Origin: Vibrio lentus
GTDB lineage: Bacteria > Pseudomonadota > Gammaproteobacteria > Enterobacterales > Vibrionaceae
Direction of reading: 5' to 3'
Assembly (NCBI RefSeq): GCF_030409755.1
Contig: NZ_JAUFQE010000002.1
Location: forward strand, 3,348,001-3,412,000
DNA: 64,000 nt
Shown: positions 1 to 64,000 of the stretch, piece by piece
How positions within the stretch are numbered: the stretch's first letter is position 1
How the letters are laid out: each line of letters begins with the position of its first letter
Notes under the pieces: model-generated
The model's database searches: none
Told to the model about the DNA's origin: nothing
Seen by the model: only the letters and a program-made list of their open reading frames with translations
Program-made: the position numbers and the translations under genes

Positions 1-76
1 TGAGCCCCTGGCTCACACCAAATCCGAGTGCTGTTCCAAGCCCAAGACCGCCTAAACCGATAAAAAGTAATGGCAT
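1..76 (-). CDS. Small membrane protein of the corticovirus-like prophage (partial)
   Basis: The frame starts at the ATG complementary to 74-76, three bases after the stop of the 90-residue gene, and runs off the left edge, so only 25 residues are visible. They are rich in Gly and Leu (MPLLFIGLGGLGLGTALG) and read as a membrane segment. Position inside the structural operon of a PM2-like prophage suggests one of the small proteins of the internal virion membrane. Which one cannot be told from this fragment. Confidence 0.5.
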   Translation of the reverse strand, partial: MPLLFIGLGGLGLGTALGFGVSQGL

Positions 77-79
77 GCG

Positions 80-352
80 CTAATCCTTGAATAGAACAAT
101 GAGAAGAACCACCACCAAGAGCGCCGCTATCCCGCCACCGATATAAAGCAAGGTGTTATCTTTCACTACGGCAGAGCTACCTTGTGGGCTCGTCACGGCA
201 TTGCCGTTATTGTCGACCACTGGGGTGTTTGGCTGCTGCGTGGTGTTGGGATTAGACGAATTTGCGTTGTGACCAAATAACCAATCGGCATTTTCTCCCA
301 CGCTATCGAGTGCCCCTTCACCAAACTCCAACAGGTCATCAAAAAAGCTCAT
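80..352 (-). CDS. Predicted virion membrane protein, single C-terminal transmembrane helix
   Basis: A 90-residue protein of the prophage structural operon. The N-terminal third is acidic, residues 30-60 form an Asn/Pro/Thr/Gln-rich linker, and residues about 68-87 form one strongly hydrophobic helix (LLYIGGGIAALLVVVLLIVL) followed by a short charged end. PM2-type virions carry several such small proteins in the membrane beneath the capsid, and the gene lies ten bases downstream of the major capsid gene. That role is inferred from context; no family was recognised from sequence alone. Confidence 0.6.
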   Translation of the reverse strand: MSFFDDLLEFGEGALDSVGENADWLFGHNANSSNPNTTQQPNTPVVDNNGNAVTSPQGSSAVVKDNTLLYIGGGIAALLVVVLLIVLFKD

Positions 353-361
353 GCGTGCTCC

Positions 362-1177
362 TTAGTATTTACCTGCGAGCATTTCAGGGCGAACCACTTT
401 GACCGATTCAACCAAAATAGGAATTGAGCCGGCGACGTCACTCGTGGTCACTGAAAACTTCAGATTAGAGCTGTGCTGTGTTGGGAAGAGCTCATCAATA
501 GAAAAGCCACGCACAATCGGATCAAAATGAAAATAGCCCGCTTGTGGCGTACGTTCGTTCCGTTTGGCGTTCGCATTATTGATGAACTTGTTGGCTTCGT
601 ACTCTTTCACAAAGTCACGTTCAATTTCGAGCTTGGTGATCCCCGCGTGCATAAAGTGTGCACGGCGCAAACTGATTAACGGACTTGATACTAAGCTCGT
701 AAACTCGTTTACCCCTGCGGCGTTCGCTGGCATGGTTTCACGCTTTATCATTGGAACCAAGATACGGGCAGGTTGCGCATTGGTGACCCAAGCATGAACC
801 TGGATAGACAATGGCTCACCGCTGGCTTTCGCTTTGAACTGAATATCCAAATGAATGTTATCGCCCGCCTCCGTCACGAGTCCTGTGTAGCGAACCCCAT
901 TTTTAGTGCGAGCGGTAATGTCACTGAATGGGATCACGTAATGGCCATTCGTATGAGCACGTTGCTTGTAGCGCTCTAACATCAGGATTTCACTGCCCGT
1001 TAAGACATAGATTTCCTCTGCATTCAGCGTAATCGACAAGCGTTCAATCTCGGCGGCCTCGGCATTCGTCTCTAGCACTAACTCATGGTAAGTCGGCCCA
1101 ACAGGAATAGGCAGCGTGCCTTTTTGTCCCCAAGCGGCCCCGACCATGGAATTCAGTTTGATTGGTTTTACTGACAT
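362..1177 (-). CDS. Major capsid protein, corticovirus (PM2 P2-like) double jelly-roll
   Basis: The 271 residues match the length of the PM2 major capsid protein P2 (about 269). The opening, with LNSM followed by a PIPVGPTYHELVL stretch, resembles the P2 N-terminus as I remember it. P2 folds as a double jelly-roll, assembles into trimers and forms the icosahedral shell over an internal membrane. There is no signal peptide or long hydrophobic segment, and the protein is rich in beta-type alternation, as expected. The upstream packaging ATPase and the flanking small membrane proteins support a tailless membrane-containing virus. The match is from memory; a structural or profile comparison would settle it. 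Confidence 0.8.
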   Translation of the reverse strand: MSVKPIKLNSMVGAAWGQKGTLPIPVGPTYHELVLETNAEAAEIERLSITLNAEEIYVLTGSEILMLERYKQRAHTNGHYVIPFSDITARTKNGVRYTGLVTEAGDNIHLDIQFKAKASGEPLSIQVHAWVTNAQPARILVPMIKRETMPANAAGVNEFTSLVSSPLISLRRAHFMHAGITKLEIERDFVKEYEANKFINNANAKRNERTPQAGYFHFDPIVRGFSIDELFPTQHSSNLKFSVTTSDVAGSIPILVESVKVVRPEMLAGKY

Positions 1178-1189
1178 GTTTGTCTCCCC

Positions 1190-1318
1190 TTAAAACCAGC
1201 CACGTTTGCCGTTGATGAGTTGTTTGACTGCTTCTAACGTTGAGACGTTATTAATGATGGCAATCATCAGTAAGGTCAGTACAACAGCAATCAAGATGTT
1301 TTTATGCTGAGCTTTCAT
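1190..1318 (-). CDS. Small membrane protein (42 residues) of the prophage structural operon
   Basis: A short frame starts at the ATG complementary to 1316-1318 and ends in TAA at 1190-1192. A purine-rich ribosome site (AGGGGAG) lies just upstream. It encodes MKAQHKN, then a single hydrophobic helix (ILIAVVLTLLMIAII), then a basic amphipathic tail. Size, topology and position between the packaging ATPase and the major capsid gene fit a small internal-membrane protein of a PM2-like virion. No specific homologue was recognised. Confidence 0.6.
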   Translation of the reverse strand: MKAQHKNILIAVVLTLLMIAIINNVSTLEAVKQLINGKRGWF

Positions 1319-1326
1319 ACACTCCC

Positions 1327-1343
1327 CTGTCTCTCGACGTTGG
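1327..1343 (-). repeat. 17-bp leader repeat, copy 1
   Basis: The 17-base string CTGTCTCTCGACGTTGG (top strand) lies about 9 bases upstream of the 42-residue membrane protein start. The identical string occurs at 3505-3521, the same distance before the 105-residue gene. The same position relative to two start codons suggests a regulatory or translational leader element rather than chance. Confidence 0.6.
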
Positions 1344-1406
1344 ATTTCGAACAGATACATTGAGTCTTTATAGAAGTGGAGTTACGTTTAAAAAGAAAGG
1401 GGAGTT

Positions 1407-1438
1407 AACCTATAGGTTGGACGGGTAACCTATAGGTT
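1407..1438. promoter_or_regulatory. Twin palindromes AACCTATAGGTT, probable operator or promoter of the capsid operon
   Basis: Two copies of the perfect 12-base palindrome AACCTATAGGTT lie at 1407-1418 and 1427-1438, 20 bp centre to centre, about two helical turns. They fall in the only sizeable gap of the structural operon, between the packaging ATPase and the gene before the major capsid protein. Two dimeric sites on one DNA face are typical of a cooperative regulator; PM2 is known to use phage-coded factors for its late promoters. The bound protein is unknown. Confidence 0.6.
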
Positions 1439-1449
1439 AAAAAGGTCGG

Positions 1450-2214
1450 TTATCGGTAGTTCAAATTGAGTCTTGAGCCTGACTGACAGTTCAGCGCCTT
1501 ATGCTCAATATTACCGATACCATCACGGATCAAGAGGTATTCCGCGATTGGTTTTCCAATACGTTGCTTGTTGACCTTAGCGGATTTCAACGTCGCAATG
1601 GTATTCACATCCAACCCGCGTTTATCCGCGATCCATTGAGCATCACTCATAGAATTCACCGCGCCCACCCACCAAATGCTGGATTGCTCGGTCACGGTTT
1701 TCGGTACCTCTTGACCTCGTTGAAATATGGAGTGCACCACAAGGCCATACTGACGCCCGCCACGAAACAGCTCACCCGCACGACCTCGAAGTTTGCCAGA
1801 GGTTTCTACGCAGGAGGCTAACTCTTCAATCACCGTATAGAGCCGGCTTGCTCGGCCGTTACCGACCGACCACACCACTGACGCGAAAAATTCTAACTCT
1901 TCATAGGTTGCCCCATTGGCTGGAACGTACGCCAACTTAAACGAGCCGCCACGACGACGCGCTATCACCAGCGATTTCACAAACGCTAGACGTGACTTCG
2001 TGCCATGGCACATTTGCCCTTGAAATTTACTCCCCGCGTAGTTGGTGTAGGGGTCAAAAAAGACCGCTTGTGCGGTTTTAGGGATTAACCCTAAATACTT
2101 AACGGCTGAGGTTTTTCCTCCTCCCGTTCCCGCTACATAGAGGGTGTGTTCAGCATCAAAGGATGGGTTAGCGTTAATGGGATTCGGTAGGGCTAGGGGG
2201 GTTGGTTTGTTCAC
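1450..2214 (-). CDS. Packaging ATPase, corticovirus P9-like (A32/FtsK-HerA type)
   Basis: This 254-residue P-loop NTPase has Walker A GTGGGKTS at residues 29-36 and a hydrophobic strand ending in acidic residues (LYTVIEEL, about 131-138) as Walker B. Size and placement fit the putative genome-packaging ATPase of PM2-like viruses (P9), related to PRD1 P9 and to FtsK/HerA translocases. It would drive DNA into the preformed membrane-lined capsid. The start overlaps the end of the preceding gene by 41 bases, which implies translational coupling. A chromosomal FtsK/HerA origin is unlikely because there are no extra domains and the neighbours are viral. Confidence 0.8.
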   Translation of the reverse strand: MNKPTPLALPNPINANPSFDAEHTLYVAGTGGGKTSAVKYLGLIPKTAQAVFFDPYTNYAGSKFQGQMCHGTKSRLAFVKSLVIARRRGGSFKLAYVPANGATYEELEFFASVVWSVGNGRASRLYTVIEELASCVETSGKLRGRAGELFRGGRQYGLVVHSIFQRGQEVPKTVTEQSSIWWVGAVNSMSDAQWIADKRGLDVNTIATLKSAKVNKQRIGKPIAEYLLIRDGIGNIEHKALNCQSGSRLNLNYR

Positions 2215-2641
2215 TCTCGACCTCCTTGGCCTGCATCAATACGGTCATTTGTTGTTTAGACGAGTAGATCAAGCCCAAAACAGCAAGCAGTAGCGTGGCC
2301 TCTTCAATATAGTCCCCAAACACTCCCATCAAGGTTGAACCATGCTTTGCAAAGACCGGTTGCGCGGCATCAATGACGGCTTGTTTACCTTTACCGTCAA
2401 ATTCAAACTCAACCCCTGAAATAATGGACGTGGCTTGTTCGGTCAAGGCGAACACAATATCCAGTAACCCCGCCATGGCTTCGGTTTTATCTTCAGTGAC
2501 GGTTTCGGTTGAATCGGTTAGGTTAACCGAATCGGTCTCGCCTTGTTCTTGTTGTTCAAGCTGATCAATGACCGCCCCAAAATCCCCCCAATCATCCACC
2601 GCCGCAGGCTCATCCAACAAGACCTCATTCGTTTGCTCCAT
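2174..2641 (-). CDS. Hypothetical prophage protein, acidic N-terminus and C-terminal hydrophobic helix
   Basis: A 155-residue protein. The first 55 residues are strongly acidic and Thr/Ser/Glu-rich (TDSTETVTEDKTE). The middle has mixed amphipathic helices, and residues about 114-128 form a hydrophobic segment (ATLLLAVLGLIYSS) that may cross or dip into a membrane. It overlaps the upstream 186-residue gene by 17 bases and the ATPase gene by 41, so the three are probably co-translated. Position suggests a virion membrane or assembly protein. No family was recognised. Confidence 0.55.
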   Translation of the reverse strand: MEQTNEVLLDEPAAVDDWGDFGAVIDQLEQQEQGETDSVNLTDSTETVTEDKTEAMAGLLDIVFALTEQATSIISGVEFEFDGKGKQAVIDAAQPVFAKHGSTLMGVFGDYIEEATLLLAVLGLIYSSKQQMTVLMQAKEVESEQTNPPSPTESH

Positions 2642-3185
2642 GCTCCCCTCCTTGCGCTGGTTCGGTTGTGGCTTTCGGTTTGGGTAGCAGTTGAGAAAAT
2701 GCCCAGATGAGGAAGATAACTGATACCAACGCTGTTATGACTCGTTTAAAGGAAAACGTGCTTTGGGTGTTTTCAGCTTCTTCATCGTCGGCGGTTTCGG
2801 TTACCTCTCGGTTGGAAACCGCGTCTTTACTGGTTTCCTGTGTTTCTTCCTGTTCGGTTAACCCCTCGGTTAGTTCGGTTACCTCTGTTCGGTTAGGTTC
2901 GGTTATCAAAACCGGATCAACCACCGACAGTTTTTCGGTGACCGTCGGTTGAAGTTCGGTTGAGTCAGCGACAAGATTCGCTTTAATGAACTTGGTCACT
3001 TCATGGCTATGTGAGCTGTTACCGCACTTTGGGCAACGGTAATACATCAACCCGATGTTGCGGCTGTTTTTAGGCGGCTCCCCTGTAGCAATCAGTTTCC
3101 CTTCACCCACTTGATGGGCGCTGGCGACCGACTGACAAACTGGACAAGATATATACCCACGGGTTGGGTTTTTATGTTCAGCCAT
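2625..3185 (-). CDS. Zinc-ribbon protein with C-terminal membrane anchor (prophage)
   Basis: The 186-residue product has an N-terminal zinc ribbon with CPVC at about residues 15-18 and CPKC at about 51-54. A long Thr/Glu/Val-rich linker with repeated TE pairs follows (residues about 80-140), then one transmembrane helix (VITALVSVIFLIWAFSQLL). The ribbon would face nucleic acid or a partner while the tail sits in the membrane, a plausible layout for a virion or packaging-vertex protein. It overlaps both neighbours by a few bases. The linker DNA is unusually full of TCGGTT hexamers. Function is unknown. Confidence 0.6.
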   Translation of the reverse strand: MAEHKNPTRGYISCPVCQSVASAHQVGEGKLIATGEPPKNSRNIGLMYYRCPKCGNSSHSHEVTKFIKANLVADSTELQPTVTEKLSVVDPVLITEPNRTEVTELTEGLTEQEETQETSKDAVSNREVTETADDEEAENTQSTFSFKRVITALVSVIFLIWAFSQLLPKPKATTEPAQGGEHGANE

Positions 3186-3495
3186 GATCTACCTCTGCAC
3201 TTTCAATCTCATCAAGCTGCTGCTTTTGAACCTCTACGACTGAGCGGTATTTCAGGCGAGCCACCCCATTGAGCTTTTCGAGGTGTTCAAGCTGCTCAAA
3301 CAAGTTAACGGGAAGGCCTAACGCCTCCAGTGAAAGGTTGCCACTCATCAACATTCCCATGGCTTTTTTCATGAGTGCGCCGGTGTCCATTTCTTTAAAA
3401 CGGTCAATTTCCACTTTTAGGCTGGCTGTCAGCTTATCAGCCGCATCGAGGGCTGCTAAATCTCGTTGACACTCCTCAAGCGATAGTCTTTTCAT
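3178..3495 (-). CDS. Hypothetical helical prophage protein
   Basis: A 105-residue, mostly helical, charged protein (RDLAALDAADKLTASLKVEI) with no signal peptide or membrane helix. It overlaps the zinc-ribbon gene by eight bases. Its start lies about 9 bases from the second copy of the 17-bp leader repeat. Residues 45-75, rich in Met, Gly and Leu, look like a helical hairpin. It may be a scaffold or regulatory protein. I do not recognise a family. Confidence 0.5.
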   Translation of the reverse strand: MKRLSLEECQRDLAALDAADKLTASLKVEIDRFKEMDTGALMKKAMGMLMSGNLSLEALGLPVNLFEQLEHLEKLNGVARLKYRSVVEVQKQQLDEIESAEVDHG

Positions 3496-3504
3496 TGTCT
3501 TCCT

Positions 3505-3521
3505 CTGTCTCTCGACGTTGG
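3505..3521 (-). repeat. 17-bp leader repeat, copy 2
   Basis: Identical to 1327-1343 (CTGTCTCTCGACGTTGG on the top strand) and again about 9 bases upstream of a start codon, here that of the 105-residue gene. It sits in the 66-bp gap between the replication gene and that gene, where a new transcript could begin. Confidence 0.6.
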
Positions 3522-3561
3522 TATTGGATAAAAGGCCCCTGATTCACATCGTTGGCGTGGG

Positions 3562-5427
3562 TTAAGTCACTCCCAACCGTCCATTTATCAGGCTGAGAGT
3601 GGTGTGCTTATCAATGGGAATTTTCGCCCCCATCGATAACGGTTTAAGCAAGCATTGAACCCCTTTTACGCTCCAACCCGTCACGTCCATCAAGGCTTTT
3701 TCGAGCGGGGATATCTCCATTTCCGGCGGTGGGTTACACTTATTTTCAGTGCTCCAAGGGACAGCGCTCCGCGCTTTTTTCCACGCGTCCACATCGCACT
3801 TCGCCACCACAGAAAAGTGATCGCGGCAGGTCTCGATCACGTGACCTAACCATTCCAACCCGATCACCCGCTTGGTGGTTTCGCCATACTGGTTAATCTG
3901 CGTTTCATGGGCGAGTCGTAAATCCCCAATGTGCTGAGTAAATTCTTTCCATCGTGATTTATCTGCATGCTCATGTAGGTCGATTAACGCTTCATCAATC
4001 GCCACATCGGCTTTGTTCGCGCGCCTGAGTTGTCGCCATAGACCCACCGCTGGGGAGCCCGATTGAGAGAACTGTTTGATGCCCCACGCACTGGCCCAAG
4101 CGCGGACAGAAAGAGCCTTACTGGCCGCGTTACCCTCTGGGAGATGCGCCCCGTTGATGTTCTTAGAGATGTATTTAATGATGTAGCCAGTAGCGCTGCC
4201 TTTCTTAGGGTGGCAAGGTTTCGCGTGAAAACGGGCTTTGCGTTTCTTTTTGTTGTAGAGCTCGTCGGCATCTTCACTTCGGGAAATCTTTGCACAAATA
4301 CGCATGAGTTCGACTTTGTATTCTGCAGGGCAATAGACAAAGGCATGAAGATGAGGTGTGCCGTCTTTGTGGGGCTCGGCCACCCGTAGGCCAAACCAAG
4401 GAATGTCTTGTTTGGCGAAGTGGGCGCGGGCCAGTCTCCATTGCTCCATGAGGTTTTGATGCGCTTCTTTGACGGTGCAGCCGTTCCACTTAGGCGAATT
4501 ACGGTGATATTGGGAGGGCAACGTCCAAGTGATGAAGACCCCTTCGAATCCCATATCGATCGCCCGCTCTTCATCCCCGCGACTGCGAACCACCAACTCA
4601 ATGTATCGATTTTCTGGATTGGCGGTCGTGCGAGAGGCCACCTCATCGAGATTGAATTCTTGCAGGGTGTCGTGGTTGATGACCACCATGCTTTTCATGA
4701 AGGCTTCGGATTCGCGTAATTGCTGCTTGAAGTTGGAGAGAGTCAGGCGCGACACATTGCAATGTTGGCTGGGTTTGTCCCCGACATTGCCAAGGGTGAC
4801 TTGAGCATGTTCAATGTAGCGCTTGCGAAGGCGTTTGAATTTACGCACTAAGTTTTTAGGGTCTATACAACGACGAATCGCGCACTCTAATAAGATCTCA
4901 GCGTCACGAACCGTGAGCGTTTGACCGATATCACGCGTGTCGGCACTCGGAGGCTCGATGAAGACCTTGAGCATCAAATCTCGGATTTGTTCAAAGGCAT
5001 AGTGCAGGGCGTGATAGTAATCGGTGGGGCTCTCAGGAATGCCATCAATACGCGCTTCGGTGTCGGTCACGGCAATATCATTGATGATATCGACAAAGGC
5101 CACAGTGAGTTGAATGGCGAAATTTTTAAGCGCATCATCGCTCATCAAGATGTCGTGAGTCAGTTCGAGCGGTTTGGGCTCATGGCTGACGAAACCAAAC
5201 GGGAATTTTTGGGTAAAGTGGTGGACGACGTTATCCACAAAGCTCACGCGTTCGGTGATGAATAAGGCGAGATTACGGTCGGTCGGATTGCTGCGCTTTT
5301 TCCTCAGCCCTAATTTAAGTTCCAGATCTTGACGCATCATCACCGGCAGGTGCGCTGTGAGATTGGAGACATACTGACTTAACGACAGATTGATGTTGGG
5401 TTGATGGAATCGTTTGTAGGTACTCAT
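3562..5427 (-). CDS. Rolling-circle replication initiator, phage GPA / PM2 P12-like HUH endonuclease
   Basis: This 621-residue protein carries the HUH hallmark in PHLHAF (His359, His361), preceded by EPHKDGT as in phage replication A proteins. Two candidate catalytic tyrosines sit in GYIIKYISKNI (Tyr415, Tyr419). Such proteins nick the double-strand origin, stay attached to the 5' end through tyrosine and religate after a round of rolling-circle synthesis. PM2 P12 is of this superfamily and of similar length. The N-terminal 250 residues are helical and unassigned. The gene is the longest in the prophage and lies between the early small genes and the structural genes. Confidence 0.85.
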   Translation of the reverse strand: MSTYKRFHQPNINLSLSQYVSNLTAHLPVMMRQDLELKLGLRKKRSNPTDRNLALFITERVSFVDNVVHHFTQKFPFGFVSHEPKPLELTHDILMSDDALKNFAIQLTVAFVDIINDIAVTDTEARIDGIPESPTDYYHALHYAFEQIRDLMLKVFIEPPSADTRDIGQTLTVRDAEILLECAIRRCIDPKNLVRKFKRLRKRYIEHAQVTLGNVGDKPSQHCNVSRLTLSNFKQQLRESEAFMKSMVVINHDTLQEFNLDEVASRTTANPENRYIELVVRSRGDEERAIDMGFEGVFITWTLPSQYHRNSPKWNGCTVKEAHQNLMEQWRLARAHFAKQDIPWFGLRVAEPHKDGTPHLHAFVYCPAEYKVELMRICAKISRSEDADELYNKKKRKARFHAKPCHPKKGSATGYIIKYISKNINGAHLPEGNAASKALSVRAWASAWGIKQFSQSGSPAVGLWRQLRRANKADVAIDEALIDLHEHADKSRWKEFTQHIGDLRLAHETQINQYGETTKRVIGLEWLGHVIETCRDHFSVVAKCDVDAWKKARSAVPWSTENKCNPPPEMEISPLEKALMDVTGWSVKGVQCLLKPLSMGAKIPIDKHTTLSLINGRLGVT

Positions 5428-5436
5428 AGTCCAACC

Positions 5437-5700
5437 TTAAGTTTTTCCTTTACTCACTGTTCCCCAAGGCTCGATACAACCTCGTTCGGTGCAGTTGTAA
5501 TTCAAGGGTTTAGGCGTCGGTTTAACGCGCTTTTTAATGCCGTGCTTTTCTCTTAGCTTCGATATTAAGAAACACGCTCTCTCGGTTTTTTCTGGGTCAA
5601 AGTCTTTGAGCCCTTCCATATCGGGGCAGGGCTTGTGTATGGGGTCGGTGATAGGCAGCTCTGCGATAGACACTGCCTCTTTGTAAGTAACGTCACTCAT
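5437..5700 (-). CDS. Hypothetical prophage early protein (87 residues)
   Basis: The frame begins MSDVTYKEAVSIAELPI and ends just 9 bases before the replication gene. The C-terminal half is basic and contains one CxxxxxC pair (NCTERGC). No membrane helix or signal peptide is present. Spacing of 2 bases from the upstream 67-residue gene indicates a shared transcript. Function is unknown; a small accessory factor for replication is one possibility. Confidence 0.5.
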   Translation of the reverse strand: MSDVTYKEAVSIAELPITDPIHKPCPDMEGLKDFDPEKTERACFLISKLREKHGIKKRVKPTPKPLNYNCTERGCIEPWGTVSKGKT

Positions 5701-5702
5701 AC

Positions 5703-5906
5703 TTATTTTTCTAAGTGCTTTAGTACATTCATGGCTTCAAGCGATTGATTGCGAACATGCACCCAAAAGCTTTGATTTGCTTGCTTTTCAAGAGACAAGC
5801 AAGCGTTAACTTTTGGCGTGACTCTTCGTGTAGCGTAATCAAAAAGCTCTTTAGCTTCTTCGTAGGTGTTAACGTCGATATTGATAGAGTAAATTTGTGT
5901 TTCCAT
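5703..5906 (-). CDS. Hypothetical prophage early protein (67 residues)
   Basis: A small soluble protein (METQIYSINIDVNTYEEAKE) with an apparent beta-alpha pattern and no membrane segment. I chose this frame over an overlapping one of equal length because it has balanced codon use, a clean start and tight spacing (2 bases) to the next gene. Function is unknown. Confidence 0.45.
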   Translation of the reverse strand: METQIYSINIDVNTYEEAKELFDYATRRVTPKVNACLSLEKQANQSFWVHVRNQSLEAMNVLKHLEK

Positions 5907-5924
5907 GACTCCCCCTGCACAACA

Positions 5925-5960
5925 ATGCGCAAATCACCTTCAAGCGGGATGATGGCAAGA
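5925..5960. repeat. Direct repeat flanking two early genes, copy 1
   Basis: The stretch beginning ATGCGCAAATCACC is nearly identical to 6490-6524, with one substitution and one single-base indel across about 35 bases. The two copies bracket the 87- and 89-residue genes, as left by duplication or by a cassette moved between short homologies. Confidence 0.65.
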
Positions 5961-6203
5961 TGGTAAGTCAGGCCATGGACTGCCTGAATTCATGATGCGA
6001 TAAACATCCGCTTCATTCTCTTTTTCATCAAGAGAGTCGGCATAGAATCCCCAGTAACGCTTAACCCTTTCCGCTTTGCCGTCTAAGCCAGTATCGAGGC
6101 ATTGAATGAACGCAAATCCGCGCCCGTGGGTTCGGGCAAAGTGGAGCTGGCATTTTGGGTGATTGCTGTCATAGACAAGGTTGTTCTCGGTTTGGACTTT
6201 CAT
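5940..6203 (-). CDS. Hypothetical prophage early protein (87 residues)
   Basis: The start is taken at the ATG that overlaps the stop of the preceding gene (ATGA at 6200-6203), giving MKVQTENNLVYDSNHPKCQL; an upstream extension would lie inside that gene. The protein is soluble, with several aromatic residues and no recognisable motif. Its last codons lie in the first copy of the 36-bp direct repeat, so its C-terminus was probably remodelled by that duplication. Function is unknown. Confidence 0.45.
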   Translation of the reverse strand: MKVQTENNLVYDSNHPKCQLHFARTHGRGFAFIQCLDTGLDGKAERVKRYWGFYADSLDEKENEADVYRIMNSGSPWPDLPSCHHPA

Positions 6204-6469
6204 TGGGCTAACTCCTTGCAGGGTGCTTCGTTGAACAAGTACATTTTTGTGCAAGCGTTATCGATGGATTGGGCTAAGCGGTGTTCGCCGCTGGTTTCGG
6301 CGTAAACGCGCACTTCATGTAAACGCTCAAGAATCGATTCATGAATGAGCTCAGACTGCGCTTGAGTCACCAAGCTTGATGGGGCGCTTTCTTTTAGGCA
6401 GTGCATATCTTGGTGATACGCCTCCACCCAAAAACGGTAAAGGTGTTGAGTGACGTCGGCGTGAGTCAT
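6200..6469 (-). CDS. Hypothetical prophage early protein (89 residues)
   Basis: A helical soluble protein (MTHADVTQHLYRFWVEAYHQ) whose stop overlaps the next start by four bases, so translation is coupled. It has no membrane helix, metal motif or clear helix-turn-helix. It lies wholly between the two copies of the short direct repeat, as if it and its partner were inserted together. Function is unknown. Confidence 0.45.
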   Translation of the reverse strand: MTHADVTQHLYRFWVEAYHQDMHCLKESAPSSLVTQAQSELIHESILERLHEVRVYAETSGEHRLAQSIDNACTKMYLFNEAPCKELAQ

Positions 6470-6487
6470 GGGCTTATCCTTGTACGA

Positions 6488-6670
6488 CTATGCGCAAATC
6501 ACCCTCAAGCGGGAGATGGCAAGATTGGTGGCCATGAACGACGCAGGGTGACCGGCTCGCTCTTCCATTTCTGACACGGCATACGAGAAATTCGAGGAGT
6601 GCTCATTGGCTGGCACGACTTCCACCGGTAGGCATTTTTGGTTTGAGAAGATTAGAATGAGAGGGGTCAT
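6488..6670 (-). CDS. Hypothetical prophage early protein (60 residues)
   Basis: The frame starts MTPLILIFSNQKCLPVEVV; its ATG overlaps the stop of the upstream gene by four bases. Its final codons (LAISRLRVICA) lie within the second copy of the direct repeat, so the C-terminus is shared with that duplication. The product is too small for a confident role. Confidence 0.4.
   Translation of the reverse strand: MTPLILIFSNQKCLPVEVVPANEHSSNFSYAVSEMEERAGHPASFMATNLAISRLRVICA
6490..6524. repeat. Direct repeat flanking two early genes, copy 2
   Basis: Second copy of the repeat at 5925-5960. It encodes the C-terminus of the 60-residue protein, whereas the first copy covers the end of the 87-residue gene in a different frame. 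That difference argues for duplication of DNA rather than conservation of a peptide. Confidence 0.65.
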
Positions 6671-6882
6671 GATTTCTTCCTCAATATCGACAGTTTGAAT
6701 TGTCCCGCTTCCATGCGGGCGGCGAGTTCAACGAGGTCGACATACCGTTTTCCTGCATCGAGTTCTTTTTCTATTTCGGGTAAATCAGCGTTATCAAGAC
6801 GATCGAGTACCTGTCTTTCACTCATTCCGTGAGAACGTGCAAATAAAGGCACAGACATGAATAACGCGGGCAGCATTGGCAT
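6667..6882 (-). CDS. Small early protein, possible Cro/excisionase-like DNA-binding factor
   Basis: First gene of the leftward operon, 71 residues, starting about 110 bases from the divergent repressor gene. The segment HGMSERQVLDRLDNADLP could be a short helix-turn-helix, and the rest is a charged helix. A Cro-like regulator or excisionase is the usual occupant of this position in a temperate phage, but the sequence does not prove it. Confidence 0.45.
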   Translation of the reverse strand: MPMLPALFMSVPLFARSHGMSERQVLDRLDNADLPEIEKELDAGKRYVDLVELAARMEAGQFKLSILRKKS

Positions 6883-6945
6883 GTGATATCCTCCTAGGTT
6901 TGATGATTTTCGTGAAATACACGGAAATAGAGTTACTTATTTCTG

Positions 6946-6990
6946 CTACGCCATTTGTAGTAGTTGGCATTTAAGCTACGTCATATGTAG
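6946..6990. promoter_or_regulatory. Two prophage operators, CTAC-N7-GTAG
   Basis: CTACGCCATTTGTAG at 6946-6960 and CTACGTCATATGTAG at 6976-6990 are 15-bp inverted repeats exactly 30 bp apart. They lie between the leftward early operon and the rightward repressor gene. The second site ends 15 bases before the chosen repressor start, so a dimer there would also block its transcription. This is a standard lysogeny switch layout; the cognate protein is presumably the adjacent XRE regulator. Confidence 0.75.
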
Positions 6991-7004
6991 TAGTGAGGTC
7001 AAGT

Positions 7005-7301
7005 GTGGAATTAGGAAAAAAAATCAAAGCGATACGAATTGCGGAGAGGTTAAGTCAGGAAGAAATGTCACAACTTATTGATATATCAGTAGGAGCTCAG
7101 CGAAATTACGAACAAGAAAGAAGAGAACCAAAAGGTGATTTTTTGATGAAGATCACAAAGCATGAGCGCTTCAAAAAGTATACCTATTGGTTGATGACCG
7201 ATGAAGTTCTCCCTGAGTCGGGCCAGATTAGTCCCGACTTCTCTATACTATCAGAGCTCGGAATTGTCGAAAAAACAACCAGCAACAAGAAACTTGCCTA
7301 A
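7005..7301 (+). CDS. XRE-family prophage repressor
   Basis: A CI/Cro-type helix-turn-helix lies at the N-terminus (LGKKIKAIRIAERLSQEEMS, recognition helix around VGAQRNYEQ). The C-terminus is short, without a LexA-like peptidase, so induction would not follow RecA cleavage. I prefer the GTG at 7005 (MELGKK..., 98 residues) to the GTG at 6993 because a GAGG ribosome site lies about 7 bases upstream and the earlier start sits against the second operator. The gene is divergent from the early operon and is followed by the integrase 36 bases later, a typical immunity-integration unit. Confidence 0.75.
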   Translation: MELGKKIKAIRIAERLSQEEMSQLIDISVGAQRNYEQERREPKGDFLMKITKHERFKKYTYWLMTDEVLPESGQISPDFSILSELGIVEKTTSNKKLA

Positions 7302-7337
7302 CGGTTTGCTTGCTTAAATACTATCGTTGGGGGAAGA

Positions 7338-8309
7338 ATGATTTTAAAGAAGAATGCGAATTATTATTCAAGTCTGGCCCCTAATCAGGTGTTTGAGAGT
7401 GAACGAAAGGCCATGCAACTTGATAAGCGGTTAGCTTTAAAACTTGAGCGAGAATGTGCGGGTAAGGACTTTAGGACGCTGGATGAATTGATCACGCTTT
7501 GGTATCGAATGCACGGTAAGACGCTACGCGATCATATTAGGTTGAGAAAGAGTCTTTATCGAATATCAGAGCGTTTGGGTAACCCCATTGCGAGCGATTT
7601 CACCAGTAAAGATTTTGCGCATTACCGAGAGCAACGCAGTATCGAAGTGACGACGACCACCATAAACCGAGAGCATGCCTATCTTAGGGCGATGTTTAAC
7701 GAGTTGGAGAGGTTAGGGGTGATTGAGTTTGATAATCCGCTGACTAAAATTCGTCAGTTTAAAGAGCGTGAAAAAGAGTTGAGGTATTTGGAGCATGATG
7801 AGATCGCAAGGCTCTTGGATTCTTGTCAAACGTTCAGTAACCGGTCTTTGGTGTTCATCGTGAAAATTTGCTTAGCAACGGGGGCTAGGTGGGGGGAAGC
7901 GGAAGCGCTTAAGCCCTCACAAATGAAAAATAATCAGATCACGTTTTTGAATACCAAATCATCTAAGAATCGCACCGTGCCGATTAATCAAATACTGTAT
8001 GGTGAATTAAGCGCTCTTGAGCCTATCAGTGAAGAGCGCATGTTTTTGAATAGCTTATCGACTTTTCGAAAGGCGGTTGCAGAGGCCAATATTGATTTAC
8101 CGAAAGGACAAATGACTCACGTTCTACGTCATACCTTTGCGAGTCATTATGTGATGAACGGCGGCAATATTGTGAAGTTAAGGGATGTTCTTGGCCATAC
8201 TGAGATCACAACGACCATGCGTTATGCGCATTTGGCTCCTGAACATTTAGAAGAAACTTTGACGCTGAATCCTTTGAATCAACATCAAGATAATATCCTC
8301 TTAGGATAA
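7338..8309 (+). CDS. int: Prophage integrase, tyrosine recombinase
   Basis: The 323-residue protein has all the tyrosine-recombinase residues: Arg184 (GARWGE), His261 and Arg264 (HVLRHTF), His287 (LGHTEI) and the nucleophile Tyr296 (MRYAHL). The N-terminal 100 residues form the arm/core-binding region. It would recombine the phage attP with the 3' half of a host tRNA-Trp gene, whose displaced fragment lies about 1.1 kb downstream at 9413-9458. It is transcribed with the repressor, which couples immunity and integration. Confidence 0.9.
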   Translation: MILKKNANYYSSLAPNQVFESERKAMQLDKRLALKLERECAGKDFRTLDELITLWYRMHGKTLRDHIRLRKSLYRISERLGNPIASDFTSKDFAHYREQRSIEVTTTTINREHAYLRAMFNELERLGVIEFDNPLTKIRQFKEREKELRYLEHDEIARLLDSCQTFSNRSLVFIVKICLATGARWGEAEALKPSQMKNNQITFLNTKSSKNRTVPINQILYGELSALEPISEERMFLNSLSTFRKAVAEANIDLPKGQMTHVLRHTFASHYVMNGGNIVKLRDVLGHTEITTTMRYAHLAPEHLEETLTLNPLNQHQDNILLG

Positions 8310-8313
8310 AAGT

Positions 8314-9174
8314 TTATTTATCCCATCCATTGAATTTGAGCTTCGCTTGAAGTTTCAAAAGCCCTTCTTGTTGTAATTGTCTTACCCTTTCTCTAGATAA
8401 GCCGTACATTTTTCCCAAGTCCTCAAGAGTTAAGGTGTCTTTATTAAAAAGCCCAAATCGATGGGCAATGATACGTTGGTGTTTTACTGGTAGTGAAAGG
8501 ACGACTGTTTCCAAGCTTTTTAGTAGTTCTTTGTTTTGGTATGCCTTGTCCGGTTCTGGGAATGTTTTTGAGATACATGTTTCAAGGTTGCCATATTCTC
8601 TGTTGGTAATATCGACAGAGAAATTTGACTGAATATATCCACTTATTTGAAGAAGTTCGCTGACATGTTTATGGGTACTTTCCGTTTGTTCGGTAATTTC
8701 TTTAACAGAGGGAGGTCGGTTTAAGCTAGACAGCATTTTATCAGTTTGTCGAGATAGTCGGTTTATTTCTTTTATAATGTGGATAGGAACCCGTACTGTT
8801 CGTTCTGTATTCATTAGAGAGGATTCTATACTTTCTCGAATCCACCAAACTGCATAGGTACTAAAACGAAAACCTTTCTTGTGGTCAAATTTTTCTACAG
8901 CTTTGATTAATCCTAGATTCCCTTCTGCTATTAAATCCAAGAGAGTATGGTTATGTAGCCTTTTCTTGGTATATTTTTGGGCGATTTTAACCACTAGCCT
9001 CAAATTGGCCTCAATCAAGACATCCCTAGCTAGTTTGTCTCCTTGATGAACAAGCGTCATATAATGATACTCTTGCTCTGGTGTAAGTCGTTCGACCTCC
9101 ACAATGTCTTTGATATATAGAGAGTAACAATCAGTATTTAAGCTATTTTCTGTTATCAAAAAACTATCCCTCAT
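8314..9174 (-). CDS. RpoS/RpoQ-like group 2 sigma-70 factor carried inside the prophage
   Basis: The 286-residue protein retains region 1.2 and regions 2-4: [19 protein letters not shown] with [16 protein letters not shown] (2.1-2.4, core binding and -10 recognition), [14 protein letters not shown] (3.0), and [20 protein letters not shown] (4.2, -35 recognition). It is shorter than RpoS (about 330) because the extreme N-terminus is reduced. It lies tail to tail with the integrase, 5 bases apart, and before the right attachment site, so by position it belongs to the prophage. It could redirect host RNA polymerase to phage or stress promoters. An alternative is an RpoQ-like host factor picked up by the element. 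Confidence 0.85.
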
Positions 9175-9412
9175 CGTTTAGTGCCCAAGCAACTTAGTGT
9201 GTCTTGGACTTATTCCTTTGAATTACACCGGAAATGTTAGTCGTTTTCCTGTTATGCATCAAACATCATAGTCTTGTTTTTTGATTCTTCTTAAAAATTT
9301 AATTTTAAAGTGGGGTAGTTTGTCGAAGCAAGGAATACAGAAATAGCAGGAAATACCTGTATTTCTATTTTTCTTCTTTGGTAAGGGTATGATTTTTATA
9401 TTGGTTTTTAGA

Positions 9413-9458
9413 ATTCCAAATCCGCGTGTTGGGAGTTCGAATCTCTCCACCCCTGCCA
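9413..9458 (+). other. Right attachment site: displaced 3' half of a tRNA-Trp gene
   Basis: The sequence from the anticodon loop (CCAAAT) through CGTGTTGGGAGTTCGAATC to the acceptor end CCCCTGCCA matches the 3' half of bacterial tRNA-Trp. The 5' half and the 5' strand of the anticodon stem are absent, so this is not a working tRNA. Integration into a tRNA 3' end leaves exactly such a fragment at the far end of the element; the intact gene should lie at the left end, outside the window. A rho-independent terminator follows directly. Confidence 0.85.
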
Positions 9459-9463
9459 TATTT

Positions 9464-9495
9464 AAGGCTCTAGCAGAAATGCTGGAGCCTTTTTG
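9464..9495 (+). terminator. Terminator of the displaced tRNA-Trp end
   Basis: The stem AAGGCTC-TAGCA pairs with TGCTG-GAGCCTT around a GAAA loop and is followed by a T run. It originally ended the tRNA-Trp transcript. Confidence 0.8.
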
Positions 9496-9571
9496 CTTTC
9501 TGAATCTAATTACACTATTGGCAGGCAGTGGATTCCCCGACTTACCAAAACAGCGCGTAAACCTTTACTCA

Positions 9572-9591
9572 TGCCATATTTAAGGCTCTAG
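9572..9591 (+). repeat. Second copy of the tRNA-end/terminator boundary
   Basis: The 20 bases TGCCATATTTAAGGCTCTAG repeat exactly those at 9454-9473, which span the last five bases of the tRNA remnant and the start of its terminator. The second copy has no tRNA before it but leads into another stem-loop (CTCTAG...CTAGAG, then TTTTT, to about 9627). It may be a relic of a second tRNA or of an earlier integration. Confidence 0.7.
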
Positions 9592-9629
9592 ACTTCGCTC
9601 CCCGGTAGAAAGACTAGAGTCTTTTTGTT

Positions 9630-10150
9630 TTCTATCAGTCTTACATCAACTCGTACTCGTCAATTGCTTAAGTTCTATCTTGAAATATTAGTACGAAATA
9701 TTTCTAAGCTTTCTTCTACGAAGTAGGTTTACACAAGCACTGTTATTTTACCTCCTCTTTTTGCTACTACATCAGTTGTTCTATCGAGAAGTTTCGGATC
9801 TAGGACGTTAGTGTGCAAAGCTTTGACTCTAATCAGAATGCTTCTTCGATCGTTGTTCTCTTTCTACACTTTATTATGCTTTCAATACTTAACTTGAACA
9901 GAAGGACATGTAGAAATACGGCTATTAAACCTAATCAGCTAAATATGGCGATGTCTCTTTACTTAATTTATTTCCGTAAATGCTTTGTGTTTCTCTTCGC
10001 TTGAGCATACTAGAACTGGTGGTTGTTTGTTGGGAGGGCTAGGTACGACAAAGAGTCATGATTGCCGATAACAATCATGACTAAAGTGATGGTCAGAGAT
10101 AAGGGGGGGAACTTTTAAAGTTAAGGACGACCTTTATCGATTAGGTACAG
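9630..10150. other. Gene-free spacer
   Basis: About 520 AT-rich bases between the attachment-site relics and the antiporter terminator. I see no convincing coding frame: a 63-codon frame here has no ribosome site and atypical composition. I also see no RNA gene or repeat. Confidence 0.5.
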
Positions 10151-10154
10151 GCAC

Positions 10155-10182
10155 AAAAAAGGCCGCTTATACTAAGCGACCT
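10155..10182 (-). terminator. Rho-independent terminator of nhaP
   Basis: On the bottom strand GGTCGCTTA-gta-TAAGCGGCC forms a stem with one mismatch, followed by a run of T, about 20 bases after the antiporter stop codon. Confidence 0.8.
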
Positions 10183-10202
10183 TCGTTTATATTTTTTCGG
10201 TG

Positions 10203-11483
10203 TTAATCCAATTCTTTCTCAGCTTGTTTCGCTTTCTCTATCATAGGAGTAATTGTCGAACCTTGAACTAATATTGAGAACACAACAACTGCGTATGTCA
10301 TAACAAGGATTATCTCTTTAACGTCGATTGACTTGTCTTCAATAACCCAAATGCCTGAAGGGATTGAAAGTGCCATTGCTAGAGCTAGACCACCACGCAA
10401 GCCACCCCAAGTTAGAATCTTAATCGACCATGGGTTGTAAGTTCTAAAACGTTTAAATCCAATATAAGACAAGAAAACACTTAGGTAGCGTGCACTTAGT
10501 ACTAGAGGGACTGCGAATGCCATTAAAATCCAGTCTTCTTGGTGGAATTTGAATAGCAGCATAGACATACCAATCAATAAGAAGAGAACGCCATTTAAGA
10601 ATTCGTCTATGAGTTCCCAGAAATGATCTAGGTGATCTTCACTCTCTTTTGAGAATCCGATAAAGCGAGTCCAGTTACCGATCATGATACCTGATACCAC
10701 CATTGCCAATGGACCTGATACATGTAGAACTTCAGCAAACGCATAACCAGCAGTTGGGATGCCGATGGTTAATAGCAACTCCATAGAGTGGTCATCGGTG
10801 TTGCTGATTAGGTAATGGAATATTAAACCTAGAACAAAGCCATAGACGATGCCGCCAATCGCCTCTTGGACAAATAACATTGTCACACTACCAACCGTCG
10901 GAGCCTCTGTACCGAATGCAATGGTGAAGAGTGTTACGAATATAACTAAGCCAAAACCATCATTAAATAATGACTCACCTTCGATTTGAGTAGAGATTCG
11001 TCTGGGAGCATCGAGTTTTTTTACTATTGCTAACACGGCAATTGGATCGGTTGGAGAGATTAGAGAACCAAACAGTAAACAATAAATTAGATCAAATTGA
11101 ATGCCGATGAACTGACAAAACCCATAGAGCACAAATCCAATAAAGAAGGTTGAAAACAGTGTTGCACCTAATGCGAGTACAGTTATTTCCCACTTTTGAT
11201 CTTTTAAGTTTGGTAGCTTAATCCCCAAGCCGCCCGCGAAGAGTAAGAAACCTAATATTCCTTTCAGGAGGAAATCTTCAAAGTTGATACTAGCAACGGT
11301 CTCTGAGGCGATGTCTGCCAACTGGAACCAATTGTTTTGTCCCGCAATGATAATCAATAGAGATAGCATCATTGAGCCAGCTGTAATGGCGATGGTTGTC
11401 TGCATTTTACCAATTTTGGTATTCACGAAAGCAATAAGCATGGCTGCAGCGGACAAGAAGCATAAGGTGTAATAGACCGACAT
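10203..11483 (-). CDS. nhaP: NhaP-type Na+(K+)/H+ antiporter (CPA1 family)
   Basis: A polytopic inner-membrane protein of about 426 residues with around 12 hydrophobic segments. The family signature DPIAVLAIVKKL and ESLFNDGFGLVIFVTLF, with the conserved acidic residues of the ion site, is visible. It exchanges cytoplasmic Na+ or K+ for H+. I start it at MSVYYTLCFL (ATG complementary to 11481-11483) because a longer frame uses a TTG and adds 21 polar residues before the first helix. It is divergent from metH. The short C-terminal tail argues against the large cytoplasmic-domain NhaP2 type. Confidence 0.85.
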   Translation of the reverse strand: MSVYYTLCFLSAAAMLIAFVNTKIGKMQTTIAITAGSMMLSLLIIIAGQNNWFQLADIASETVASINFEDFLLKGILGFLLFAGGLGIKLPNLKDQKWEITVLALGATLFSTFFIGFVLYGFCQFIGIQFDLIYCLLFGSLISPTDPIAVLAIVKKLDAPRRISTQIEGESLFNDGFGLVIFVTLFTIAFGTEAPTVGSVTMLFVQEAIGGIVYGFVLGLIFHYLISNTDDHSMELLLTIGIPTAGYAFAEVLHVSGPLAMVVSGIMIGNWTRFIGFSKESEDHLDHFWELIDEFLNGVLFLLIGMSMLLFKFHQEDWILMAFAVPLVLSARYLSVFLSYIGFKRFRTYNPWSIKILTWGGLRGGLALAMALSIPSGIWVIEDKSIDVKEIILVMTYAVVVFSILVQGSTITPMIEKAKQAEKELD

Positions 11484-11585
11484 TGGGATTCCAATATGTA
11501 ACAAAGTATGAAAATTAATTTTCGTTGTCTCATGCTTAAATAGCAAACACTTTTTGTCATAGCTTAGTAATCAATTTCCTTTTTT

Positions 11586-11601
11586 AGACGTCTAGACTCC
11601 T
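11586..11601. promoter_or_regulatory. MetJ operator upstream of metH
   Basis: A perfect met box AGACGTCT (11586-11593) is followed directly by a second degenerate one, AGACTCCT. MetJ dimers bind tandem 8-bp boxes with S-adenosylmethionine as co-repressor. The site lies about 50 bases before the methionine synthase start, so metH is expected to be repressed when methionine is plentiful. Confidence 0.8.
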
Positions 11602-11651
11602 TTTTAATGTGTGATAGGATGGAGAGATAATTAAAGGAATGAGGCTGTACC

Positions 11652-14600
11652 GTGGGAAGTAATGTAAGGCAAAAGATTGAGGCTCTGTTAAAGCAACGAA
11701 TTTTACTGATTGATGGTGGCATGGGTACCATGATTCAGGATTATAAATTGGAAGAGCAGGACTATCGTGGTGAGCGCTTTGCTGATTGGCATAGTGACTT
11801 AAAAGGTAACAATGACCTTTTGGTACTTACACAACCTAAGCTTATCAAAGGTATCCACACGGAGTATTTGGAAGCAGGTGCAGATATCCTTGAAACCAAT
11901 ACCTTTAATGCAACAACCATTGCTATGGCCGACTACGATATGGAAAGTCTTAGCGAAGAAATTAACTATGCTGCTGCTAAACTGGCTCGAGAAGCGGCAG
12001 ATGAATGGACAGTGAAGACGCCAGAGAAACCTCGTTTCGTAGCGGGTGTTTTAGGTCCAACTAACCGAACTTGTTCTCTCTCCCCAGATGTTAATGATCC
12101 GGGCTATCGTAATGTGAGTTTTGATGAACTTGTAGTGGCGTATTCTGAGTCGACTCGTGCTCTTATCAAAGGCGGGTCAGACCTGATTCTTATCGAGACT
12201 ATCTTCGATACACTCAACGCGAAGGCATGCTCTTTTGCCGTTGAGTCTGTCTTTGAAGAAATGGGTATCACTTTACCAGTTATGATCTCCGGTACTATCA
12301 CCGATGCATCTGGTCGAACGCTTTCCGGACAAACTACGGAAGCATTCTACAACGCTCTTCGTCATGTAAAGCCAATCTCGTTCGGTTTGAACTGTGCATT
12401 AGGTCCCGATGAACTGCGCGAATATGTCGGTGAGATGTCTCGTATCTCCGAGTGTCATGTTTCTGCTCACCCTAACGCGGGTTTACCTAATGCATTTGGT
12501 GAGTATGACCTTTCTCCCGAAGATATGGCTGAACACGTTAAGGAATGGGCTGAAAGTGGCTTCTTGAACTTAATTGGTGGTTGTTGTGGTACGACGCCAG
12601 AACATATACGCCAAATGGCAGAAGCTGTTGAGGGTGTAACACCGCGCCAACTACCAGATTTACCCGTCTCTTGTCGTCTCTCTGGTTTAGAGCCATTGAC
12701 GATATCCAAGGAATCTCTATTTGTTAACGTGGGTGAGAGAACTAACGTTACGGGCTCTGCTCGCTTTAAGCGCCTTATCAAAGAAGAGCTATATGATGAA
12801 GCTTTGAGTGTGGCTCGAGAGCAAGTTGAGAACGGCGCTCAAATTATCGATATAAACATGGATGAAGGGATGCTAGACGCTGAGGCGTGTATGGTTAAAT
12901 TCCTTAATCTATGTGCATCTGAGCCTGAGATCTCGAAAGTGCCAGTCATGGTCGACTCTTCAAAATGGGAAGTTATTGAAGCGGGTCTGAAATGTATTCA
13001 GGGTAAAGGCATCGTCAACTCTATCTCATTGAAGGAAGGGAAAGAGAAGTTTGTCGAACAAGCTAAACTGGTTCGCCGATATGGTGCAGCCGTTATTGTG
13101 ATGGCGTTCGATGAAGTTGGCCAAGCTGATACTCGAGAGCGTAAGGTTGAGATTTGTACTAATGCCTACAATATTCTGGTTGATGAAGTGGGCTTCCCAC
13201 CTGAAGATATTATTTTTGACCCGAACATTTTTGCTGTGGCGACGGGTATTGATGAGCATAACAACTATGCGGTCGATTTCATTGAAGCAGTCGGAGATAT
13301 CAAACGCGATCTCCCTCATGCGATGATCTCTGGTGGTGTCTCGAATGTTTCGTTCTCATTCCGAGGCAATAACTACGTTCGTGAGGCTATCCACGCAGTA
13401 TTCCTATATCACTGTTTTAAAAACGGTATGGATATGGGCATCGTAAATGCTGGGCAATTAGAGATTTACGATAATGTGCCTGAGGATTTACGTGAAGCAG
13501 TTGAAGATGTGGTTCTAAACCGCCGAGATGATTCCACTGAGCGCTTGCTAGATATCGCGACTGAATATCTAGAACGTGCAGTGGGGAAAGTTGAAGATAA
13601 ATCTGCTTTAGAGTGGCGTACCTGGCCAGTAGAAAAGCGCTTAGAGCATTCCTTAGTGAAAGGTATTACCGACTTTATTGTTGAAGATACCGAAGAAGCT
13701 CGTGTTAATGCCTCCCGCCCTATCGAGGTGATTGAAGGCCCGTTAATGGATGGCATGAACGTGGTTGGTGACCTCTTTGGTGAAGGTAAGATGTTCCTTC
13801 CTCAAGTAGTGAAATCTGCACGTGTTATGAAGCAAGCGGTAGCCCATCTAGAACCATTTATTAATGCAACCAAAGACGTTGGTGCGACTAACGGGAAAAT
13901 CTTACTTGCGACCGTAAAAGGCGATGTTCACGATATTGGTAAAAACATTGTAGGCGTTGTCTTGCAGTGTAATAACTACGAAATTATCGATTTAGGCGTG
14001 ATGGTTTCATGTGAAAAAATCCTTAAGGTCGCTAAAGAAGAGAACGTCGACATTATAGGCTTATCCGGGCTAATTACTCCTTCTCTTGATGAAATGGTAC
14101 ATGTGGCCAAAGAGATGGAGAGACAAGGCTTTAAACTGCCTCTTCTGATCGGTGGAGCAACCACATCTAAAGCGCATACAGCCGTTAAGATTGAACAGAA
14201 CTACTCTGAACCTGTGGTCTACGTAAACAATGCTTCACGTGCGGTGGGTGTATGTACCTCATTGCTATCTAAAGAGTTGAAGCCCGCCTTTGTTGAGAAG
14301 TTGGATATTGATTACGACCGTGTGCGAGATCAGCACAATCGTAAGAAACCACGTACTAAGCCTGTTACGCTTGAGCGCGCTCGAGCTAATAAAGTGGCGA
14401 TTGATTGGAGAGCTTATACGCCGCCGGCACCCGCTAAGCCTGGAGTACACATCTTCAATGATTTTGATGTTGCGACTTTACGTCAGTACATCGACTGGAC
14501 TCCATTCTTTATGACATGGTCGCTAGTCGGAAAGTACCCTGCAATTCTTGATCATGAAGAAGTGGGCGAGGAAGCGAAACGCTTATTCAAAGATGCGAAT

Positions 14601-15329
14601 GATTTATTGGATCGAGTGCAGAAAGAGAAGCTACTTGAAGCTCGTGGGATGTGTGCGATGTTCCCAGCGAACAGTGTTGGCGATGATATCGAGGTATATA
14701 CCGATGAATCTCGTACTGAAGTGTTAAAGGTTTTGCACAACCTTCGTCAACAAACCGAGAAGCCAAAAGGTTTTAACTACTGTTTGTCTGATTACATTGC
14801 ACCTAAAGATAGCGGCAAATCGGACTGGATTGGTGGCTTTGCGGTGACTGGTGGTATCGGTGAGCGAGAGCTTGCTGATGAATACAAAGCCAACGGTGAT
14901 GACTACAACGCGATTATGATTCAGGCGGTTGCTGACCGATTGGCTGAAGCGTTCGCTGAATACTTGCATAAAGAAGTGAGAAAGGACATTTGGGGCTACT
15001 CGCCGGATGAGGATTTGTCTAACGACGATTTGATTCGAGAGAAGTACCAAGGTATTCGTCCAGCTCCGGGTTATCCTGCTTGCCCAGAACATACAGAAAA
15101 AGGCACGTTGTGGGAGTTGATGGACGTTGAAAAAGCAATCGACATGTCACTAACGACGAGTTACGCAATGTGGCCAGGTGCTTCAGTGTCTGGTATGTAT
15201 TTTTCACATCCTGATGCCCGATACTTTGCGATTGCACAGATTCAACAGGATCAAGTGGACAGCTATGCCGACCGTAAAGGTTGGGACATGCTGGAAGCTG
15301 AGAAGTGGTTAGGTCCAAACATTAACTAG
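11652..15329 (+). CDS. metH: Cobalamin-dependent methionine synthase
   Basis: Transfers the methyl group of 5-methyltetrahydrofolate through methylcobalamin to homocysteine. The 1225 residues match the family and all four modules are present: the homocysteine/zinc domain with [10 protein letters not shown] (Cys about 311 and 312), the folate domain ([11 protein letters not shown], about 360), the B12 domain with GDVHDIGKN (axial His760), and the activation domain with [12 protein letters not shown] near residue 1140. The start is GTG at 11652, with AAAGGAATGAGG a few bases upstream. It is a single-gene unit between a MetJ operator and a strong terminator. Confidence 0.97.
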
Positions 15330-15360
15330 TACGAGCTTTGATTCGTAAAGTAAAAAAGAG

Positions 15361-15390
15361 AAAGGGTTGCTTAATAGCAACCCTTTTTGT
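15361..15390. terminator. Bidirectional terminator between metH and lysC
   Basis: AAAGGGTTGC-ttaata-GCAACCCTTTTT: a 10-bp perfect stem with T runs on both strands, serving the two converging genes. Confidence 0.85.
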
Positions 15391-15433
15391 GTCTGTAATT
15401 TAGTTATTTATCTGTCGATGATAAACGGACTAT

Positions 15434-16801
15434 CTATTCAAATAACTCTTGATGAAGTTTTTGAATCGCCAACTTAGACACAGATTCATCTAGCAAGAAG
15501 CATAGGTTGTGTGGGCTTGCTCCGTAACAAATCATACGTAGGTTGAAATCTTCTAGAGTGCCGAATACCTGCTTTGCATAGCCTTTGCTTTCGCTCATGT
15601 TGTTACCAATAAGAGCAACAAGGCATAGGTCGTGTTCAATATCCACGGAACATAGTTCTTCAAGCTCAAAGCGAGCGGCTTCAGGTAACTCAGGAGCACC
15701 ACCAGAGGTATCGGTTTGATCGAGAGTCAGTGAGACACTGATCTCTGAGGTAGTGATAAGATCGACAGAGATCTTATGTTTAGCCAAGATCTCGAACACT
15801 TTTGCTAGGAAGCCATAAGCATGGAACATATTAGCGCTACGTAGCGTAACCATGGTTTGGTTGCAGCGTAGGGCAAGCGCTCGAAATAGAGGGGAGCTTT
15901 CAACTTGTTGACGAATCCACGTTCCACCAAGCTCTGGCGCTTTTGATGAGCCGACAAAAACCGGGATTTGATGGCGTAGGGCAGGAACCAGAGTTGAAGG
16001 GTGTAATATCTTCGCGCCAAAGTTTGCCATCTCAGAGGCTTCGCTGAAGCTGATTTCTGGGATTGGAGAAGCTTTCGGTGCGATGCGTGGATCGGTAGTG
16101 TAGATCCCCGGAACATCAGTCCAAATTTCTAAGCCAATCGCTTGTACCGACTCCGCAATCAGTGCAGCTGAATAATCACTGCCGCCACGACCTAACGTTG
16201 TGGTGTTACCTTCGCTATCGGCACCGATAAAACCTTGGGTAACGACAACTTGTTCTTCGCAAAGTGGAATCAGTTTCTGCTGTGCAAGGGCTGCAATATC
16301 TTCCAGCTGTGGTTCTGCTTTACCGAAATCATCATTGGTACGCATCACTTCTCTGATGTCAAAACGAACCGCTGGTGTACCACGTTCGCGAATGATTTGA
16401 GCGAGGATATGTGTCGACATCAGTTCGCCACATGCGACAAGGTGGTCAGTCAGCTTTGTGCTTACTTGGAATGATGCTGCTTCGGCTGCACTCGCAATAT
16501 CATCGAGAATGCTATGAACCTCTTTCTCGATAATGATAGGATCGGCTAACTGAGCAAGAATCGTATTATGAATATCGGTTAACTGTGTGACTAGTTCTTG
16601 GCGACGAGTTTTATCTTGCACACCATTCGCGAGTTCAACAAGTAGGTTAGTAACGCCTGAGCATGCGCTGCTCACGACCAGTTTCGTATTCGAGTTATTT
16701 TCAATAATGGCAGCACAACGGCTCATTGCTTCAAAGTTGGCAACACTTGTTCCACCAAACTTAGCGACATTAAAAGAACCAGCTACATTAGATGCACTCA
16801 C
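15434..16801 (-). CDS. lysC: Aspartokinase III, lysine-sensitive
   Basis: Phosphorylates aspartate, the first step to lysine, threonine and methionine. The 455 residues have the N-terminal kinase signature KFGGTSVANFEAM (14-26), the nucleotide region GRGGSDYSAAL, and two C-terminal ACT domains for feedback inhibition. Length matches monofunctional LysC (about 450) and there is no homoserine dehydrogenase fusion. A lysine riboswitch directly upstream identifies it as the lysine-controlled isoenzyme. Confidence 0.95.
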   Translation of the reverse strand: MSASNVAGSFNVAKFGGTSVANFEAMSRCAAIIENNSNTKLVVSSACSGVTNLLVELANGVQDKTRRQELVTQLTDIHNTILAQLADPIIIEKEVHSILDDIASAAEAASFQVSTKLTDHLVACGELMSTHILAQIIRERGTPAVRFDIREVMRTNDDFGKAEPQLEDIAALAQQKLIPLCEEQVVVTQGFIGADSEGNTTTLGRGGSDYSAALIAESVQAIGLEIWTDVPGIYTTDPRIAPKASPIPEISFSEASEMANFGAKILHPSTLVPALRHQIPVFVGSSKAPELGGTWIRQQVESSPLFRALALRCNQTMVTLRSANMFHAYGFLAKVFEILAKHKISVDLITTSEISVSLTLDQTDTSGGAPELPEAARFELEELCSVDIEHDLCLVALIGNNMSESKGYAKQVFGTLEDFNLRMICYGASPHNLCFLLDESVSKLAIQKLHQELFE

Positions 16802-16915
16802 GATATATCTCCCACGACTTCCTAAAATAAAATTACGATTGGGTAATCCAACGTCCGATGTTTTTCGAAGAGAGTATTTAGAGCAAAAAGAGAGGAATTA
16901 TTAGAATAGTAACCT

Positions 16916-17083
16916 CAGAAGCTCCTCACCATATAGAAATGGCGACAGTTGCCGGGATTCAGCCCGCCCAACCGATAATAAAGGTCCTGCATCCTTTTAT
17001 TATCTCGGCACTGCTCCCCCTTAATGTTTTGTATTGGAAATGCGGTTCCACAAAACATCTGCCTGGGCAGTGCTCCTCTTCTG
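16916..17083 (-). promoter_or_regulatory. Lysine riboswitch (L box) controlling lysC
   Basis: On the bottom strand the leader reads CAGAAGAGGAGCACTGCCCAG, then GGGGGAGCAGTGCCGAG, then GGGCTGAATCCCGGCAAC and TGTCGCC, and closes with GAGGAGCTTCTG. These are the conserved blocks of the lysine aptamer in the order found in the E. coli lysC leader. CAGAAG (17083-17078) pairs with CTTCTG (16921-16916) as helix P1, giving a 168-nt aptamer. No clear terminator lies in the 114 bases before the start, so translational control as in E. coli is likely. Confidence 0.92.
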
Positions 17084-17264
17084 CTAGATAGCCATTTCAT
17101 TGAACGTGTTTGCGGTAACAATGTCAATCCGTAACTGGAGATATTTAAAAAATAATTTTAACAATTATGTGACACTGGTGTGACCTCAATACTTATGGCT
17201 AATTGCTGAGGTAATCAATTTGCTTTAGGGTGGATTGTTCACAACATTAACGTAAGGGATGTAC

Positions 17265-18404
17265 ATGTCTAATTTAACACTCACTACTGCTATTGATAGC
17301 TTTTATCCGCCGCACCGAACGTTAATGGGACCGGGGCCCTCAGACATTTCGCCTCAAGTTCTACAGGCCTTGAGCCGCCCAACCATTGGTCACCTCGATC
17401 CGTTGTTTATCGCGATGATGGATGAATTGAAACAACTTCTTAAGTATGCATTCCAAACAGAGAATGAGTTTACGATTGCCGTTTCTGCTCCAGGCAGTGC
17501 GGGTATGGAAACGTGTTTTGTTAACTTGATTGAGCCTGGCGAGAAGGTGATTGTTTGTCGCAACGGTGTTTTCGGTGAACGTATGCGAGAGAATGTTGTG
17601 CGTTGTGGTGGTGAAGCGATCCTTGTTGATGACGAGTGGGGCAAACCAGTCTCTGTGGAAAAGGTAGAAAAGGCATTGGCAGAAAACCCTGATGCTGTTG
17701 CTGTCGCATTTGTGCATGCAGAAACGTCTACTGGCGCGTTATCGGATGCTCAAGCGATTTCCGCAGTCGCTCTTCAATTTGATGCGTTGTCGATTGTGGA
17801 TGCGGTGACATCATTAGGTGGTGTACCATTGTTGGTTGATGAATGGCAACTCGATGCGGTTTATTCAGGAAGTCAAAAGTGTCTATCTTGCGTTCCTGGA
17901 CTGTCTCCAGTGACTTTCTCTCAACGTGCGGTTGAGAAGATGAAGGCTCGCCAAACTCCGGTACAAAGCTGGTTCCTAGATCAAAGCTTAGTACTGAGTT
18001 ACTGGAGTGGAGAAGGTAAGCGTAGTTACCACCATACTGCACCCGTCAATAGCCTCTATGCTCTGCATGAGTCGTTGGTTCTATTGAAAAATGAAGGCCT
18101 AGACAATGCTTGGTCACGTCACTATGCGATGCACCAAGAACTCAAAGCTGGCGTAGAAGCTTTAGGATTAAAATTTGTGGTTGATGAAGAGAGTCGCCTA
18201 CCTCAATTGAATGCGCTTTACTTCCCTGAAGGGATTGATGAAGCCAAAATAAGAACGCAGCTGTTAGAAGAATATAATCTTGAAATCGGTGCAGGCCTTG
18301 GCTCTTTAGCTGGGAAGGCTTGGCGTATTGGTTTAATGGGTTATGGCGCTCGAAAAGAGAATGTCGCTTTGTGCTTAAAAGCGTTACAAGACGTTCTAAA
18401 ATAG
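17265..18404 (+). CDS. Class V aminotransferase (alanine-glyoxylate / serine-pyruvate type)
   Basis: A PLP enzyme of fold type I, 379 residues. The opening HRTLMGPGPSDISPQVLQAL is typical of the alanine-glyoxylate/serine-pyruvate branch, and the PLP-binding lysine is Lys205 in SGSQKCLSCVPG. The upstream ATG at 17259 is only about 4 bases from the ribosome site AAGGG, so I prefer the second ATG at 17265. It transfers the amino group of alanine or serine to glyoxylate or pyruvate; the exact substrates cannot be read from sequence. It is a single-gene unit with a terminator. Confidence 0.9.
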   Translation: MSNLTLTTAIDSFYPPHRTLMGPGPSDISPQVLQALSRPTIGHLDPLFIAMMDELKQLLKYAFQTENEFTIAVSAPGSAGMETCFVNLIEPGEKVIVCRNGVFGERMRENVVRCGGEAILVDDEWGKPVSVEKVEKALAENPDAVAVAFVHAETSTGALSDAQAISAVALQFDALSIVDAVTSLGGVPLLVDEWQLDAVYSGSQKCLSCVPGLSPVTFSQRAVEKMKARQTPVQSWFLDQSLVLSYWSGEGKRSYHHTAPVNSLYALHESLVLLKNEGLDNAWSRHYAMHQELKAGVEALGLKFVVDEESRLPQLNALYFPEGIDEAKIRTQLLEEYNLEIGAGLGSLAGKAWRIGLMGYGARKENVALCLKALQDVLK

Positions 18405-18428
18405 TAGCTATAAACTGAAGTTCAAAAG

Positions 18429-18458
18429 AAAAGCGCACGAGAGATCGTGCGCTTTTTT
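18429..18458. terminator. Bidirectional terminator between the aminotransferase and pglL
   Basis: AAAAGCGCACGA-gaga-TCGTGCGCTTTT is a 12-bp perfect stem with T runs on both strands, about 25 bases after the aminotransferase stop. Confidence 0.88.
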
Positions 18459-18508
18459 GTGTCTAGGCTAAACGTCATTACAGCAAAATGATTCTAGATT
18501 CCTTGGCA

Positions 18509-20272
18509 TCATTTAGCTGAAGAAATGTTGTTTTCTGCTTCTGATATCTTCTTATACTGAACCTTTGAAAAGTCTCGATTTGGGAACAAGAAGCTCGCTT
18601 CACTACGAATTTGTTCTGCTTTACTGTGATCGCCCAATCCTTGATACGCGAGAATCAGGTTACTGTAGAAAGCAGGTCTTGGTTTACTCTTTATGATCTC
18701 TAGCGACCAATCTATATAAGGCTGGATCAGGCTAGGATCGGCTTTGTAGAGACCGATATTTAGATAGGTACTGTACACGTCCCAATCATAGCGATCTTTC
18801 CATACTACGGGGTTCGTTACCTGCTTAAGAATGTCCGGGTTTTTCGGCTTAGACAGTTCAAATTTAGTGAGTACATAATTGGTATGTAAGGCACTCAGCA
18901 TGTAAAAACTCACCAAGATAGGAACGACTAAGCTCGACACTCTAAATAGGGTTTTACTGACGATACTAAACGGCTGCTGATAGTGGCGAGAAGTCCGTTG
19001 ATCGACCCAGTAAATCAAAATGATAAAGGTTATCCAGTGAATCGCCGAGTGGTAAAAAGGATACTCAAGCTGAGAATGTAAGAGTATCGGTATGAACAGC
19101 GCAAGTAGTGCTAGACGTGTTCCTTTCGCTGAGTTAGCTATGCGTGACATCACCAATACCGCAGCAATCAAGATACCGATAATTGGTACAATTCCACCTT
19201 CTACTCCCCAAAACAGGAACTCATTATGTGGGTGATCCATTGAGGGAAGGCCGGGATGATAATTTGAGTTAAGTTGATGTTGGCGAGCCGTGTATAGCGT
19301 GTATTCGGATTCGAATTTTCCGTAGCCATAACCGGTAAATGGCTTTTCGATCATCATATCGAGCGCTTGTGGGAAGGTATAGGCTCGTGGACTTTCTAAG
19401 TTTGCTTTTTTACTGGCGAAACTATCAGTTGCGCTGAGGCTGATCACCGAAAAAGCGACGACGATACCGACTACCACTGATGCGCACCATCCGTAGAAGC
19501 GTTTCTTAGTAGAGAACTTGTATAGATAAGGCAGAATGCAGACAAACCCGATTACGGCAGCCAACCATCCTGTACGTGATGCGATGATGATCAGCAAAGG
19601 TACGGTTAAGGTTGGTGTTAGGTAGAGTAAGAACGACTCGCTAATTTTGTGATTATATTTAGCTGGCTGTCTTGCTAAAAGATACGCTGAAAGCACAAAA
19701 CCTGTAGCAAGAAAGCTTGCCATGACATTCGGTTGTTGGAATATCCCATAAGGTCTATTGGCCGCAGTGTTGTAACCAAATAGGTTGCCAGGTTCCAATA
19801 AGAAATATTGCACATAGCCAAAAAGTGCTTGCATAACAACAGCAAGAACAATGAACCACAACATGCGTTGTTTGTGTTTGTTACTGAATTTAAATTGCTG
19901 AAGCACCACGAACAAAGCGAAGCCCGCCCACAATCCTAGTAGTCGGCCAGATGCGGCTTGAGGAGAGGCGTTGCTGTAAAGAATGGGTAACGTCAGTATT
20001 ACGCAGCTTATCAGCAAGCCAACGGTTAACTTTGAATATTTGAGTACTCGGTTAGTGGCAAGCTGGTATAAGCCAATCGCCAACGTAAAACTAAGAGCTA
20101 ACCAAGTGGTCGGATTAAAGGATAAAGCAAGGCCTGAGCCGCCAGGGTTAGGCATGAAAAAATGCATGGCTAATAAGAATACAACAGCTAAAGAGGCAAG
20201 AAATGCCTTGTTAAGCGGGAGCCGAGTTCTCTGATTTTCTAGCTGGGTACCGCTAGTGTGTATTGTTGCCAT
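18509..20272 (-). CDS. pglL: PglL-type O-oligosaccharyltransferase (Wzy_C family)
   Basis: An inner-membrane protein of 587 residues with about 11-12 helices, the large periplasmic loop of the O-antigen ligase/PglL fold (YPYGIFQQPNVMASFLATG and HPHNEFLFWGVEGG) and a C-terminal helical, TPR-like region (about 480-570). PglL enzymes move a lipid-linked glycan to Ser/Thr of secreted proteins such as pilins. I recall the V. cholerae gene at this position (VC0393) being studied as PglL. Its nearness to the MSHA pilin cluster makes pilins candidate acceptors, but that is inference. Confidence 0.85.
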   Translation of the reverse strand: MATIHTSGTQLENQRTRLPLNKAFLASLAVVFLLAMHFFMPNPGGSGLALSFNPTTWLALSFTLAIGLYQLATNRVLKYSKLTVGLLISCVILTLPILYSNASPQAASGRLLGLWAGFALFVVLQQFKFSNKHKQRMLWFIVLAVVMQALFGYVQYFLLEPGNLFGYNTAANRPYGIFQQPNVMASFLATGFVLSAYLLARQPAKYNHKISESFLLYLTPTLTVPLLIIIASRTGWLAAVIGFVCILPYLYKFSTKKRFYGWCASVVVGIVVAFSVISLSATDSFASKKANLESPRAYTFPQALDMMIEKPFTGYGYGKFESEYTLYTARQHQLNSNYHPGLPSMDHPHNEFLFWGVEGGIVPIIGILIAAVLVMSRIANSAKGTRLALLALFIPILLHSQLEYPFYHSAIHWITFIILIYWVDQRTSRHYQQPFSIVSKTLFRVSSLVVPILVSFYMLSALHTNYVLTKFELSKPKNPDILKQVTNPVVWKDRYDWDVYSTYLNIGLYKADPSLIQPYIDWSLEIIKSKPRPAFYSNLILAYQGLGDHSKAEQIRSEASFLFPNRDFSKVQYKKISEAENNISSAK

Positions 20273-20292
20273 AAATCCCTAACCTTATAAAA

Positions 20293-20324
20293 ACAGAGCT
20301 TGTTCCTTCTGAAACAAGCTCTGT
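20293..20324 (-). terminator. Terminator of uvrA
   Basis: On the bottom strand ACAGAGCTTGTTT pairs with AACAAGCTCTGT and a T run follows, about 45 bases beyond the uvrA stop. Confidence 0.8.
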
Positions 20325-20368
20325 TACTTTAACATTTTTCTGTCTGCTCGCAGGGAGCTATTTTACAC

Positions 20369-23200
20369 CTACTTTAAATTTAACATAGGCTTAAGGAAGC
20401 GAGCTGTGTGCGAACCTTCGACTAACGCCACATCTTCAGGTGTACCTTCTGCAACAATTTCACCGCCTCCTTGTCCACCTTCAGGGCCAAGATCTAGGAT
20501 CCAGTCCGCTGTTTTGACGACGTCTAGGTTATGCTCAATCACGACAACCGTATTACCGTGATCACGTAATCTATGCAGTACCGTTAACAGTTGCTGGATA
20601 TCGTGGAAATGTAGGCCTGTTGTTGGCTCATCGAGAATGTATAAGGTTTTCCCCGTGTCTCGTTTAGATAACTCTCTTGCCAACTTAACACGTTGTGCTT
20701 CACCGCCAGACAAGGTTGTTGCCGCTTGCCCAAGGCGAATGTAGGAAAGGCCAACGTCCATTAGGGTTTGCAGCTTACGAGCAATAACAGGCACTGGGTT
20801 GAAGTATTCACGAGCATCTTCCACAGTCATCTCTAGAACTTCGTCAATGGTTTTACCCTTGTAGCGGACCTCTAGAGTCTCACGGTTATAACGCTTACCT
20901 TTACACACATCACACGGAACATACACATCTGGCAAGAAATGCATCTCTACTTTGATGACACCGTCTCCCTGACACGCTTCACAGCGACCACCACGAACGT
21001 TAAAACTGAATCGACCTGGCTTGTAGCCACGAGATCGTGATTCTTGGGTACCTGCAAATAACTCACGAATTGGCGTGAAAATACCAGTGTAGGTTGCAGG
21101 GTTTGATCTAGGGGTGCGACCGATAGGGCTTTGATCAATATCGATCACTTTGTCGAAATGCTCTAAGCCTTTTATCTTTTTGTGCTGCGCTGGAACTGCG
21201 GTTGTTGCACCGTTTAATTGAGTGTGGGCAACTTTAAAGAAGGTGTCATTGATTAGTGTAGATTTACCTGACCCCGATACCCCCGTAATACAGCTGAACA
21301 AGCCTACAGGGATCGTCGCAGTGACATTCTTTAGGTTGTTCCCAGTCGCGCCAACGATCTCGACCACCTTTTTCTTGTCGATAGGCGTTCTTTGTTTTGG
21401 TATCGCAATTTCTTTGGCGCCGCTCAGGTATTGCCCAGTTAAAGAGTTCGGGTTTTCGATGATGTCTTGCATGGTGCCTTCAGCGACCACGTGACCACCG
21501 TGAACTCCCGCGCCTGGGCCGATATCGATAACATGGTCTGCACAACGAATCGCATCTTCGTCATGCTCAACAACAAGCACGGTATTTCCTAAGTCTCTTA
21601 GGTGAACCAGAGTTTGTAGTAGACGTTCATTATCACGCTGGTGGAGGCCAATCGATGGCTCATCCAGCACATACATAACACCAACTAAACCAGCACCAAT
21701 TTGACTTGCTAGACGAATCCTTTGCGCTTCACCACCAGACAGTGTTTCTGCACTGCGTGATAGGTTCAGGTAATTCAAACCAACGTTCACCAAGAAACGC
21801 AGACGATCATTGATCTCTTTCATCACTTTATCGGCAATTTGCCCACGTTGGCCGCTGAGCGACAAGTTTTGGAAAAACTCTAGCGCATCAGCAATGCTGA
21901 GCTGAACGATTTCTGGCAGTGTGGTATCGCCAATAAAGACATTTCGAGCTTCTAACCTTAAGCGCGTACCATCACAGCTAGAACATGATTTCGTTGATAT
22001 GTACTTGGCAAGATCTTCACGCACTGCGCTAGATTCAGTATCGCGGTAACGGCGCTCTAGCGTATTTAAAATACCTTCAAATGGATGACGCTTAACTCGG
22101 ATATCACCGCGATCATTGATGTATTTGAATTCAACTTCAGTTCTACCTGAGCCCTTGAGGATGATCTCTTGAGTTTTCTTTGGTAATGAGTTGAACGGAG
22201 CATAAAGGTCAAAACCATAATGATCTGACAGAGATGTCAGCATTTGAAAATAATAATAATTTTTCTGATCCCAGCCTTTAATCGCACCTTCAGCAATACT
22301 TAGGTTCTCATCTAAAATCACTCTACTTGGGTCAAAATACTGTTGAACCCCAAGTCCATCACACGTACCACAAGCACCTGCCGGGTTATTGAATGAGAAC
22401 AGGCGAGGCTCGAGTTCTTGCATGCTATAGCCACACTTTGGACAAGCGAAGTTTGCAGAGAATACGATCTCTTCTTGTTCTTTATCATCCATCCAACCGA
22501 CTACGGCGATGCCACCAGAGAGCTCTAATGTTGTCTCAAACGATTCAGCTAAACGCTGTTGAAGATCTGGGCGAACCTTAAAGCGATCAACGACAACTTC
22601 AATGGTGTGCTTCTTGTGCAGTTCCAATGTGGGTGGATCGGACAAATCACAGGTCTCGCCATCAATACGGGCACGGATAAAGCCTTGAGCCGCTAGGTTC
22701 TCAAGCGTTTTAACGTGCTCACCTTTACGTTCTTTGACTATCGGAGCCAACAGCATCATCTTTGAACCAGCAGGCAGTTCTAAGACTTTATCGACCATTT
22801 GACTGATGGTTTGTGCTGCAAGAGGGGTATTGTGATCAGGACAGCGCGGTTCACCGACACGAGCATAAAGTAGTCTTAGGTAATCATAGACTTCAGTGAT
22901 GGTGCCAACAGTTGAACGAGGATTGTGAGAAGTTGATTTCTGTTCGATGGAGATGGCTGGAGATAAACCTTCGATGTGGTCGACATCAGGCTTTTCCATG
23001 AGAGATAGAAATTGACGAGCGTAGGCCGACAAAGACTCAACATAACGACGTTGACCTTCTGCGTAGAGGGTATCAAACGCAAGTGACGACTTTCCTGAAC
23101 CTGATAACCCGGTGATAACCGTCAGCTTATCACGAGGTATGGTTAGGTTAATGTCTTTGAGGTTATGCGTACGAGCGCCTCTAATTTCTATTTTATCCAT
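20369..23200 (-). CDS. uvrA: Excinuclease ABC subunit A
   Basis: Damage-recognition ATPase of nucleotide excision repair, which loads UvrB. The 943 residues contain two ABC ATPase halves: Walker [10 protein letters not shown] near residue 32 and GVSGSGKST near 640, with [10 protein letters not shown] signatures in both. Zinc-binding Cys pairs (CPKCG...[14 protein letters not shown]...CDVCKG) are present. Length and layout are normal. The gene has its own LexA box upstream and terminator downstream. Confidence 0.97.
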
Positions 23201-23264
23201 CTCAACAGACCATGTAATTTTAAGTGGCTAAAGTATTACATAGAGTGAGATTTGTGCAAAGTTT

Positions 23265-23284
23265 TACTGGATAAAAAAACAGTA
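23265..23284. promoter_or_regulatory. LexA (SOS) box upstream of uvrA
   Basis: TACTGGATAAAAAAACAGTA fits the consensus TACTG(T)-N-ACAGTA with one deviation in the left half-site. It lies 64-84 bases before the uvrA start, so uvrA should be induced by DNA damage as in other gammaproteobacteria. Confidence 0.8.
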
Positions 23285-23285
23285 A

Positions 23286-23316
23286 TAAAAAAGGGCGACT
23301 CTTTTGAGTCACCCTT
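23286..23316 (-). terminator. Terminator of galU
   Basis: Bottom strand: AAGGGTGACTC-aaaa-GAGTCGCCCTT, an 11-bp stem with one G-T/A-C mismatch pair, followed by TTTTTT. It ends galU transcription before the uvrA promoter. Confidence 0.82.
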
Positions 23317-23421
23317 GGAATCGTTTAATGTGCTGCTAACCAACCGCTAATTGCTATCAGTTAAATAACTAAATAGTTAAACAACTCAACAGCTAAACAG
23401 CGAGTAAGCCAAAATTAGCGA

Positions 23422-24294
23422 TTAAGCTTCTTTTGTTGTTGAGTGCTTACCTAGTTCGATTTGTTGTTGGTCTTTTTTGTATAGGTTTTCAAAGCAGTAA
23501 TTTGTTGCTTCGATGTAGCCTTCAACACTACCGCAGTCAAAACGTTGGCCTTTAAATTTGTAAGCCAATACACAGCCTGCTTTTGCTTGTTTTAGTAATG
23601 CATCAGTGATCTGGATTTCGCCACCTTTGCCAGGTTCAGTCTGCTCGATAAGCTCAAAGATATCTGGAGTCAGAATGTAACGGCCAATGATTGCTAGATT
23701 GCTTGGTGCAGTACCTGGCTCTGGTTTTTCTACCATGTCATCGACACGGAAAAGATCGTCTTTGATCATCTCGCCCGAGATAACACCGTATTTATGTGTT
23801 TCGTTTTCAGGCACTTCTTGTACTGCAACGATTGAGCAACGGAACTGTTTGTATAGTGCCACCATTTGAGCCAGAACGCCTTGCTGCTCGTTCACACAAA
23901 GGTCATCAGCAAGCACAACGGCAAAAGGTTCATCACCCACAAGTTCACGACCAGTCAAGATAGCATGACCTAGACCTTTCATTTCGCGTTGACGAATGTA
24001 GGTGAAGTTTGCTGCTTCAATCGTCTCACGAATATTGATCAGCAAGTCTTCTTTATTAGTGCCGCTGATCTGGTGTTCAAGCTCGTAGTTCTTATCAAAG
24101 TGATCCATGATTGAGTGCTTACCACGGCCAGTCACGATGCACATTCCATCCATACCGGCTTCAATTGCTTCTTCAACGCCGTATTCAATTAGAGGTTTGT
24201 TTACAACGGGCATCATTTCTTTTGGCATTGACTTGGTTGCAGGTAAGAAGCGAGTACCGTAGCCAGCTGCCGGGAAAAGGCACTTTTTGATCAT
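23422..24294 (-). CDS. galU: UTP-glucose-1-phosphate uridylyltransferase
   Basis: Makes UDP-glucose for LPS, capsule and biofilm polysaccharides. The 290 residues open with the nucleotidyltransferase signature KCLFPAAGYGTRFLPATKS and include KEMMPVVNKPLIEYGVEEA and the GRYILTPDIF/EIQITDALL blocks of bacterial GalU. Length is normal. The gene is separated from qstR by about 157 bases and both are on the bottom strand. Confidence 0.95.
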   Translation of the reverse strand: MIKKCLFPAAGYGTRFLPATKSMPKEMMPVVNKPLIEYGVEEAIEAGMDGMCIVTGRGKHSIMDHFDKNYELEHQISGTNKEDLLINIRETIEAANFTYIRQREMKGLGHAILTGRELVGDEPFAVVLADDLCVNEQQGVLAQMVALYKQFRCSIVAVQEVPENETHKYGVISGEMIKDDLFRVDDMVEKPEPGTAPSNLAIIGRYILTPDIFELIEQTEPGKGGEIQITDALLKQAKAGCVLAYKFKGQRFDCGSVEGYIEATNYCFENLYKKDQQQIELGKHSTTKEA

Positions 24295-24451
24295 GATAAG
24301 ACCCTTTATCTATAATAATTATGGATTCAACCTGAGTGGTTGATATTTCTGAGGGCAACTCTAGCATAAGTTATGTCGAAAATTCAGCAACAATCCGTAT
24401 GGTTCACTAGAGCTTCCCTCAAAATTATCGTCAGTTTAAGAGGCCGATCAA

Positions 24452-25099
24452 TTATGCAAGTAGATTCTGGTTTGCCCATGCAATGGCTTGGACTCTATTT
24501 TTAACGGCTAGCTTACGGAATATCTGATAAAGGTGAGATTTGACCGTGAATTCGCTAATAAACAAATCATCGGCTATTTGAGTGTTTGATGAGCCAGATT
24601 GAAGGCAACGAATGACTTGCAGCTCTCTAATGGTTAAGTCAACATTGGTGGGGGTTGTATTGGTGCTCACGATGTTTCGATAGTAGAACAGTAATTGGCT
24701 TGCCACCTTTCTAGGTAGCCAATTGTCTCCATTGATCACCTCTTCAAGTCCCTTCGCTATTTTGGCTTTCTCTTCAGTGTTGTAAAACAGACCTTTTAAT
24801 ACGCCAAATGTAATTAACTCCGATGTAGGGAGTGCCTTGGGGACGTTGAATAGAATGATCTCATGATTTTTCCACATCACGGGTAGATTTGGATGAAGGT
24901 TCGTTAATTGAGGTACCTCTTTGTAATCAACGAGCAAAATTCGGTTGCTCTGCTTTCGGTCAAATAACATCAAATCATCTGGTGTCATCTTGAAAAGGGT
25001 TAGAGATGAAAATTTTTCTATCTCTTTAACATGCAAATAGGTGTTACTCGGATCGATACAGATAAAATGCAAAGTGCGAGCATATCGAGACTTTCTCAT
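24452..25099 (-). CDS. qstR: QstR, LuxR-type competence regulator
   Basis: The 215 residues have a receiver-like N-terminal domain related to VpsT/CsgD and a C-terminal LuxR helix-turn-helix (LTIRELQVIRCLQSGSSN...FTVKSHLYQIFRKLAVKNR). In V. cholerae the gene between galU and ssb (VC0396) is qstR, needed with TfoX and HapR for DNA uptake genes and T6SS expression. The c-di-GMP motif of VpsT (W[FLM][TS]R) appears here as WLPR, so binding of that ligand is doubtful. Assignment rests mainly on synteny. Confidence 0.85.
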   Translation of the reverse strand: MRKSRYARTLHFICIDPSNTYLHVKEIEKFSSLTLFKMTPDDLMLFDRKQSNRILLVDYKEVPQLTNLHPNLPVMWKNHEIILFNVPKALPTSELITFGVLKGLFYNTEEKAKIAKGLEEVINGDNWLPRKVASQLLFYYRNIVSTNTTPTNVDLTIRELQVIRCLQSGSSNTQIADDLFISEFTVKSHLYQIFRKLAVKNRVQAIAWANQNLLA

Positions 25100-25377
25100 T
25101 GAAACTCCTTGTTGAATTGGGATTAGATTTCACGTTGTCATGCATGCTTTCGCTTCTCTAGAGCGTTTCTTGTGACTTGCGTTGAATATCAACTTGGAAA
25201 GTAAATGAGAGGTTTGTAAGTGGAGAAAAAAGCAACATCGATCTGAATATCATGATTTGTTACGTTTTTATTCTTTGTAGTGAGGCGAGAATAGGAATGC
25301 GATTTATCACTGCAGAAAAGCATGCTATTCTTGTGCGCTAAAATTTTCTGAGACTATGAATTTAGACGGAGCAAATC

Positions 25378-25935
25378 ATGGCTAGCCGTGGAGTTAACAA
25401 AGTTATATTAGTGGGTAACCTAGGTAATGACCCTGAAATTCGTTACATGCCAAATGGCGGCGCAGTAGCGAACATTACCATTGCAACGTCAGAGTCATGG
25501 CGTGACAAAGCAACTGGCGAACAGCGTGAAAAAACAGAATGGCACCGTGTTGCTCTGTTTGGCAAGCTGGCGGAAGTTGCTGGTGAGTACCTACGTAAAG
25601 GTTCCCAAGTTTACATTGAAGGTCAACTTCAAACTCGTAAATGGCAAGATCAAAGCGGTCAAGACCGTTACACTACAGAAGTGGTTGTTCAAGGCTTCAA
25701 CGGTGTAATGCAAATGCTTGGTGGCCGTGCTCAAGGTGGTGCTCCTGCTCAAGGCGGTATGGGTAACAACAACCAACAGCAAGGTGGTTGGGGTCAGCCA
25801 CAGCAGCCACAACAGCAGCAACAATACAGTGCTCCAGCTCAACAGCAGCCAAAAGCACCTCAACAAGCTCCACAACAGGCTCAACCTCAATATAATGAGC
25901 CACCGATGGATTTTGATGATGACATCCCATTTTAG
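25378..25935 (+). CDS. ssb: Single-stranded DNA-binding protein
   Basis: The 185 residues comprise an OB-fold (1-110, starting [20 protein letters not shown]), a Gln/Gly/Pro-rich disordered linker (about 115-172) and the acidic tip DFDDDIPF that recruits repair and replication partners. It coats single-stranded DNA as a tetramer. A strong terminator follows, and the genomic island begins about 120 bases beyond the stop codon. Confidence 0.97.
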
Positions 25936-25983
25936 GCTGGAATCTTTGAAAAGTGTAAAGACGATTTGTTGAATTATTACTTA

Positions 25984-26010
25984 AAGCCCTGCATCTGCAG
26001 GGCTTTTTTT
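25984..26010 (+). terminator. Terminator of ssb
   Basis: AAGCCCTGCA-tc-TGCAGGGCTT with eight T: a 10-bp perfect stem. It marks the end of backbone DNA on the left of the island. Confidence 0.9.
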
Positions 26011-26052
26011 GTCTTTTTTTTGAAAGTAGGTTGTCGTATTTGATAGTTCATA

Positions 26053-26061
26053 CTAATTTAG
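26053..26061. repeat. Candidate left recombination core of the island, CTAATTTAG
   Basis: The near-palindrome CTAATTTAG lies 41 bases before the first recombinase gene and 43 after the ssb terminator. The same core (CTAAWTTAG) is the centre of the three 66-bp repeats at 34722, 41379 and 48209. The flanks here do not match those repeats well, as expected for the opposite end of an element, but a nine-base match alone is weak evidence. Confidence 0.4.
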
Positions 26062-26101
26062 TTTCATTCGGGTTAAAAATGACAAGACAAGGTGGACGGA
26101 G

Positions 26102-27376
26102 ATGAGCTATCAAGTGAGTGTTTGGCGCATCGATGATAACGGTGAGCGAGCAGTTGTTGTAGTTGATGACCAGGGCATACCACACGATCAGGTGTCGCGC
26201 TATTTACTGGGCAAACGGAATAATCGAGCAACCAAGACGGTTTTGAATCTCGGCAAAAATGTTTGTCAGCTCTATCGCTGGTCGGAAGAATTAGGTATAG
26301 ACATTGAAGATCGCATTAAATCTGGTCAGATTTTCGGAATCACGGAAATTGACTCCCTAGTTGCTTACCTGTCTATGAACCAACGCCAGCTTAAAAAGCA
26401 AAATGAAGAGCAAGGAAACGACGACTGTGTTCTATCGTTTGCAGGATATGTTACTGCGAGTGTGCTGGCACAAAAAATTGACGTGGCGAAGGATTACTTC
26501 AAGTGGTTAGGTAACCTAGCGATTGAAGGACGCTTGGTCACTGACCCTTATTACGCAGCTATTGGCCCTGCGATCAAAGACCTCAATGATGCACTGGACG
26601 CCCGAAAAGTAACGGGAACCAAAAAAGCTCGCATCGGGCTTACAGTAGAAGAACAACAGTTTTTGTTGTCGGTTACTCACCCTGAACATTCACAAAACCC
26701 ATTCGAATCTCGCACTCGTATTCGTAACCACTTAATATTTAAGCTTCTAATGCTTTGTGGTGTAAGACTAGGGGAGCTATTGGCATTAGGCACCATTAAT
26801 TGCCACCTGTTAGGAGACGACCCATATCTCCGCTTTGGTCAGAACTTAACAAAAGAGGTAGACCCTCGCTCTATTCCGCCAGAGGCAAAAACCTTGCCAC
26901 GTAACATTTATTTGACTGCGGAGTTGGCGGCGGAGGTAGACAGCTACATTATGAATGAGCGTAAAGCGCGGGGACGCATTGCCCGTAAAGCGCCTCCCTA
27001 TGTGTTTCTTAACACCCTCAAGGAGCCAGCCCCCATGACTGAGGGGTCTATCTACCACATGTGTCAGCTTTTGCGCGAAAAATTCCCCAAACAGCTCGCA
27101 AACCTTCATCCACATCGCCTAAGACACTCATTTAATGACAATTTGGCACTGATGTTCGCTGACTCAGCAGGCGACGAGGAATTCCTAAAATTACAGCGTT
27201 GGTTAAATGGTTGGAGCAATAGCAGCAAAGAAGGACAAACTTATACCTTGCGCTCAACTGAAATTCGTGGACAGCGTTGTTTGCAGATGCTTCAGGAAAA
27301 CATCCTGAAAGGGAATTATCATGAACAGGATTACGCGCACCCTGAGCCCAAATACGACGAAGATATCGATATGTAA
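26102..27376 (+). CDS. ginA: GinA-like tyrosine recombinase of a GInt-type island
   Basis: First of three consecutive large tyrosine recombinases, 424 residues. Arg222 lies in GVRLGELLALG and the HxLRH-type box in HPHRLRHSFN near residue 338; the C-terminus is more divergent. GInt islands are defined by an end-located ginABCD operon with three such recombinases and a small fourth protein, all needed for excision and integration. Position 40 bases inside the island end, gene order and sizes fit. RIT elements also have three recombinases, but of smaller size. Confidence 0.75.
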   Translation: MSYQVSVWRIDDNGERAVVVVDDQGIPHDQVSRYLLGKRNNRATKTVLNLGKNVCQLYRWSEELGIDIEDRIKSGQIFGITEIDSLVAYLSMNQRQLKKQNEEQGNDDCVLSFAGYVTASVLAQKIDVAKDYFKWLGNLAIEGRLVTDPYYAAIGPAIKDLNDALDARKVTGTKKARIGLTVEEQQFLLSVTHPEHSQNPFESRTRIRNHLIFKLLMLCGVRLGELLALGTINCHLLGDDPYLRFGQNLTKEVDPRSIPPEAKTLPRNIYLTAELAAEVDSYIMNERKARGRIARKAPPYVFLNTLKEPAPMTEGSIYHMCQLLREKFPKQLANLHPHRLRHSFNDNLALMFADSAGDEEFLKLQRWLNGWSNSSKEGQTYTLRSTEIRGQRCLQMLQENILKGNYHEQDYAHPEPKYDEDIDM

Positions 27377-27391
27377 CACTCGGAGGCAACA

Positions 27392-29002
27392 ATGAACGAT
27401 CAAGACGATACCTCGGTAGATGAGCATGTGGTCAATGACAATGATGGTCAGGATCCGTATTTACCGTTGTTTACTGATTTAAAGATCAAGAGTCGCTTAC
27501 GTGTCGTCGACACGTCAACGGAGGAATGGGATATCGGCGAGTCAGAAGCTATGTTACTTAACTTCAATCTGCTGGAGACTGACAATGCGGCGTTGCGCGA
27601 TCAAGTGAAATACACTATTTCATGGTTCATCAAAGGAAAAAGTCCAGGGCATGCCAGGTCTATCTTCAGGGCAGTAAAGGACTTCCTGAATAGCTGTGAG
27701 CACTTTGATGAGTCAGGCGCAGAACTTGCGGAGGCCTTGGCGGATGAGCTCCTTTATTACTTCGCCAATAAGCGTAAGTCCTCTGGTGAGGATGCTCTGT
27801 CCTTAGTTCGGTTATGGTATCAGCGTGGCGTAGCATTGAAGGTTCCCATATTTCAAAAGAATGTGGGAGACGCGCTTGAGCAATTAAAGCTGAAAGGGCG
27901 CACTAAGGGCCTAGATATCCTCGTTAACATCCCTGGAAAAAGTCCGCTGACCTCTAACAAATTGGCAGATTTACGACTGTCGCTGCAACGCTACGCTGAT
28001 CGATTTGAGGTTGGAACAGCAGCTTATTGGCGACTGGCAGCTACTTGGTTGTTTATTACCCTAGGGATTCGCCCTAAACAACTTCGCCTGCTGATGGTTT
28101 GTGATTTCGCGGTTAACATTGATAGTGCGACTAAGCGAAAGGTTTATTTGTTGAATGTCCCCTCTGTTAAAAAACGACTTGAGGCTCCACGCAGTCGGTT
28201 TAAGTCTCGGTCTATCCCTGTATTTCTAGGGGAACAGCTTGAGAAGTTGATAGCGTTCAACCTGTATTGGTTGGAGGAACGAAATATTCAGTATAGTGAA
28301 ACAGAGTTGCCGCTGTTTTTTTCTGAACCGACATTAGCCCCCCATTTGGGACGTAAAGAAGGTGCTAAAACCGAACAGTTTAAGCTTACTTTCGGTTCCC
28401 TCGCTATCAGTACTTCCACTCAAAAGACAATTGATCTTCTCAATAAATATCACTTTGCTTCAGGCCTCCCCACGTTTGATGAACCGATTACGCCACGACG
28501 TTTGCGTAAAACCTTTGCAACACACGCCGCTGCGTGCGGCACTTCTGCAATGATGCTGATGGAACTACTCGATCACGAGGATTTGCAGCATGTGATGATT
28601 TACTACAAGTTGGGGGCCAACTTCGCAATTAAGATTGACCAGCTATATCGAGAGCAATTTGGCACGATGTTTGACTATTTCCAAGGCAACATTACGTTGG
28701 AGGCGTTTTCCTCTGCGAATAAAAACAAACAAGTTTTTGGCCCAGATAATTTACGGCGTTTGGTTGGTATTGGTTTCTGTGGAAAAAATGGGCGTTGTAG
28801 GAAAGTACCACCTTACTCCTGCTATACCTGTATTAAGTTCGAAGCATGCAATGATAAACAGGTACATAATGAGGTGTTAGAAGGCATGCTTGAAGATGTG
28901 GGAGAACTGTTTAAGTACGAGGTTGCGCCTGGTAAGTATGAAATGGAGCACATTAATGCTTGTCGTTCATTGATTGAGCGTTTAGATACGGAGAATAGTT
29001 AA
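27392..29002 (+). CDS. ginB: GinB-like tyrosine recombinase with C-terminal Cys cluster
   Basis: The 536-residue protein has the recombinase arginine in LGIRPKQLRLL, the box TPRRLRKTFATHAA, LLDHEDLQHVMIYYKLG with the His and Tyr of the active site, and a C-terminal Cys cluster (CGKNGRC, CYTCIKFEAC) likely to bind zinc. It starts 16 bases after ginA and its stop overlaps the next start, so it is co-translated. Of the three it has the most complete catalytic set. Confidence 0.75.
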   Translation: MNDQDDTSVDEHVVNDNDGQDPYLPLFTDLKIKSRLRVVDTSTEEWDIGESEAMLLNFNLLETDNAALRDQVKYTISWFIKGKSPGHARSIFRAVKDFLNSCEHFDESGAELAEALADELLYYFANKRKSSGEDALSLVRLWYQRGVALKVPIFQKNVGDALEQLKLKGRTKGLDILVNIPGKSPLTSNKLADLRLSLQRYADRFEVGTAAYWRLAATWLFITLGIRPKQLRLLMVCDFAVNIDSATKRKVYLLNVPSVKKRLEAPRSRFKSRSIPVFLGEQLEKLIAFNLYWLEERNIQYSETELPLFFSEPTLAPHLGRKEGAKTEQFKLTFGSLAISTSTQKTIDLLNKYHFASGLPTFDEPITPRRLRKTFATHAAACGTSAMMLMELLDHEDLQHVMIYYKLGANFAIKIDQLYREQFGTMFDYFQGNITLEAFSSANKNKQVFGPDNLRRLVGIGFCGKNGRCRKVPPYSCYTCIKFEACNDKQVHNEVLEGMLEDVGELFKYEVAPGKYEMEHINACRSLIERLDTENS

Positions 29003-31233
29003 TGGATGAGGATAAGGTTGTAGCTCCAAACCTAAACGGCGTGAGAACTACGTTTCCAGAAAAAACTAAGCTCAAAACACGCCGAAAACAGGATGTAATT
29101 ACTCTCTTTATACCTACTGATAATTGCCTTAATAACATGAAAAGCTTTATTGATAGAGCTAAAAAGCTCCATGAACCGTTGTTTGACTATAAAGTTCACT
29201 GGGACAAATCCACTTGGAATATTGCTGGCTTTGAATCGACAATAACGACCCGTTCTGTTACGCATGCGGCGAATATTCTTTTTACTGCGGATAACGAAAA
29301 AGCTAAAAAGGTCAAGACTTCTAAAGAAGCTGAAGTGCCATTTAAGGAGCCATTTGCTTCTGAGGTTAAGGCATTTATCACCCATAAGCACAACGAAAAG
29401 CGAGTTAAGCATGAAACGCATATGGTTGTGATTGGAGTATTTCGGTTGCTATACATGGGATTAGAAAATCAAGTAACCCCCTCGCTAACCGAGCTAAGGC
29501 CTGAGCATTTCGATTCGGCCATTCGTCATGCAATGACGGTAAAAAAATTGGCCCGTACAACTTTATCTCCTTGGGGTGAAAGGCTAGCCATGATTGCAAG
29601 CATATTGGATAAGCATCGCCTAACACCTGTACTACTTGAATGGGAAAATCCGATCCCACGACAAGGCTCTCGCGGTGGTTCAGAGCAGGCTGCACGTGGT
29701 GACAAAAAGGCAAAAAAAGAACGTGCGGAGAAGTTGCCTAAAACAGAAGTTCTCGTTTATTTGGCTGCGCTCTGGGTAAATTACGAGCACATTGAAGAAA
29801 AAGACAAGTCATTGTTGTGTATGGCAATCATTCTATTGTTGGCTGGCTTTCGCATGGACGAATTTGTAGGTTTAGATATTAACTGCATCCCAACTCGTGA
29901 AGAGTATGAGCAAGCAGAGTTGGAACTCGATCCTCAAACTGGGGTGTATATTAAACCATTGCGAATACGTGCTTGGGCGAAGAAGAAAGCGGAGTGGGAC
30001 GAAAAAATCGTGCCTCCTGCTGCTGTAGACACCGTATATAAAGTGGTTGAGCGTTTAAAAGCATTGAGTGCCCCCCATCGATACACAACCAAACTGCTAC
30101 TTGAGGAAGGGAAATGGGATAAATTCGCTGAGTTTGATGATGATGACTTGTTGACTGCTAAGCAAATCCAAACCCTCTTAGGAATTTCTGGGCATTCCAC
30201 GTCAAACACGATAACAGCGATTAAGCGGTTAGGAGTCGAGAAAGCAACTGAGTCGTCAAACCGTAATACCCTGTTTCGGGTAGGTGATATTCACGAGGCT
30301 GCCTCAGACGCTTACCGAGAGCGGGTTGCCCTTATCAAAGATGGACTTGGGCATGAGGGATTAGCAATTCCAATTTGGCGGTTTCTGACATTGCGTTATC
30401 ACAACCAATACACGCCGAAAGAGCGGCTAAATGTATTTGTAGAACCGCTTAGTGGAACCCAGATTCAGGATTTCTTTCGGGGACGTGATTACATAACTCG
30501 TATTCAGAAATCGGGAGTCGGTGGTGAGCAAAGGCGGGTCGAAAGTGTCTTTGAACGGTATAGCTTCACTGAACTAGAAGGGATGACAGAGACGGTTCGA
30601 ACACACCAATTTCGCCATCTACTTAATACGATGATGCAAGAGTCAGATATGTTTTCGCAGGAAGACATCGCTAAGAATTTTTTGCGCACTAATACTCAAG
30701 ATAATGACAGTTACAATCATCAAGTTGAACCAAAAAAATATGCAGAAAGGAATAGGCACATCCAGGAGAGCGTCCTGAAGAAACTAAATATTGATGCTGA
30801 ACAGGCTAAAAAGGTAGTACAGCGATTCCCATTATTGTCCAAAGAAGAATTGCAGCATGATCTGGATGAATCAGGCTCATATCATTTTATGGACATTGGC
30901 CGTTGTCGGCACGACTACACGCAATCACCCTGTGGTATGCATTATTCGTGTTTACGTAACTGCATCAACTACAAACGTGAAAAGGGCAATACAACTGAAA
31001 TTGATAAAATCACCGCACGGCTTGAGCGAACCGAACAGCAAATGGTATTAGCTAATGAAGATGCTGATGATGATTTTACTGGAGCAAACAATTGGTACTT
31101 GAACCACAAAGAGCTAGTTGAAGGATGCAAAGCGGCACTTGCTATTGAAGATGATCCAAGCTTTGCAGTTGGTGAGATTATTCAAGTTTTCCCAGATGGT
31201 ATAGATAACTGTGAAGAGGAACGGGATGAATAG
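29002..31233 (+). CDS. ginC: GinC-like large recombinase with C-terminal Cys motif
   Basis: The 743-residue protein has a long N-terminal region with a basic helical stretch (GDKKAKKERAEKLPK), a recombinase-like core (LLLAGFRMDEFVGLDINCI; HQFRHLLNTMMQ) and a Cys/His cluster near residue 640 (CRHDYTQSPC, CLRNC). The usual LGH-Y block is not obvious, so catalysis may depend on GinA or GinB. The ATG overlaps the ginB stop by one base. This is the third gene of the GInt recombination operon. Confidence 0.7.
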   Translation: MDEDKVVAPNLNGVRTTFPEKTKLKTRRKQDVITLFIPTDNCLNNMKSFIDRAKKLHEPLFDYKVHWDKSTWNIAGFESTITTRSVTHAANILFTADNEKAKKVKTSKEAEVPFKEPFASEVKAFITHKHNEKRVKHETHMVVIGVFRLLYMGLENQVTPSLTELRPEHFDSAIRHAMTVKKLARTTLSPWGERLAMIASILDKHRLTPVLLEWENPIPRQGSRGGSEQAARGDKKAKKERAEKLPKTEVLVYLAALWVNYEHIEEKDKSLLCMAIILLLAGFRMDEFVGLDINCIPTREEYEQAELELDPQTGVYIKPLRIRAWAKKKAEWDEKIVPPAAVDTVYKVVERLKALSAPHRYTTKLLLEEGKWDKFAEFDDDDLLTAKQIQTLLGISGHSTSNTITAIKRLGVEKATESSNRNTLFRVGDIHEAASDAYRERVALIKDGLGHEGLAIPIWRFLTLRYHNQYTPKERLNVFVEPLSGTQIQDFFRGRDYITRIQKSGVGGEQRRVESVFERYSFTELEGMTETVRTHQFRHLLNTMMQESDMFSQEDIAKNFLRTNTQDNDSYNHQVEPKKYAERNRHIQESVLKKLNIDAEQAKKVVQRFPLLSKEELQHDLDESGSYHFMDIGRCRHDYTQSPCGMHYSCLRNCINYKREKGNTTEIDKITARLERTEQQMVLANEDADDDFTGANNWYLNHKELVEGCKAALAIEDDPSFAVGEIIQVFPDGIDNCEEERDE

Positions 31234-31642
31234 ATATATCACTGCCGAAGCAGAAGAAGACATAAAAACTTACCTAGCGGAATGGGAAACGGGTAGGTAT
31301 GGAAAGAAACTAACCTGGGCCATAGTCGCGAAGGCTTTTACCTATTCTCGCCAGGCATTAAGTGGCAACACCAACATTAAAGATGCTTTCGACAAGGCAA
31401 AAAAAGTACTGCGTGAAGCAGATACTCAAGTAGACAATTTTAAGGATCTGGAAAAGGAAAATCAGCACCTTAAAAAAGAGCTAGAGAGATTAGCCAAAGA
31501 GAATCACGCGTATCAACAAAAATACCTGAGGTGGCAGATCAATGCACAACTTAGAGGAATAAGTGTTGCTGCGCTGAGTAAGCCCATCAACCCCAGTATT
31601 AAAGAAGAGTTGCGTAAGCTCTCAGAAGAAGACCAAGGGTGA
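31226..31642 (+). CDS. ginD: GinD-like small coiled-coil protein
   Basis: I start it at the ATG at 31226 (MNRYITAEAEED, 138 residues), which overlaps the ginC stop and has AGAGGA upstream, rather than at the GTG at 31211. The N-terminal part could be a helix-turn-helix (WAIVAKAFTYSRQALSGN), followed by a coiled coil (about 70-105, LEKENQHLKKELERL). This matches the fourth gene of GInt islands and resembles the TnpC-type helpers of Tn554 elements. It probably helps assemble the recombinase complex. Confidence 0.65.
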   Translation: MNRYITAEAEEDIKTYLAEWETGRYGKKLTWAIVAKAFTYSRQALSGNTNIKDAFDKAKKVLREADTQVDNFKDLEKENQHLKKELERLAKENHAYQQKYLRWQINAQLRGISVAALSKPINPSIKEELRKLSEEDQG

Positions 31643-31651
31643 GATTAAATT

Positions 31652-32173
31652 ATGGCAACAAGTGCTGAACTGGAAGTGTTAAAGGTAGAGATCAGGAAGT
31701 TGCCAGCCAGCCCCAAGCGTGGTGATGCTGTGTATAAAGCGCTTCAGGTATGGATTCCATTACAAACTGATGAAGACTGGGTGCGGCTGGTAAATGAGAA
31801 GAGCAAAAAACTCAATCAACGGGAAATTGCCGCTGAACTATGCGCCTCAGACAATATTTGGAAAAAGGAACGGTTCCGTACGCTCCTTGAGCAAATGAAT
31901 AAAAATGTCGTCGAAAAAGGTCTGCTAGAGGTGGCAATCCCCTACGTTAGTCGTGATAGTGCCTCTCCCAAAAAAACAGAACCAGTGCCTGATGCTGAAA
32001 ACCCAATTAAAAAACTTCAGGATGCCAAACTCAAAGCTGATCTACGGCGAACAGAGGGGAAACTACAACAGGCCAACCTGCGTATCCGACGACTCGAAGC
32101 TGAGCTGAAGAAGTACACAGACCTATCAGAGTTGAATCGTGCACTTGAGCAACTGACTAGACAACGACGCTAA
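31652..32173 (+). CDS. Coiled-coil accessory protein of the island core
   Basis: The 173 residues have an N-terminal alpha-helical domain (about 1-90), a Pro/Glu linker and a C-terminal coiled coil rich in Lys/Arg and Leu (TEGKLQQANLRIRRLEAELKK). It lies between ginD and the helicase gene with 9- and 10-base gaps, so it belongs to the same operon. I do not recognise a family. A structural partner of the helicase or a second DNA-bridging helper is plausible. Confidence 0.6.
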   Translation: MATSAELEVLKVEIRKLPASPKRGDAVYKALQVWIPLQTDEDWVRLVNEKSKKLNQREIAAELCASDNIWKKERFRTLLEQMNKNVVEKGLLEVAIPYVSRDSASPKKTEPVPDAENPIKKLQDAKLKADLRRTEGKLQQANLRIRRLEAELKKYTDLSELNRALEQLTRQRR

Positions 32174-32183
32174 CGGGGAACCT

Positions 32184-34475
32184 ATGGGCAACACTGCACC
32201 TAAACACCATGAAGAGTTGAAAGAATTCACTGGATTGTTGCGCGTAGTTCGCGTCGACAGTAAGGGGGCTGGCTTGTTTCGGGCGACCTGTACATTGACG
32301 GACGACATAGGAGAAATACTGGATCGCGAGGGGCTTTATTATCTAGATTCTTCATATCATCTGATGGGCCACTTCGTGGAGGTAGGACAGGTATGGCTGA
32401 TTGAGCGGGGGGTGAGGTGGTCAAGTTCCCTTACGACTCAGAATGGCTATGTCAGACCTGCTCACACTATTGAACCCAGTTTGGTGGTGATGTGCCGTCC
32501 CAGTGGTAAGCATTTGATTTGGCACTTTACAAACTACCAATGGTATCCAGGTATAGGGGAGAAAAAGGCCGAATCGTTAATTGATACTCTGAGCGACGGC
32601 TCGGGATACGTACCGTTATACGATGCGTTAGACAATCAACAAATAGACAGGTTGGCTAGCGCTCCATTGATTACAGAGTGGGATGCTGAGGTGTTAATCG
32701 AGGGCTGGGAACGGTATGGCAGCACCGATGTGCTGGCGTGGCTCGAAGACAAACAAATCGAACCAGATCTGGCATGGAGGTTTTTCTCTTTCCATGGCAA
32801 GAAAACTATCGAAGCTATCGAGGCTGATCCTTATTGCCTGACATCGTTTAACATGCAATGGCGGGAGGTCGATGAGTTGGCGCAGTTTAAGTTCGAGATC
32901 GCTCGTAATGACGAACGCCGCTTGCAGGCTGCTGTGACAGAGGTCTTATGGGGAGCATTCAATGATCACGGACACACCAAAGTTGAATTACCTTACTTTC
33001 TGGACAACATGAAGCGCTATGTCGGTGATGATCTAGAGAAGTGGGTGTCGGCGCATACAGGGATGATTGATCAGTCCAGGGGGCTAGTACGTGGTGAGTA
33101 TATCCATGCCTTTGAGCCTGCTGTAATGGAAATGATGGTAGCTAATCGTATCGCAGACCTACTGAATACCAACTACCAACCGCCACTATCAATCGACACT
33201 ATCCTTTCTGTTATTAGTGAATTCGAAGTTCAACAAGGCTTCAGGCTCACCAAAGAGCAAAAAGAGGCCGTTTCGACATCTGTTTCTACTCCTTTTTCCA
33301 TTATCACAGGGGGGGCTGGCGTAGGGAAAACCACCGTACTAAAAGCTTTGTATGCATTATATGACGCAGCGAGTTTTGAACGCGTACAGCTCGCACTGGC
33401 TGGCCGTGCAGCGCAACGCATGAGTGAAGCGACAGGAGAGGATGCAACAACCATAGCGGGTCACTTGTATCACTTTGACTGGGGACAGGTCGATGATGCC
33501 GATTTAAAACGAATGGTCGTTGTGGTTGATGAGGCCTCGATGGTTGATATCCACACAATGTATCGCTTGGTTGACAGAATCCCACCTCAGGTACACCTGA
33601 TTTTGATCGGTGACCCATATCAACTTCCTCCAGTCGGTGCGGGATTGGTCTTACATGAATTAGTCGAACGCCCCTATTTGCCTGTATCTCGCTTGAGCGT
33701 GGTTAAGCGAACGACGGCTGATAGCTCGATCCCATTGGTTGCTGGAGATGTGCGAAATGGTCGGGTGTCGAATGAGCTGGGAGATAATGTTGAATTTCAT
33801 AAAGTGGACTTGAAACAAATTGCAAATAGAGCTATCAACGAGTATATGAAGGACACCGAATCATCTCAGATCCTCTGCTCTACCAATGCGATGGTAGACT
33901 GCGTGAACACCACAGCGCAGAAGCGATTAAACCCCAATGGGGTAATCTTGCCTTATATCATTGAAGGTAAGATATATGACTCAGAAGTTCGTCTCAATGA
34001 TCCTGTCATTTGTACAGCCAATCTCTATCGTCAGGAATACGACTTACGCAACGGAACTATGGGGCGCATTATCGAGGTATACAATGAGCCGAGAACCTTT
34101 GAGGTTAAACCCTCAAATAAATCCAAAAAAACAAAGTTGATGACCTCATACGGTCGTGCCTGGTGGGATAATGATTCTGATACTGGATTTGAAACCGAGT
34201 TACCGATAGAGGTGATTGAGAAGCTTCATCTCGCCTATGGTATAACGGTGCATAAAGCACAGGGTTCACAGTTCAGGCATGTTATTTTTGTCGCCGTTGA
34301 TGGTCAGAGTCTTGATAGAACTCTGGTGTACACAGCTATTACTCGTGCGAGCCATCACGCTGTAGTTATGGGGGATATTAACGCTGTTAATAAAGCAATT
34401 AGTAGACCACCGAGTGCCGCTAACAGGCTTGTTGGACTAGGGCAGTTTTTGGACGAAATTGTAGAAGAACTATAA
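32184..34475 (+). CDS. RecD2/TraA-like superfamily 1B helicase
   Basis: The 763-residue protein has an N-terminal OB-like part, a helix-hairpin-helix element (PGIGEKKAESLID), then the helicase motifs: Walker A GGAGVGKTT (about 376-384), VVVDEASMVD, IGDPYQLPPVG, and the C-terminal VHKAQGSQF and YTAITRAS. RecD2-type enzymes are 5'-3' helicases without RecBC. In this operon it may process the excised island or support its replication, which would agree with reports that GInt islands replicate on excision. Confidence 0.8.
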   Translation: MGNTAPKHHEELKEFTGLLRVVRVDSKGAGLFRATCTLTDDIGEILDREGLYYLDSSYHLMGHFVEVGQVWLIERGVRWSSSLTTQNGYVRPAHTIEPSLVVMCRPSGKHLIWHFTNYQWYPGIGEKKAESLIDTLSDGSGYVPLYDALDNQQIDRLASAPLITEWDAEVLIEGWERYGSTDVLAWLEDKQIEPDLAWRFFSFHGKKTIEAIEADPYCLTSFNMQWREVDELAQFKFEIARNDERRLQAAVTEVLWGAFNDHGHTKVELPYFLDNMKRYVGDDLEKWVSAHTGMIDQSRGLVRGEYIHAFEPAVMEMMVANRIADLLNTNYQPPLSIDTILSVISEFEVQQGFRLTKEQKEAVSTSVSTPFSIITGGAGVGKTTVLKALYALYDAASFERVQLALAGRAAQRMSEATGEDATTIAGHLYHFDWGQVDDADLKRMVVVVDEASMVDIHTMYRLVDRIPPQVHLILIGDPYQLPPVGAGLVLHELVERPYLPVSRLSVVKRTTADSSIPLVAGDVRNGRVSNELGDNVEFHKVDLKQIANRAINEYMKDTESSQILCSTNAMVDCVNTTAQKRLNPNGVILPYIIEGKIYDSEVRLNDPVICTANLYRQEYDLRNGTMGRIIEVYNEPRTFEVKPSNKSKKTKLMTSYGRAWWDNDSDTGFETELPIEVIEKLHLAYGITVHKAQGSQFRHVIFVAVDGQSLDRTLVYTAITRASHHAVVMGDINAVNKAISRPPSAANRLVGLGQFLDEIVEEL

Positions 34476-34687
34476 GGGTTCGTGATGAATATTAAAATTT
34501 CATACTGGAAATCGATATGATGTTATTTGTAAATTGAAAATGTATAGAGGTGTATCTGAACTAATCACGGAAAACTAAGCTTTGTAACATTGTGTGTGGG
34601 CACCAGTTTTTTGACCAACATTTTGTAATGTTCTCGATTGTGCTGATAGTCGAATTTGAGTTTACTTTACATGCAACAACAACTCAT

Positions 34688-34709
34688 GCACTTTCATGTT
34701 TGAAAGTGC
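34688..34709 (+). terminator. Stem-loop ending the island core operon (possible terminator)
   Basis: GCACTTTCA-tgtt-TGAAAGTGC is a 9-bp perfect stem, about 210 bases after the helicase stop. There is no T run, so it may instead be part of the recombination-site structure just downstream. Confidence 0.4.
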
Positions 34710-34721
34710 TGGCTGTATCGG

Positions 34722-34787
34722 TTCTGGACAAAAGTGAGTCAGTGACTTTCCTAAATTAGCAAAAGCGGATTAATTCAGGTATGGAAC
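34722..34787 (+). repeat. 66-bp junction repeat, copy 1
   Basis: TTCTGGACAAAA begins the copy, AGTG follows at base 19, the core CTAAATTAG is at 34751-34759 (29 bases from the start), and CAGGTATGG is at 34776-34784. The blocks recur in the same order and spacing (within one base) at 41379 and 48209. This copy ends the recombination core. Confidence 0.8.
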
Positions 34788-34967
34788 ACTTGGTCAGGTA
34801 AAAAGCAAGACGCGACCCCAAGATTTCTCTTTCCTAGGTGTGACCCTGTTTAAGTTACTAAAACCCTTGTTCTAGGTAAGAGGCAATATTTTGATATCTA
34901 TTAGGTTTTAAAGTCTAATAAGTGCTAGATTATGCTCATAATCTCATACAGCCGGAAAATCTACATC

Positions 34968-36956
34968 ATGGCCACTCGGATGTTAAAAGTTGAAGTCGAG
35001 AGTGACTTCTTAAGTAAAGTATCAAATGCCTCATCTTATGTTGCCATATCTGAGCTTATATGGAATGCACTAGATGCTGATGCAAACAAAGTCACGGTTA
35101 AGTTGAACGAAGACACGTTGTATGGTGGGTTAACAAATATTGAAATCACGGATGATGGATTCGGTATCACTGATGAAATTGCGGATAAGCACTTCAGTAA
35201 GCTCGGTGGTTCATGGAAAAAATTCAAACATAAGACTGACTCTGGACGCTTCTTACATGGTCAGGAAGGGCAAGGACGATTTAAACCTTTTTCTCTAGGA
35301 AAAGTGATTGATTGGGATACGGTATATTCTGATGAACAAGAAAGTGCTTTAAAAACTTTTACAATAACCGGGATGGCCGATGATATTGGTAATTTCAGAG
35401 TTACCGATTCCGAACACACTAAAAGTATGCATTGCGGTACAACTGTTCGCATCTCAGAGTTAAGTAAGAAAGGTCTCACTATCTCTGAAAAGGGGCTTTC
35501 TAATTATGTATCCTGTGCATTTGCTATTTACTTATCTAAGTACCCTGATGTTCAGCTATATGTAAATGACATTAAGATCGATCCTTCTGAGCAGATTCTA
35601 CATCAAGAAACACTTGAGCTTGATCCAGTAACATTTGAAGGGGAGTCTTTTAACTACTCTATGAAAGTTATTGAATGGAAATGTGATACTAAAAACGAGC
35701 TTCATTTTTGCGATTCAAATGGTTTCCCTTTACATTCTCATGATAAACAGATCCGAGGTACTAGCGAATTCGAGTTTACAGCGTATTTAGTATCTGAACA
35801 TATTAGTAAGCTATCTTCTAAAGGTGTTCTTGAATTAGGCGGCTTAGAACCTTCTTTATCTGCACCTCTGCAAGATGCTATTGATAAGCTGAAACATCAC
35901 TTATTCCTTCGTAAGTTGGCCAAATCAGCCAACATTATCCAAAAATGGAAAGATGAAGAAATATACCCTTATGAAGGGGGATATAGTGATGCGATAGATG
36001 AAGTCGAGAGACAAATGTTCGATGTTCTAGCTGTAAATATTAGTCAAGAGTTACCCGAGTTTGAAAAGGCTCCAGTTAAAGTAAAACGCCTTCAATTTCG
36101 GTTGCTTAAGCAGATAGTGTCTTCAAACCCTAATGATCTACAGGTCATTTTTGAAGAAGTTCTGAGCTTGTCGTTAAAGAAGCAAAAAGAGCTTGCTGAG
36201 CTGCTTGAAGATATTAGCCTTACATCGATAATTAATGCCTCTAAAACTATATCAGACCGATTAAAGTTTATCGTTGGCTTAGAGCACATCATATTTGACC
36301 CTGAAAAGAGAAAGGTCCTTAAGGAACGCTGTCAACTACACAAGATCCTTGCAGAGAATACTTGGGTCTTTGGTGATGCGTTCACAATGTCTGTAAATGA
36401 TCAATCCCTTACTGAAGTTCTTAAGAAGCACCTAAAAGCTATGAGGGTAGACTTGATTCCGGATGAACCTGTGACGAGGGTAGATAAATCAAGAGGAATT
36501 GTTGATTTGATGCTTACTCAATCGGTTCCCAAAAACCATGCAGATCAGTTAGAGCATCTGGTGATAGAGCTAAAAGCCCCTAAGGTTCCTATTGGGCCTA
36601 AAGAGATACAGCAGATTGAATCTTACGCATTTGCTGTCGCAAGTGATGAGAGGTTTAACAAGTTGGATGTAAAGTGGAATTTTTGGATTGTTTCAAACGA
36701 TACAACTGAGTATACCGATCATAAACTAAAAGCAGATAGAACGGGACAAGGTATTATTCATCAGACCGATAACATGGTTATTCAAGTTAAAACTTGGGGA
36801 CAACTAATTAAGGAATGCAAACATAGATTAGAGTTCGTCCGCTCTCATTTGGATCTTGATGTAACTACAACCGAGGGGCTACAATTTCTAAAGTCTCACT
36901 ATGCTGATTTTACCAAGGATGTCATCTTTGAAGATGAGCTTGTTTCAGAGCAATAA
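34968..36956 (+). CDS. GHKL ATPase fused to PD-(D/E)xK-like nuclease (putative defence protein)
   Basis: The N-terminal 200 residues are a GHKL (Hsp90/MutL/MORC-type) ATPase: motif I SELIWNALDADA with Glu29 and Asn33, motif II ITDDGFGI near 60-67, and a lid GQEGQGRFKPFSLG near 100. The C-terminus has a nuclease-like pattern, Asp513 in GIVDLML and Glu534-x-Lys536 in VIELKAP. I start it at ATG 34968 (MATRMLKVEVE, 662 residues). MORC-like GHKL ATPases joined to nucleases are known from restriction and defence loci, so anti-phage activity is plausible. It is a single-gene unit with a strong terminator. Confidence 0.7.
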   Translation: MATRMLKVEVESDFLSKVSNASSYVAISELIWNALDADANKVTVKLNEDTLYGGLTNIEITDDGFGITDEIADKHFSKLGGSWKKFKHKTDSGRFLHGQEGQGRFKPFSLGKVIDWDTVYSDEQESALKTFTITGMADDIGNFRVTDSEHTKSMHCGTTVRISELSKKGLTISEKGLSNYVSCAFAIYLSKYPDVQLYVNDIKIDPSEQILHQETLELDPVTFEGESFNYSMKVIEWKCDTKNELHFCDSNGFPLHSHDKQIRGTSEFEFTAYLVSEHISKLSSKGVLELGGLEPSLSAPLQDAIDKLKHHLFLRKLAKSANIIQKWKDEEIYPYEGGYSDAIDEVERQMFDVLAVNISQELPEFEKAPVKVKRLQFRLLKQIVSSNPNDLQVIFEEVLSLSLKKQKELAELLEDISLTSIINASKTISDRLKFIVGLEHIIFDPEKRKVLKERCQLHKILAENTWVFGDAFTMSVNDQSLTEVLKKHLKAMRVDLIPDEPVTRVDKSRGIVDLMLTQSVPKNHADQLEHLVIELKAPKVPIGPKEIQQIESYAFAVASDERFNKLDVKWNFWIVSNDTTEYTDHKLKADRTGQGIIHQTDNMVIQVKTWGQLIKECKHRLEFVRSHLDLDVTTTEGLQFLKSHYADFTKDVIFEDELVSEQ

Positions 36957-36971
36957 GAAGAATATTCACCG

Positions 36972-37002
36972 ACATAGTGTAAGCATAATGCTTACACTAT
37001 GT
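36972..37002 (+). terminator. Terminator of the GHKL ATPase gene
   Basis: ACATAGTGTAAGCA-taa-TGCTTACACTATGT is a 14-bp perfect stem starting 16 bases after the stop codon. The following sequence is GT-rich rather than a pure T run; the symmetry would let it act on both strands. Confidence 0.75.
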
Positions 37003-37054
37003 TTGTATCACTTTGTTGAAGCTTAAGTTTTACCACCTACCTATACAGTATCGA

Positions 37055-37518
37055 TTCTGTATTAAGAATACTAACTCCCTAAAGTCATTATCAATATCGT
37101 TTTGTGTCACACCAATGTAACGTTACACCCTCAGAGCTGTGGCAAAGTCGTGCAATATTTTTGGTACTTTTGTCGAGGTGATAGCCTCTGGCCTTTCTCA
37201 TTGCGTGTTTTCACCAATCGATGAGAAAGCTTGGCTAACAGCCCGACGACTCAATGTGTTAGCTGCTTTTTTGATCCGAGGGATGATTTCTAAACTTCTT
37301 GGATTTAGTGCTATTTGTGCCACTTTGCCCACCTTTGACTCGCGGATGGTTAAGCGGTCTTCTTCTATATCACTGAACTTAATCGCTACTAAATCAGAAA
37401 TCCGTAAAGCGAGATTGATACCAACGCTCCAGATGTCCGCCATTAACTTACTATGCAGTATTTCTAATAAGTGGCTATTAAAAATACCTGAATAGTCACC
37501 AAAAAAGGTTCGATACAT
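37055..37518 (-). pseudogene. Decayed tyrosine recombinase
   Basis: On the bottom strand, 37518-37198 encodes the first part of a recombinase catalytic domain (ILHSKLMADIWSVGINLALRISDLVAIKFSDI, with the catalytic-type Arg). It then meets a stop. The family continues in other frames: KSTKNIARLCHSSEGVT, then YIGVTQNDIDNDFREL near 37110-37060. At least two frameshifts separate the parts, and the central HxLRH box is missing. It is a relic of an earlier small integrase, unrelated to the three gin recombinases. Confidence 0.75.
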
Positions 37519-37659
37519 TCAACAACAAGTTCGCATTTTAGTATCGACTTTACTATTTTCGATTGTAGATAGAGTAGTATAGTAGCTACATGATTTTGAT
37601 AAGTAAGTTCTATAGTTGTGTAGAACTTTCCCTTTATAACGAATAATTGTGGTTTTAAT

Positions 37660-38772
37660 ATGGATCAAGACAGTATTGCACGGCAGTTAAGGCACTGGTT
37701 AACGCGGAGTTTACCTAGTAACTCTAGCCGAACTGTTAGTGAGCTAGGTATATCCCTCGCTTCTGATGTTGGTTTGAAAAGAACAGAGAATCAGGACAAA
37801 GTTGTTTTACTTAGAGCGCAAGTTACACCAGTAAAATCTTTTGTCGTTGGTGTTTTATGTGATGGAATGGGTGGGATGGTTGACGGTGAGGCGTGCGCTT
37901 CTCTTGCTATATCTTCTTTTATTTCAAGCTGTATTCGAAATCGCTCATTTGGTGTTGACCAACGTTTGATGAATGCAGTAGAGCATGCTAACCAAGAGGT
38001 TTTTAACGAATATAGGGGTAATGGAGGAGCGACTCTTTCTGCATTTATTATTGATAGTGATGGAAAATCTAGCGCTTTAAATGTTGGTGATAGTCGTATT
38101 TATATCGCTAGTGACACTGAGGTAACTCAATTATCTACAGACGATACTATCGAAGGCCAACTCAATCGAGAAGTGGAAAATTCTCCAATGAGCGGTAAGT
38201 TACTTCAGTTTGTCGGTATTGGTAATGAGTTAGAGGCTCATCAATTAGAGCTACCAAAGTTAACATCGATCTCCAAACTTGTCATGACAAGTGATGGTGT
38301 CCATTACATCAACAAAAGTACATTTAGATCTCTGCTGTTACAAGATGTCAAATCGTCAGATCTTTCAAATAGACTAATTGATGTAGCTAAATGGTGTGGG
38401 GGACATGACAATGCCACAGCTTTGGTTCTATCGCAGCCTTCTTCCATTTTTTCCAAATCCTTGTCAGCTTTGACTGGTACAGTGCAGCTATGGGACTACA
38501 ACGGTGATGTTTGTTTTATTGGCATTGATAAAGCTTCATCCAGGAAACTAGAAGCTGTTGAGTTAAGTAGTTCAATCGAAAATGAACCTAGTTTAGATAG
38601 TGGCGTGAAATTATCATCAGCCCGAACTGATAATGAAATCAAGGGTGCTTCAGAAAAGAACAAAAGACAAAAAAAACAGTATAAAAAAACGACAAAAGTT
38701 CATGAGGTTGAGAAAAATAAAACTGAAGAAACTAAAGATGTCCCACAGTTAAGGATTGATTTTGATGACTAA
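37660..38772 (+). CDS. PP2C-type Ser/Thr protein phosphatase
   Basis: The 370 residues contain the metal-dependent phosphatase motifs: TENQDK (about 44-49), CDGMGG with Asp68, LNVGDSRIYIAS, MTSDGVHYI and GGHDNAT with Asp250. The last 60 residues are Lys/Glu-rich and probably disordered. PP2C enzymes remove phosphate from Ser/Thr using Mn2+ or Mg2+. The stop overlaps the next kinase start by eight bases, so it forms an operon with the two kinases and presumably opposes them. Confidence 0.9.
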   Translation: MDQDSIARQLRHWLTRSLPSNSSRTVSELGISLASDVGLKRTENQDKVVLLRAQVTPVKSFVVGVLCDGMGGMVDGEACASLAISSFISSCIRNRSFGVDQRLMNAVEHANQEVFNEYRGNGGATLSAFIIDSDGKSSALNVGDSRIYIASDTEVTQLSTDDTIEGQLNREVENSPMSGKLLQFVGIGNELEAHQLELPKLTSISKLVMTSDGVHYINKSTFRSLLLQDVKSSDLSNRLIDVAKWCGGHDNATALVLSQPSSIFSKSLSALTGTVQLWDYNGDVCFIGIDKASSRKLEAVELSSSIENEPSLDSGVKLSSARTDNEIKGASEKNKRQKKQYKKTTKVHEVEKNKTEETKDVPQLRIDFDD

Positions 38773-39844
38773 TATACCTTTATCCGGTATTCCTGCTAGA
38801 TATACACCTCTTGACTCTCACGGTAGTGGGGGCATGAGTGATGTATTTTTCTTCTATGATACTAATTTAGAAAGAAATGTCGCAATTAAATCTATCAGAG
38901 ATATGAGCCAGATTGATCGGCTGACCGATGAAATTAATGCATTGATGCAACTGCGTTCAAAACATGTTGTGCAAGTTTATGATGTTACTCCTCGCGTTAA
39001 TGACTCATTTGGAATTGTGATGGAGCATGTAAATGGTAGTGATTTAGTTGACATACCAGCTCACCTTAAACAACCTGAAAATCTACTAAAATTGTTGTGG
39101 CAGATTGCTTCTGGGATAAGTGATATACATGCTTCAGGTATCATTCATCGTGATATTAAGCCCAACAATATGAAGCTGGACGAAGAAGGTATACTGAAAA
39201 TATTTGATTTTGGTCTAGCTAGAAATCAAGGACTAGATGCTCAAACAGTCGGTTTTAAAGGAACTTACTATTTTTCTGCGCCAGAGCAATATCAAGGTGG
39301 GAATGTTAACTTTACTACTGCTGTTGATGTTTATGCTTTCGGTGTGACAGCCTTGTACCTAATTACTGAAAATCTCCCCCCTGAACTGTTAAGCATTCCT
39401 CCTACTCCTATTACTGGAAATGTATATGACGGTACTTTTTTATCCTCCTATCCACGTTTAGTTGAACTTTTTGAACAGTGCCTTAGCCAAGTCCCTGACG
39501 ATAGACCTAAAATGATCGAGGTTGTTAACGAAATAGGTAAGCATCTATTATTTAATAAACACCAAGCTCTAACTGTACATAATGGCAATTCACATACATT
39601 AAATTCAGTATCGCGAAACGTTCAACTCTCATTGGGGACTATTGGCTCTTGTCATCTTGAATATGATGGTCTGAACTTTACCATGACTAACGTTATTGGT
39701 GAGGTATATGTTAATAACGGACTAATTACACAAAACCGTCAAATGAAAGGAGCTTGTGTAATTGCAATTGGCGGTGCACATAGACATGCATATGAACGTA
39801 ATTACATCACTTTCGATATTTCAAATCCCGAGGTTACATTATGA
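38765..39844 (+). CDS. Hanks-type Ser/Thr kinase with FHA-like C-terminus
   Basis: The kinase domain (about 13-255) has the Gly loop GSGGMSDV, Lys42 (VAIK), HRD with Asp130, DFG with Asp148 and the activation-end SAPEQY. Residues about 275-359 form a beta-rich tail with a pattern like an FHA phosphothreonine-binding domain (LGTIGSCHLEYD, GEVYVNNG, YITFDISNPEV). No membrane helix is present, so it is cytoplasmic. Start ATG 38765 has AAGGA 9 bases upstream. A TGA-less overlap (ATGA) joins it to the second kinase. The FHA call is pattern-based. Confidence 0.85.
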   Translation: MTNIPLSGIPARYTPLDSHGSGGMSDVFFFYDTNLERNVAIKSIRDMSQIDRLTDEINALMQLRSKHVVQVYDVTPRVNDSFGIVMEHVNGSDLVDIPAHLKQPENLLKLLWQIASGISDIHASGIIHRDIKPNNMKLDEEGILKIFDFGLARNQGLDAQTVGFKGTYYFSAPEQYQGGNVNFTTAVDVYAFGVTALYLITENLPPELLSIPPTPITGNVYDGTFLSSYPRLVELFEQCLSQVPDDRPKMIEVVNEIGKHLLFNKHQALTVHNGNSHTLNSVSRNVQLSLGTIGSCHLEYDGLNFTMTNVIGEVYVNNGLITQNRQMKGACVIAIGGAHRHAYERNYITFDISNPEVTL

Positions 39845-40917
39845 TTGGCCCACATGAGTTAGGTGATATTGTCGTATCTAGGTATAGAATCGATGGGTTT
39901 GTTGGCGAAGGAGGTATGCAATATGTCTATTGTGCTTATGATCAATTACTTGGCCGAACCGTTGCACTAAAGACCCCTAAAAACTCATCAGCTGAAAAAC
40001 GATTCCGTCGAAGTGCGATTGTCTCTGCAAAAGTAAACCACCCTAATGTAGCGAAAACTCTTGATTATGCAGAAGAATTCGATCGATTCTATTTGGTTGA
40101 AGAACTAATTGACGGTGATGACTTAGAAGGGGCATTACTGAAGCATGTCGAATATTTAGACCCTTTTTTAATAGCTAGAGTTTTACACTATCTAGCTAAA
40201 GGTTTAGCAGCCTCTCACCATGTTGGTGTAATTCATCGTGATTTGAAGCCAACAAATATTATGATTGAAGGTGGTTTTCAAGTAGGTGCCATCAAAATTA
40301 CTGATTTTGGTATTGCTAAAATGGCAGAAGGAGAGATGACAGAAGCTGCTGAAGGTGGCACTGGCACTCTGAGCACTTCTGCCACAGCTGTGGGGGCACT
40401 GCCTTATATGGCACCAGAAGCTATTGAGACACCAAAAGAAGTCGGCTTGAAAGCTGATATTTGGTCGTTAGGAGCTATGACATATGAGTTATTAACTGGC
40501 AATAAACCTTTTGGTTCAGGGCTAAGGGCTGTCAGTAAGATATTAAGTGTAGATTACCCTGACTTCCCTCCCTTTGTAACTTCCAACCCACAGTTCCGTT
40601 ATTTGTCTAGTGAACTTATAAGCATTGTAGAATCATGTTTAAAACTAAATCCTTTGGAACGACCATCAGCAGATGAAATCGTAGAAAAATGCAGCAAACT
40701 TTGCTATCCAATTAGCGAGCGTTTTTTCGGAAACATTAGTGAAATACGTTATAACTCCTTTGGTTACATCAGGTTAGAAGATGCTTCACGTGTTTTTTAT
40801 CACGTTAACTGTGTGTATGGAGATCGACCTGCTATGGGGGAGAGAGTACTACTATCTAAATATCAAGGTGAAGGTTCTGATAGAGCACTCCCTGTAATTA
40901 AGGTAAAACAACAATAA
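39841..40917 (+). CDS. Hanks-type Ser/Thr kinase with cold-shock-like C-terminal domain
   Basis: The kinase domain (about 15-285) is complete: GEGGMQYV, Lys44 (VALK), HRD with Asp134, DFG with Asp155, MAPEAI. The last 65 residues look like a cold-shock/OB nucleic-acid-binding domain: an RNP1-like FGYIRL, an RNP2-like VFYHVN, then GERVLLSKYQGEG and a closing LPVIKV strand. No membrane helix. A kinase tied to a nucleic-acid-binding sensor would fit a defence or stress switch acting with the PP2C. The family of the tail should be tested by structure prediction. Confidence 0.85.
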   Translation: MIGPHELGDIVVSRYRIDGFVGEGGMQYVYCAYDQLLGRTVALKTPKNSSAEKRFRRSAIVSAKVNHPNVAKTLDYAEEFDRFYLVEELIDGDDLEGALLKHVEYLDPFLIARVLHYLAKGLAASHHVGVIHRDLKPTNIMIEGGFQVGAIKITDFGIAKMAEGEMTEAAEGGTGTLSTSATAVGALPYMAPEAIETPKEVGLKADIWSLGAMTYELLTGNKPFGSGLRAVSKILSVDYPDFPPFVTSNPQFRYLSSELISIVESCLKLNPLERPSADEIVEKCSKLCYPISERFFGNISEIRYNSFGYIRLEDASRVFYHVNCVYGDRPAMGERVLLSKYQGEGSDRALPVIKVKQQ

Positions 40918-40957
40918 AGATTTTGTACAGTTTAGCTGGATAAATTATTAGCCTAAA

Positions 40958-40977
40958 AAGGGAGCTAATGCTCCCTT
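40958..40977 (+). terminator. Stem-loop after the kinase operon
   Basis: AAGGGAGC-taat-GCTCCCTT is an 8-bp perfect stem about 40 bases after the last kinase stop. Only TTCT follows, so it is a weak intrinsic terminator. Confidence 0.55.
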
Positions 40978-41000
40978 CTATGCCACCAGCTTAAATGTAC

Positions 41001-41231
41001 CTACTTCGCACAGTCATACCATCCATCACCACACTCATACTTGAACGTCCCATTAGGATAGGAAACAAACCGATAGTGCATTGCCATATCGCCATTGGGC
41101 ATTTCAGTTGGCACATTAGTTCGGTGCTCAAATACGTTGTTCTCACCTTCCTCATAACGCTTTGTATGCTCCCACCAATCTGCTCCTACAGAATCTTGGG
41201 AACCATAAGTTTGAATGATGAGGGTCAGGTC
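41001..41231 (-). pseudogene. 3' fragment of an unidentified gene
   Basis: The bottom strand reads about 76 codons without a stop, DLTLIIQTYGSQDSVGADWW through PNGTFKYECGDGWYDCAK, ending in TAG at 41001-41003. An in-frame TAA precedes it and there is no start codon near the 5' end, so it looks like a truncated C-terminus. Its broken end lies about 150 bases from the second junction repeat. I do not recognise the family. Confidence 0.5.
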
Positions 41232-41699
41232 TTACTTTTTGAATCGACTAGTTTAAGTATCGTAAATATTGATATTCAAGAACTAGCTTTAGGTCGCATT
41301 AACTTGCAATGGGGCAAATCTGAGCTAGATAGCACTTTTGAGCAAAATGCCACGAGTAAAACCTCATGTCTACGAAGCTTCTGGACAAAACCTTGCCAGT
41401 GCTTTTGCTAAATTAGAAAATCATCAATAACTACAGGTATGGCAAATTTACTTGTGAAGAGCTAGTGCGATGAGTAACATCACACTAGCAAAAGTATTGG
41501 TTTATGTTAGGTGCGTACTAAGTGACGTTACGTTAAATTAAGTTCCTCACATTAAGCGACATGCAGCCATCTAACATTCAAAAATCGGTTTAAGTCTTTG
41601 ATTTCAAATTGACCATGAAAGATTAAATAGGCATAAATAAACGTGTAAATACGGCCGTTCGCCGTAGAGAAAGCGTTAGGATTCCGAGAGGTTTTTGGT
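41232..41699. other. Non-coding junction between the two cargo modules
   Basis: No credible gene. It contains the second junction repeat (41379-41444) and the promoter region of the hydrolase. A top-strand frame crossing it is antisense to the truncated fragment and has no ribosome site. Confidence 0.5.
41379..41444 (+). repeat. 66-bp junction repeat, copy 2
   Basis: Starts TTCTGGACAAAA like copy 1, with AGTG at base 19, the core CTAAATTAG at 41408-41416 and CAGGTATGG at 41434-41442. Spacing to the core is identical to the other copies (29 bases). It separates the kinase module from the hydrolase module. Confidence 0.8.
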
Positions 41700-42449
41700 A
41701 TGACTACTGAAATAATATTACTAAGAGGTTTATTTCGAGGAAGTTATCATTGGGGTAATTTCACGGAGCGTTTATCCACTATTTTTCCTGATTGCCCAAT
41801 TAGTTGTATTGATATTCCCGGCAATGGCTATTTGTCTTCGGAAATATCTCCAAATACCATTTCAGGAATGGTAGAAAGTGTTAGAAATCAACGCAATCGT
41901 CAAGGGAAAGTTCTTATCTTAGCTGTTTCAATGGGAGGGATGGTAGGTCTTAAATGGGCAGAATTATACCCACAGGAGGTCGAGTCAGTCATTTGCGTTA
42001 ATACAACGGCAAAGGACTTTAGCCCTTTTTACGAAAGACTATTGCCACGAAACTATTTAAGAATTGTGAAAGCTTTGTTTTCGTCGTCGTTGAGTCGAGA
42101 AGGTGCGATTTATCAGATGGTTTCGAACCAACCATTTAATCGAAAGACAGTCAACGAGTGGGCGAACCACGGTCAAAAATATCCGATAAGTGTTGCAAAT
42201 TTTTGGCGACAATTGAGAGCTGCTACTGGGTTCGTAGTCTCGAGGCCACAATGTGAACTACATTTTGTTGCTTCGTTAAATGATGGGCTTGTGAATTCTA
42301 ATGCCACTCAAGCGATGGCTAAGAAGTGGGGTGCTCGGGTAATAGTTAATGAAATAGATGGGCATGATGTAGCGTTAGACAACCCTGAGTGGTTGCTGAA
42401 AGTTGTAGGGTCCATTTGGCTCAAAGCCAAACAAATTGTTCAAGAGTGA
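41700..42449 (+). CDS. Alpha/beta hydrolase
   Basis: The 249 residues show an alpha/beta-hydrolase fold: opening strand and HW...W motif (LLRGLFRGSYHWGNF), nucleophile elbow AVSMGG with Ser in the middle, and a C-terminal catalytic His in DGHDVALDNPEWL. No signal peptide, so cytoplasmic. It stands alone on the top strand with GAGAGG before the ATG. Substrate is unknown; the family includes esterases and lipases. It is plausible passenger DNA of the second cargo module. Confidence 0.8.
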   Translation: MTTEIILLRGLFRGSYHWGNFTERLSTIFPDCPISCIDIPGNGYLSSEISPNTISGMVESVRNQRNRQGKVLILAVSMGGMVGLKWAELYPQEVESVICVNTTAKDFSPFYERLLPRNYLRIVKALFSSSLSREGAIYQMVSNQPFNRKTVNEWANHGQKYPISVANFWRQLRAATGFVVSRPQCELHFVASLNDGLVNSNATQAMAKKWGARVIVNEIDGHDVALDNPEWLLKVVGSIWLKAKQIVQE

Positions 42450-42821
42450 TTCGCAACGCGTGCCTACAAAAGTCGGTGTTTATTATTCCTATTATGTAAA
42501 ATCTGTGGGTTTGCTATCAGAAACAGCCCTTAAAGCACGTCAAACGCTCTTAGCGAAGATTTTAGACGCTTAATCAAGCGATATAATTCCATACTGTCTT
42601 AAAAATTTATAACGATTTCAGAGCGATTTATAGGGCAAAAATCAGCGTGTTCATTTGGGTCAAGAACAGCACAATGACCCCCATTTTTCGTACTTTGTGA
42701 GTTTTGGGTGTCAGATTAGTTATATTTGGTCAAAATTCACTCGACCGATAACGTAGGCTTTTTTGGCGAAACCAATAATGGGGCAAAGGTTAGTCAAGTT
42801 AGAACAACGCTCGCGTATACG
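42450..42821. other. Gene-free spacer
   Basis: About 370 bases between the hydrolase and the terminator of the acetyltransferase gene. I see no credible gene, RNA or repeat in it. Confidence 0.5.
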
Positions 42822-42854
42822 GAAACGCCCAAAGTTATTAGCTTTGGGCGTTTC
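42822..42854. terminator. Terminator after the acetyltransferase gene
   Basis: GAAACGCCCAAAG-ttattag-CTTTGGGCGTTTC is a 13-bp perfect stem, about 32 bases past the stop of the leftward acetyltransferase. T runs are short on both sides. Confidence 0.7.
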
Positions 42855-42886
42855 TTCTAACAAACTTGGTTACGACAAACCGAGCT

Positions 42887-43318
42887 TTAAAGTGTCATAT
42901 GCAGAATTGGAAAAGGTTTTTCCATATCATCAAATGGCGAGCGCGAAACGACTTTGAAGCCCATATGCTCGTAGAAACCTACTGCCTGTGGGTTTTGTTC
43001 GTTTACATCGACTTTGGTTGCGCCTAACTGCTCTATTGCGTATTGCAGCAGCACCTTGCCAATTCCTTGCCCTCTGGCCTCGTTTAAGATGAAAAGCATT
43101 TCAACCTTAGAATCATGGATACCCACGAAGCCTATAATTGAGCCATCATTACTTTTAATACATCTTAACGTGACAGCAGGAAAAGCCTTCTCAATGATAA
43201 TTGGTTTAAAAAACTCAATATCTTCTTCTGTTATGAAGTCATGAGTTGCTCGGACTGAGTTTTCCCAAACATTCAGCATTTCTGCGTAATCTTCAGGAAG
43301 CACACTTTCTACAATCAT
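42887..43318 (-). CDS. yjaB: GNAT acetyltransferase, YjaB-like
   Basis: The 143 residues align well in memory with E. coli YjaB: VRATHDFI, MLFILNEARGQGIGKVLLQYAI (acetyl-CoA loop GQGIGK) and VNEQNPQAVGFYEHMGFKVVSRSPFDDMEKPFPIL. It uses acetyl-CoA to acetylate an amine; the natural substrate is not established. The start codon overlaps the TGA of a broken upstream frame (ATGA), so it was once coupled to that gene. It may now be expressed from within the disrupted operon. Confidence 0.85.
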   Translation of the reverse strand: MIVESVLPEDYAEMLNVWENSVRATHDFITEEDIEFFKPIIIEKAFPAVTLRCIKSNDGSIIGFVGIHDSKVEMLFILNEARGQGIGKVLLQYAIEQLGATKVDVNEQNPQAVGFYEHMGFKVVSRSPFDDMEKPFPILHMTL

Positions 43319-43522
43319 TGTGTTTTCTCTATAGTTGACTGAAATTCATGTGCAGCCGCGAGCGTGTATTCTATTCGCAAATCATTAAGTAGTCTAATGA
43401 TGTAAGCAAAGAGTTCTGGCTTGGAATGGGGCAATTCTGCGTTACGATGATCTACACCGTCACTGATGATCTACACCGTCACTGTGTCCCAGAGTTACGA
43501 AGTGTCCCGCTGTGAAGGTTCT
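43315..43522 (-). pseudogene. 3' exon of a small gene interrupted by the group II intron and a 19-bp duplication
   Basis: Joining 45725-45681 to 43522-43315 (bottom strand) gives a frame that starts MSRFLPARKLNSEVS, continues RTFTAGHFVTLGHSDGVDH, and after skipping one copy of a 19-base tandem duplication reads NAELPHSKPELFAYIIRLL to a TGA that overlaps the acetyltransferase start. With both copies present the frame stops at TGA. The product is unrecognised. Coherence of the frame across the intron and its coupling to the next gene support it as real, though it is short. Confidence 0.5.
43446..43483. repeat. 19-bp tandem duplication
   Basis: GATGATCTACACCGTCACT occurs twice head to tail (43446-43464 and 43465-43483). 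Nineteen is not a multiple of three, so the duplication shifts the frame of the small gene just described. Confidence 0.9.
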
Positions 43523-45680
43523 GTCGAGTAGACGACACTTGTTACCAAGTGCCGCCCCTCTAAGAACCGTACGTGCAACTTTCACTGCATACGGCTCAAG
43601 CCTCCACTAAGGCATCATTGATACCCAGCAACTTATAACGCAGTCGGGACAGGTTCTTTCCAAGAGTTGCGGGCTAGCCTTTTGGGTTTTCTCTTCGCCA
43701 AGTATTCTTGGTATTGAGGATCAAAAGGGGTCGCTGCACTCCTGATTTTTACGTGTCGCTCGATGGGCACTTTCGCTATTTGGAACAGATTGAAGTGACA
43801 GTCCATGTTCATGATTTTCTGCCAACCGTGAAATTGCCACTGGCCTTTACGATTAAGAAAATACTTGTGAACAATCCAGTCTTTGGACTTAGTTGGATGA
43901 CGTCTAACTGCCCAGTGCCATAGCGCTTGGAATACTTTGTGGCCGACATACCCGAATACTTGTTTGGCAACACAGTGGCGATAGTAACTCGCCCATCCTC
44001 TGAGTTTCGGATTTATCAATTTGATAAGGTCATTAACAGGGATGGTTGCGTGCTTTTTAATGAGTTCTCTTAGATTTCTCAAGAATAACAACGTGTTGGA
44101 TTTACTCGGTTTAATGAGCAATTTCCCTTTGTACTTCCTATGATTGAAGCCCAGAAAGTCAAAGCCATCATCAATATGAGTGATCTTCGTTTTCTCTTCG
44201 GAGAGGGTTAACCCTCTTTCTGCCAGAAAGTCAGCAATCAACGGTTTGATATCATTCACTAGCACCTCCTTTGAAGAGCAGGTGACCACGAAATCATCCG
44301 CGTAACCGATAAAGTTGGCCCTAGCACCCTTTTTCAGGGCTGTAGATTTTATTTGTTGCTCTATTCCCGCGAGAGTTATTAGCATCAAAGTTGGAGAGAT
44401 TATTCCACCTTGAGGTGTACCCTCATCGGTATCGTAGAACAGTCCCTTATCCACATAGCCAGACTTTAACCATTGCTCTAACATACGTTTATCTACCGTG
44501 ATATTGTTCATAAGCCATTCATGCCCGATTTTGTCGAAGCAAGCTTTAATATCTCCCTCAAGAACCCATTTCGCTGATCGCTTTAGAGCCAAACATTTGA
44601 AGCACTGACTGACCGCGTCAGCCGTGCTGCGATTTGGCCTAAACCCATAGCTATTGAGGTCGGCAAACGTTTCGGACACAGGCTCTAATGCAAGAAGGTA
44701 TAGAGCTTGTTGCGCTCTATCAATCATGCATGGAATGCCTAATGGCCTGAGCTTACCGTTCTTTTTGGGAATGTAGATACGTTTGAGTGGTTTTGCAGAG
44801 TAAGCCTTGCGACTCAGTTGATTGACTGCTTTCATACGGCGTGCATCTGTGTTCCAGATAACACCGTCTATTCCAGACGTTTTACTGCCTTTATTCTGAG
44901 AGACTCGTTTAACCGCAAGAAGCTTGGCTGAACGAGAATGAGTCAAGAGCCACTGTAAAGACTTCACCTTACCGTATTTCTTTTCTCTAGTTGCTTTTGC
45001 GATACGCATTTGAAGCTTTAATACGTGCGCTTCAACGGATTTCCAGTCGATGGACTGCCATTGAGCGCCGTCAGAAGATGCACTAATCTCTTTCGAGACC
45101 ATCATTTGCTTTTCTCCTTGAATAAAGTTCTTCAAATTCTCTCGCAATGGGAGACCAGTCGGAAGTGGGCTCACTTTCGTGATCAGACATAAGTCTGTAT
45201 CTGCATCATTACAATGTAGCTTTCGCTTTTTCCGACCTCCTATACCTGCATCACTATCGGCCACAAAGGCTTTCCCAAAGGGAGTGATACAGGCTTACCC
45301 TGTTCCGTATGTCGCGCAATGTCAGGTTAGATGCCCACTATAGTGCGGAGAGTGCGGCGACCACGAAAAAGTACTGTCCAACCTCTTTCCAACTCTCATT
45401 GCCTTTTGGCCACAGCGTATTAACCACTTCCGCTGCTTCATCATATAACGCACCTTGAATGGATTCACATACGTTCATCATACTGACTCCCTAGCACTTA
45501 CCTGAATTGTGGTTTTCAGGAGGAACGTCCTCTCACGATTCTTTTCCCACTCAGCCCAACGGCCAAGTTTCGTTACATTGTCCGAGCCGCTGCTTTATTC
45601 AGGCTCGTAGGTTCATCTGGTGATACAGACGGTTCACTCGTTAAGCGGTGAACAACGCTTCATACGACTTCAGGTCGCAC
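43523..45680 (-). mobile_element. Group II intron with its maturase gene
   Basis: The bottom strand begins GTGCGACCTG at 45680, the 5' consensus of group II introns, and ends CTACTCGAC at 43523, the AY 3' end. Domain V is the 34-nt hairpin GAGCCGTATGC...GTACGGTTC at 43597-43564, and domain VI follows. Domains I-III occupy about 45680-45270. The intron splits a small gene downstream of the helicase. Its 5' exon ends GAAGTGTCC and the 3' exon carries the complement GGACACTTC, so the target was near a hairpin. Confidence 0.88.
43633..45105 (-). CDS. ltrA: Group II intron reverse transcriptase/maturase
   Basis: I start it at the ATG complementary to 45103-45105, which has AAGGAG just upstream; a longer frame extends into structured intron RNA. 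The 490 residues hold the RT domain (PKKNGKLRPLGIP, SYGFRPNRSTADAV, GTPQGGIISP, catalytic GYADDF with Tyr268-Asp271) and the maturase/X domain (LIKLINPKLRGWASYYR). The C-terminus (HVKIRSAATPFDPQYQEYLAKRK) lacks an HNH endonuclease, so insertion would rely on replication forks. Reading frame is intact, so the intron may be active. Confidence 0.93.
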   Translation of the reverse strand: MMVSKEISASSDGAQWQSIDWKSVEAHVLKLQMRIAKATREKKYGKVKSLQWLLTHSRSAKLLAVKRVSQNKGSKTSGIDGVIWNTDARRMKAVNQLSRKAYSAKPLKRIYIPKKNGKLRPLGIPCMIDRAQQALYLLALEPVSETFADLNSYGFRPNRSTADAVSQCFKCLALKRSAKWVLEGDIKACFDKIGHEWLMNNITVDKRMLEQWLKSGYVDKGLFYDTDEGTPQGGIISPTLMLITLAGIEQQIKSTALKKGARANFIGYADDFVVTCSSKEVLVNDIKPLIADFLAERGLTLSEEKTKITHIDDGFDFLGFNHRKYKGKLLIKPSKSNTLLFLRNLRELIKKHATIPVNDLIKLINPKLRGWASYYRHCVAKQVFGYVGHKVFQALWHWAVRRHPTKSKDWIVHKYFLNRKGQWQFHGWQKIMNMDCHFNLFQIAKVPIERHVKIRSAATPFDPQYQEYLAKRKPKRLARNSWKEPVPTAL

Positions 45681-45725
45681 GGACACTTCTGAGTTAAGTT
45701 TCCTCGCCGGCAAGAACCTGGACAT
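45681..45725 (-). pseudogene. 5' exon of the intron-split small gene
   Basis: Fifteen codons (MSRFLPARKLNSEVS) lie between the helicase stop and the intron. They are in frame with the 3' exon at 43522. The start is 15 bases after the helicase stop codon, as in an operon. Confidence 0.4.
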
Positions 45726-45740
45726 TAGCGTGTTTGGGCC

Positions 45741-47120
45741 TTACGAAACCACAAAAGCAGAAATAACTCTCTGCCTAAACGCCCCAAGCCTTAGTTCATC
45801 AAACGCGCAAAGTGCGACATCAATATTCTCAGTGTTCCTTGTCGTGCTATTCCATATCAGCTTAGAGCTAAGTCCTCCTCGCTCTTCTAGCAACCCCTTT
45901 TCGCTCAGACGGTTGCGCGTAGTATCTGGCTCGGCTTCTGCAAACTTTTTCCACTTTGCATATATACATGACTCAGGAATATCTTGTTCAATCCTTTCTG
46001 CATAGTCAATCAAGCTTTGTTCAGCAAAGGTGAATAACCACGCTTGTTGATTTGTCACGCCGTTCACACGAAGAATTCTCCCGAGCACCTGTCTGAAGTA
46101 CAATTCGGTTTTGACTGAACTCATGTGACAACAAACTTGAAGGCGCGGAATATCGGTTCCCTCACTAATCATTCCAACGCTAACAATCCATTGAGTATCG
46201 CTTCGTCTATAACGTTCAATCTCTGCTAAAGGCTCTTCATGCCGATAGGTCACTATTGAGACCGATTGAGCATACTTTTCAAAAAGTACCTTTTTAATTG
46301 TTTGTGCGTGCTGAACTGATGCAGCAACAATTAACCCTCCAGCCCTCGGGGATCTAGAACGGATTTCTGCAAGCTTTTTGCAACCCAATCCAAGTAAGTA
46401 CTCCATTGCATCGTCATTATAAATGATGCTTTGATATGAGGCCTTAGTCTGCTTAATCATTTCCAATATTGAAGAAAAAGACTCCACCGTTTCATCGTTC
46501 GTCACAGTCAAATGTTCATTATCAACCAAAACAATCTTAGGGGCTCTGCAAACCTTATCGCCGATTGCTTGTTTTAACGTGTATTGATAATCAACTAAAA
46601 GTATTCCGTCAGGATCGCTGTACTCTCCCAATACTATCGGCAAAGAATCTGAACGCCACGGAGTCCCTGAAAGAGCAAGGGTATACGTTGCGAGTCCTTG
46701 AATCTTTGCAAGGACTTGTTGCCCCCAAAAGTTCGCATTTTCAATCTCTGTACCAGAGCAGTGGTGTATCTCATCAAAGACCACAAAAACTCGATGATTT
46801 CTTAGCGTTAGCCAAAAGTCTTCATTTAGAAACTGAATCGACTGATAAGTAAGAGATCGTCCAATAGAACCTAATCCTCCGTTAAAGGTACAATTAAGAA
46901 TCTGTGAAAAGGTTTTCTTTATTCCGCTTGAAACCGTTAAAGAAGGTGAGAAACATAATACAAGGTCGACCTTGTCCTCTTGAATCAACCTTGAAGCGAC
47001 TGTCGCAGCCAGTACCGTTTTCCCAGCCCCTGGCGTTGCTTGGCAGAAGAAGTGCTGCTGGTTTGAGCTGTATTTCTGTAATGCCTTCTCTGAGCATTCA
47101 GCCTGCCATGGCCTTAGCAC
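45741..47120 (-). CDS. Superfamily 2 DEAD/DEAH-type helicase
   Basis: The 459 residues have an N-terminal Q-motif-like LRPWQAE, Walker A TPGAGKT (Lys34), DEIH at 116-119, SGTPWRSD, and C-terminal SVGMISEGTDIPRLQ and RQVLGRILR. It resembles the helicase subunits of restriction-type enzymes but has no nuclease or methylase domain. The start overlaps the 177-residue gene by seven bases, so the two are coupled. With the dedicated XRE regulator this resembles a controlled restriction or defence unit. The intron lies just downstream. Confidence 0.85.
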   Translation of the reverse strand: MLRPWQAECSEKALQKYSSNQQHFFCQATPGAGKTVLAATVASRLIQEDKVDLVLCFSPSLTVSSGIKKTFSQILNCTFNGGLGSIGRSLTYQSIQFLNEDFWLTLRNHRVFVVFDEIHHCSGTEIENANFWGQQVLAKIQGLATYTLALSGTPWRSDSLPIVLGEYSDPDGILLVDYQYTLKQAIGDKVCRAPKIVLVDNEHLTVTNDETVESFSSILEMIKQTKASYQSIIYNDDAMEYLLGLGCKKLAEIRSRSPRAGGLIVAASVQHAQTIKKVLFEKYAQSVSIVTYRHEEPLAEIERYRRSDTQWIVSVGMISEGTDIPRLQVCCHMSSVKTELYFRQVLGRILRVNGVTNQQAWLFTFAEQSLIDYAERIEQDIPESCIYAKWKKFAEAEPDTTRNRLSEKGLLEERGGLSSKLIWNSTTRNTENIDVALCAFDELRLGAFRQRVISAFVVS

Positions 47121-47647
47121 GACTGGTTGTCCTCACAAAGTGTTTTGAGAACACTGGTGAGTACGTTCACTCTTCCTAACAACTGCGCTGAATGCTCTCT
47201 TGCTTGCTCAAGAAGTGGAAGCAACCTCGGCTCGAGTTCAGGAAATCGGCTACAGAGAGATTGATACTCATTAATCTCCCCAAAAACAATCTCTAGTTCA
47301 CCTTTGTACTGATTGCGTTCGTATCTTAATACCGAGTAATCAGACGAGGTGGAAAAAGTAACCTTAGTTTTGTCTGATGCAGTATCGGTTTGAAGGCCTT
47401 TAAATAAGTCTGTTTGAAAGTATCGTTTCTGCTGCCCCGTCCCTTCAACTCGAAGCCAATTGTTCTTCACCAAACGAAGAAGCTGTCGATAAACCTTACG
47501 GCGAGCATCATCCAAATCAACATAGGAGTCATCAATCGAAACAAATGCATCTCTTAGCTCAACAACTAAAAAACCATCCATCTCTCTTTCAATCAATAGG
47601 TTGTGCATTTCATCACTGATTTTCAAAGAACGCTTCATGTACCGCAT
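47114..47647 (-). CDS. Helicase partner protein, winged-helix and helical
   Basis: The 177 residues begin with a possible winged-helix DNA-binding region (KISDEMHNLLIEREMDGFLVVELRDAF; KVYRQLLRLVKNNWLRVEGTGQQKRYF) and end in long helices (about 110-170), likely a coiled coil. ATG 47647 is used, with ATG 47638 as the alternative. It is the first gene of the leftward pair, directly downstream of two operators. A DNA-specificity or regulatory partner for the helicase is the simplest reading. No named family was recognised. Confidence 0.6.
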   Translation of the reverse strand: MRYMKRSLKISDEMHNLLIEREMDGFLVVELRDAFVSIDDSYVDLDDARRKVYRQLLRLVKNNWLRVEGTGQQKRYFQTDLFKGLQTDTASDKTKVTFSTSSDYSVLRYERNQYKGELEIVFGEINEYQSLCSRFPELEPRLLPLLEQAREHSAQLLGRVNVLTSVLKTLCEDNQSC

Positions 47648-47660
47648 ATACCATTAAAAT

Positions 47661-47711
47661 ACTAAGGATTGCTTAGTATACAGAAATTAGTAAAACTAAG
47701 AAAATCTTAGT
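47661..47711. promoter_or_regulatory. Twin operators ACTAAG-N5-CTTAGT
   Basis: ACTAAGGATTGCTTAGT (47661-47677) and ACTAAGAAAATCTTAGT (47695-47711) are perfect 6-bp inverted repeats with 5-base centres, 34 bp apart, in the 93-bp gap between the divergent helicase-partner and XRE genes. They are almost certainly the binding sites of the adjacent XRE protein, which would control both directions as restriction controller proteins do. Confidence 0.85.
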
Positions 47712-47740
47712 CACCGTGAGATCAGAGAAATGAAACTTAA

Positions 47741-48061
47741 GTGCCATTCGAAAACCCAATTCCAGTGCGGCTCAAAGAAGCCCGCAAAAAAGCAAACCTC
47801 TCTCAAAAAGCATTGGGAGTACGTATAGGTATGGATGAAAGCTCTGCTAGCCCAAGAATGAATCAATACGAGAAGGGTAAACACACCCCAGACGTACAAA
47901 CCTTAAAGCTATTGGCCGATGAGCTAGGTGTGCCTTTAAGTTACTTTTTCTGTGAAGATGCAAGCGCCGCAGAACTAGCATGTATTGTTTCCCAAATGAC
48001 AGAAAGTGAGAGGAAAGAATTAATTTCATCATTGCTAGCCAACAGTAAACGTGAAGTCTAG
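47741..48061 (+). CDS. XRE-family regulator of the helicase module
   Basis: The 106-residue protein has a Cro/CI helix-turn-helix (RLKEARKKANLSQKALG with recognition helix around SSASPRMNQYEKG) and a short helical tail (QMTESERKELISSLL) likely for dimerisation. The start is GTG, chosen because the frame has no ATG near and the PIPVRLKEARK opening is typical. Divergent position and the twin operators indicate that it represses its own and the helicase operon. Confidence 0.8.
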   Translation: MPFENPIPVRLKEARKKANLSQKALGVRIGMDESSASPRMNQYEKGKHTPDVQTLKLLADELGVPLSYFFCEDASAAELACIVSQMTESERKELISSLLANSKREV

Positions 48062-48208
48062 TTGCACTACTCAGACTTAGATTAAATAGGTACTATTTAG
48101 GAACTTCCTTTACTGTTTCTTGTTGGCAGAATCCAAAGTCGCTTGGTAATTAAGGTGCGACAGAATCGCTTGGTGATCACACACGTATGATAATTCAGAT
48201 TGTCACGT

Positions 48209-48275
48209 TTTTGGACAATTCCATTTTAGTGTGATAGCTAATTTAGCAAAGCATAAATTACCCAAGGTATGGGAA
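48209..48275 (+). repeat. 66-bp junction repeat, copy 3
   Basis: TTTTGGACAA starts the copy, AGTG is at base 20, the core CTAATTTAG is at 48238-48246, 29 bases from the start as in the other two, and AAGGTATGG is at 48264-48272. It lies at the end of the second cargo module and is the candidate right end of the whole island. Confidence 0.8.
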
Positions 48276-48750
48276 AAGTCGTATATGCTTGTGTCTAGTA
48301 TCAGTGGATCAAAACCGACTAGGAAGTTTAAGTGTATCCATACTTTAGCTAATTAAAGTTTGCCATTTCCAAAATCGAGTTACAGCAAGCATGATACTCA
48401 ATATCACTTAGATTCAGGTACAATAGTGATCTTGAGCATGGATCTTTATTTAGGTTCATATTGAATTTGATATAATAGAGCTTGGCCTACATACTGGTTT
48501 TGTATGAGACATTATTTCTTTTCCATCGAAATATTCGATAAAAAATGTAAAGACAAGCTTTCGCACGGTGCTTGAGTTTACAAAAACGAAGAAGTTCGAT
48601 TAAAAAAAGATTTATACAGCATTTGTAAGGCTCAAAACCCAGTGAATGCGGGGTAGATAAACGAACGAACGAGCTTGACGCCTTTCAAACCGTAAGTCTT
48701 CCCTTCTAAGCCCTGTTTTTAATATATTATAAAGACAGTATTAAATTGGA

Positions 48751-48777
48751 AAAAGCCGCGTTTATCGCGGCTTTTTG
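48751..48777. terminator. Terminator upstream of mshH
   Basis: AAAAAGCCGCG-ttta-CGCGGCTTTTT is a perfect stem with T run in the 5' region of mshH. It may be a leftover of the ssb-side or island transcription and insulates the msh operon. Confidence 0.75.
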
Positions 48778-48870
48778 TTACCTAGAATTCTTAACGCTTT
48801 ATTTACAACGTCAATTTATAGTATAAGTAGCAATACGGTATAATGTGAGTTGAAAAGGATTTCGTTATTC

Positions 48871-50886
48871 ATGAGATATACCCCCACACTAAAATTGAGC
48901 ACTCGCTTAGTCGCCTTTGTCACCGTGAGTGTGATCAGCGCGATGTTCATTCTTTTTATCGGCGGGACACTTTCTTTTAAGCGTATCGGGCAAGAATATT
49001 TAGACCATTATTTGGTGGGTATTGTCGACGTTGTAGATAAAGAGATGGAAGATCCTGACGCCGCGTATTCAATGCAGCGTTGGATGCCTAAGATGTTGCA
49101 GGCGAGCAATATTGTTGAGATGAAACTCTCGAACAAAACCGGTATTGTGTATCGCTTCAAAGATACCTCTCCTCAGATTGATCCTAATCGACTTTATGAA
49201 AAAAGCTTTGTCCTTGAGCGCAATGAAGGTTATCGAATCGAGTTTAAGGCTCTTCCTCCTTATATAGGCTATAGCTATTCGCTTGAAGCCATGTGGTCAA
49301 TTACTTTAGCGGTTGCTCTCATTATTTTCTGCTTAGCTCGTGGCGTTCGATGGCTCAAAGAGCAGTTGATGGGGTCAGAAATGCTAGAGGAACGAGGAAG
49401 AATGCTTCTTGCTGGGCAAGTTGAAGCTCATGCTAAAGGGGATGAGCGGGAATGGCCCTATACGGCAAGTGAAGCGCTTGATGTGTTAATTGAAGAGCTA
49501 CAAGATGCTCGTCAAGAAAGAAGCCGGTTTGATACCTTTATTCGCACCCATACCTTCTTAGATAAGCTGACAGGTACAGCCAATCGCGTTCTATTTGATA
49601 ACAAGCTCGAATCGGCATTGCATGAAAGTGGTGCTCGGGGCGGCGTTTTACTGATACGTATTGATGAATGGGGTCAGGTTCGTGATGTGAACGACAAGCA
49701 AATCACCGATGGCTTTATTATTGAAGTCGGTGAAGTATTGTCGAATATTGTTCAGCGCTACCCCGATGTTATTTTCTCTCGTTATTATGAAGCGGACTTC
49801 GCTGTATTTATCCCACATCAGGGAGCAAAAGATATTGCGACGTTGGCGGCTCAATGCTTAAGGCAGTTAGATAAGTTAACCCCGCCGGAACCTCTGGAAT
49901 CGGATAACTGGTGCCATATTGGTGTGACCATGTACACGGAAGGTGAGCGCCATAGCCAGATCATGGATGAAACGGAAACCGCGCTAAAAAGTGCTCAGTT
50001 AGAGCGCATCAATAACTGGAGCCGCTACCCTAAATCAAATAAAAATGAGCTTGATCGCGGCAGTGTTCGTTGGAGAACATTACTCGATAAAGCTTTGCTC
50101 CCAGAAAATTTAGTAATCTTTGCTCAGCGATGTTACCTTATGCCGGAATCTGGTCAAGCTAATGAATTACATAGAGAAATATTCACTAGAATTCAGGACC
50201 CTGAAAAGGGTTTATTGAAATCATCTCGCTTTATGCCAGCTGTCGAGCAAGTCGGTTATCAAGCTCAAATGGATCAATCGGTTCTGAAGGTGATGTTGAA
50301 GTTGGTGAAAGAATCCACTCAACCTATACATTATTCGATTAATTTGAATGTGACTCCATTTGCTAATAAGCAGCACTTTAAATGGTTTAGAAGTGAGTTG
50401 TTACAGCTCTCTGCCTTGCATCGCTCTCTGCTTGCATTCGAATTTCCTGAAGGGCATTTGATTGCTCATTTAGATTATATGAGACCGGTGGCAAAGATGT
50501 TGTCGGGGTTAGGGTGTACAGTGATTGTTGGTCAAGCAGGGCGAACCATTGTTAGCACTCACTATATAAAAGATTTAAAGGTCAATTATATTAAGCTTCA
50601 TCGAAGTCTTATTAAGAAAATAGACCAAAGACATGAGAACCAACTGTTTGTTCGTAGCTTGATTGGGGCGTGTGGTGATTCACCAACCCAAGTGATTGCT
50701 GTTGGGGTTGAGACAAAACAAGAAAAGAACACCTTGATAGAGTTAGGCATCAATGGTTATCAAGGTCGATATTTTGAAGAAGAGCAACAAATCATTCCTT
50801 TGCCTCATCAAGGCGAAAAGGCAGTAAAAACCGAATCCGTAGTAAAAGTCGGTCGAAGAAATCGATGGCGTAAGAGTAGTAATTAA
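48871..50886 (+). CDS. mshH: MshH / CsrD, degenerate GGDEF-EAL membrane protein
   Basis: The 671-residue protein has two N-terminal membrane helices (VAFVTVSVISAMFILFI and near residue 140), a HAMP-like helical region, a GGDEF-like domain whose motif is replaced by RYYEAD, and a C-terminal EAL-like domain lacking the catalytic residues. This is the CsrD pattern: in E. coli CsrD helps RNase E destroy CsrB/C RNAs and makes no c-di-GMP. ATG 48871 has AAGGA 11 bases upstream; a TTG at 48850 is less likely. It heads the msh locus as in V. cholerae. Confidence 0.9.
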   Translation: MRYTPTLKLSTRLVAFVTVSVISAMFILFIGGTLSFKRIGQEYLDHYLVGIVDVVDKEMEDPDAAYSMQRWMPKMLQASNIVEMKLSNKTGIVYRFKDTSPQIDPNRLYEKSFVLERNEGYRIEFKALPPYIGYSYSLEAMWSITLAVALIIFCLARGVRWLKEQLMGSEMLEERGRMLLAGQVEAHAKGDEREWPYTASEALDVLIEELQDARQERSRFDTFIRTHTFLDKLTGTANRVLFDNKLESALHESGARGGVLLIRIDEWGQVRDVNDKQITDGFIIEVGEVLSNIVQRYPDVIFSRYYEADFAVFIPHQGAKDIATLAAQCLRQLDKLTPPEPLESDNWCHIGVTMYTEGERHSQIMDETETALKSAQLERINNWSRYPKSNKNELDRGSVRWRTLLDKALLPENLVIFAQRCYLMPESGQANELHREIFTRIQDPEKGLLKSSRFMPAVEQVGYQAQMDQSVLKVMLKLVKESTQPIHYSINLNVTPFANKQHFKWFRSELLQLSALHRSLLAFEFPEGHLIAHLDYMRPVAKMLSGLGCTVIVGQAGRTIVSTHYIKDLKVNYIKLHRSLIKKIDQRHENQLFVRSLIGACGDSPTQVIAVGVETKQEKNTLIELGINGYQGRYFEEEQQIIPLPHQGEKAVKTESVVKVGRRNRWRKSSN

Positions 50887-50888
50887 GC

Positions 50889-52331
50889 ATGAATTTCAAA
50901 GCGATTTTAGACAAGGTAAGGCCAACGAGTAATAAAGGCAGCGCTCAAGTTGTTATGTTGGCCAATGATGCCATTTACATTTCACCGACAGAGCAATCCC
51001 CTCAAATTACTCGTATCTCATTGGTTAATGGGGATTGGGAAAGTGCGCTGAAACAGTCTCTCAATAGTGAGGCGTTTACTAGTGGCAGCCTTCAGCTGAT
51101 CGTATGTGCCAATTATTACCAAACCTACCAAATAGATAAGCCGGATATTCCAGAGAACGAATGGTCGGTTGCGCTGCCATTCTTATTGAAAGATCTTGTT
51201 TCTGAGCGAGTGACGGATATTACCGCGAGCGCTGTGGCATTACCGACCTCGAACAAACTGCAAGTTTATGTTTTACCTAAAAAGCTATTAGATAAGCTCC
51301 TTAATGTGACCAATTCGGTGCAGGTTGAGCTTAAAGGTGTTGTCCCTGAAGATGAAATCTGGGGCTACAGTGCGGGTGAACTGTCTAACTTTATTCTTCT
51401 TCAACGTAGTCAGAACGCACACTTTAAGTTAGGTGCTTTTGTTGAGCATACGGTTTGTTTCCAAAGAACGATTCGAAGTGTGGTTCCACCATTAACTGGA
51501 GTGGCTTCAAGTGCCTTACAGCTTGATGGTTTAGCGTTAGAGTTACAGCGTTCGATTGATTACCTTTCCTCTCAAATTAAAGGCACTCAACTTCACCAGC
51601 TCAAAATTTGCTGTGATGAAGAGGATGAAGCTGAACTGCAAAGCGTCTTAAACGACACGTTAAGCTCGAGTGTTTCTTTGTTAGTAGACAAGGATCGTGA
51701 AAATTCAGAAAGCTTGCTGGTTCAATTTGCGGCAGAGAAAGATGATTTTAACGTTAACCTTTACCCTGAACATCTAAAGCCCCAAAAAGAGTATTTTACT
51801 CTCGCGAATGTTGTCGCGAGTTGGGCGATCATCAGTGCGCTGCTTCTCGGCAGTTATTTTGTGATGCAATATCAAGTATCCAACCTGGACGCAGAATTAA
51901 CCACTTTGCAACATGACTCCAAACAGCTTAACAAGCAAGTTAACCAGTTGAATAGTCAACTAACTCGACATAAACCTTCATCAGAGAAAGTGGCTGCCGT
52001 TGCGCGTCTCAAACGTGAGACACAAGCAAAAAAAGAAGCGTTGAAGGCGGTAGGGCAATACGACGAATCACAGCAAGTCGGGTATTCTGGCGTCATGAAT
52101 GCCTTAGCTAAATTAGGGCGAAATGATATCTCACTTTCGAACATCTATATGACTCACGATACCTTAGATTTGAGTGGCTTTGCACGTAACGCAAATGTCG
52201 TTCCAAACTGGATTGGCCAATTTCAAAGCGAACTGAATTTGGTTGGACGAACGTTCGAAAAATTAAAAATCGGTCGCAATGATCAAGACGTGGTGACTTT
52301 TGAATTGAGTACTCGTAGGGAGAGCAAATAG
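50889..52331 (+). CDS. mshI: MSHA biogenesis protein MshI
   Basis: The 480 residues resemble a fusion of PilM-like cytoplasmic and PilN-like membrane parts. Residues 1-300 form an actin-like domain, one transmembrane helix lies at about 307-327 (ANVVASWAIISALLLGSYFVM), and a coiled coil and small periplasmic domain follow. It helps connect the cytoplasmic motor to the pilus platform. It starts 2 bases after mshH and its stop overlaps mshJ. Confidence 0.9.
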   Translation: MNFKAILDKVRPTSNKGSAQVVMLANDAIYISPTEQSPQITRISLVNGDWESALKQSLNSEAFTSGSLQLIVCANYYQTYQIDKPDIPENEWSVALPFLLKDLVSERVTDITASAVALPTSNKLQVYVLPKKLLDKLLNVTNSVQVELKGVVPEDEIWGYSAGELSNFILLQRSQNAHFKLGAFVEHTVCFQRTIRSVVPPLTGVASSALQLDGLALELQRSIDYLSSQIKGTQLHQLKICCDEEDEAELQSVLNDTLSSSVSLLVDKDRENSESLLVQFAAEKDDFNVNLYPEHLKPQKEYFTLANVVASWAIISALLLGSYFVMQYQVSNLDAELTTLQHDSKQLNKQVNQLNSQLTRHKPSSEKVAAVARLKRETQAKKEALKAVGQYDESQQVGYSGVMNALAKLGRNDISLSNIYMTHDTLDLSGFARNANVVPNWIGQFQSELNLVGRTFEKLKIGRNDQDVVTFELSTRRESK

Positions 52332-52978
52332 TGCAACAGTGGAATCAGCTTAGCGATAAGTTTCTTGCATTAAGTCAAAGAGAAAAATGGCTGCTTTTCG
52401 TATGTGGTTTTATTGGTCTAGCTATGTTGCTTTTTACGCTGTTGGTTGAACCTGCGTATCTCGATTTACAAGCTAAAAAAGCTAAGTCGATGAGCTTGAC
52501 TCAGTCAAACCAAAGACAACAGGGTGAGCTGCTGGTGATTCAAGCCAAGCTGAACAAAGACCCGGATAAAGAGATTAATCTTGAGTACAAAAAACTGCTG
52601 GTGGAGAGCCAAGACCTTTCTGTTCAGTTATCAGAAATCATTGATGGGCTGATCTCGCCGTCTCAAATGTCACAGTTGTTAGAAAGTGTGCTTAACGCTG
52701 GCAGTGGATTAAAGCTTGAATCTTTAGAGTCATTAAAACCAGAACCGATTTCGAATAATAAAGAAACCAGTGAGTACTCTGGCTACTTTCTTCATCCGGT
52801 AAGAATGGAGCTGACGGGGAGCTACTTTAGTATTTCAGCTTACCTTCAAGCGCTTGAGTCTCTGCCTGTGAGTTATTACTGGCGCACATTTAAATACTCG
52901 GTAGAAGAGTACCCAAATGCTCGACTTGTGTTTGAGGTTTATACGCTAGGTACCAGACAGGAGTTTATCGGTGGTTAG
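52331..52978 (+). CDS. mshJ: MSHA biogenesis protein MshJ
   Basis: A PilO/GspM-like inner-membrane protein of 215 residues, with one N-terminal membrane helix (WLLFVCGFIGLAMLLFTLLV), a periplasmic coiled coil (about 45-85) and a ferredoxin-like C-terminal domain. It pairs with MshI in the alignment subcomplex. The start is a GTG that overlaps the mshI stop by one base, and the end overlaps mshK by eight. Confidence 0.9.
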   Translation: MQQWNQLSDKFLALSQREKWLLFVCGFIGLAMLLFTLLVEPAYLDLQAKKAKSMSLTQSNQRQQGELLVIQAKLNKDPDKEINLEYKKLLVESQDLSVQLSEIIDGLISPSQMSQLLESVLNAGSGLKLESLESLKPEPISNNKETSEYSGYFLHPVRMELTGSYFSISAYLQALESLPVSYYWRTFKYSVEEYPNARLVFEVYTLGTRQEFIGG

Positions 52979-53300
52979 AATTACCCTGTTGTCCCTACTT
53001 TTTTGTGGACAAGTAGCATGGGCTGAACAAGATCCCACGGCGCCATTAGGCTGGTTAACGCCACAGCAAGCTGTGCCAGCTAAAAAAGCGCCGACTCAGT
53101 ATCGTCTACCGTCATTAGAGAGCATTGTTTGTAAAGGTGATACACCTTGTTATGCGATTCTAAATGGTCAAATTCTCGCTCAAGGAGAAACGGTCAGAGG
53201 GTATCGAGTTAAGAATATCGATCCAGAATACGTCACTCTGCAGAGAAACTCTAAGCAATGGAAATTAGAGATGTTCTCTTTAGATATTAAGAATAATTAA
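52971..53300 (+). CDS. mshK: MSHA biogenesis protein MshK
   Basis: A small exported protein of 109 residues with a signal peptide (ITLLSLLFCGQVAWAEQD, cleavage after WAEQ or AWA). The mature part is like PilP, a pilotin-type periplasmic link between the inner-membrane alignment complex and the secretin. The start is GTG and overlaps mshJ. Confidence 0.85.
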   Translation: MVRITLLSLLFCGQVAWAEQDPTAPLGWLTPQQAVPAKKAPTQYRLPSLESIVCKGDTPCYAILNGQILAQGETVRGYRVKNIDPEYVTLQRNSKQWKLEMFSLDIKNN

Positions 53301-53315
53301 GGTTTGAGTGAAGAC

Positions 53316-54962
53316 ATGCGTAAACTTGTAGTAGCAATTCTAGTGTCATCTTTAGTCGGTTGTTCGATGGGGCATCGTGACCCTGTTGAGATAAAAGAGT
53401 CTTTGAACGAATCCATTAATGAAGCCAATAGCAAAGCGCTTCATGAGCTTCCTTCATCGGTTCAAGACGACCTCATGCCACAACTTGATTCAGACTCTAT
53501 GTCTCCGAGTATGGAAACGGTTAAGCGCTTTCGTATTCAGGCGAACGGTGTCGCAGCAAGAACCTTCTTTGCTAGCTTAGTTAAAGGTACTGAATACAGT
53601 GCTGCTATTCATCCAAGCGTGGCTGGGAACCTTACGTTAAATCTAACCGATGTGACGCTAGATGAAGTGTTGGCTGTTGCTCAAGATATGTATGGCTACG
53701 ATATTGAGAAGCGTGGCAAAGTGATTCAGGTTTACCCTGCCGGCCTTCGAACGGTAACGATTCCTGTCGATTACTTACAAGTGAAGCGTTCTGGTCGCTC
53801 ATTAACGACGATTACTACCGGCACGATCTCTAACTCAGACTCTAACTCTTCAAGCTCTTCAAATTCGAACTCAAACTCGTCGAATTCATCTAACTCTTCT
53901 AATTCGTCCAATTCATCGAATTCGACGTCGAATGGCGGAACAGAAATTGAAACGACATCTGAAAGTGATTTTTGGCCACAGCTTGAGGCTGCAGTTGCTC
54001 ACTTAATTGGATCTGGTGAAGGACAAAGTGTCGTGGTTACCCCACAAGCCAGTGTCATTACGGTACGCGCTTATCCTGATGAAATTCGTGAAGTTCGAGA
54101 GTTTTTAGGTATTTCTCAGAAACGTTTGCAGCGCCAAGTTATCTTAGAAGCCAAGATAATGGAAGTGACCTTGAGTGATGGCTACCAACAGGGTATTAGC
54201 TGGTCTAATTTATCTAAGTCGATTGGTAGCGGTGGTGTTGTTGTTGACCGACCTGGCGGAACATTGCCTCCATTAGATGCCATCAGCTCTTTGTTAGGTG
54301 GACAAACCAACGTAACGATTTCAGATGGCAGCTTTGAAGCGGTTTTGAGCTTTATGGATACTCAAGGTGACTTGAATGTTCTGTCTAGCCCGCGAGTAAC
54401 GGCTGCAAATAACCAGAAAGCAGTAATAAAAGTAGGTACAGACGAATACTACGTGACGGATTTATCAAGCGCGGTAGGCAGTGGGGACAATGCGAATGTT
54501 GCTCCCGAAGTTGAGTTAACTCCGTTCTTCTCTGGTATCTCTTTAGATGTGACCCCTCAGATAGACGATAAAGGTAGCGTATTCTTACATGTTCACCCTG
54601 CCGTTATTGAGGTCGAGGAAGAAGTGAAAGAGCTCAACCTTGGTTCTACAACGGGCGTGGTGCAGCTACCTTTAGCTAAAAGCTCTATTCGTGAGTCTGA
54701 CTCAGTCATTCGCGCAAAAGATGGCGATGTGGTTGTGATTGGTGGTTTGATGAAATCTAACACCAGTGATGTGACGTCTAAAGTCCCATTCCTTGGTGAT
54801 ATCCCAGCTCTCGGTCATTTGTTCCGTAACACGAACCAATTAACTCAAAAAACTGAGCTTGTGATCTTATTGAAACCGACCATTGTGGGCGTCAATACTT
54901 GGCAGTCTGAGTTGGAGCGTTCCCGAGACCTTCTACAAGAATGGTTCCCCGATGAAGAGTAG
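53316..54962 (+). CDS. mshL: MSHA secretin MshL (lipoprotein)
   Basis: Outer-membrane pore for the pilus, 548 residues from ATG 53316; a TTG at 53304 is the alternative. A lipobox VGCSMG follows the short signal peptide, so the protein is lipidated. N-terminal secretin N0/N1 modules precede a Ser/Asn-rich insert (about 173-205, mostly SNS/SSN repeats), and the C-terminal secretin domain has VPFLGDIPALGHLFR and LLKPTIV. The Ser/Asn tract is a likely flexible linker and is variable in DNA repeat number. Confidence 0.93.
   Translation: MRKLVVAILVSSLVGCSMGHRDPVEIKESLNESINEANSKALHELPSSVQDDLMPQLDSDSMSPSMETVKRFRIQANGVAARTFFASLVKGTEYSAAIHPSVAGNLTLNLTDVTLDEVLAVAQDMYGYDIEKRGKVIQVYPAGLRTVTIPVDYLQVKRSGRSLTTITTGTISNSDSNSSSSSNSNSNSSNSSNSSNSSNSSNSTSNGGTEIETTSESDFWPQLEAAVAHLIGSGEGQSVVVTPQASVITVRAYPDEIREVREFLGISQKRLQRQVILEAKIMEVTLSDGYQQGISWSNLSKSIGSGGVVVDRPGGTLPPLDAISSLLGGQTNVTISDGSFEAVLSFMDTQGDLNVLSSPRVTAANNQKAVIKVGTDEYYVTDLSSAVGSGDNANVAPEVELTPFFSGISLDVTPQIDDKGSVFLHVHPAVIEVEEEVKELNLGSTTGVVQLPLAKSSIRESDSVIRAKDGDVVVIGGLMKSNTSDVTSKVPFLGDIPALGHLFRNTNQLTQKTELVILLKPTIVGVNTWQSELERSRDLLQEWFPDEE
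53826..53935 (+). repeat. Simple-sequence Ser/Asn codon tract in mshL
   Basis: About 36 codons are nearly all Ser (TCT, TCA, TCG, TCC, AGC) and Asn (AAC, AAT), with repeated (TCTAAC)- and (TCGAATTCA)-like blocks. The variation in synonymous codons shows it has been retained for protein reasons, though slippage could change its length. Confidence 0.8.
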
Positions 54963-55015
54963 CCACTCATCTTCTACATGTAGATTGGCAGCGCTGAATT
55001 AAGGTAGGTCACCTT

Positions 55016-55855
55016 ATGTATCAAGCTCATTTTGGCTTTGAACAACTGCCGTTTACTTTAACGCCGAATACCGACTTCTTTTATGGTTTGGCGCCTCACT
55101 TTGAGGCGATTCAAACGGTTATCTCGGCGTTAGAGATGGGTGAGGGCGTGATAAAGGTTACTGGTGAGGTCGGTACGGGAAAAACCATGGTATGCCGAAT
55201 GTTGGTGAACCATCTACAAGACTGTACTGCGCTAATCTACCTCCCCAATCCAATGTTATCTGGTGCCGACTTACGTCAAGCCGTCGCTAAAGAGCTTGAT
55301 GTTGTGGTTGAGAACGAAGCGACCTTAGTCGATAGCATTCAGCATAAATTGATTGAGTTGCACACCTCGGGGCTAAGAGTCGTCGCGATAATCGATGAAG
55401 CTCAAGCTCTATCGGATGAGGCGCTCGAAACATTAAGGTTGTTCGGTAATTTAGAGACAGAAGATAAGAAATTATTACAGATAGTGTTACTCGGACAGCC
55501 TGAATTGGATATCCGCTTAGAGGCTTATCATCTTAGGCAGTTTCGTCAAAGAATCAGTTTTAGCTCAACTCTAAGGCCGCTTAATCTTGATGAAGCGGTA
55601 GCTTATATCGATAACCGAATCACCAAGTCGGGTGGCAATCAAAATCTATTTAGTTTGAATCATAAAAAAGCAATCTGGCGCTCTTCTCTAGGAATTCCAA
55701 GGTTGATTAATCAGTTGTGTCACAAAGCCTTATTGCTTTCGTTTAGCGAAGATAAAAAAACGCTAGAAAACCAACACCTATTTGCTGCAATGCACGAGAC
55801 ATACGATGTATGTAAGCCTAAATTTAAAACGCCAATACTGTGGGGTTGGAATTAA
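55016..55855 (+). CDS. mshM: MSHA biogenesis ATPase MshM (ExeA-type)
   Basis: The 279-residue AAA+ protein has Walker A GEVGTGKTM (about 46-54), Walker B VVAIIDEAQAL and GLPRLINQLCHKALL near the end, as in ExeA/GspA. ExeA needs a peptidoglycan-binding domain for secretin assembly; MshM lacks one and works with MshN. Its start has AGGTAGGT close upstream. Located next to the secretin. Confidence 0.9.
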   Translation: MYQAHFGFEQLPFTLTPNTDFFYGLAPHFEAIQTVISALEMGEGVIKVTGEVGTGKTMVCRMLVNHLQDCTALIYLPNPMLSGADLRQAVAKELDVVVENEATLVDSIQHKLIELHTSGLRVVAIIDEAQALSDEALETLRLFGNLETEDKKLLQIVLLGQPELDIRLEAYHLRQFRQRISFSSTLRPLNLDEAVAYIDNRITKSGGNQNLFSLNHKKAIWRSSLGIPRLINQLCHKALLLSFSEDKKTLENQHLFAAMHETYDVCKPKFKTPILWGWN

Positions 55856-55857
55856 TT

Positions 55858-57051
55858 ATGAGCGTCATTAATAACGCCTTGTCTGAATTGGCAAAGAAAG
55901 AATCAACAACATCGATAGAAGCGGCTGTTGTGCCTAAAGTCAAAACGCGCTCGCCATTGGTTTGGGTTGTGGGTGGTTTTACCTTAAGTTTGGCAATGGG
56001 CGGTTGGGCGGTGTCGCAAGCCCCTAAACTTGATAACCCCATTTCAGTAAGTGCTCCACAGGTAGAGGTGTCGCTTGTTGATAGTTCGGGGCAAGTTAAT
56101 CGTGTTGTTACGCCAGCGATGCCTTTGTCTCCAACTCAAAAACTGGTTGATGTCGATTCTGAACTTACGTCAGTGACATCTCATTCTATGGTTGAAAAGT
56201 CTCAACCATCTGTAACAACTCAATCTATAGCCGCTAAGTCGCGAGTAGACCAGTCAACAAAAGCTAAAACGACCAGTGTCGCGGAACAGTCAAAAGCCCC
56301 TAAAGCGTTAAAAGTAGCTCATCAAGATCCGATTTATGTGGCAAGCGTATCGAAACAAAAGTCTTCGTCAGTCAATGAGCAGGCGAGTGCAGAAACGTCT
56401 TCAGCCTCATCTGTGAATTCAGCTGACAATGGCATGTTGATCGAGCAGATTGAGCTGACTTCTCAACAGCTATCCGATAATGCAGTAGGCCGAGCTCAGA
56501 AAGCTCTCGATGCGAATGATCTTACTGGTGCTCTAAAGGGTTATACCGAAGCTCTACGTTACGCCCCTAGGAATGAGGATGTTCGCCAGAAACTTGCGAT
56601 TCTCTATTTTGGTAAGGGTGATACTCGTAAAGCCTATGAGCTTTATCAATCCGGCATCAAGCTGAATATCAATAGTGAAAAGCTACGTCTCGGTTTATCA
56701 AAATTGCTCGTCAAAGCGAATCAAGCGGAAGCCGCCTTGAGTCCATTAGTACATTTGCCGCCAAATCCGACCAAAGACTATTTAGCAATGCGTGCGGCGT
56801 TGAGTCAAAAATCGCAACAAGAAGAGATTGCATTAGAGAGTTACAAAAAGTTGGTCGAAGTCGATTCAGCTAATGCTCGCTGGTGGCTAGGCCTTGCGAT
56901 TCAACAAGAGCGTCAGCTTGATTTTAGTGCCGCTAAAGAATCGTACCAAGGCGCTTTAACCCGAGTTGGAATCTCATCTCAATCGCAAAATTTTGTCCGC
57001 GACAGATTAAAAATAATCGATGCTTTAGAGGAGAACGACGATGCAAATTAG
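55858..57051 (+). CDS. mshN: MSHA biogenesis protein MshN, TPR protein
   Basis: The 397-residue protein has one N-terminal membrane helix (WVVGGFTLSLAMGGWAV), a long Ser/Thr/Lys-rich linker (about 55-190) and C-terminal TPR repeats (about 200-390). ATG 55858 (MSVINNALSELAKKE) is used because it is followed by the typical opening; the GTG at 55840 lies in the mshM end. It overlaps mshE by 11 bases. It probably works with MshM at the envelope. Confidence 0.9.
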   Translation: MSVINNALSELAKKESTTSIEAAVVPKVKTRSPLVWVVGGFTLSLAMGGWAVSQAPKLDNPISVSAPQVEVSLVDSSGQVNRVVTPAMPLSPTQKLVDVDSELTSVTSHSMVEKSQPSVTTQSIAAKSRVDQSTKAKTTSVAEQSKAPKALKVAHQDPIYVASVSKQKSSSVNEQASAETSSASSVNSADNGMLIEQIELTSQQLSDNAVGRAQKALDANDLTGALKGYTEALRYAPRNEDVRQKLAILYFGKGDTRKAYELYQSGIKLNINSEKLRLGLSKLLVKANQAEAALSPLVHLPPNPTKDYLAMRAALSQKSQQEEIALESYKKLVEVDSANARWWLGLAIQQERQLDFSAAKESYQGALTRVGISSQSQNFVRDRLKIIDALEENDDAN

Positions 57052-58765
57052 ATTAAGAAAGCGACTTGGTGATTTGCTCGTAGAAGAAGGCATCATTACC
57101 GAGGCTCAAGTTGCACAAGCACTGGCCGCTCAGAAAAGTACCGGGCGCAAGCTTGGCGATGCCTTGATTGAACTTGGTTTCTTGTCTGAACAGCAGATGC
57201 TGAGCTTTTTGTCTCAACAGCTAGCGATTCCTCTGATTGATTTAAGTCGAGCCAATGTAGATGTAGAAGCGGTTCAGCTTTTACCCGAGGTACATGCTCG
57301 TCGCCTTCGTGCATTGGTGATTGGCCGTCAAGGCGATACCTTGCGTGTTGCAATGAGTGATCCCGCCGATCTGTTTGCTCAGGAATCATTACTTGGCCAA
57401 CTAGGTGATTACGCACTTGAATTTGTTGTCGCTCAAGAGAGACAGTTAGTCGATGGTTTTGACCGCTACTATCGTCGAACCAAAGAGATTGCTTCTTTCG
57501 CCGAGCAGCTCCATGCCGAGCACCAAGTTAATGATGCCTTTGATTTTGATATCGCGGGTGAAGACAGCGACGAAGTTACAGTTGTTAAACTCATCAACTC
57601 TTTGTTTGAGGATGCAATTCAAGTTGGTGCTTCCGATATCCATATCGAACCAGACTCTAATGTATTACGTCTTCGTCAGCGTATTGATGGTGTGTTGCAT
57701 GAAACACTATTGAATGAAGTGAATATTGCCTCTGCTTTGGTGCTGCGCTTGAAATTGATGGCGAACTTGGATATTTCTGAGAAGCGCTTACCTCAAGATG
57801 GTCGTTTCAATATTCGAGCTAAAGGCCAGTCGGTTGATATTCGTATGTCGACCATGCCGGTACAACATGGCGAGTCTGTGGTGATGCGTTTGCTTAACCA
57901 ATCAGCAGGATTACGTAAGCTAGAAGCATCGGGTATCCCCAATGATCTTCTTGTTCGTCTTCGCCAACAATTACGCCGTCCTCATGGCATGATCTTGGTT
58001 ACTGGCCCAACAGGTTCTGGTAAAACGACGACCTTATATGGTGCGTTAAGCGAATTAAACGAACCGGGTAAAAAGATCATTACTGCGGAAGATCCGGTCG
58101 AATACCGTCTTCCTCGCGTGAATCAGGTTCAAGTAAACCCTAAGATCAACCTCGACTTCTCGACTGTCTTGAGAACCTTCCTACGTCAGGATCCCGATAT
58201 CATTCTTATTGGTGAGATGCGTGACCACGAAACGGTTGAGATTGGCCTAAGGGCAGCATTAACCGGTCACTTAGTTTTAAGTACTCTCCATACCAACGAT
58301 GCAGTAGATAGTGCACTCCGTATGATGGACATGGGTGCTCCCGGTTATCTCGTGGCAAGTGCCGTGAGAGCGGTTGTCGCACAGCGATTAGTTCGTAAAG
58401 TGTGTACTGATTGTAAGGTCGATGACGAACTCGATGAGCCTCGTAAGCAGTGGCTGAGTGTACGTTTCCCTAACCAAGTGGGTGTGCCGTTTATGAAAGG
58501 TCGTGGTTGCCAGAACTGCAACTTAACCGGTTACCGCGGGCGAATTGGTGTATTTGAAATGTTGGAGCTAGAGCAAAACATGATGGATGCGCTCAGAGCC
58601 AACGACGCTGTTGGTTTTGCTCAAACAGCCAGACAGTCTGACAATTACAAACCGTTATTGGCTTCTGCGATGGAACTGGCTTTGCAAGGTGTAGTGAGCC
58701 TCGATGAGATCATGCACCTGGGTGAAGGCGATGCCTCCGGTGCAACCGATCCAATTTATCTGTAA
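57041..58765 (+). CDS. mshE: MshE, pilus extension ATPase with MshEN c-di-GMP-binding domain
   Basis: The 574-residue GspE/PilB-type ATPase powers MSHA pilus assembly. The N-terminus carries two copies of the c-di-GMP motif: RLGDLLVEEGIITEAQVAQ (about 8-26) and RKLGDALIELGFLSEQQML (about 36-54), known from V. cholerae MshE. The ATPase part has GPTGSGKTTTLYG, the Asp box, RTFLRQDPDIILIGEMRD, HTNDAVDS, and the CxxC...CxxC zinc finger (CTDCK, CQNCN). So pilus extension should respond to c-di-GMP. Confidence 0.97.
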   Translation: MQIRLRKRLGDLLVEEGIITEAQVAQALAAQKSTGRKLGDALIELGFLSEQQMLSFLSQQLAIPLIDLSRANVDVEAVQLLPEVHARRLRALVIGRQGDTLRVAMSDPADLFAQESLLGQLGDYALEFVVAQERQLVDGFDRYYRRTKEIASFAEQLHAEHQVNDAFDFDIAGEDSDEVTVVKLINSLFEDAIQVGASDIHIEPDSNVLRLRQRIDGVLHETLLNEVNIASALVLRLKLMANLDISEKRLPQDGRFNIRAKGQSVDIRMSTMPVQHGESVVMRLLNQSAGLRKLEASGIPNDLLVRLRQQLRRPHGMILVTGPTGSGKTTTLYGALSELNEPGKKIITAEDPVEYRLPRVNQVQVNPKINLDFSTVLRTFLRQDPDIILIGEMRDHETVEIGLRAALTGHLVLSTLHTNDAVDSALRMMDMGAPGYLVASAVRAVVAQRLVRKVCTDCKVDDELDEPRKQWLSVRFPNQVGVPFMKGRGCQNCNLTGYRGRIGVFEMLELEQNMMDALRANDAVGFAQTARQSDNYKPLLASAMELALQGVVSLDEIMHLGEGDASGATDPIYL

Positions 58766-58777
58766 GGGTAGACTAGT

Positions 58778-60001
58778 ATGCCAACGTATCGTTATGTAGG
58801 TCGTAGTTCTGATGGCAGTCAAGTGACTGGCCAGTTGGATGCGAATAACGAAGATCTTGCTGCTGAAAGCTTGATGAGCAAGGGGATCATTCCTACCTCT
58901 ATCAAATTGGGGAAAAGTGGCGGGTCAGTGTTAGATATGGATGTGTCTAGCCTGTTTTCTCCTAATGTACCTCTAGAAGTCTTAGTTCTATTTTGCCGAC
59001 AGTTATACAGCCTCACTAAAGCGGGTGTTCCATTATTGAGGTCGATGAAAGGCCTTACCCAAAACTGCGAAAATAAACAGTTGAAAGCGGCTTTAGAAGA
59101 CGTGGTTGCAGAGTTAACCAATGGTCGTGGATTATCGGCATCGATGCAGATGCACCCAAAAGTGTTCAGTCCATTATTTGTCTCGATGATCGGTGTTGGT
59201 GAAAACACCGGTCGTTTAGATCAGGCTTTGCTGCAATTAGCTGGATACTACGAACAGGAAGTTGAGACTCGTAAGCGAATCAAGACCGCGATGCGTTATC
59301 CAACCTTTGTTATCAGCTTTATTTTGATTGCGATGTTCATTCTGAACATCAAGGTTATCCCACAGTTTTCTAGTATGTTCGCGCGCTTTGGTGTCGATCT
59401 ACCACTACCGACTCGTATCTTGATTGGTATGTCCGAGTTCTTTGTAAATTATTGGGGCTTAATGCTCGCGGTTATTTTCAGTCTTATCTTTGCGTTTAAA
59501 GCATGGGTCAAAACAGACAAAGGGCTGGAAAAGTGGGATAGGTTACGTTTAAAAATGCCGGTTATTGGTGGAGTGGTGAATCGAGCGCTACTGTCACGTT
59601 TTTCTCGTACTTTTGCTCTAATGCTGAAAGCGGGTGTACCACTTAACCAATCATTAGCGTTATCAGCTGAGGCTTTGGACAATCGCTTTCTAGAACTGCG
59701 AGTTCAAGCCATGAAATCGGCAATAGAAGCAGGTAGTACGGTTTCATCTACTGCGATCAACAGCGAAATTTTCACACCGCTCGTGATACAAATGATTTCA
59801 GTGGGTGAAGAAACAGGTCGCATTGATGAGCTGCTTCTTGAGGTGGCTGATTTTTACGATCGAGAGGTCGATTATGATCTGAAAACTTTAACGGCCAGAA
59901 TTGAACCGATTTTGCTGACGGTAGTTGCAGGCATGGTGCTGATTTTAGCGCTAGGTATTTTCTTACCTATGTGGGGAATGCTGGATGCAATCAAAGGTTA
60001 G
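58778..60001 (+). CDS. mshG: MSHA platform protein MshG (GspF/PilC-like)
   Basis: Polytopic inner-membrane protein of 407 residues with two repeated helical cytoplasmic domains and about three membrane helices (FVISFILIAMFILNI, GLMLAVIFSLIFAF, TVVAGMVLILALGIFL). The pairs MIGVGENTGRLDQAL and MISVGEETGRIDELL are the signature of the GspF/PilC family. It couples the MshE motor to pilin. It starts 12 bases after mshE. Confidence 0.95.
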   Translation: MPTYRYVGRSSDGSQVTGQLDANNEDLAAESLMSKGIIPTSIKLGKSGGSVLDMDVSSLFSPNVPLEVLVLFCRQLYSLTKAGVPLLRSMKGLTQNCENKQLKAALEDVVAELTNGRGLSASMQMHPKVFSPLFVSMIGVGENTGRLDQALLQLAGYYEQEVETRKRIKTAMRYPTFVISFILIAMFILNIKVIPQFSSMFARFGVDLPLPTRILIGMSEFFVNYWGLMLAVIFSLIFAFKAWVKTDKGLEKWDRLRLKMPVIGGVVNRALLSRFSRTFALMLKAGVPLNQSLALSAEALDNRFLELRVQAMKSAIEAGSTVSSTAINSEIFTPLVIQMISVGEETGRIDELLLEVADFYDREVDYDLKTLTARIEPILLTVVAGMVLILALGIFLPMWGMLDAIKG

Positions 60002-60004
60002 GGA

Positions 60005-60460
60005 ATGCTAAATAACCTACAGCGCTCACGTTTTGTTATTTGGAGTGTGGTTATTCTTTTTCTGATTGTAGGCCTACTTTCGGTATCAAAAACGGTAGAA
60101 GAAGAAGCGACTAACACGGCATTTATCGTGGCGAGTAAGCAAATGCTAGAGCGAGCCAATCGTTTCAAGCAGCAGTATTTATTAACGGGTGTTGAGCGAA
60201 ATGGTATTTCAGAGCAACCAAGGTTATATAGCCGAACGGGTTGGATAATGCCGATCCAAGGCTCAGAACGGGACTGCAATTATTGGCTGGATCAATTGTA
60301 TCCTCAGGGGAGCATTTTAGGGCTAAGCTCTCCAAGTGTTGAAGATAAAAGTGATAACATACAGTTTCACTGTAGTTATCATTATAGTGATAAGTATCAG
60401 GTAGATATATTACTCAAAAAAGAAAGATTTAGTATTAAAGCCAATATTTTGGCTTTGTGA
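60005..60460 (+). CDS. mshF: MSHA biogenesis protein MshF
   Basis: Small protein of 151 residues with a single N-terminal membrane helix (FVIWSVVILFLIVGLL) and a periplasmic domain with two Cys (about residues 91 and 119). It starts 3 bases after mshG. MshF is required for pilus assembly in V. cholerae but its role is not well known. It lacks a prepilin site, so it is not a pilin. Confidence 0.82.
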   Translation: MLNNLQRSRFVIWSVVILFLIVGLLSVSKTVEEEATNTAFIVASKQMLERANRFKQQYLLTGVERNGISEQPRLYSRTGWIMPIQGSERDCNYWLDQLYPQGSILGLSSPSVEDKSDNIQFHCSYHYSDKYQVDILLKKERFSIKANILAL

Positions 60461-60500
60461 AAATATTGACAGTTTTTGTATGGTTTTATACGAGCGTGAA

Positions 60501-60510
60501 TGTATAATGC
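60501..60510 (+). promoter_or_regulatory. Candidate promoter -10 for mshB
   Basis: TATAAT at 60503-60508 with a preceding TG at 60501-60502, about 30 bases before the mshB start. A TTGACA at 60466 is 31 bases away, too far to be its -35, so the best partner is a poor box near 60480. This marks a separate transcription start for the pilin genes. Confidence 0.45.
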
Positions 60511-60539
60511 GCGTTAATAATTAGATGAGTAGGTAGAAA

Positions 60540-61115
60540 ATGCTTAAGAATCAAAAGGGTTTCTCCCTTGTCGAATTAGTCATAGTGATTGTGGTCGTTG
60601 GTTTATTGGCGGTAGCTGCTTTACCTCGTTTTCTCGATGTGACAGATGAAGCCAAGAAATCAAGCATTGAAGGCGTCGCTGGTGGTTTTGCAACGGCAGT
60701 TTTGTCGGCAAGAGCACAGTGGGAAGCAGAAGCGCGACCATCAGAGAAGATAGGTGTTGAAACATACAATACTGTAAATTATGATGGTGTTGATTTTTGG
60801 TTAACAAGATCAAAGAACAGTAACAACGAAGATACCGACTTTCGAGACGGCTACCCTTGGACTCTGAACAACAATTCTGGCACTGCGCCACAAGATATTT
60901 CAGATAAAACATGTTCTGAACTGATGGAAAACTTGCTGCAAAATCCACCTAAAGTTGGTGAAGTCTCAGTTGTTGCTAGTGACTCAAATTACAAATATTC
61001 AGCGCAAGCGAATTCAGGTGATGCAACGTGTACTTACGTTCAATTAGAAGGTAGTACCGAGCACCAATTTGTTTACGAAATTAAAACTGGTCGTGTGACC
61101 GTAACTTTGCAGTAA
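60540..61115 (+). CDS. mshB: Prepilin MshB
   Basis: A type IV prepilin of 191 residues with the short leader MLKNQKG^FSLVELVIVIVVVGLL and the conserved Glu at +5. The class is type IVa. A C-terminal disulfide may join Cys at about 123 and 158 (KTCSEL, ATCTYV). It is a minor pilin next to the major pilin and has its own promoter. Confidence 0.9.
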   Translation: MLKNQKGFSLVELVIVIVVVGLLAVAALPRFLDVTDEAKKSSIEGVAGGFATAVLSARAQWEAEARPSEKIGVETYNTVNYDGVDFWLTRSKNSNNEDTDFRDGYPWTLNNNSGTAPQDISDKTCSELMENLLQNPPKVGEVSVVASDSNYKYSAQANSGDATCTYVQLEGSTEHQFVYEIKTGRVTVTLQ

Positions 61116-61150
61116 GTCTGCGTAAAATTAAACATAGAGAGAGCTTAACT

Positions 61151-61615
61151 ATGAAAAGACAAGGCGGTTTCACCCTAATCGAACTAGTGGTTGTAATTGT
61201 TATTCTAGGTATTCTTGCTGTAACTGCGGCACCACGTTTCCTAAACCTGCAAGATGATGCGAAAGAGTCAGCGCTTCAAGGTCTTGCTGGTGCAATGAAT
61301 GGCGCATCGGGTATTGTATTTGGTAAGTCAGCGATTGCTGGTCTAGAAGCTAGTGCTGCTGCATCAATTACTGAAAATAACGTGACAATTAACACGGTTT
61401 TTGGCTACCCAGAAGCTACTTCAGCTGGTATCGGTAATGCAACTGATATGGATGGCTTCAACATTCTTGCTGGCGGTGGTACTGCTCAAGGTGACACTAT
61501 CGAATATGGTTTTACTGGTTACACAGACTTCTGTGTTCAATACACAGCTGCAACATCATCAGCTCAAGCTACAGCTCGTGTAGTGTCAAGTGCAAGCAAT
61601 ACAAACTGTCAATAA
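61151..61615 (+). CDS. mshA: Major pilin MshA
   Basis: The structural subunit of the MSHA pilus. The 154 residues begin MKRQGG^FTLIELVVVIVILGIL, cut by PilD after Gly; Cys pair DFCVQY and NTNCQ forms the C-terminal disulfide loop. Surface Ala/Thr/Gly-rich parts are typical of variable pilin. A terminator follows at 61641. Codon use is strongly biased, in keeping with high expression. The pilin is a candidate target of the PglL enzyme. Confidence 0.95.
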   Translation: MKRQGGFTLIELVVVIVILGILAVTAAPRFLNLQDDAKESALQGLAGAMNGASGIVFGKSAIAGLEASAAASITENNVTINTVFGYPEATSAGIGNATDMDGFNILAGGGTAQGDTIEYGFTGYTDFCVQYTAATSSAQATARVVSSASNTNCQ

Positions 61616-61640
61616 GTTCGCTTATTGTTAATGTATGAAG

Positions 61641-61666
61641 AGGCCAGCTACTGCTGGCCTTTTTTC
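61641..61666 (+). terminator. Terminator of mshA
   Basis: AGGCCAGCA/TGCTGGCCT-type stem AGGCCAGCTACTGCTGGCCT followed by six T. Read-through to mshC would give much less minor-pilin product. Confidence 0.88.
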
Positions 61667-61765
61667 TATCTACTACACATTAATATCAAAACTATTCATA
61701 TACATAAGATCGATATCTTCATTATCTTGTATAATCAGTATTCGCTAGGCAGTTAGAGGCTCATT

Positions 61766-62272
61766 ATGGATAACAGCCCCACATCCAAAGGCTTTACTCT
61801 GGTAGAGCTGATCATTGTTATCATTATCATCGCCATCGTATCTGTTACTGCTGTATCACGTATGTCCGGTCGAAGTAGTTTTGAACTTTACGCTTTGCAG
61901 GATCAAGTGATATCAGTTGTGAGGCAAGTGCAAGTCAATCGTATGCAATCAAATATTGATTCGTCTTCAAGCCTAGACTCAGATAACTTTCGACTTTTCG
62001 CAAACAGCAATTGCCTAGGCTCTCCTAATGCGTGTTCCTCAGATGAAAACACGGAGCCAAGAAGTGATCGTGTGATGGATGACGAATACTCATTCGAATA
62101 CCAGCCAAACCTCACCGAGAATATTCTTGAATTTGATCTCCTTGGTAACCCTTTATTTGTAGCTTCCGCCGGAGTAGGCATCGCAATCAGTGAACAAAGA
62201 AACACTAGTAACCGTGTTTGGGTATGTATCAATGAACAAGGATTCGTTTCTGCTGAAATAGGAGGGTGTTGA
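61766..62272 (+). CDS. mshC: Minor pseudopilin MshC
   Basis: A prepilin-like protein of 168 residues; leader MDNSPTSKG^FTLVELIIVIIIIAIVSV with Glu at +5. It has several Cys, and is one of the priming minor pilins of the tip complex. It overlaps or abuts mshD with a 2-base gap after TGA and follows the mshA terminator with its own spacer. Confidence 0.88.
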   Translation: MDNSPTSKGFTLVELIIVIIIIAIVSVTAVSRMSGRSSFELYALQDQVISVVRQVQVNRMQSNIDSSSSLDSDNFRLFANSNCLGSPNACSSDENTEPRSDRVMDDEYSFEYQPNLTENILEFDLLGNPLFVASAGVGIAISEQRNTSNRVWVCINEQGFVSAEIGGC

Positions 62273-62274
62273 TA

Positions 62275-62661
62275 ATGACAACCAATGCCAAAGGATTCAC
62301 TTTAATCGAATCAGTGATTGTAATCGTCTTACTGGGGTTTGCGGCGCTTACACTTTCCTCTTTTTTAGCACCGCAGTCAGCTCAATCCAGTGATGCCAAT
62401 TATTACAACAGAGCTTCAGCGTTAGGAGGTAGTGTTATGTCTAGGTTGCTCGCTCAAAGCTATAACGATATTGATGCGTTTAATGGCGAGACGGATCTCA
62501 GCAATCTAATACAAGACGCCTCTACTTATACAAATTTTCAAATAGAGGTTGCTGTAGAGCCTGTATCCGGGGCTGCTAGTAATCTTAAATCTGTCATTGT
62601 CGAAGTTACCGCAAGCTCGCAGCCAACAGTGTCCTTTAATGCTTTTAAGGGGAACTATTGA
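62275..62661 (+). CDS. mshD: Minor pseudopilin MshD
   Basis: A prepilin-like protein of 128 residues, leader MTTNAKG^FTLIESVIVIVLLGFAALTLS. The +5 position is Glu. ATG 62275 is used since AGGAGGG lies about 9 bases upstream; a GTG at 62266 would add three residues. Stop overlaps the mshO start (ATGA-type, 62659-62661). Confidence 0.87.
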   Translation: MTTNAKGFTLIESVIVIVLLGFAALTLSSFLAPQSAQSSDANYYNRASALGGSVMSRLLAQSYNDIDAFNGETDLSNLIQDASTYTNFQIEVAVEPVSGAASNLKSVIVEVTASSQPTVSFNAFKGNY

Positions 62662-63404
62662 TGCGAATGAAAGGCTTTACATTGATCGAACTGATTTTAG
62701 CCATCGTTGTATCTAGCATTTTGTTGCTAGGTTTAGCTAATTTCACGGAAGTGGGTGTAAAAGGTTATTTTGGTACGGTAGAACGTTATCGCTTACAAAC
62801 TGAAGCCAATTTTGTTATTGAAAAAATATCACGCGAGATGAGGCATGCTGTGCCTAATTTATTCCCTTCAGCAGTATCCAGCGGTTGTGTATCTTTCTAT
62901 CCGATTGTAGATTCAGGCTTCTATGTTGTTTCTGGGGCAGATGTCAATTTTTTAGTAAGCGATTCTGATAGCGATGTTCAATCACTACAAAATTTATCAA
63001 TGGTCATCAACCCAACGCGCTCTTACGAAGAAATTACTAATATCGATAATGTATTCCCATTAACTAATATCAGCCAAGCTACTGGCGCTGGTGTGTCGGG
63101 AGCTGCGTTCACTTTAGCTGGCCAAGCTAGCGAGTTGGTGGGAGGCTCTGTGAGCAACAGACACTATATTTTTAACGATGACAATCCTGTTGAATACTGT
63201 CTTTCTGGCGATGATTTTTTAACAAGAACCAATGGTGGAGCGCCAGTTATCATTAGTGATAAATTAAATGTTGCTCAAAGCTCCCTTTTATATTCTCCGG
63301 CTACGGTTCAGCAAAACGGAATTGTAGATCTAACCCTTACATTTACTGTTAATGGTGAAACCACTACCTTTGAACAAGAAGTGCAGGTGCTCAATGTCCC
63401 GTAA
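62661..63404 (+). CDS. mshO: Minor pseudopilin MshO
   Basis: The 247-residue pseudopilin has leader MRMKG^FTLIELILAIVVSSILLLGL and the largest globular domain of the minor pilins (about 30-247), similar in size to GspJ/PilW. ATG 62661 follows the ribosome site AAGGGG by about eight bases. It overlaps mshD at the start and mshP at the end. Confidence 0.9.
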   Translation: MRMKGFTLIELILAIVVSSILLLGLANFTEVGVKGYFGTVERYRLQTEANFVIEKISREMRHAVPNLFPSAVSSGCVSFYPIVDSGFYVVSGADVNFLVSDSDSDVQSLQNLSMVINPTRSYEEITNIDNVFPLTNISQATGAGVSGAAFTLAGQASELVGGSVSNRHYIFNDDNPVEYCLSGDDFLTRTNGGAPVIISDKLNVAQSSLLYSPATVQQNGIVDLTLTFTVNGETTTFEQEVQVLNVP

Positions 63405-63837
63405 TTATCAACAGCGTGGTAGTGCACTTGTCATTGTTATTTTTGTGATTGTTATTGTTGGCTTTCTTGCGACAAGTTTAACGCGTACCAGTTGGTCGAC
63501 TCACGATGTTAATACCCGTTCAGTTATGGGGACTCAAGCTTGGCTGCTCAGTCACTCAGTGAATGAGTATGTGATGACTCAGTTTTATCCTGACCCAGAT
63601 CCTGCGGCTTCGTCAGCTGTATCTGCTTTATGTAAAGAAAAAATGTCTCCCGATATTAGTAATTTTGCTGAGAGTTTAGTTGAAAGTGCGACAATCTCAT
63701 GCAAATTGCACCGTTTGGAATGCGAAAACCGTGGTCGGTTAGGTAATATGAATTTTTATGTTATGGAGTCTTCGGTAATTTGTGGTTCAGGTGTAAGCCA
63801 AGTGCAGCGAAATCAAGAATTGTGGGTGAGGGAGTAA
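63394..63837 (+). CDS. mshP: MSHA biogenesis protein MshP
   Basis: The 147-residue protein has one N-terminal hydrophobic helix (ALVIVIFVIVIVGFLATSL) preceded by QQRG and no Glu at +5, like PilX-type proteins. It has five Cys in the second half. ATG 63394 lies inside the end of mshO. A frame beginning earlier would run through mshO, so it was rejected. It likely belongs to the pilus tip complex. Confidence 0.85.
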   Translation: MSRNYQQRGSALVIVIFVIVIVGFLATSLTRTSWSTHDVNTRSVMGTQAWLLSHSVNEYVMTQFYPDPDPAASSAVSALCKEKMSPDISNFAESLVESATISCKLHRLECENRGRLGNMNFYVMESSVICGSGVSQVQRNQELWVRE

Positions 63838-64000
63838 TGAGCATGTTTCGAAAACTAGTTGGCATACTGACTCTTTCTCTGTTGAGTGTTAGTGCTCATG
63901 CTGAACTTTTTCCGGGAGGGCTTTGTCCTAGCGCCAGCGTACAAACGTGGAGTGGCAGTGGTGGAGAAGTTGAATTTAAAGATGATGGTTATATTCGCAA
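63837..64000 (+). CDS. mshQ: MSHA protein MshQ (5' end only)
   Basis: A frame starts at the ATG overlapping the mshP stop (TAATG, 63837) and runs off the right edge; 54 codons are visible. It shows a signal peptide (MFRKLVGILTLSLLSVSAHA, cut before ELFPG) and a Cys-containing mature start. In V. cholerae mshQ is a large protein at the end of the locus, with a laminin-G/LamGL-type domain, thought to be on the pilus tip. Confidence 0.8.
   Translation, partial: MSMFRKLVGILTLSLLSVSAHAELFPGGLCPSASVQTWSGSGGEVEFKDDGYIR

Follow-up and report, generated by a model that had tools for sequence, protein, structure and literature searches.

The window analysed here, a stretch of 64,000 nucleotides from a Vibrio lentus contig (NZ_JAUFQE010000002.1, positions 3,348,001 to 3,412,000), encodes at positions 37660-40917 one PP2C phosphatase and two Hanks kinases in three open frames on one strand (Table 1). 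The genes are 1113, 1080 and 1077 bp long and overlap by 8 bases between the phosphatase and kinase 1 and by 4 bases (ATGA) between kinase 1 and kinase 2. The PP2C motifs ENQD, DGMGG, GDSR and GGHDNAT are present in the phosphatase sequence, and GGM, HRD and DFG are all found in kinase 1 and kinase 2 alike; the overlapping frames and intact catalytic motifs given in a preliminary description of this DNA are thus confirmed. For kinase 1, a TTG at 38756, upstream of the ATG at 38765, is also in frame.

Table 1. Coordinates of the phosphatase-kinase triplet, its C-terminal tails and the carrier island
Feature	Position in window	Strand	Remarks
PfpC-like PP2C phosphatase, proposed antitoxin	37660..38772	+	370 aa; approximate catalytic region 35-257, followed by a Lys/Glu-rich tail
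PfkB-like Ser/Thr kinase (kinase 1)	38765..39844	+	359 aa; ATG start; Pkinase match, conserved order
Kinase 1 C-terminal tail, FHA fold without Pfam FHA sequence match	39530..39841	+	Structure model
PfkA-like Ser/Thr kinase (kinase 2)	39841..40917	+	358 aa; Pkinase match
Kinase 2 C-terminal tail, cold-shock (OB) domain, GYI version of GFI, RNP2-like VFYH	40690..40914	+	Model, Foldseek, profile
Carrier island of roughly 22.8 kb, with an approximate right edge	25939..48700	.	Between ssb and csrD/mshH; BLAST against island-free congeners
Presumed mobility module: three tyrosine-recombinase-like genes in a row plus a small coiled-coil-like one	26102..31642	+	Integrase phrogs, Pfam

Protein families and gene order at other loci

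Kinase 1 and kinase 2 match Pfam Pkinase with E-values of 4.6e-37 and 1.3e-48, respectively. Their homologues at E<=1e-20 (1329 among 3063 candidates for kinase 1; 3795 among 7999 candidates scored for kinase 2) include both members and non-members of KKP, the kinase-kinase-phosphatase system of PfpC, PfkB and PfkA (Guo et al. 2024, PMC11341870). For the phosphatase, 4436 candidates yielded 384 homologues at E<=1e-10. It matches Pfam PF00481 at E 0.045, under the family cut-off, and NCBIfam NF033484 (Stp1/PP2C) at E 1.6e-31, with 109.7 bits and an equivalog cut-off of 230. PF13672, the PP2C model of the KKP paper, is not listed for it at E<=0.1 in the Pfam scan, and many of its homologues do carry PF13672. 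In addition, residues 1-369 match the phage family phrog_17277 (E 1.7e-94), annotated in PHROGs as of unknown function.

The order phosphatase-kinase 1-kinase 2 on one strand recurs in 26 of the 27 other loci checked, and 22 of the 27 hold an intact and uninterrupted triplet; these loci are not all independent, since among the E. coli P2 copies several are almost identical to one another. With the window counted, the 4-base overlap between the kinases is found in 26 of 28 loci. Such recurrence is beyond chance, and the set is found well outside this window. The loci came from several sources. A scan of genome contigs gave at least 80 loci, five of which (L028-L032) entered the check; the other 75, with 27-38% identity and alignments that extend no further than query residue 310, were left out. 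Among 31 viral loci, 14 (L108-L121) were included, L122 served in one comparison only and the other 16 were left out, while a further list of 35 loci contained 14 (L141-L154) on contigs already in use, the other 21 being left out.

E. coli P2-like prophages carry such triplets flanked by the replication and portal genes (in one further copy only the portal side was seen). Others occur on plasmids and in the 14 viral contigs, and some related loci elsewhere carry broken triplet genes. Very close homologues (phosphatase 94%, kinase 1 96%) are encoded on another contig, from V. splendidus. Two E. coli P2-prophage triplets, L021 and L022, show 42.0-42.5% identity to the window in kinase 1 and 53.6-54.7% in kinase 2; they are triplets of the published KKP kind, though not necessarily the experimentally tested ones. 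A search of a phage collection at E<=1e-40 returned a single record, a Klebsiella phage.

Folds of the two kinase tails

Modelled alone with AlphaFold2, the tails of kinase 1 and kinase 2 reach mean pLDDT values of 92.0 and 90.7, and the models match FHA and cold-shock structures, respectively, which bears out the two domains first suspected from sequence. For the kinase 2 tail, Foldseek retrieved Salmonella CspE (E 1.4e-5) and a profile search matched CspB (E 4.6e-7). Across 25 members of the kinase 2 family, Pfam models at E<=1 matched as CSD in nine and as S1-like in 24; the window kinase 2 itself does not reach the CSD model. The family motif reads GFI in 108 of 120 proteins and GYI in five, the window's own cluster among them, and is unreadable in three, probably the three N-terminally short ones. 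GYI for GFI is a conservative change, and because its aromatic RNP positions are kept, kinase 2 may bind nucleic acid.

The kinase 1 tail is predicted by its model to be an FHA fold, and FHA is seen only in the folded model. Foldseek gave nothing for this tail at E<=0.001, and its profile found no FHA chain among PDB sequences at E<=10. Pfam FHA (PF00498) at E<=1 matched none of 36 kinases scanned (26 plus 10, the window's included), at a threshold where HMMER filters discard most matches above about 0.1. The segment TFDISNPEV, originally taken for an FHA-like end, falls under a pattern, T[FLV]DxSxPE, that is present in 107 of 120 kinase 1 homologues; it is a signature of the kinase 1 subfamily and not an FHA hallmark. 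At the presumed register of the phosphate-binding Asn of FHA domains, Asn occurs in seven of 120 homologues and in none of 16 aligned tails. The Arg register holds Arg in seven and Lys in four of the 16 tails, and of two candidate Ser positions one is Ser in eight of 16 and the other in none; these registers are inferred from modelled strands, and some pattern counts are crude. Because the presumed phosphate-binding positions are poorly conserved, phosphothreonine reading by kinase 1 is doubtful, and the FHA-fold tail of KKP kinases may serve docking instead.

The carrier island and its surroundings

Homology to two island-free congeners ends in BLAST at 25933 or 25938 and returns at 48712 or 48700. 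The names of the flanking genes, ssb and csrD (csrD/mshH), are read from their translations; in 36 of the 40 congeners compared these genes lie less than 1 kb apart. The triplet therefore lies within an island and forms a self-contained phosphorylation module there, in line with the preliminary description. The recombinase-like genes of the presumed mobility module occupy 26102-27376, 27392-29002 and 29002-31233, and the small gene 31211-31642. Integrase phrogs match the first two; the third has no phrog and matches only Pfam Phage_integrase, at E 0.0022, below the cut-off. With three tyrosine-recombinase-like genes in a row and a small fourth one, this end of the island resembles GInt, strand-biased (SE) and RIT elements (PMC5385486, PMC10214605), and the island may belong to one of these classes. 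Exact words of at least 12 bases, direct or inverted, shared between 25900-26130 and 47600-48900 were not found. Reading by eye also places on the island a reverse transcriptase of the group II intron type and a fragment that resembles an integrase. Furthermore, some 29 kb upstream of the triplet there is a small prophage with genes for a head protein, a packaging ATPase and nicking replication.

Assignment, mechanism and comparison with known systems

By Guo et al. (PMC11341870), KKP is defined as a PP2C-Pkinase-Pkinase triplet with genes of 900-1300 bp each, a CSD on PfkA, an FHA domain on PfkB and a GFI/A motif, the phosphatase being recognised by PF13672 or COG0631. The system is presented there as a tripartite toxin-antitoxin defence in which both kinases are jointly toxic and the phosphatase restrains them, and its known phage trigger is T4 Gp59, which binds and inhibits the phosphatase and so relieves the restraint. 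Tested modules are those of Pf6, Shewanella W3-18-1, V. tasmaniensis, E. coli 15EC039 and Salmonella CT18, and the neighbours named in the legend of Fig. 3g include Phage_GPA and Phage_portal (PMC11341870). At the present locus we observe the gene set, its order and overlaps, intact motifs, modelled tail folds, a wide distribution and an island context. We conclude, with a probability of roughly 0.86, that the triplet is a KKP module (PfpC-PfkB-PfkA) on a mobile island of the Vibrio chromosome that would act as published KKP does. Membership is judged here by architecture, fold and similarity at the family level rather than by comparison with the sequence of a tested KKP.

How might such a module work? 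The two kinases, made from overlapping genes, would work as a pair by means of their FHA-fold and cold-shock tails and would phosphorylate essential host proteins as well as themselves, and in growing cells the phosphatase would hold this activity down. Upon infection, a phage protein, for example a replication or helicase-loader protein, may inhibit the phosphatase, and the released kinases would then stop growth and phage production, which would amount to an abortive-infection-like, phosphorylation-based toxin-antitoxin. Joint kinase toxicity, the antitoxin role of the phosphatase, phage defence and the T4 Gp59 trigger have been shown by others for other KKP modules and are carried over to this copy by inference; a defence role of the module is likely.

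The island copy could instead be KKP by descent, with the regulation or stabilisation of mobile elements, be it the carrier island or prophages in the same host, through phosphorylation of a host nucleoid protein as its main job and defence secondary or absent. In Pf6, KKP exerts control over two Pf prophages via MvaU phosphorylation, and for copies outside prophages the authors raise the possibility of control between mobile elements (PMC11341870); the small prophage upstream would offer a possible target. We consider this unlikely, since the triplet stands without a surrounding prophage and four KKP modules from other hosts, one of them a Vibrio, still gave defence when expressed in E. coli outside their native prophage (PMC11341870). 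A combined role is more speculative still and quite improbable: the island KKP as an arbiter between mobile elements, guarding the host against lytic phages and controlling excision of the island or of the tailless-type prophage about 29 kb away, its FHA-fold tail having given up phosphothreonine reading and locking the two kinases together instead.

Very unlikely, too, is a nucleic-acid switch in which phage nucleic acid activates kinase 2 through its cold-shock domain and the FHA tail of kinase 1 reads the resulting phosphothreonine. Both tails model as the proposed folds, the kinase 2 family retains aromatic residues at the RNP1-like positions, one candidate FHA Ser is retained in half of the aligned tails, and both tails and the GFI motif are required for KKP toxicity (PMC11341870); yet the presumed phosphate-binding positions are poorly conserved as described above, and the published phage trigger targets the phosphatase. 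The triplet might also be a silent passenger, its genes intact and its activity lost on the island. To this the reverse transcriptase and integrase-like fragment, the GYI motif and the broken copies elsewhere could point, but three intact frames with their catalytic motifs, the close V. splendidus homologues and the presence of GYI in other members make it extremely unlikely. In the preferred KKP reading, the module is cargo of a recombinase-bearing Vibrio island and so lies outside the prophages that hold more than 90% of published cases (PMC11341870). Being outside prophages, defence and element control could be separated there.

Several other systems were compared and rejected. MADS Mad6 matches the kinase domains only (E 3.1e-49 and 1.6e-59; 107 and 126.2 bits against an NCBIfam cut-off of 460), and other MADS matches among the 10 proteins scanned are both weak (mad8, E 0.0014, at 45741-47120; MADS3, E 0.095, at 32184-34475). 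The PglW match is likewise limited to the kinase domain, and PD-T4-6 was rejected as a class for these kinases, the likeness being that of a Hanks kinase domain. The TerY-P triad shares with the triplet a PP2C adjoining a kinase and contains TerY, a von Willebrand-type protein, whereas the third gene here is a second kinase with a cold-shock tail and none of the 10 scanned proteins has a VWA domain listed.

The likeness to KKP extends to the order and lengths of the genes, the motifs of the kinases and of the PP2C phosphatase, the FHA-fold tail on the first kinase, the cold-shock tail on the second and the location on a mobile element. It differs in that the element is a recombinase-bearing island and not a prophage, that kinase 2 has GYI where published KKP has GFI or GFA, and that the FHA tail and the phosphatase are missed by PF00498 and PF13672, the models named in the paper (PMC11341870). 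Because the genes match in order and length, and their products in catalytic motifs and in the folds of the tails, the triplet is not the undescribed set it was initially thought to be; it is a further example of the known KKP system, good but ordinary.

The triplet as a probable KKP module

The PP2C phosphatase gene and the two kinase genes that follow it in this 5.9 Mb genome, which the best named homologues place in Vibrio, correspond to KKP, the kinase-kinase-phosphatase antiphage module PfpC-PfkB-PfkA (Guo et al. 2024, PMC11341870). There, the term KKP covers a gene for a PP2C phosphatase with two kinase genes behind it, all three 900-1300 bp long; the first kinase, PfkB, bears an FHA domain and the second, PfkA, a cold-shock domain with a GFI/A motif (PMC11341870). 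The triplet is therefore an already described system, which the preliminary description did not recognize; its observation was nevertheless sound and its intuition good, and the gene order, the 8- and 4-base overlaps and the catalytic motifs are as it described. Both kinases retain GGM, HRD and DFG intact, and the phosphatase has the PP2C motifs ENQD, DGMGG, GDSR and DNAT. The NCBIfam match of the phosphatase is clear (E 1.6e-31), yet falls under the cut-off of that equivalog, and its Pfam match is weak (PF00481, E 0.045).

Features of the window
Feature	Position	Strand	Length	Remarks
Small prophage	362-8309			head protein phrog_8536, packaging ATPase phrog_2666, nicking-type replication gene phrog_91, integrase
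Three consecutive tyrosine-recombinase-like genes and small coiled-coil-like gene	26102-31642			island start, ssb-csrD site
GHKL ATPase	34932-36956			restriction-like C-terminal part; weakly related to BbrUII/HgiDII-type enzymes
ORF just upstream of phosphatase gene	37198-37518	-	106 aa	resembles tyrosine-integrase fragment (by eye)
Triplet PP2C-kinase 1-kinase 2	37660-40917	+		three consecutive genes
PP2C phosphatase		+	370 aa	first gene of triplet
Kinase 1		+	359 aa	starts 8 bases inside 3' end of phosphatase gene
Kinase 2		+	358 aa	starts 4 bases inside 3' end of kinase 1 gene
Group II intron-type reverse transcriptase	43633-45264	-		within island; named from translation
ResIII/RadD-like helicase and adjoining gene	45741-47647	-	177 aa (adjoining gene)	adjoining gene without clear family match

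Distribution and carrier island

Protein searches, from which the best 120 per query were listed, gave 3795 kinase 2 homologues at E<=1e-20 among 7999 candidates scored, 1329 kinase 1 homologues at E<=1e-20 and 384 phosphatase homologues at E<=1e-10, the kinase totals including proteins outside KKP. The three-gene set was compared at 27 other loci, with the genome behind L003 and L140 counted once. The order is conserved: PP2C, kinase 1 and kinase 2 lie in this order on the same strand in 26 of the 27, several of which are near-identical E. coli P2 copies. The triplet is intact and uninterrupted in 22; a triplet gene is broken at L023, L030 and L111, an IS separates triplet genes at L024, and L028 has a short kinase 1 and no phosphatase match. 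The 4-base overlap of the kinase genes recurs in 26/28 loci, window included. The E. coli triplets lie within P2-like prophages, flanked by a replication gene and a portal gene, and one further triplet, on a plasmid, has the portal side alone visible; DNA-level matches occur in 18 of 5426 genomes, none reaching 80% query coverage. Plasmids of Xanthobacter, Rhizobium and Pantoea also carry the set. On a Rhizobium Ti plasmid, annotated ABC-three-component system genes directly follow the triplet (L025:13485-17038), and on a Rhizobium indicum plasmid an annotated Shedu SduA-domain gene lies immediately upstream of it (L026:8242-9690). Distribution is sporadic: at E<=1e-60 the triplet is found in 2/227 genomes of the genus, one of them its own, and in 1/369 of a class-wide sample, again its own; in that second sample at most five candidates per genome were scored, and misses are possible.

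The window copy sits between ssb and csrD (both named from their translations). These genes are less than 1 kb apart in 36 of 40 congeners (126-156 bp in 19 of those); the other four show an 18 kb gap (1), separate contigs (1) or no csrD match (2). In the window the gap is ~22.9 kb, and BLAST against two congeners without the insertion places the island at ~25939 to 48700; its ends share no exact common word of at least 12 bases. Integrase phrogs match the first two tyrosine-recombinase-like genes, and the third has a weak Pfam match. The island also carries a RecD2-like helicase, and its GHKL ATPase matches the phage family phrog_6203 across nearly its whole length. The ResIII/RadD-like helicase and its neighbour are possibly another defence pair. 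KKP is thus carried as cargo by an island whose gene content is mixed and in part defence-like.

Kinase tails

Modelling suggests that the kinase 1 tail likely adopts an FHA fold. The motif TFDISNPEV, taken earlier as an FHA-like end, is instead a signature of the kinase 1 subfamily, since T[FLV]DxSxPE occurs in 107 of 120 homologues. Phosphothreonine-binding FHA domains keep Arg, Ser and Asn. In registers inferred from the modelled strand order, 16 aligned tails have Arg (7) or Lys (4) at the Arg position, Ser in 0 and 8 at the two candidate Ser positions, and Asn in none (7/120 homologues). The invariant residues (H11, Y45, V59, N62, N63, V77, G81, R90, T94, S98, P100 and E101) differ from these presumed positions. 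Phosphothreonine reading by this tail is therefore doubtful. In kinase 2, the RNP1-like motif reads GFI in 108 of 120 homologues (GYI 5, GFV 2, GFL 1, GWI 1; 3 unreadable) and the RNP2-like motif VFFH or VFYH in 99, so that nucleic-acid binding is possible.

Mode of action and comparison with known systems

Co-expression of PfkA and PfkB stops growth, PfpC counters this toxicity through dephosphorylation, both kinase tails are required, and four KKP modules of other hosts protect E. coli, as reported by Guo et al. (PMC11341870). The switch first proposed, in which kinase 2 senses nucleic acid and kinase 1 reads phosphothreonine, found no direct support in this analysis, and the published KKP trigger targets the phosphatase. 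A role in regulating mobile elements, instead of defence or besides it, deserves serious consideration, because the KKP of Pf6 controls Pf prophages via MvaU (same source, PMC11341870). Upstream in the window lies a prophage that has genes for head, packaging and nicking functions, but the analysis showed no link between it and KKP. We take this prophage to be possibly of the PM2/corticovirus kind.

The interest of the window copy is modest: it is a well-preserved KKP member with an unusual carrier, and it raises a specific, testable doubt over the role of the FHA domain. In the count of Guo et al., KKP clusters number >1200, over 90% of them within prophages (nearly 90% according to their Discussion), and 70 of 114 other clusters have mobile-element genes nearby (PMC11341870). 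The carrier itself may be a GInt/SE/RIT-like element, as its three tyrosine-recombinase-like genes and small gene resemble those of GInt, SE or RIT elements (PMC10214605, PMC5385486). The triplet agrees with KKP in order, length, motifs and folds, and we assign it to this family, the last step resting on architecture and family similarity; it differs in that kinase 2 has GYI, a variant of GFI/GFA, and in that PF13672 is not among the Pfam matches of its phosphatase.
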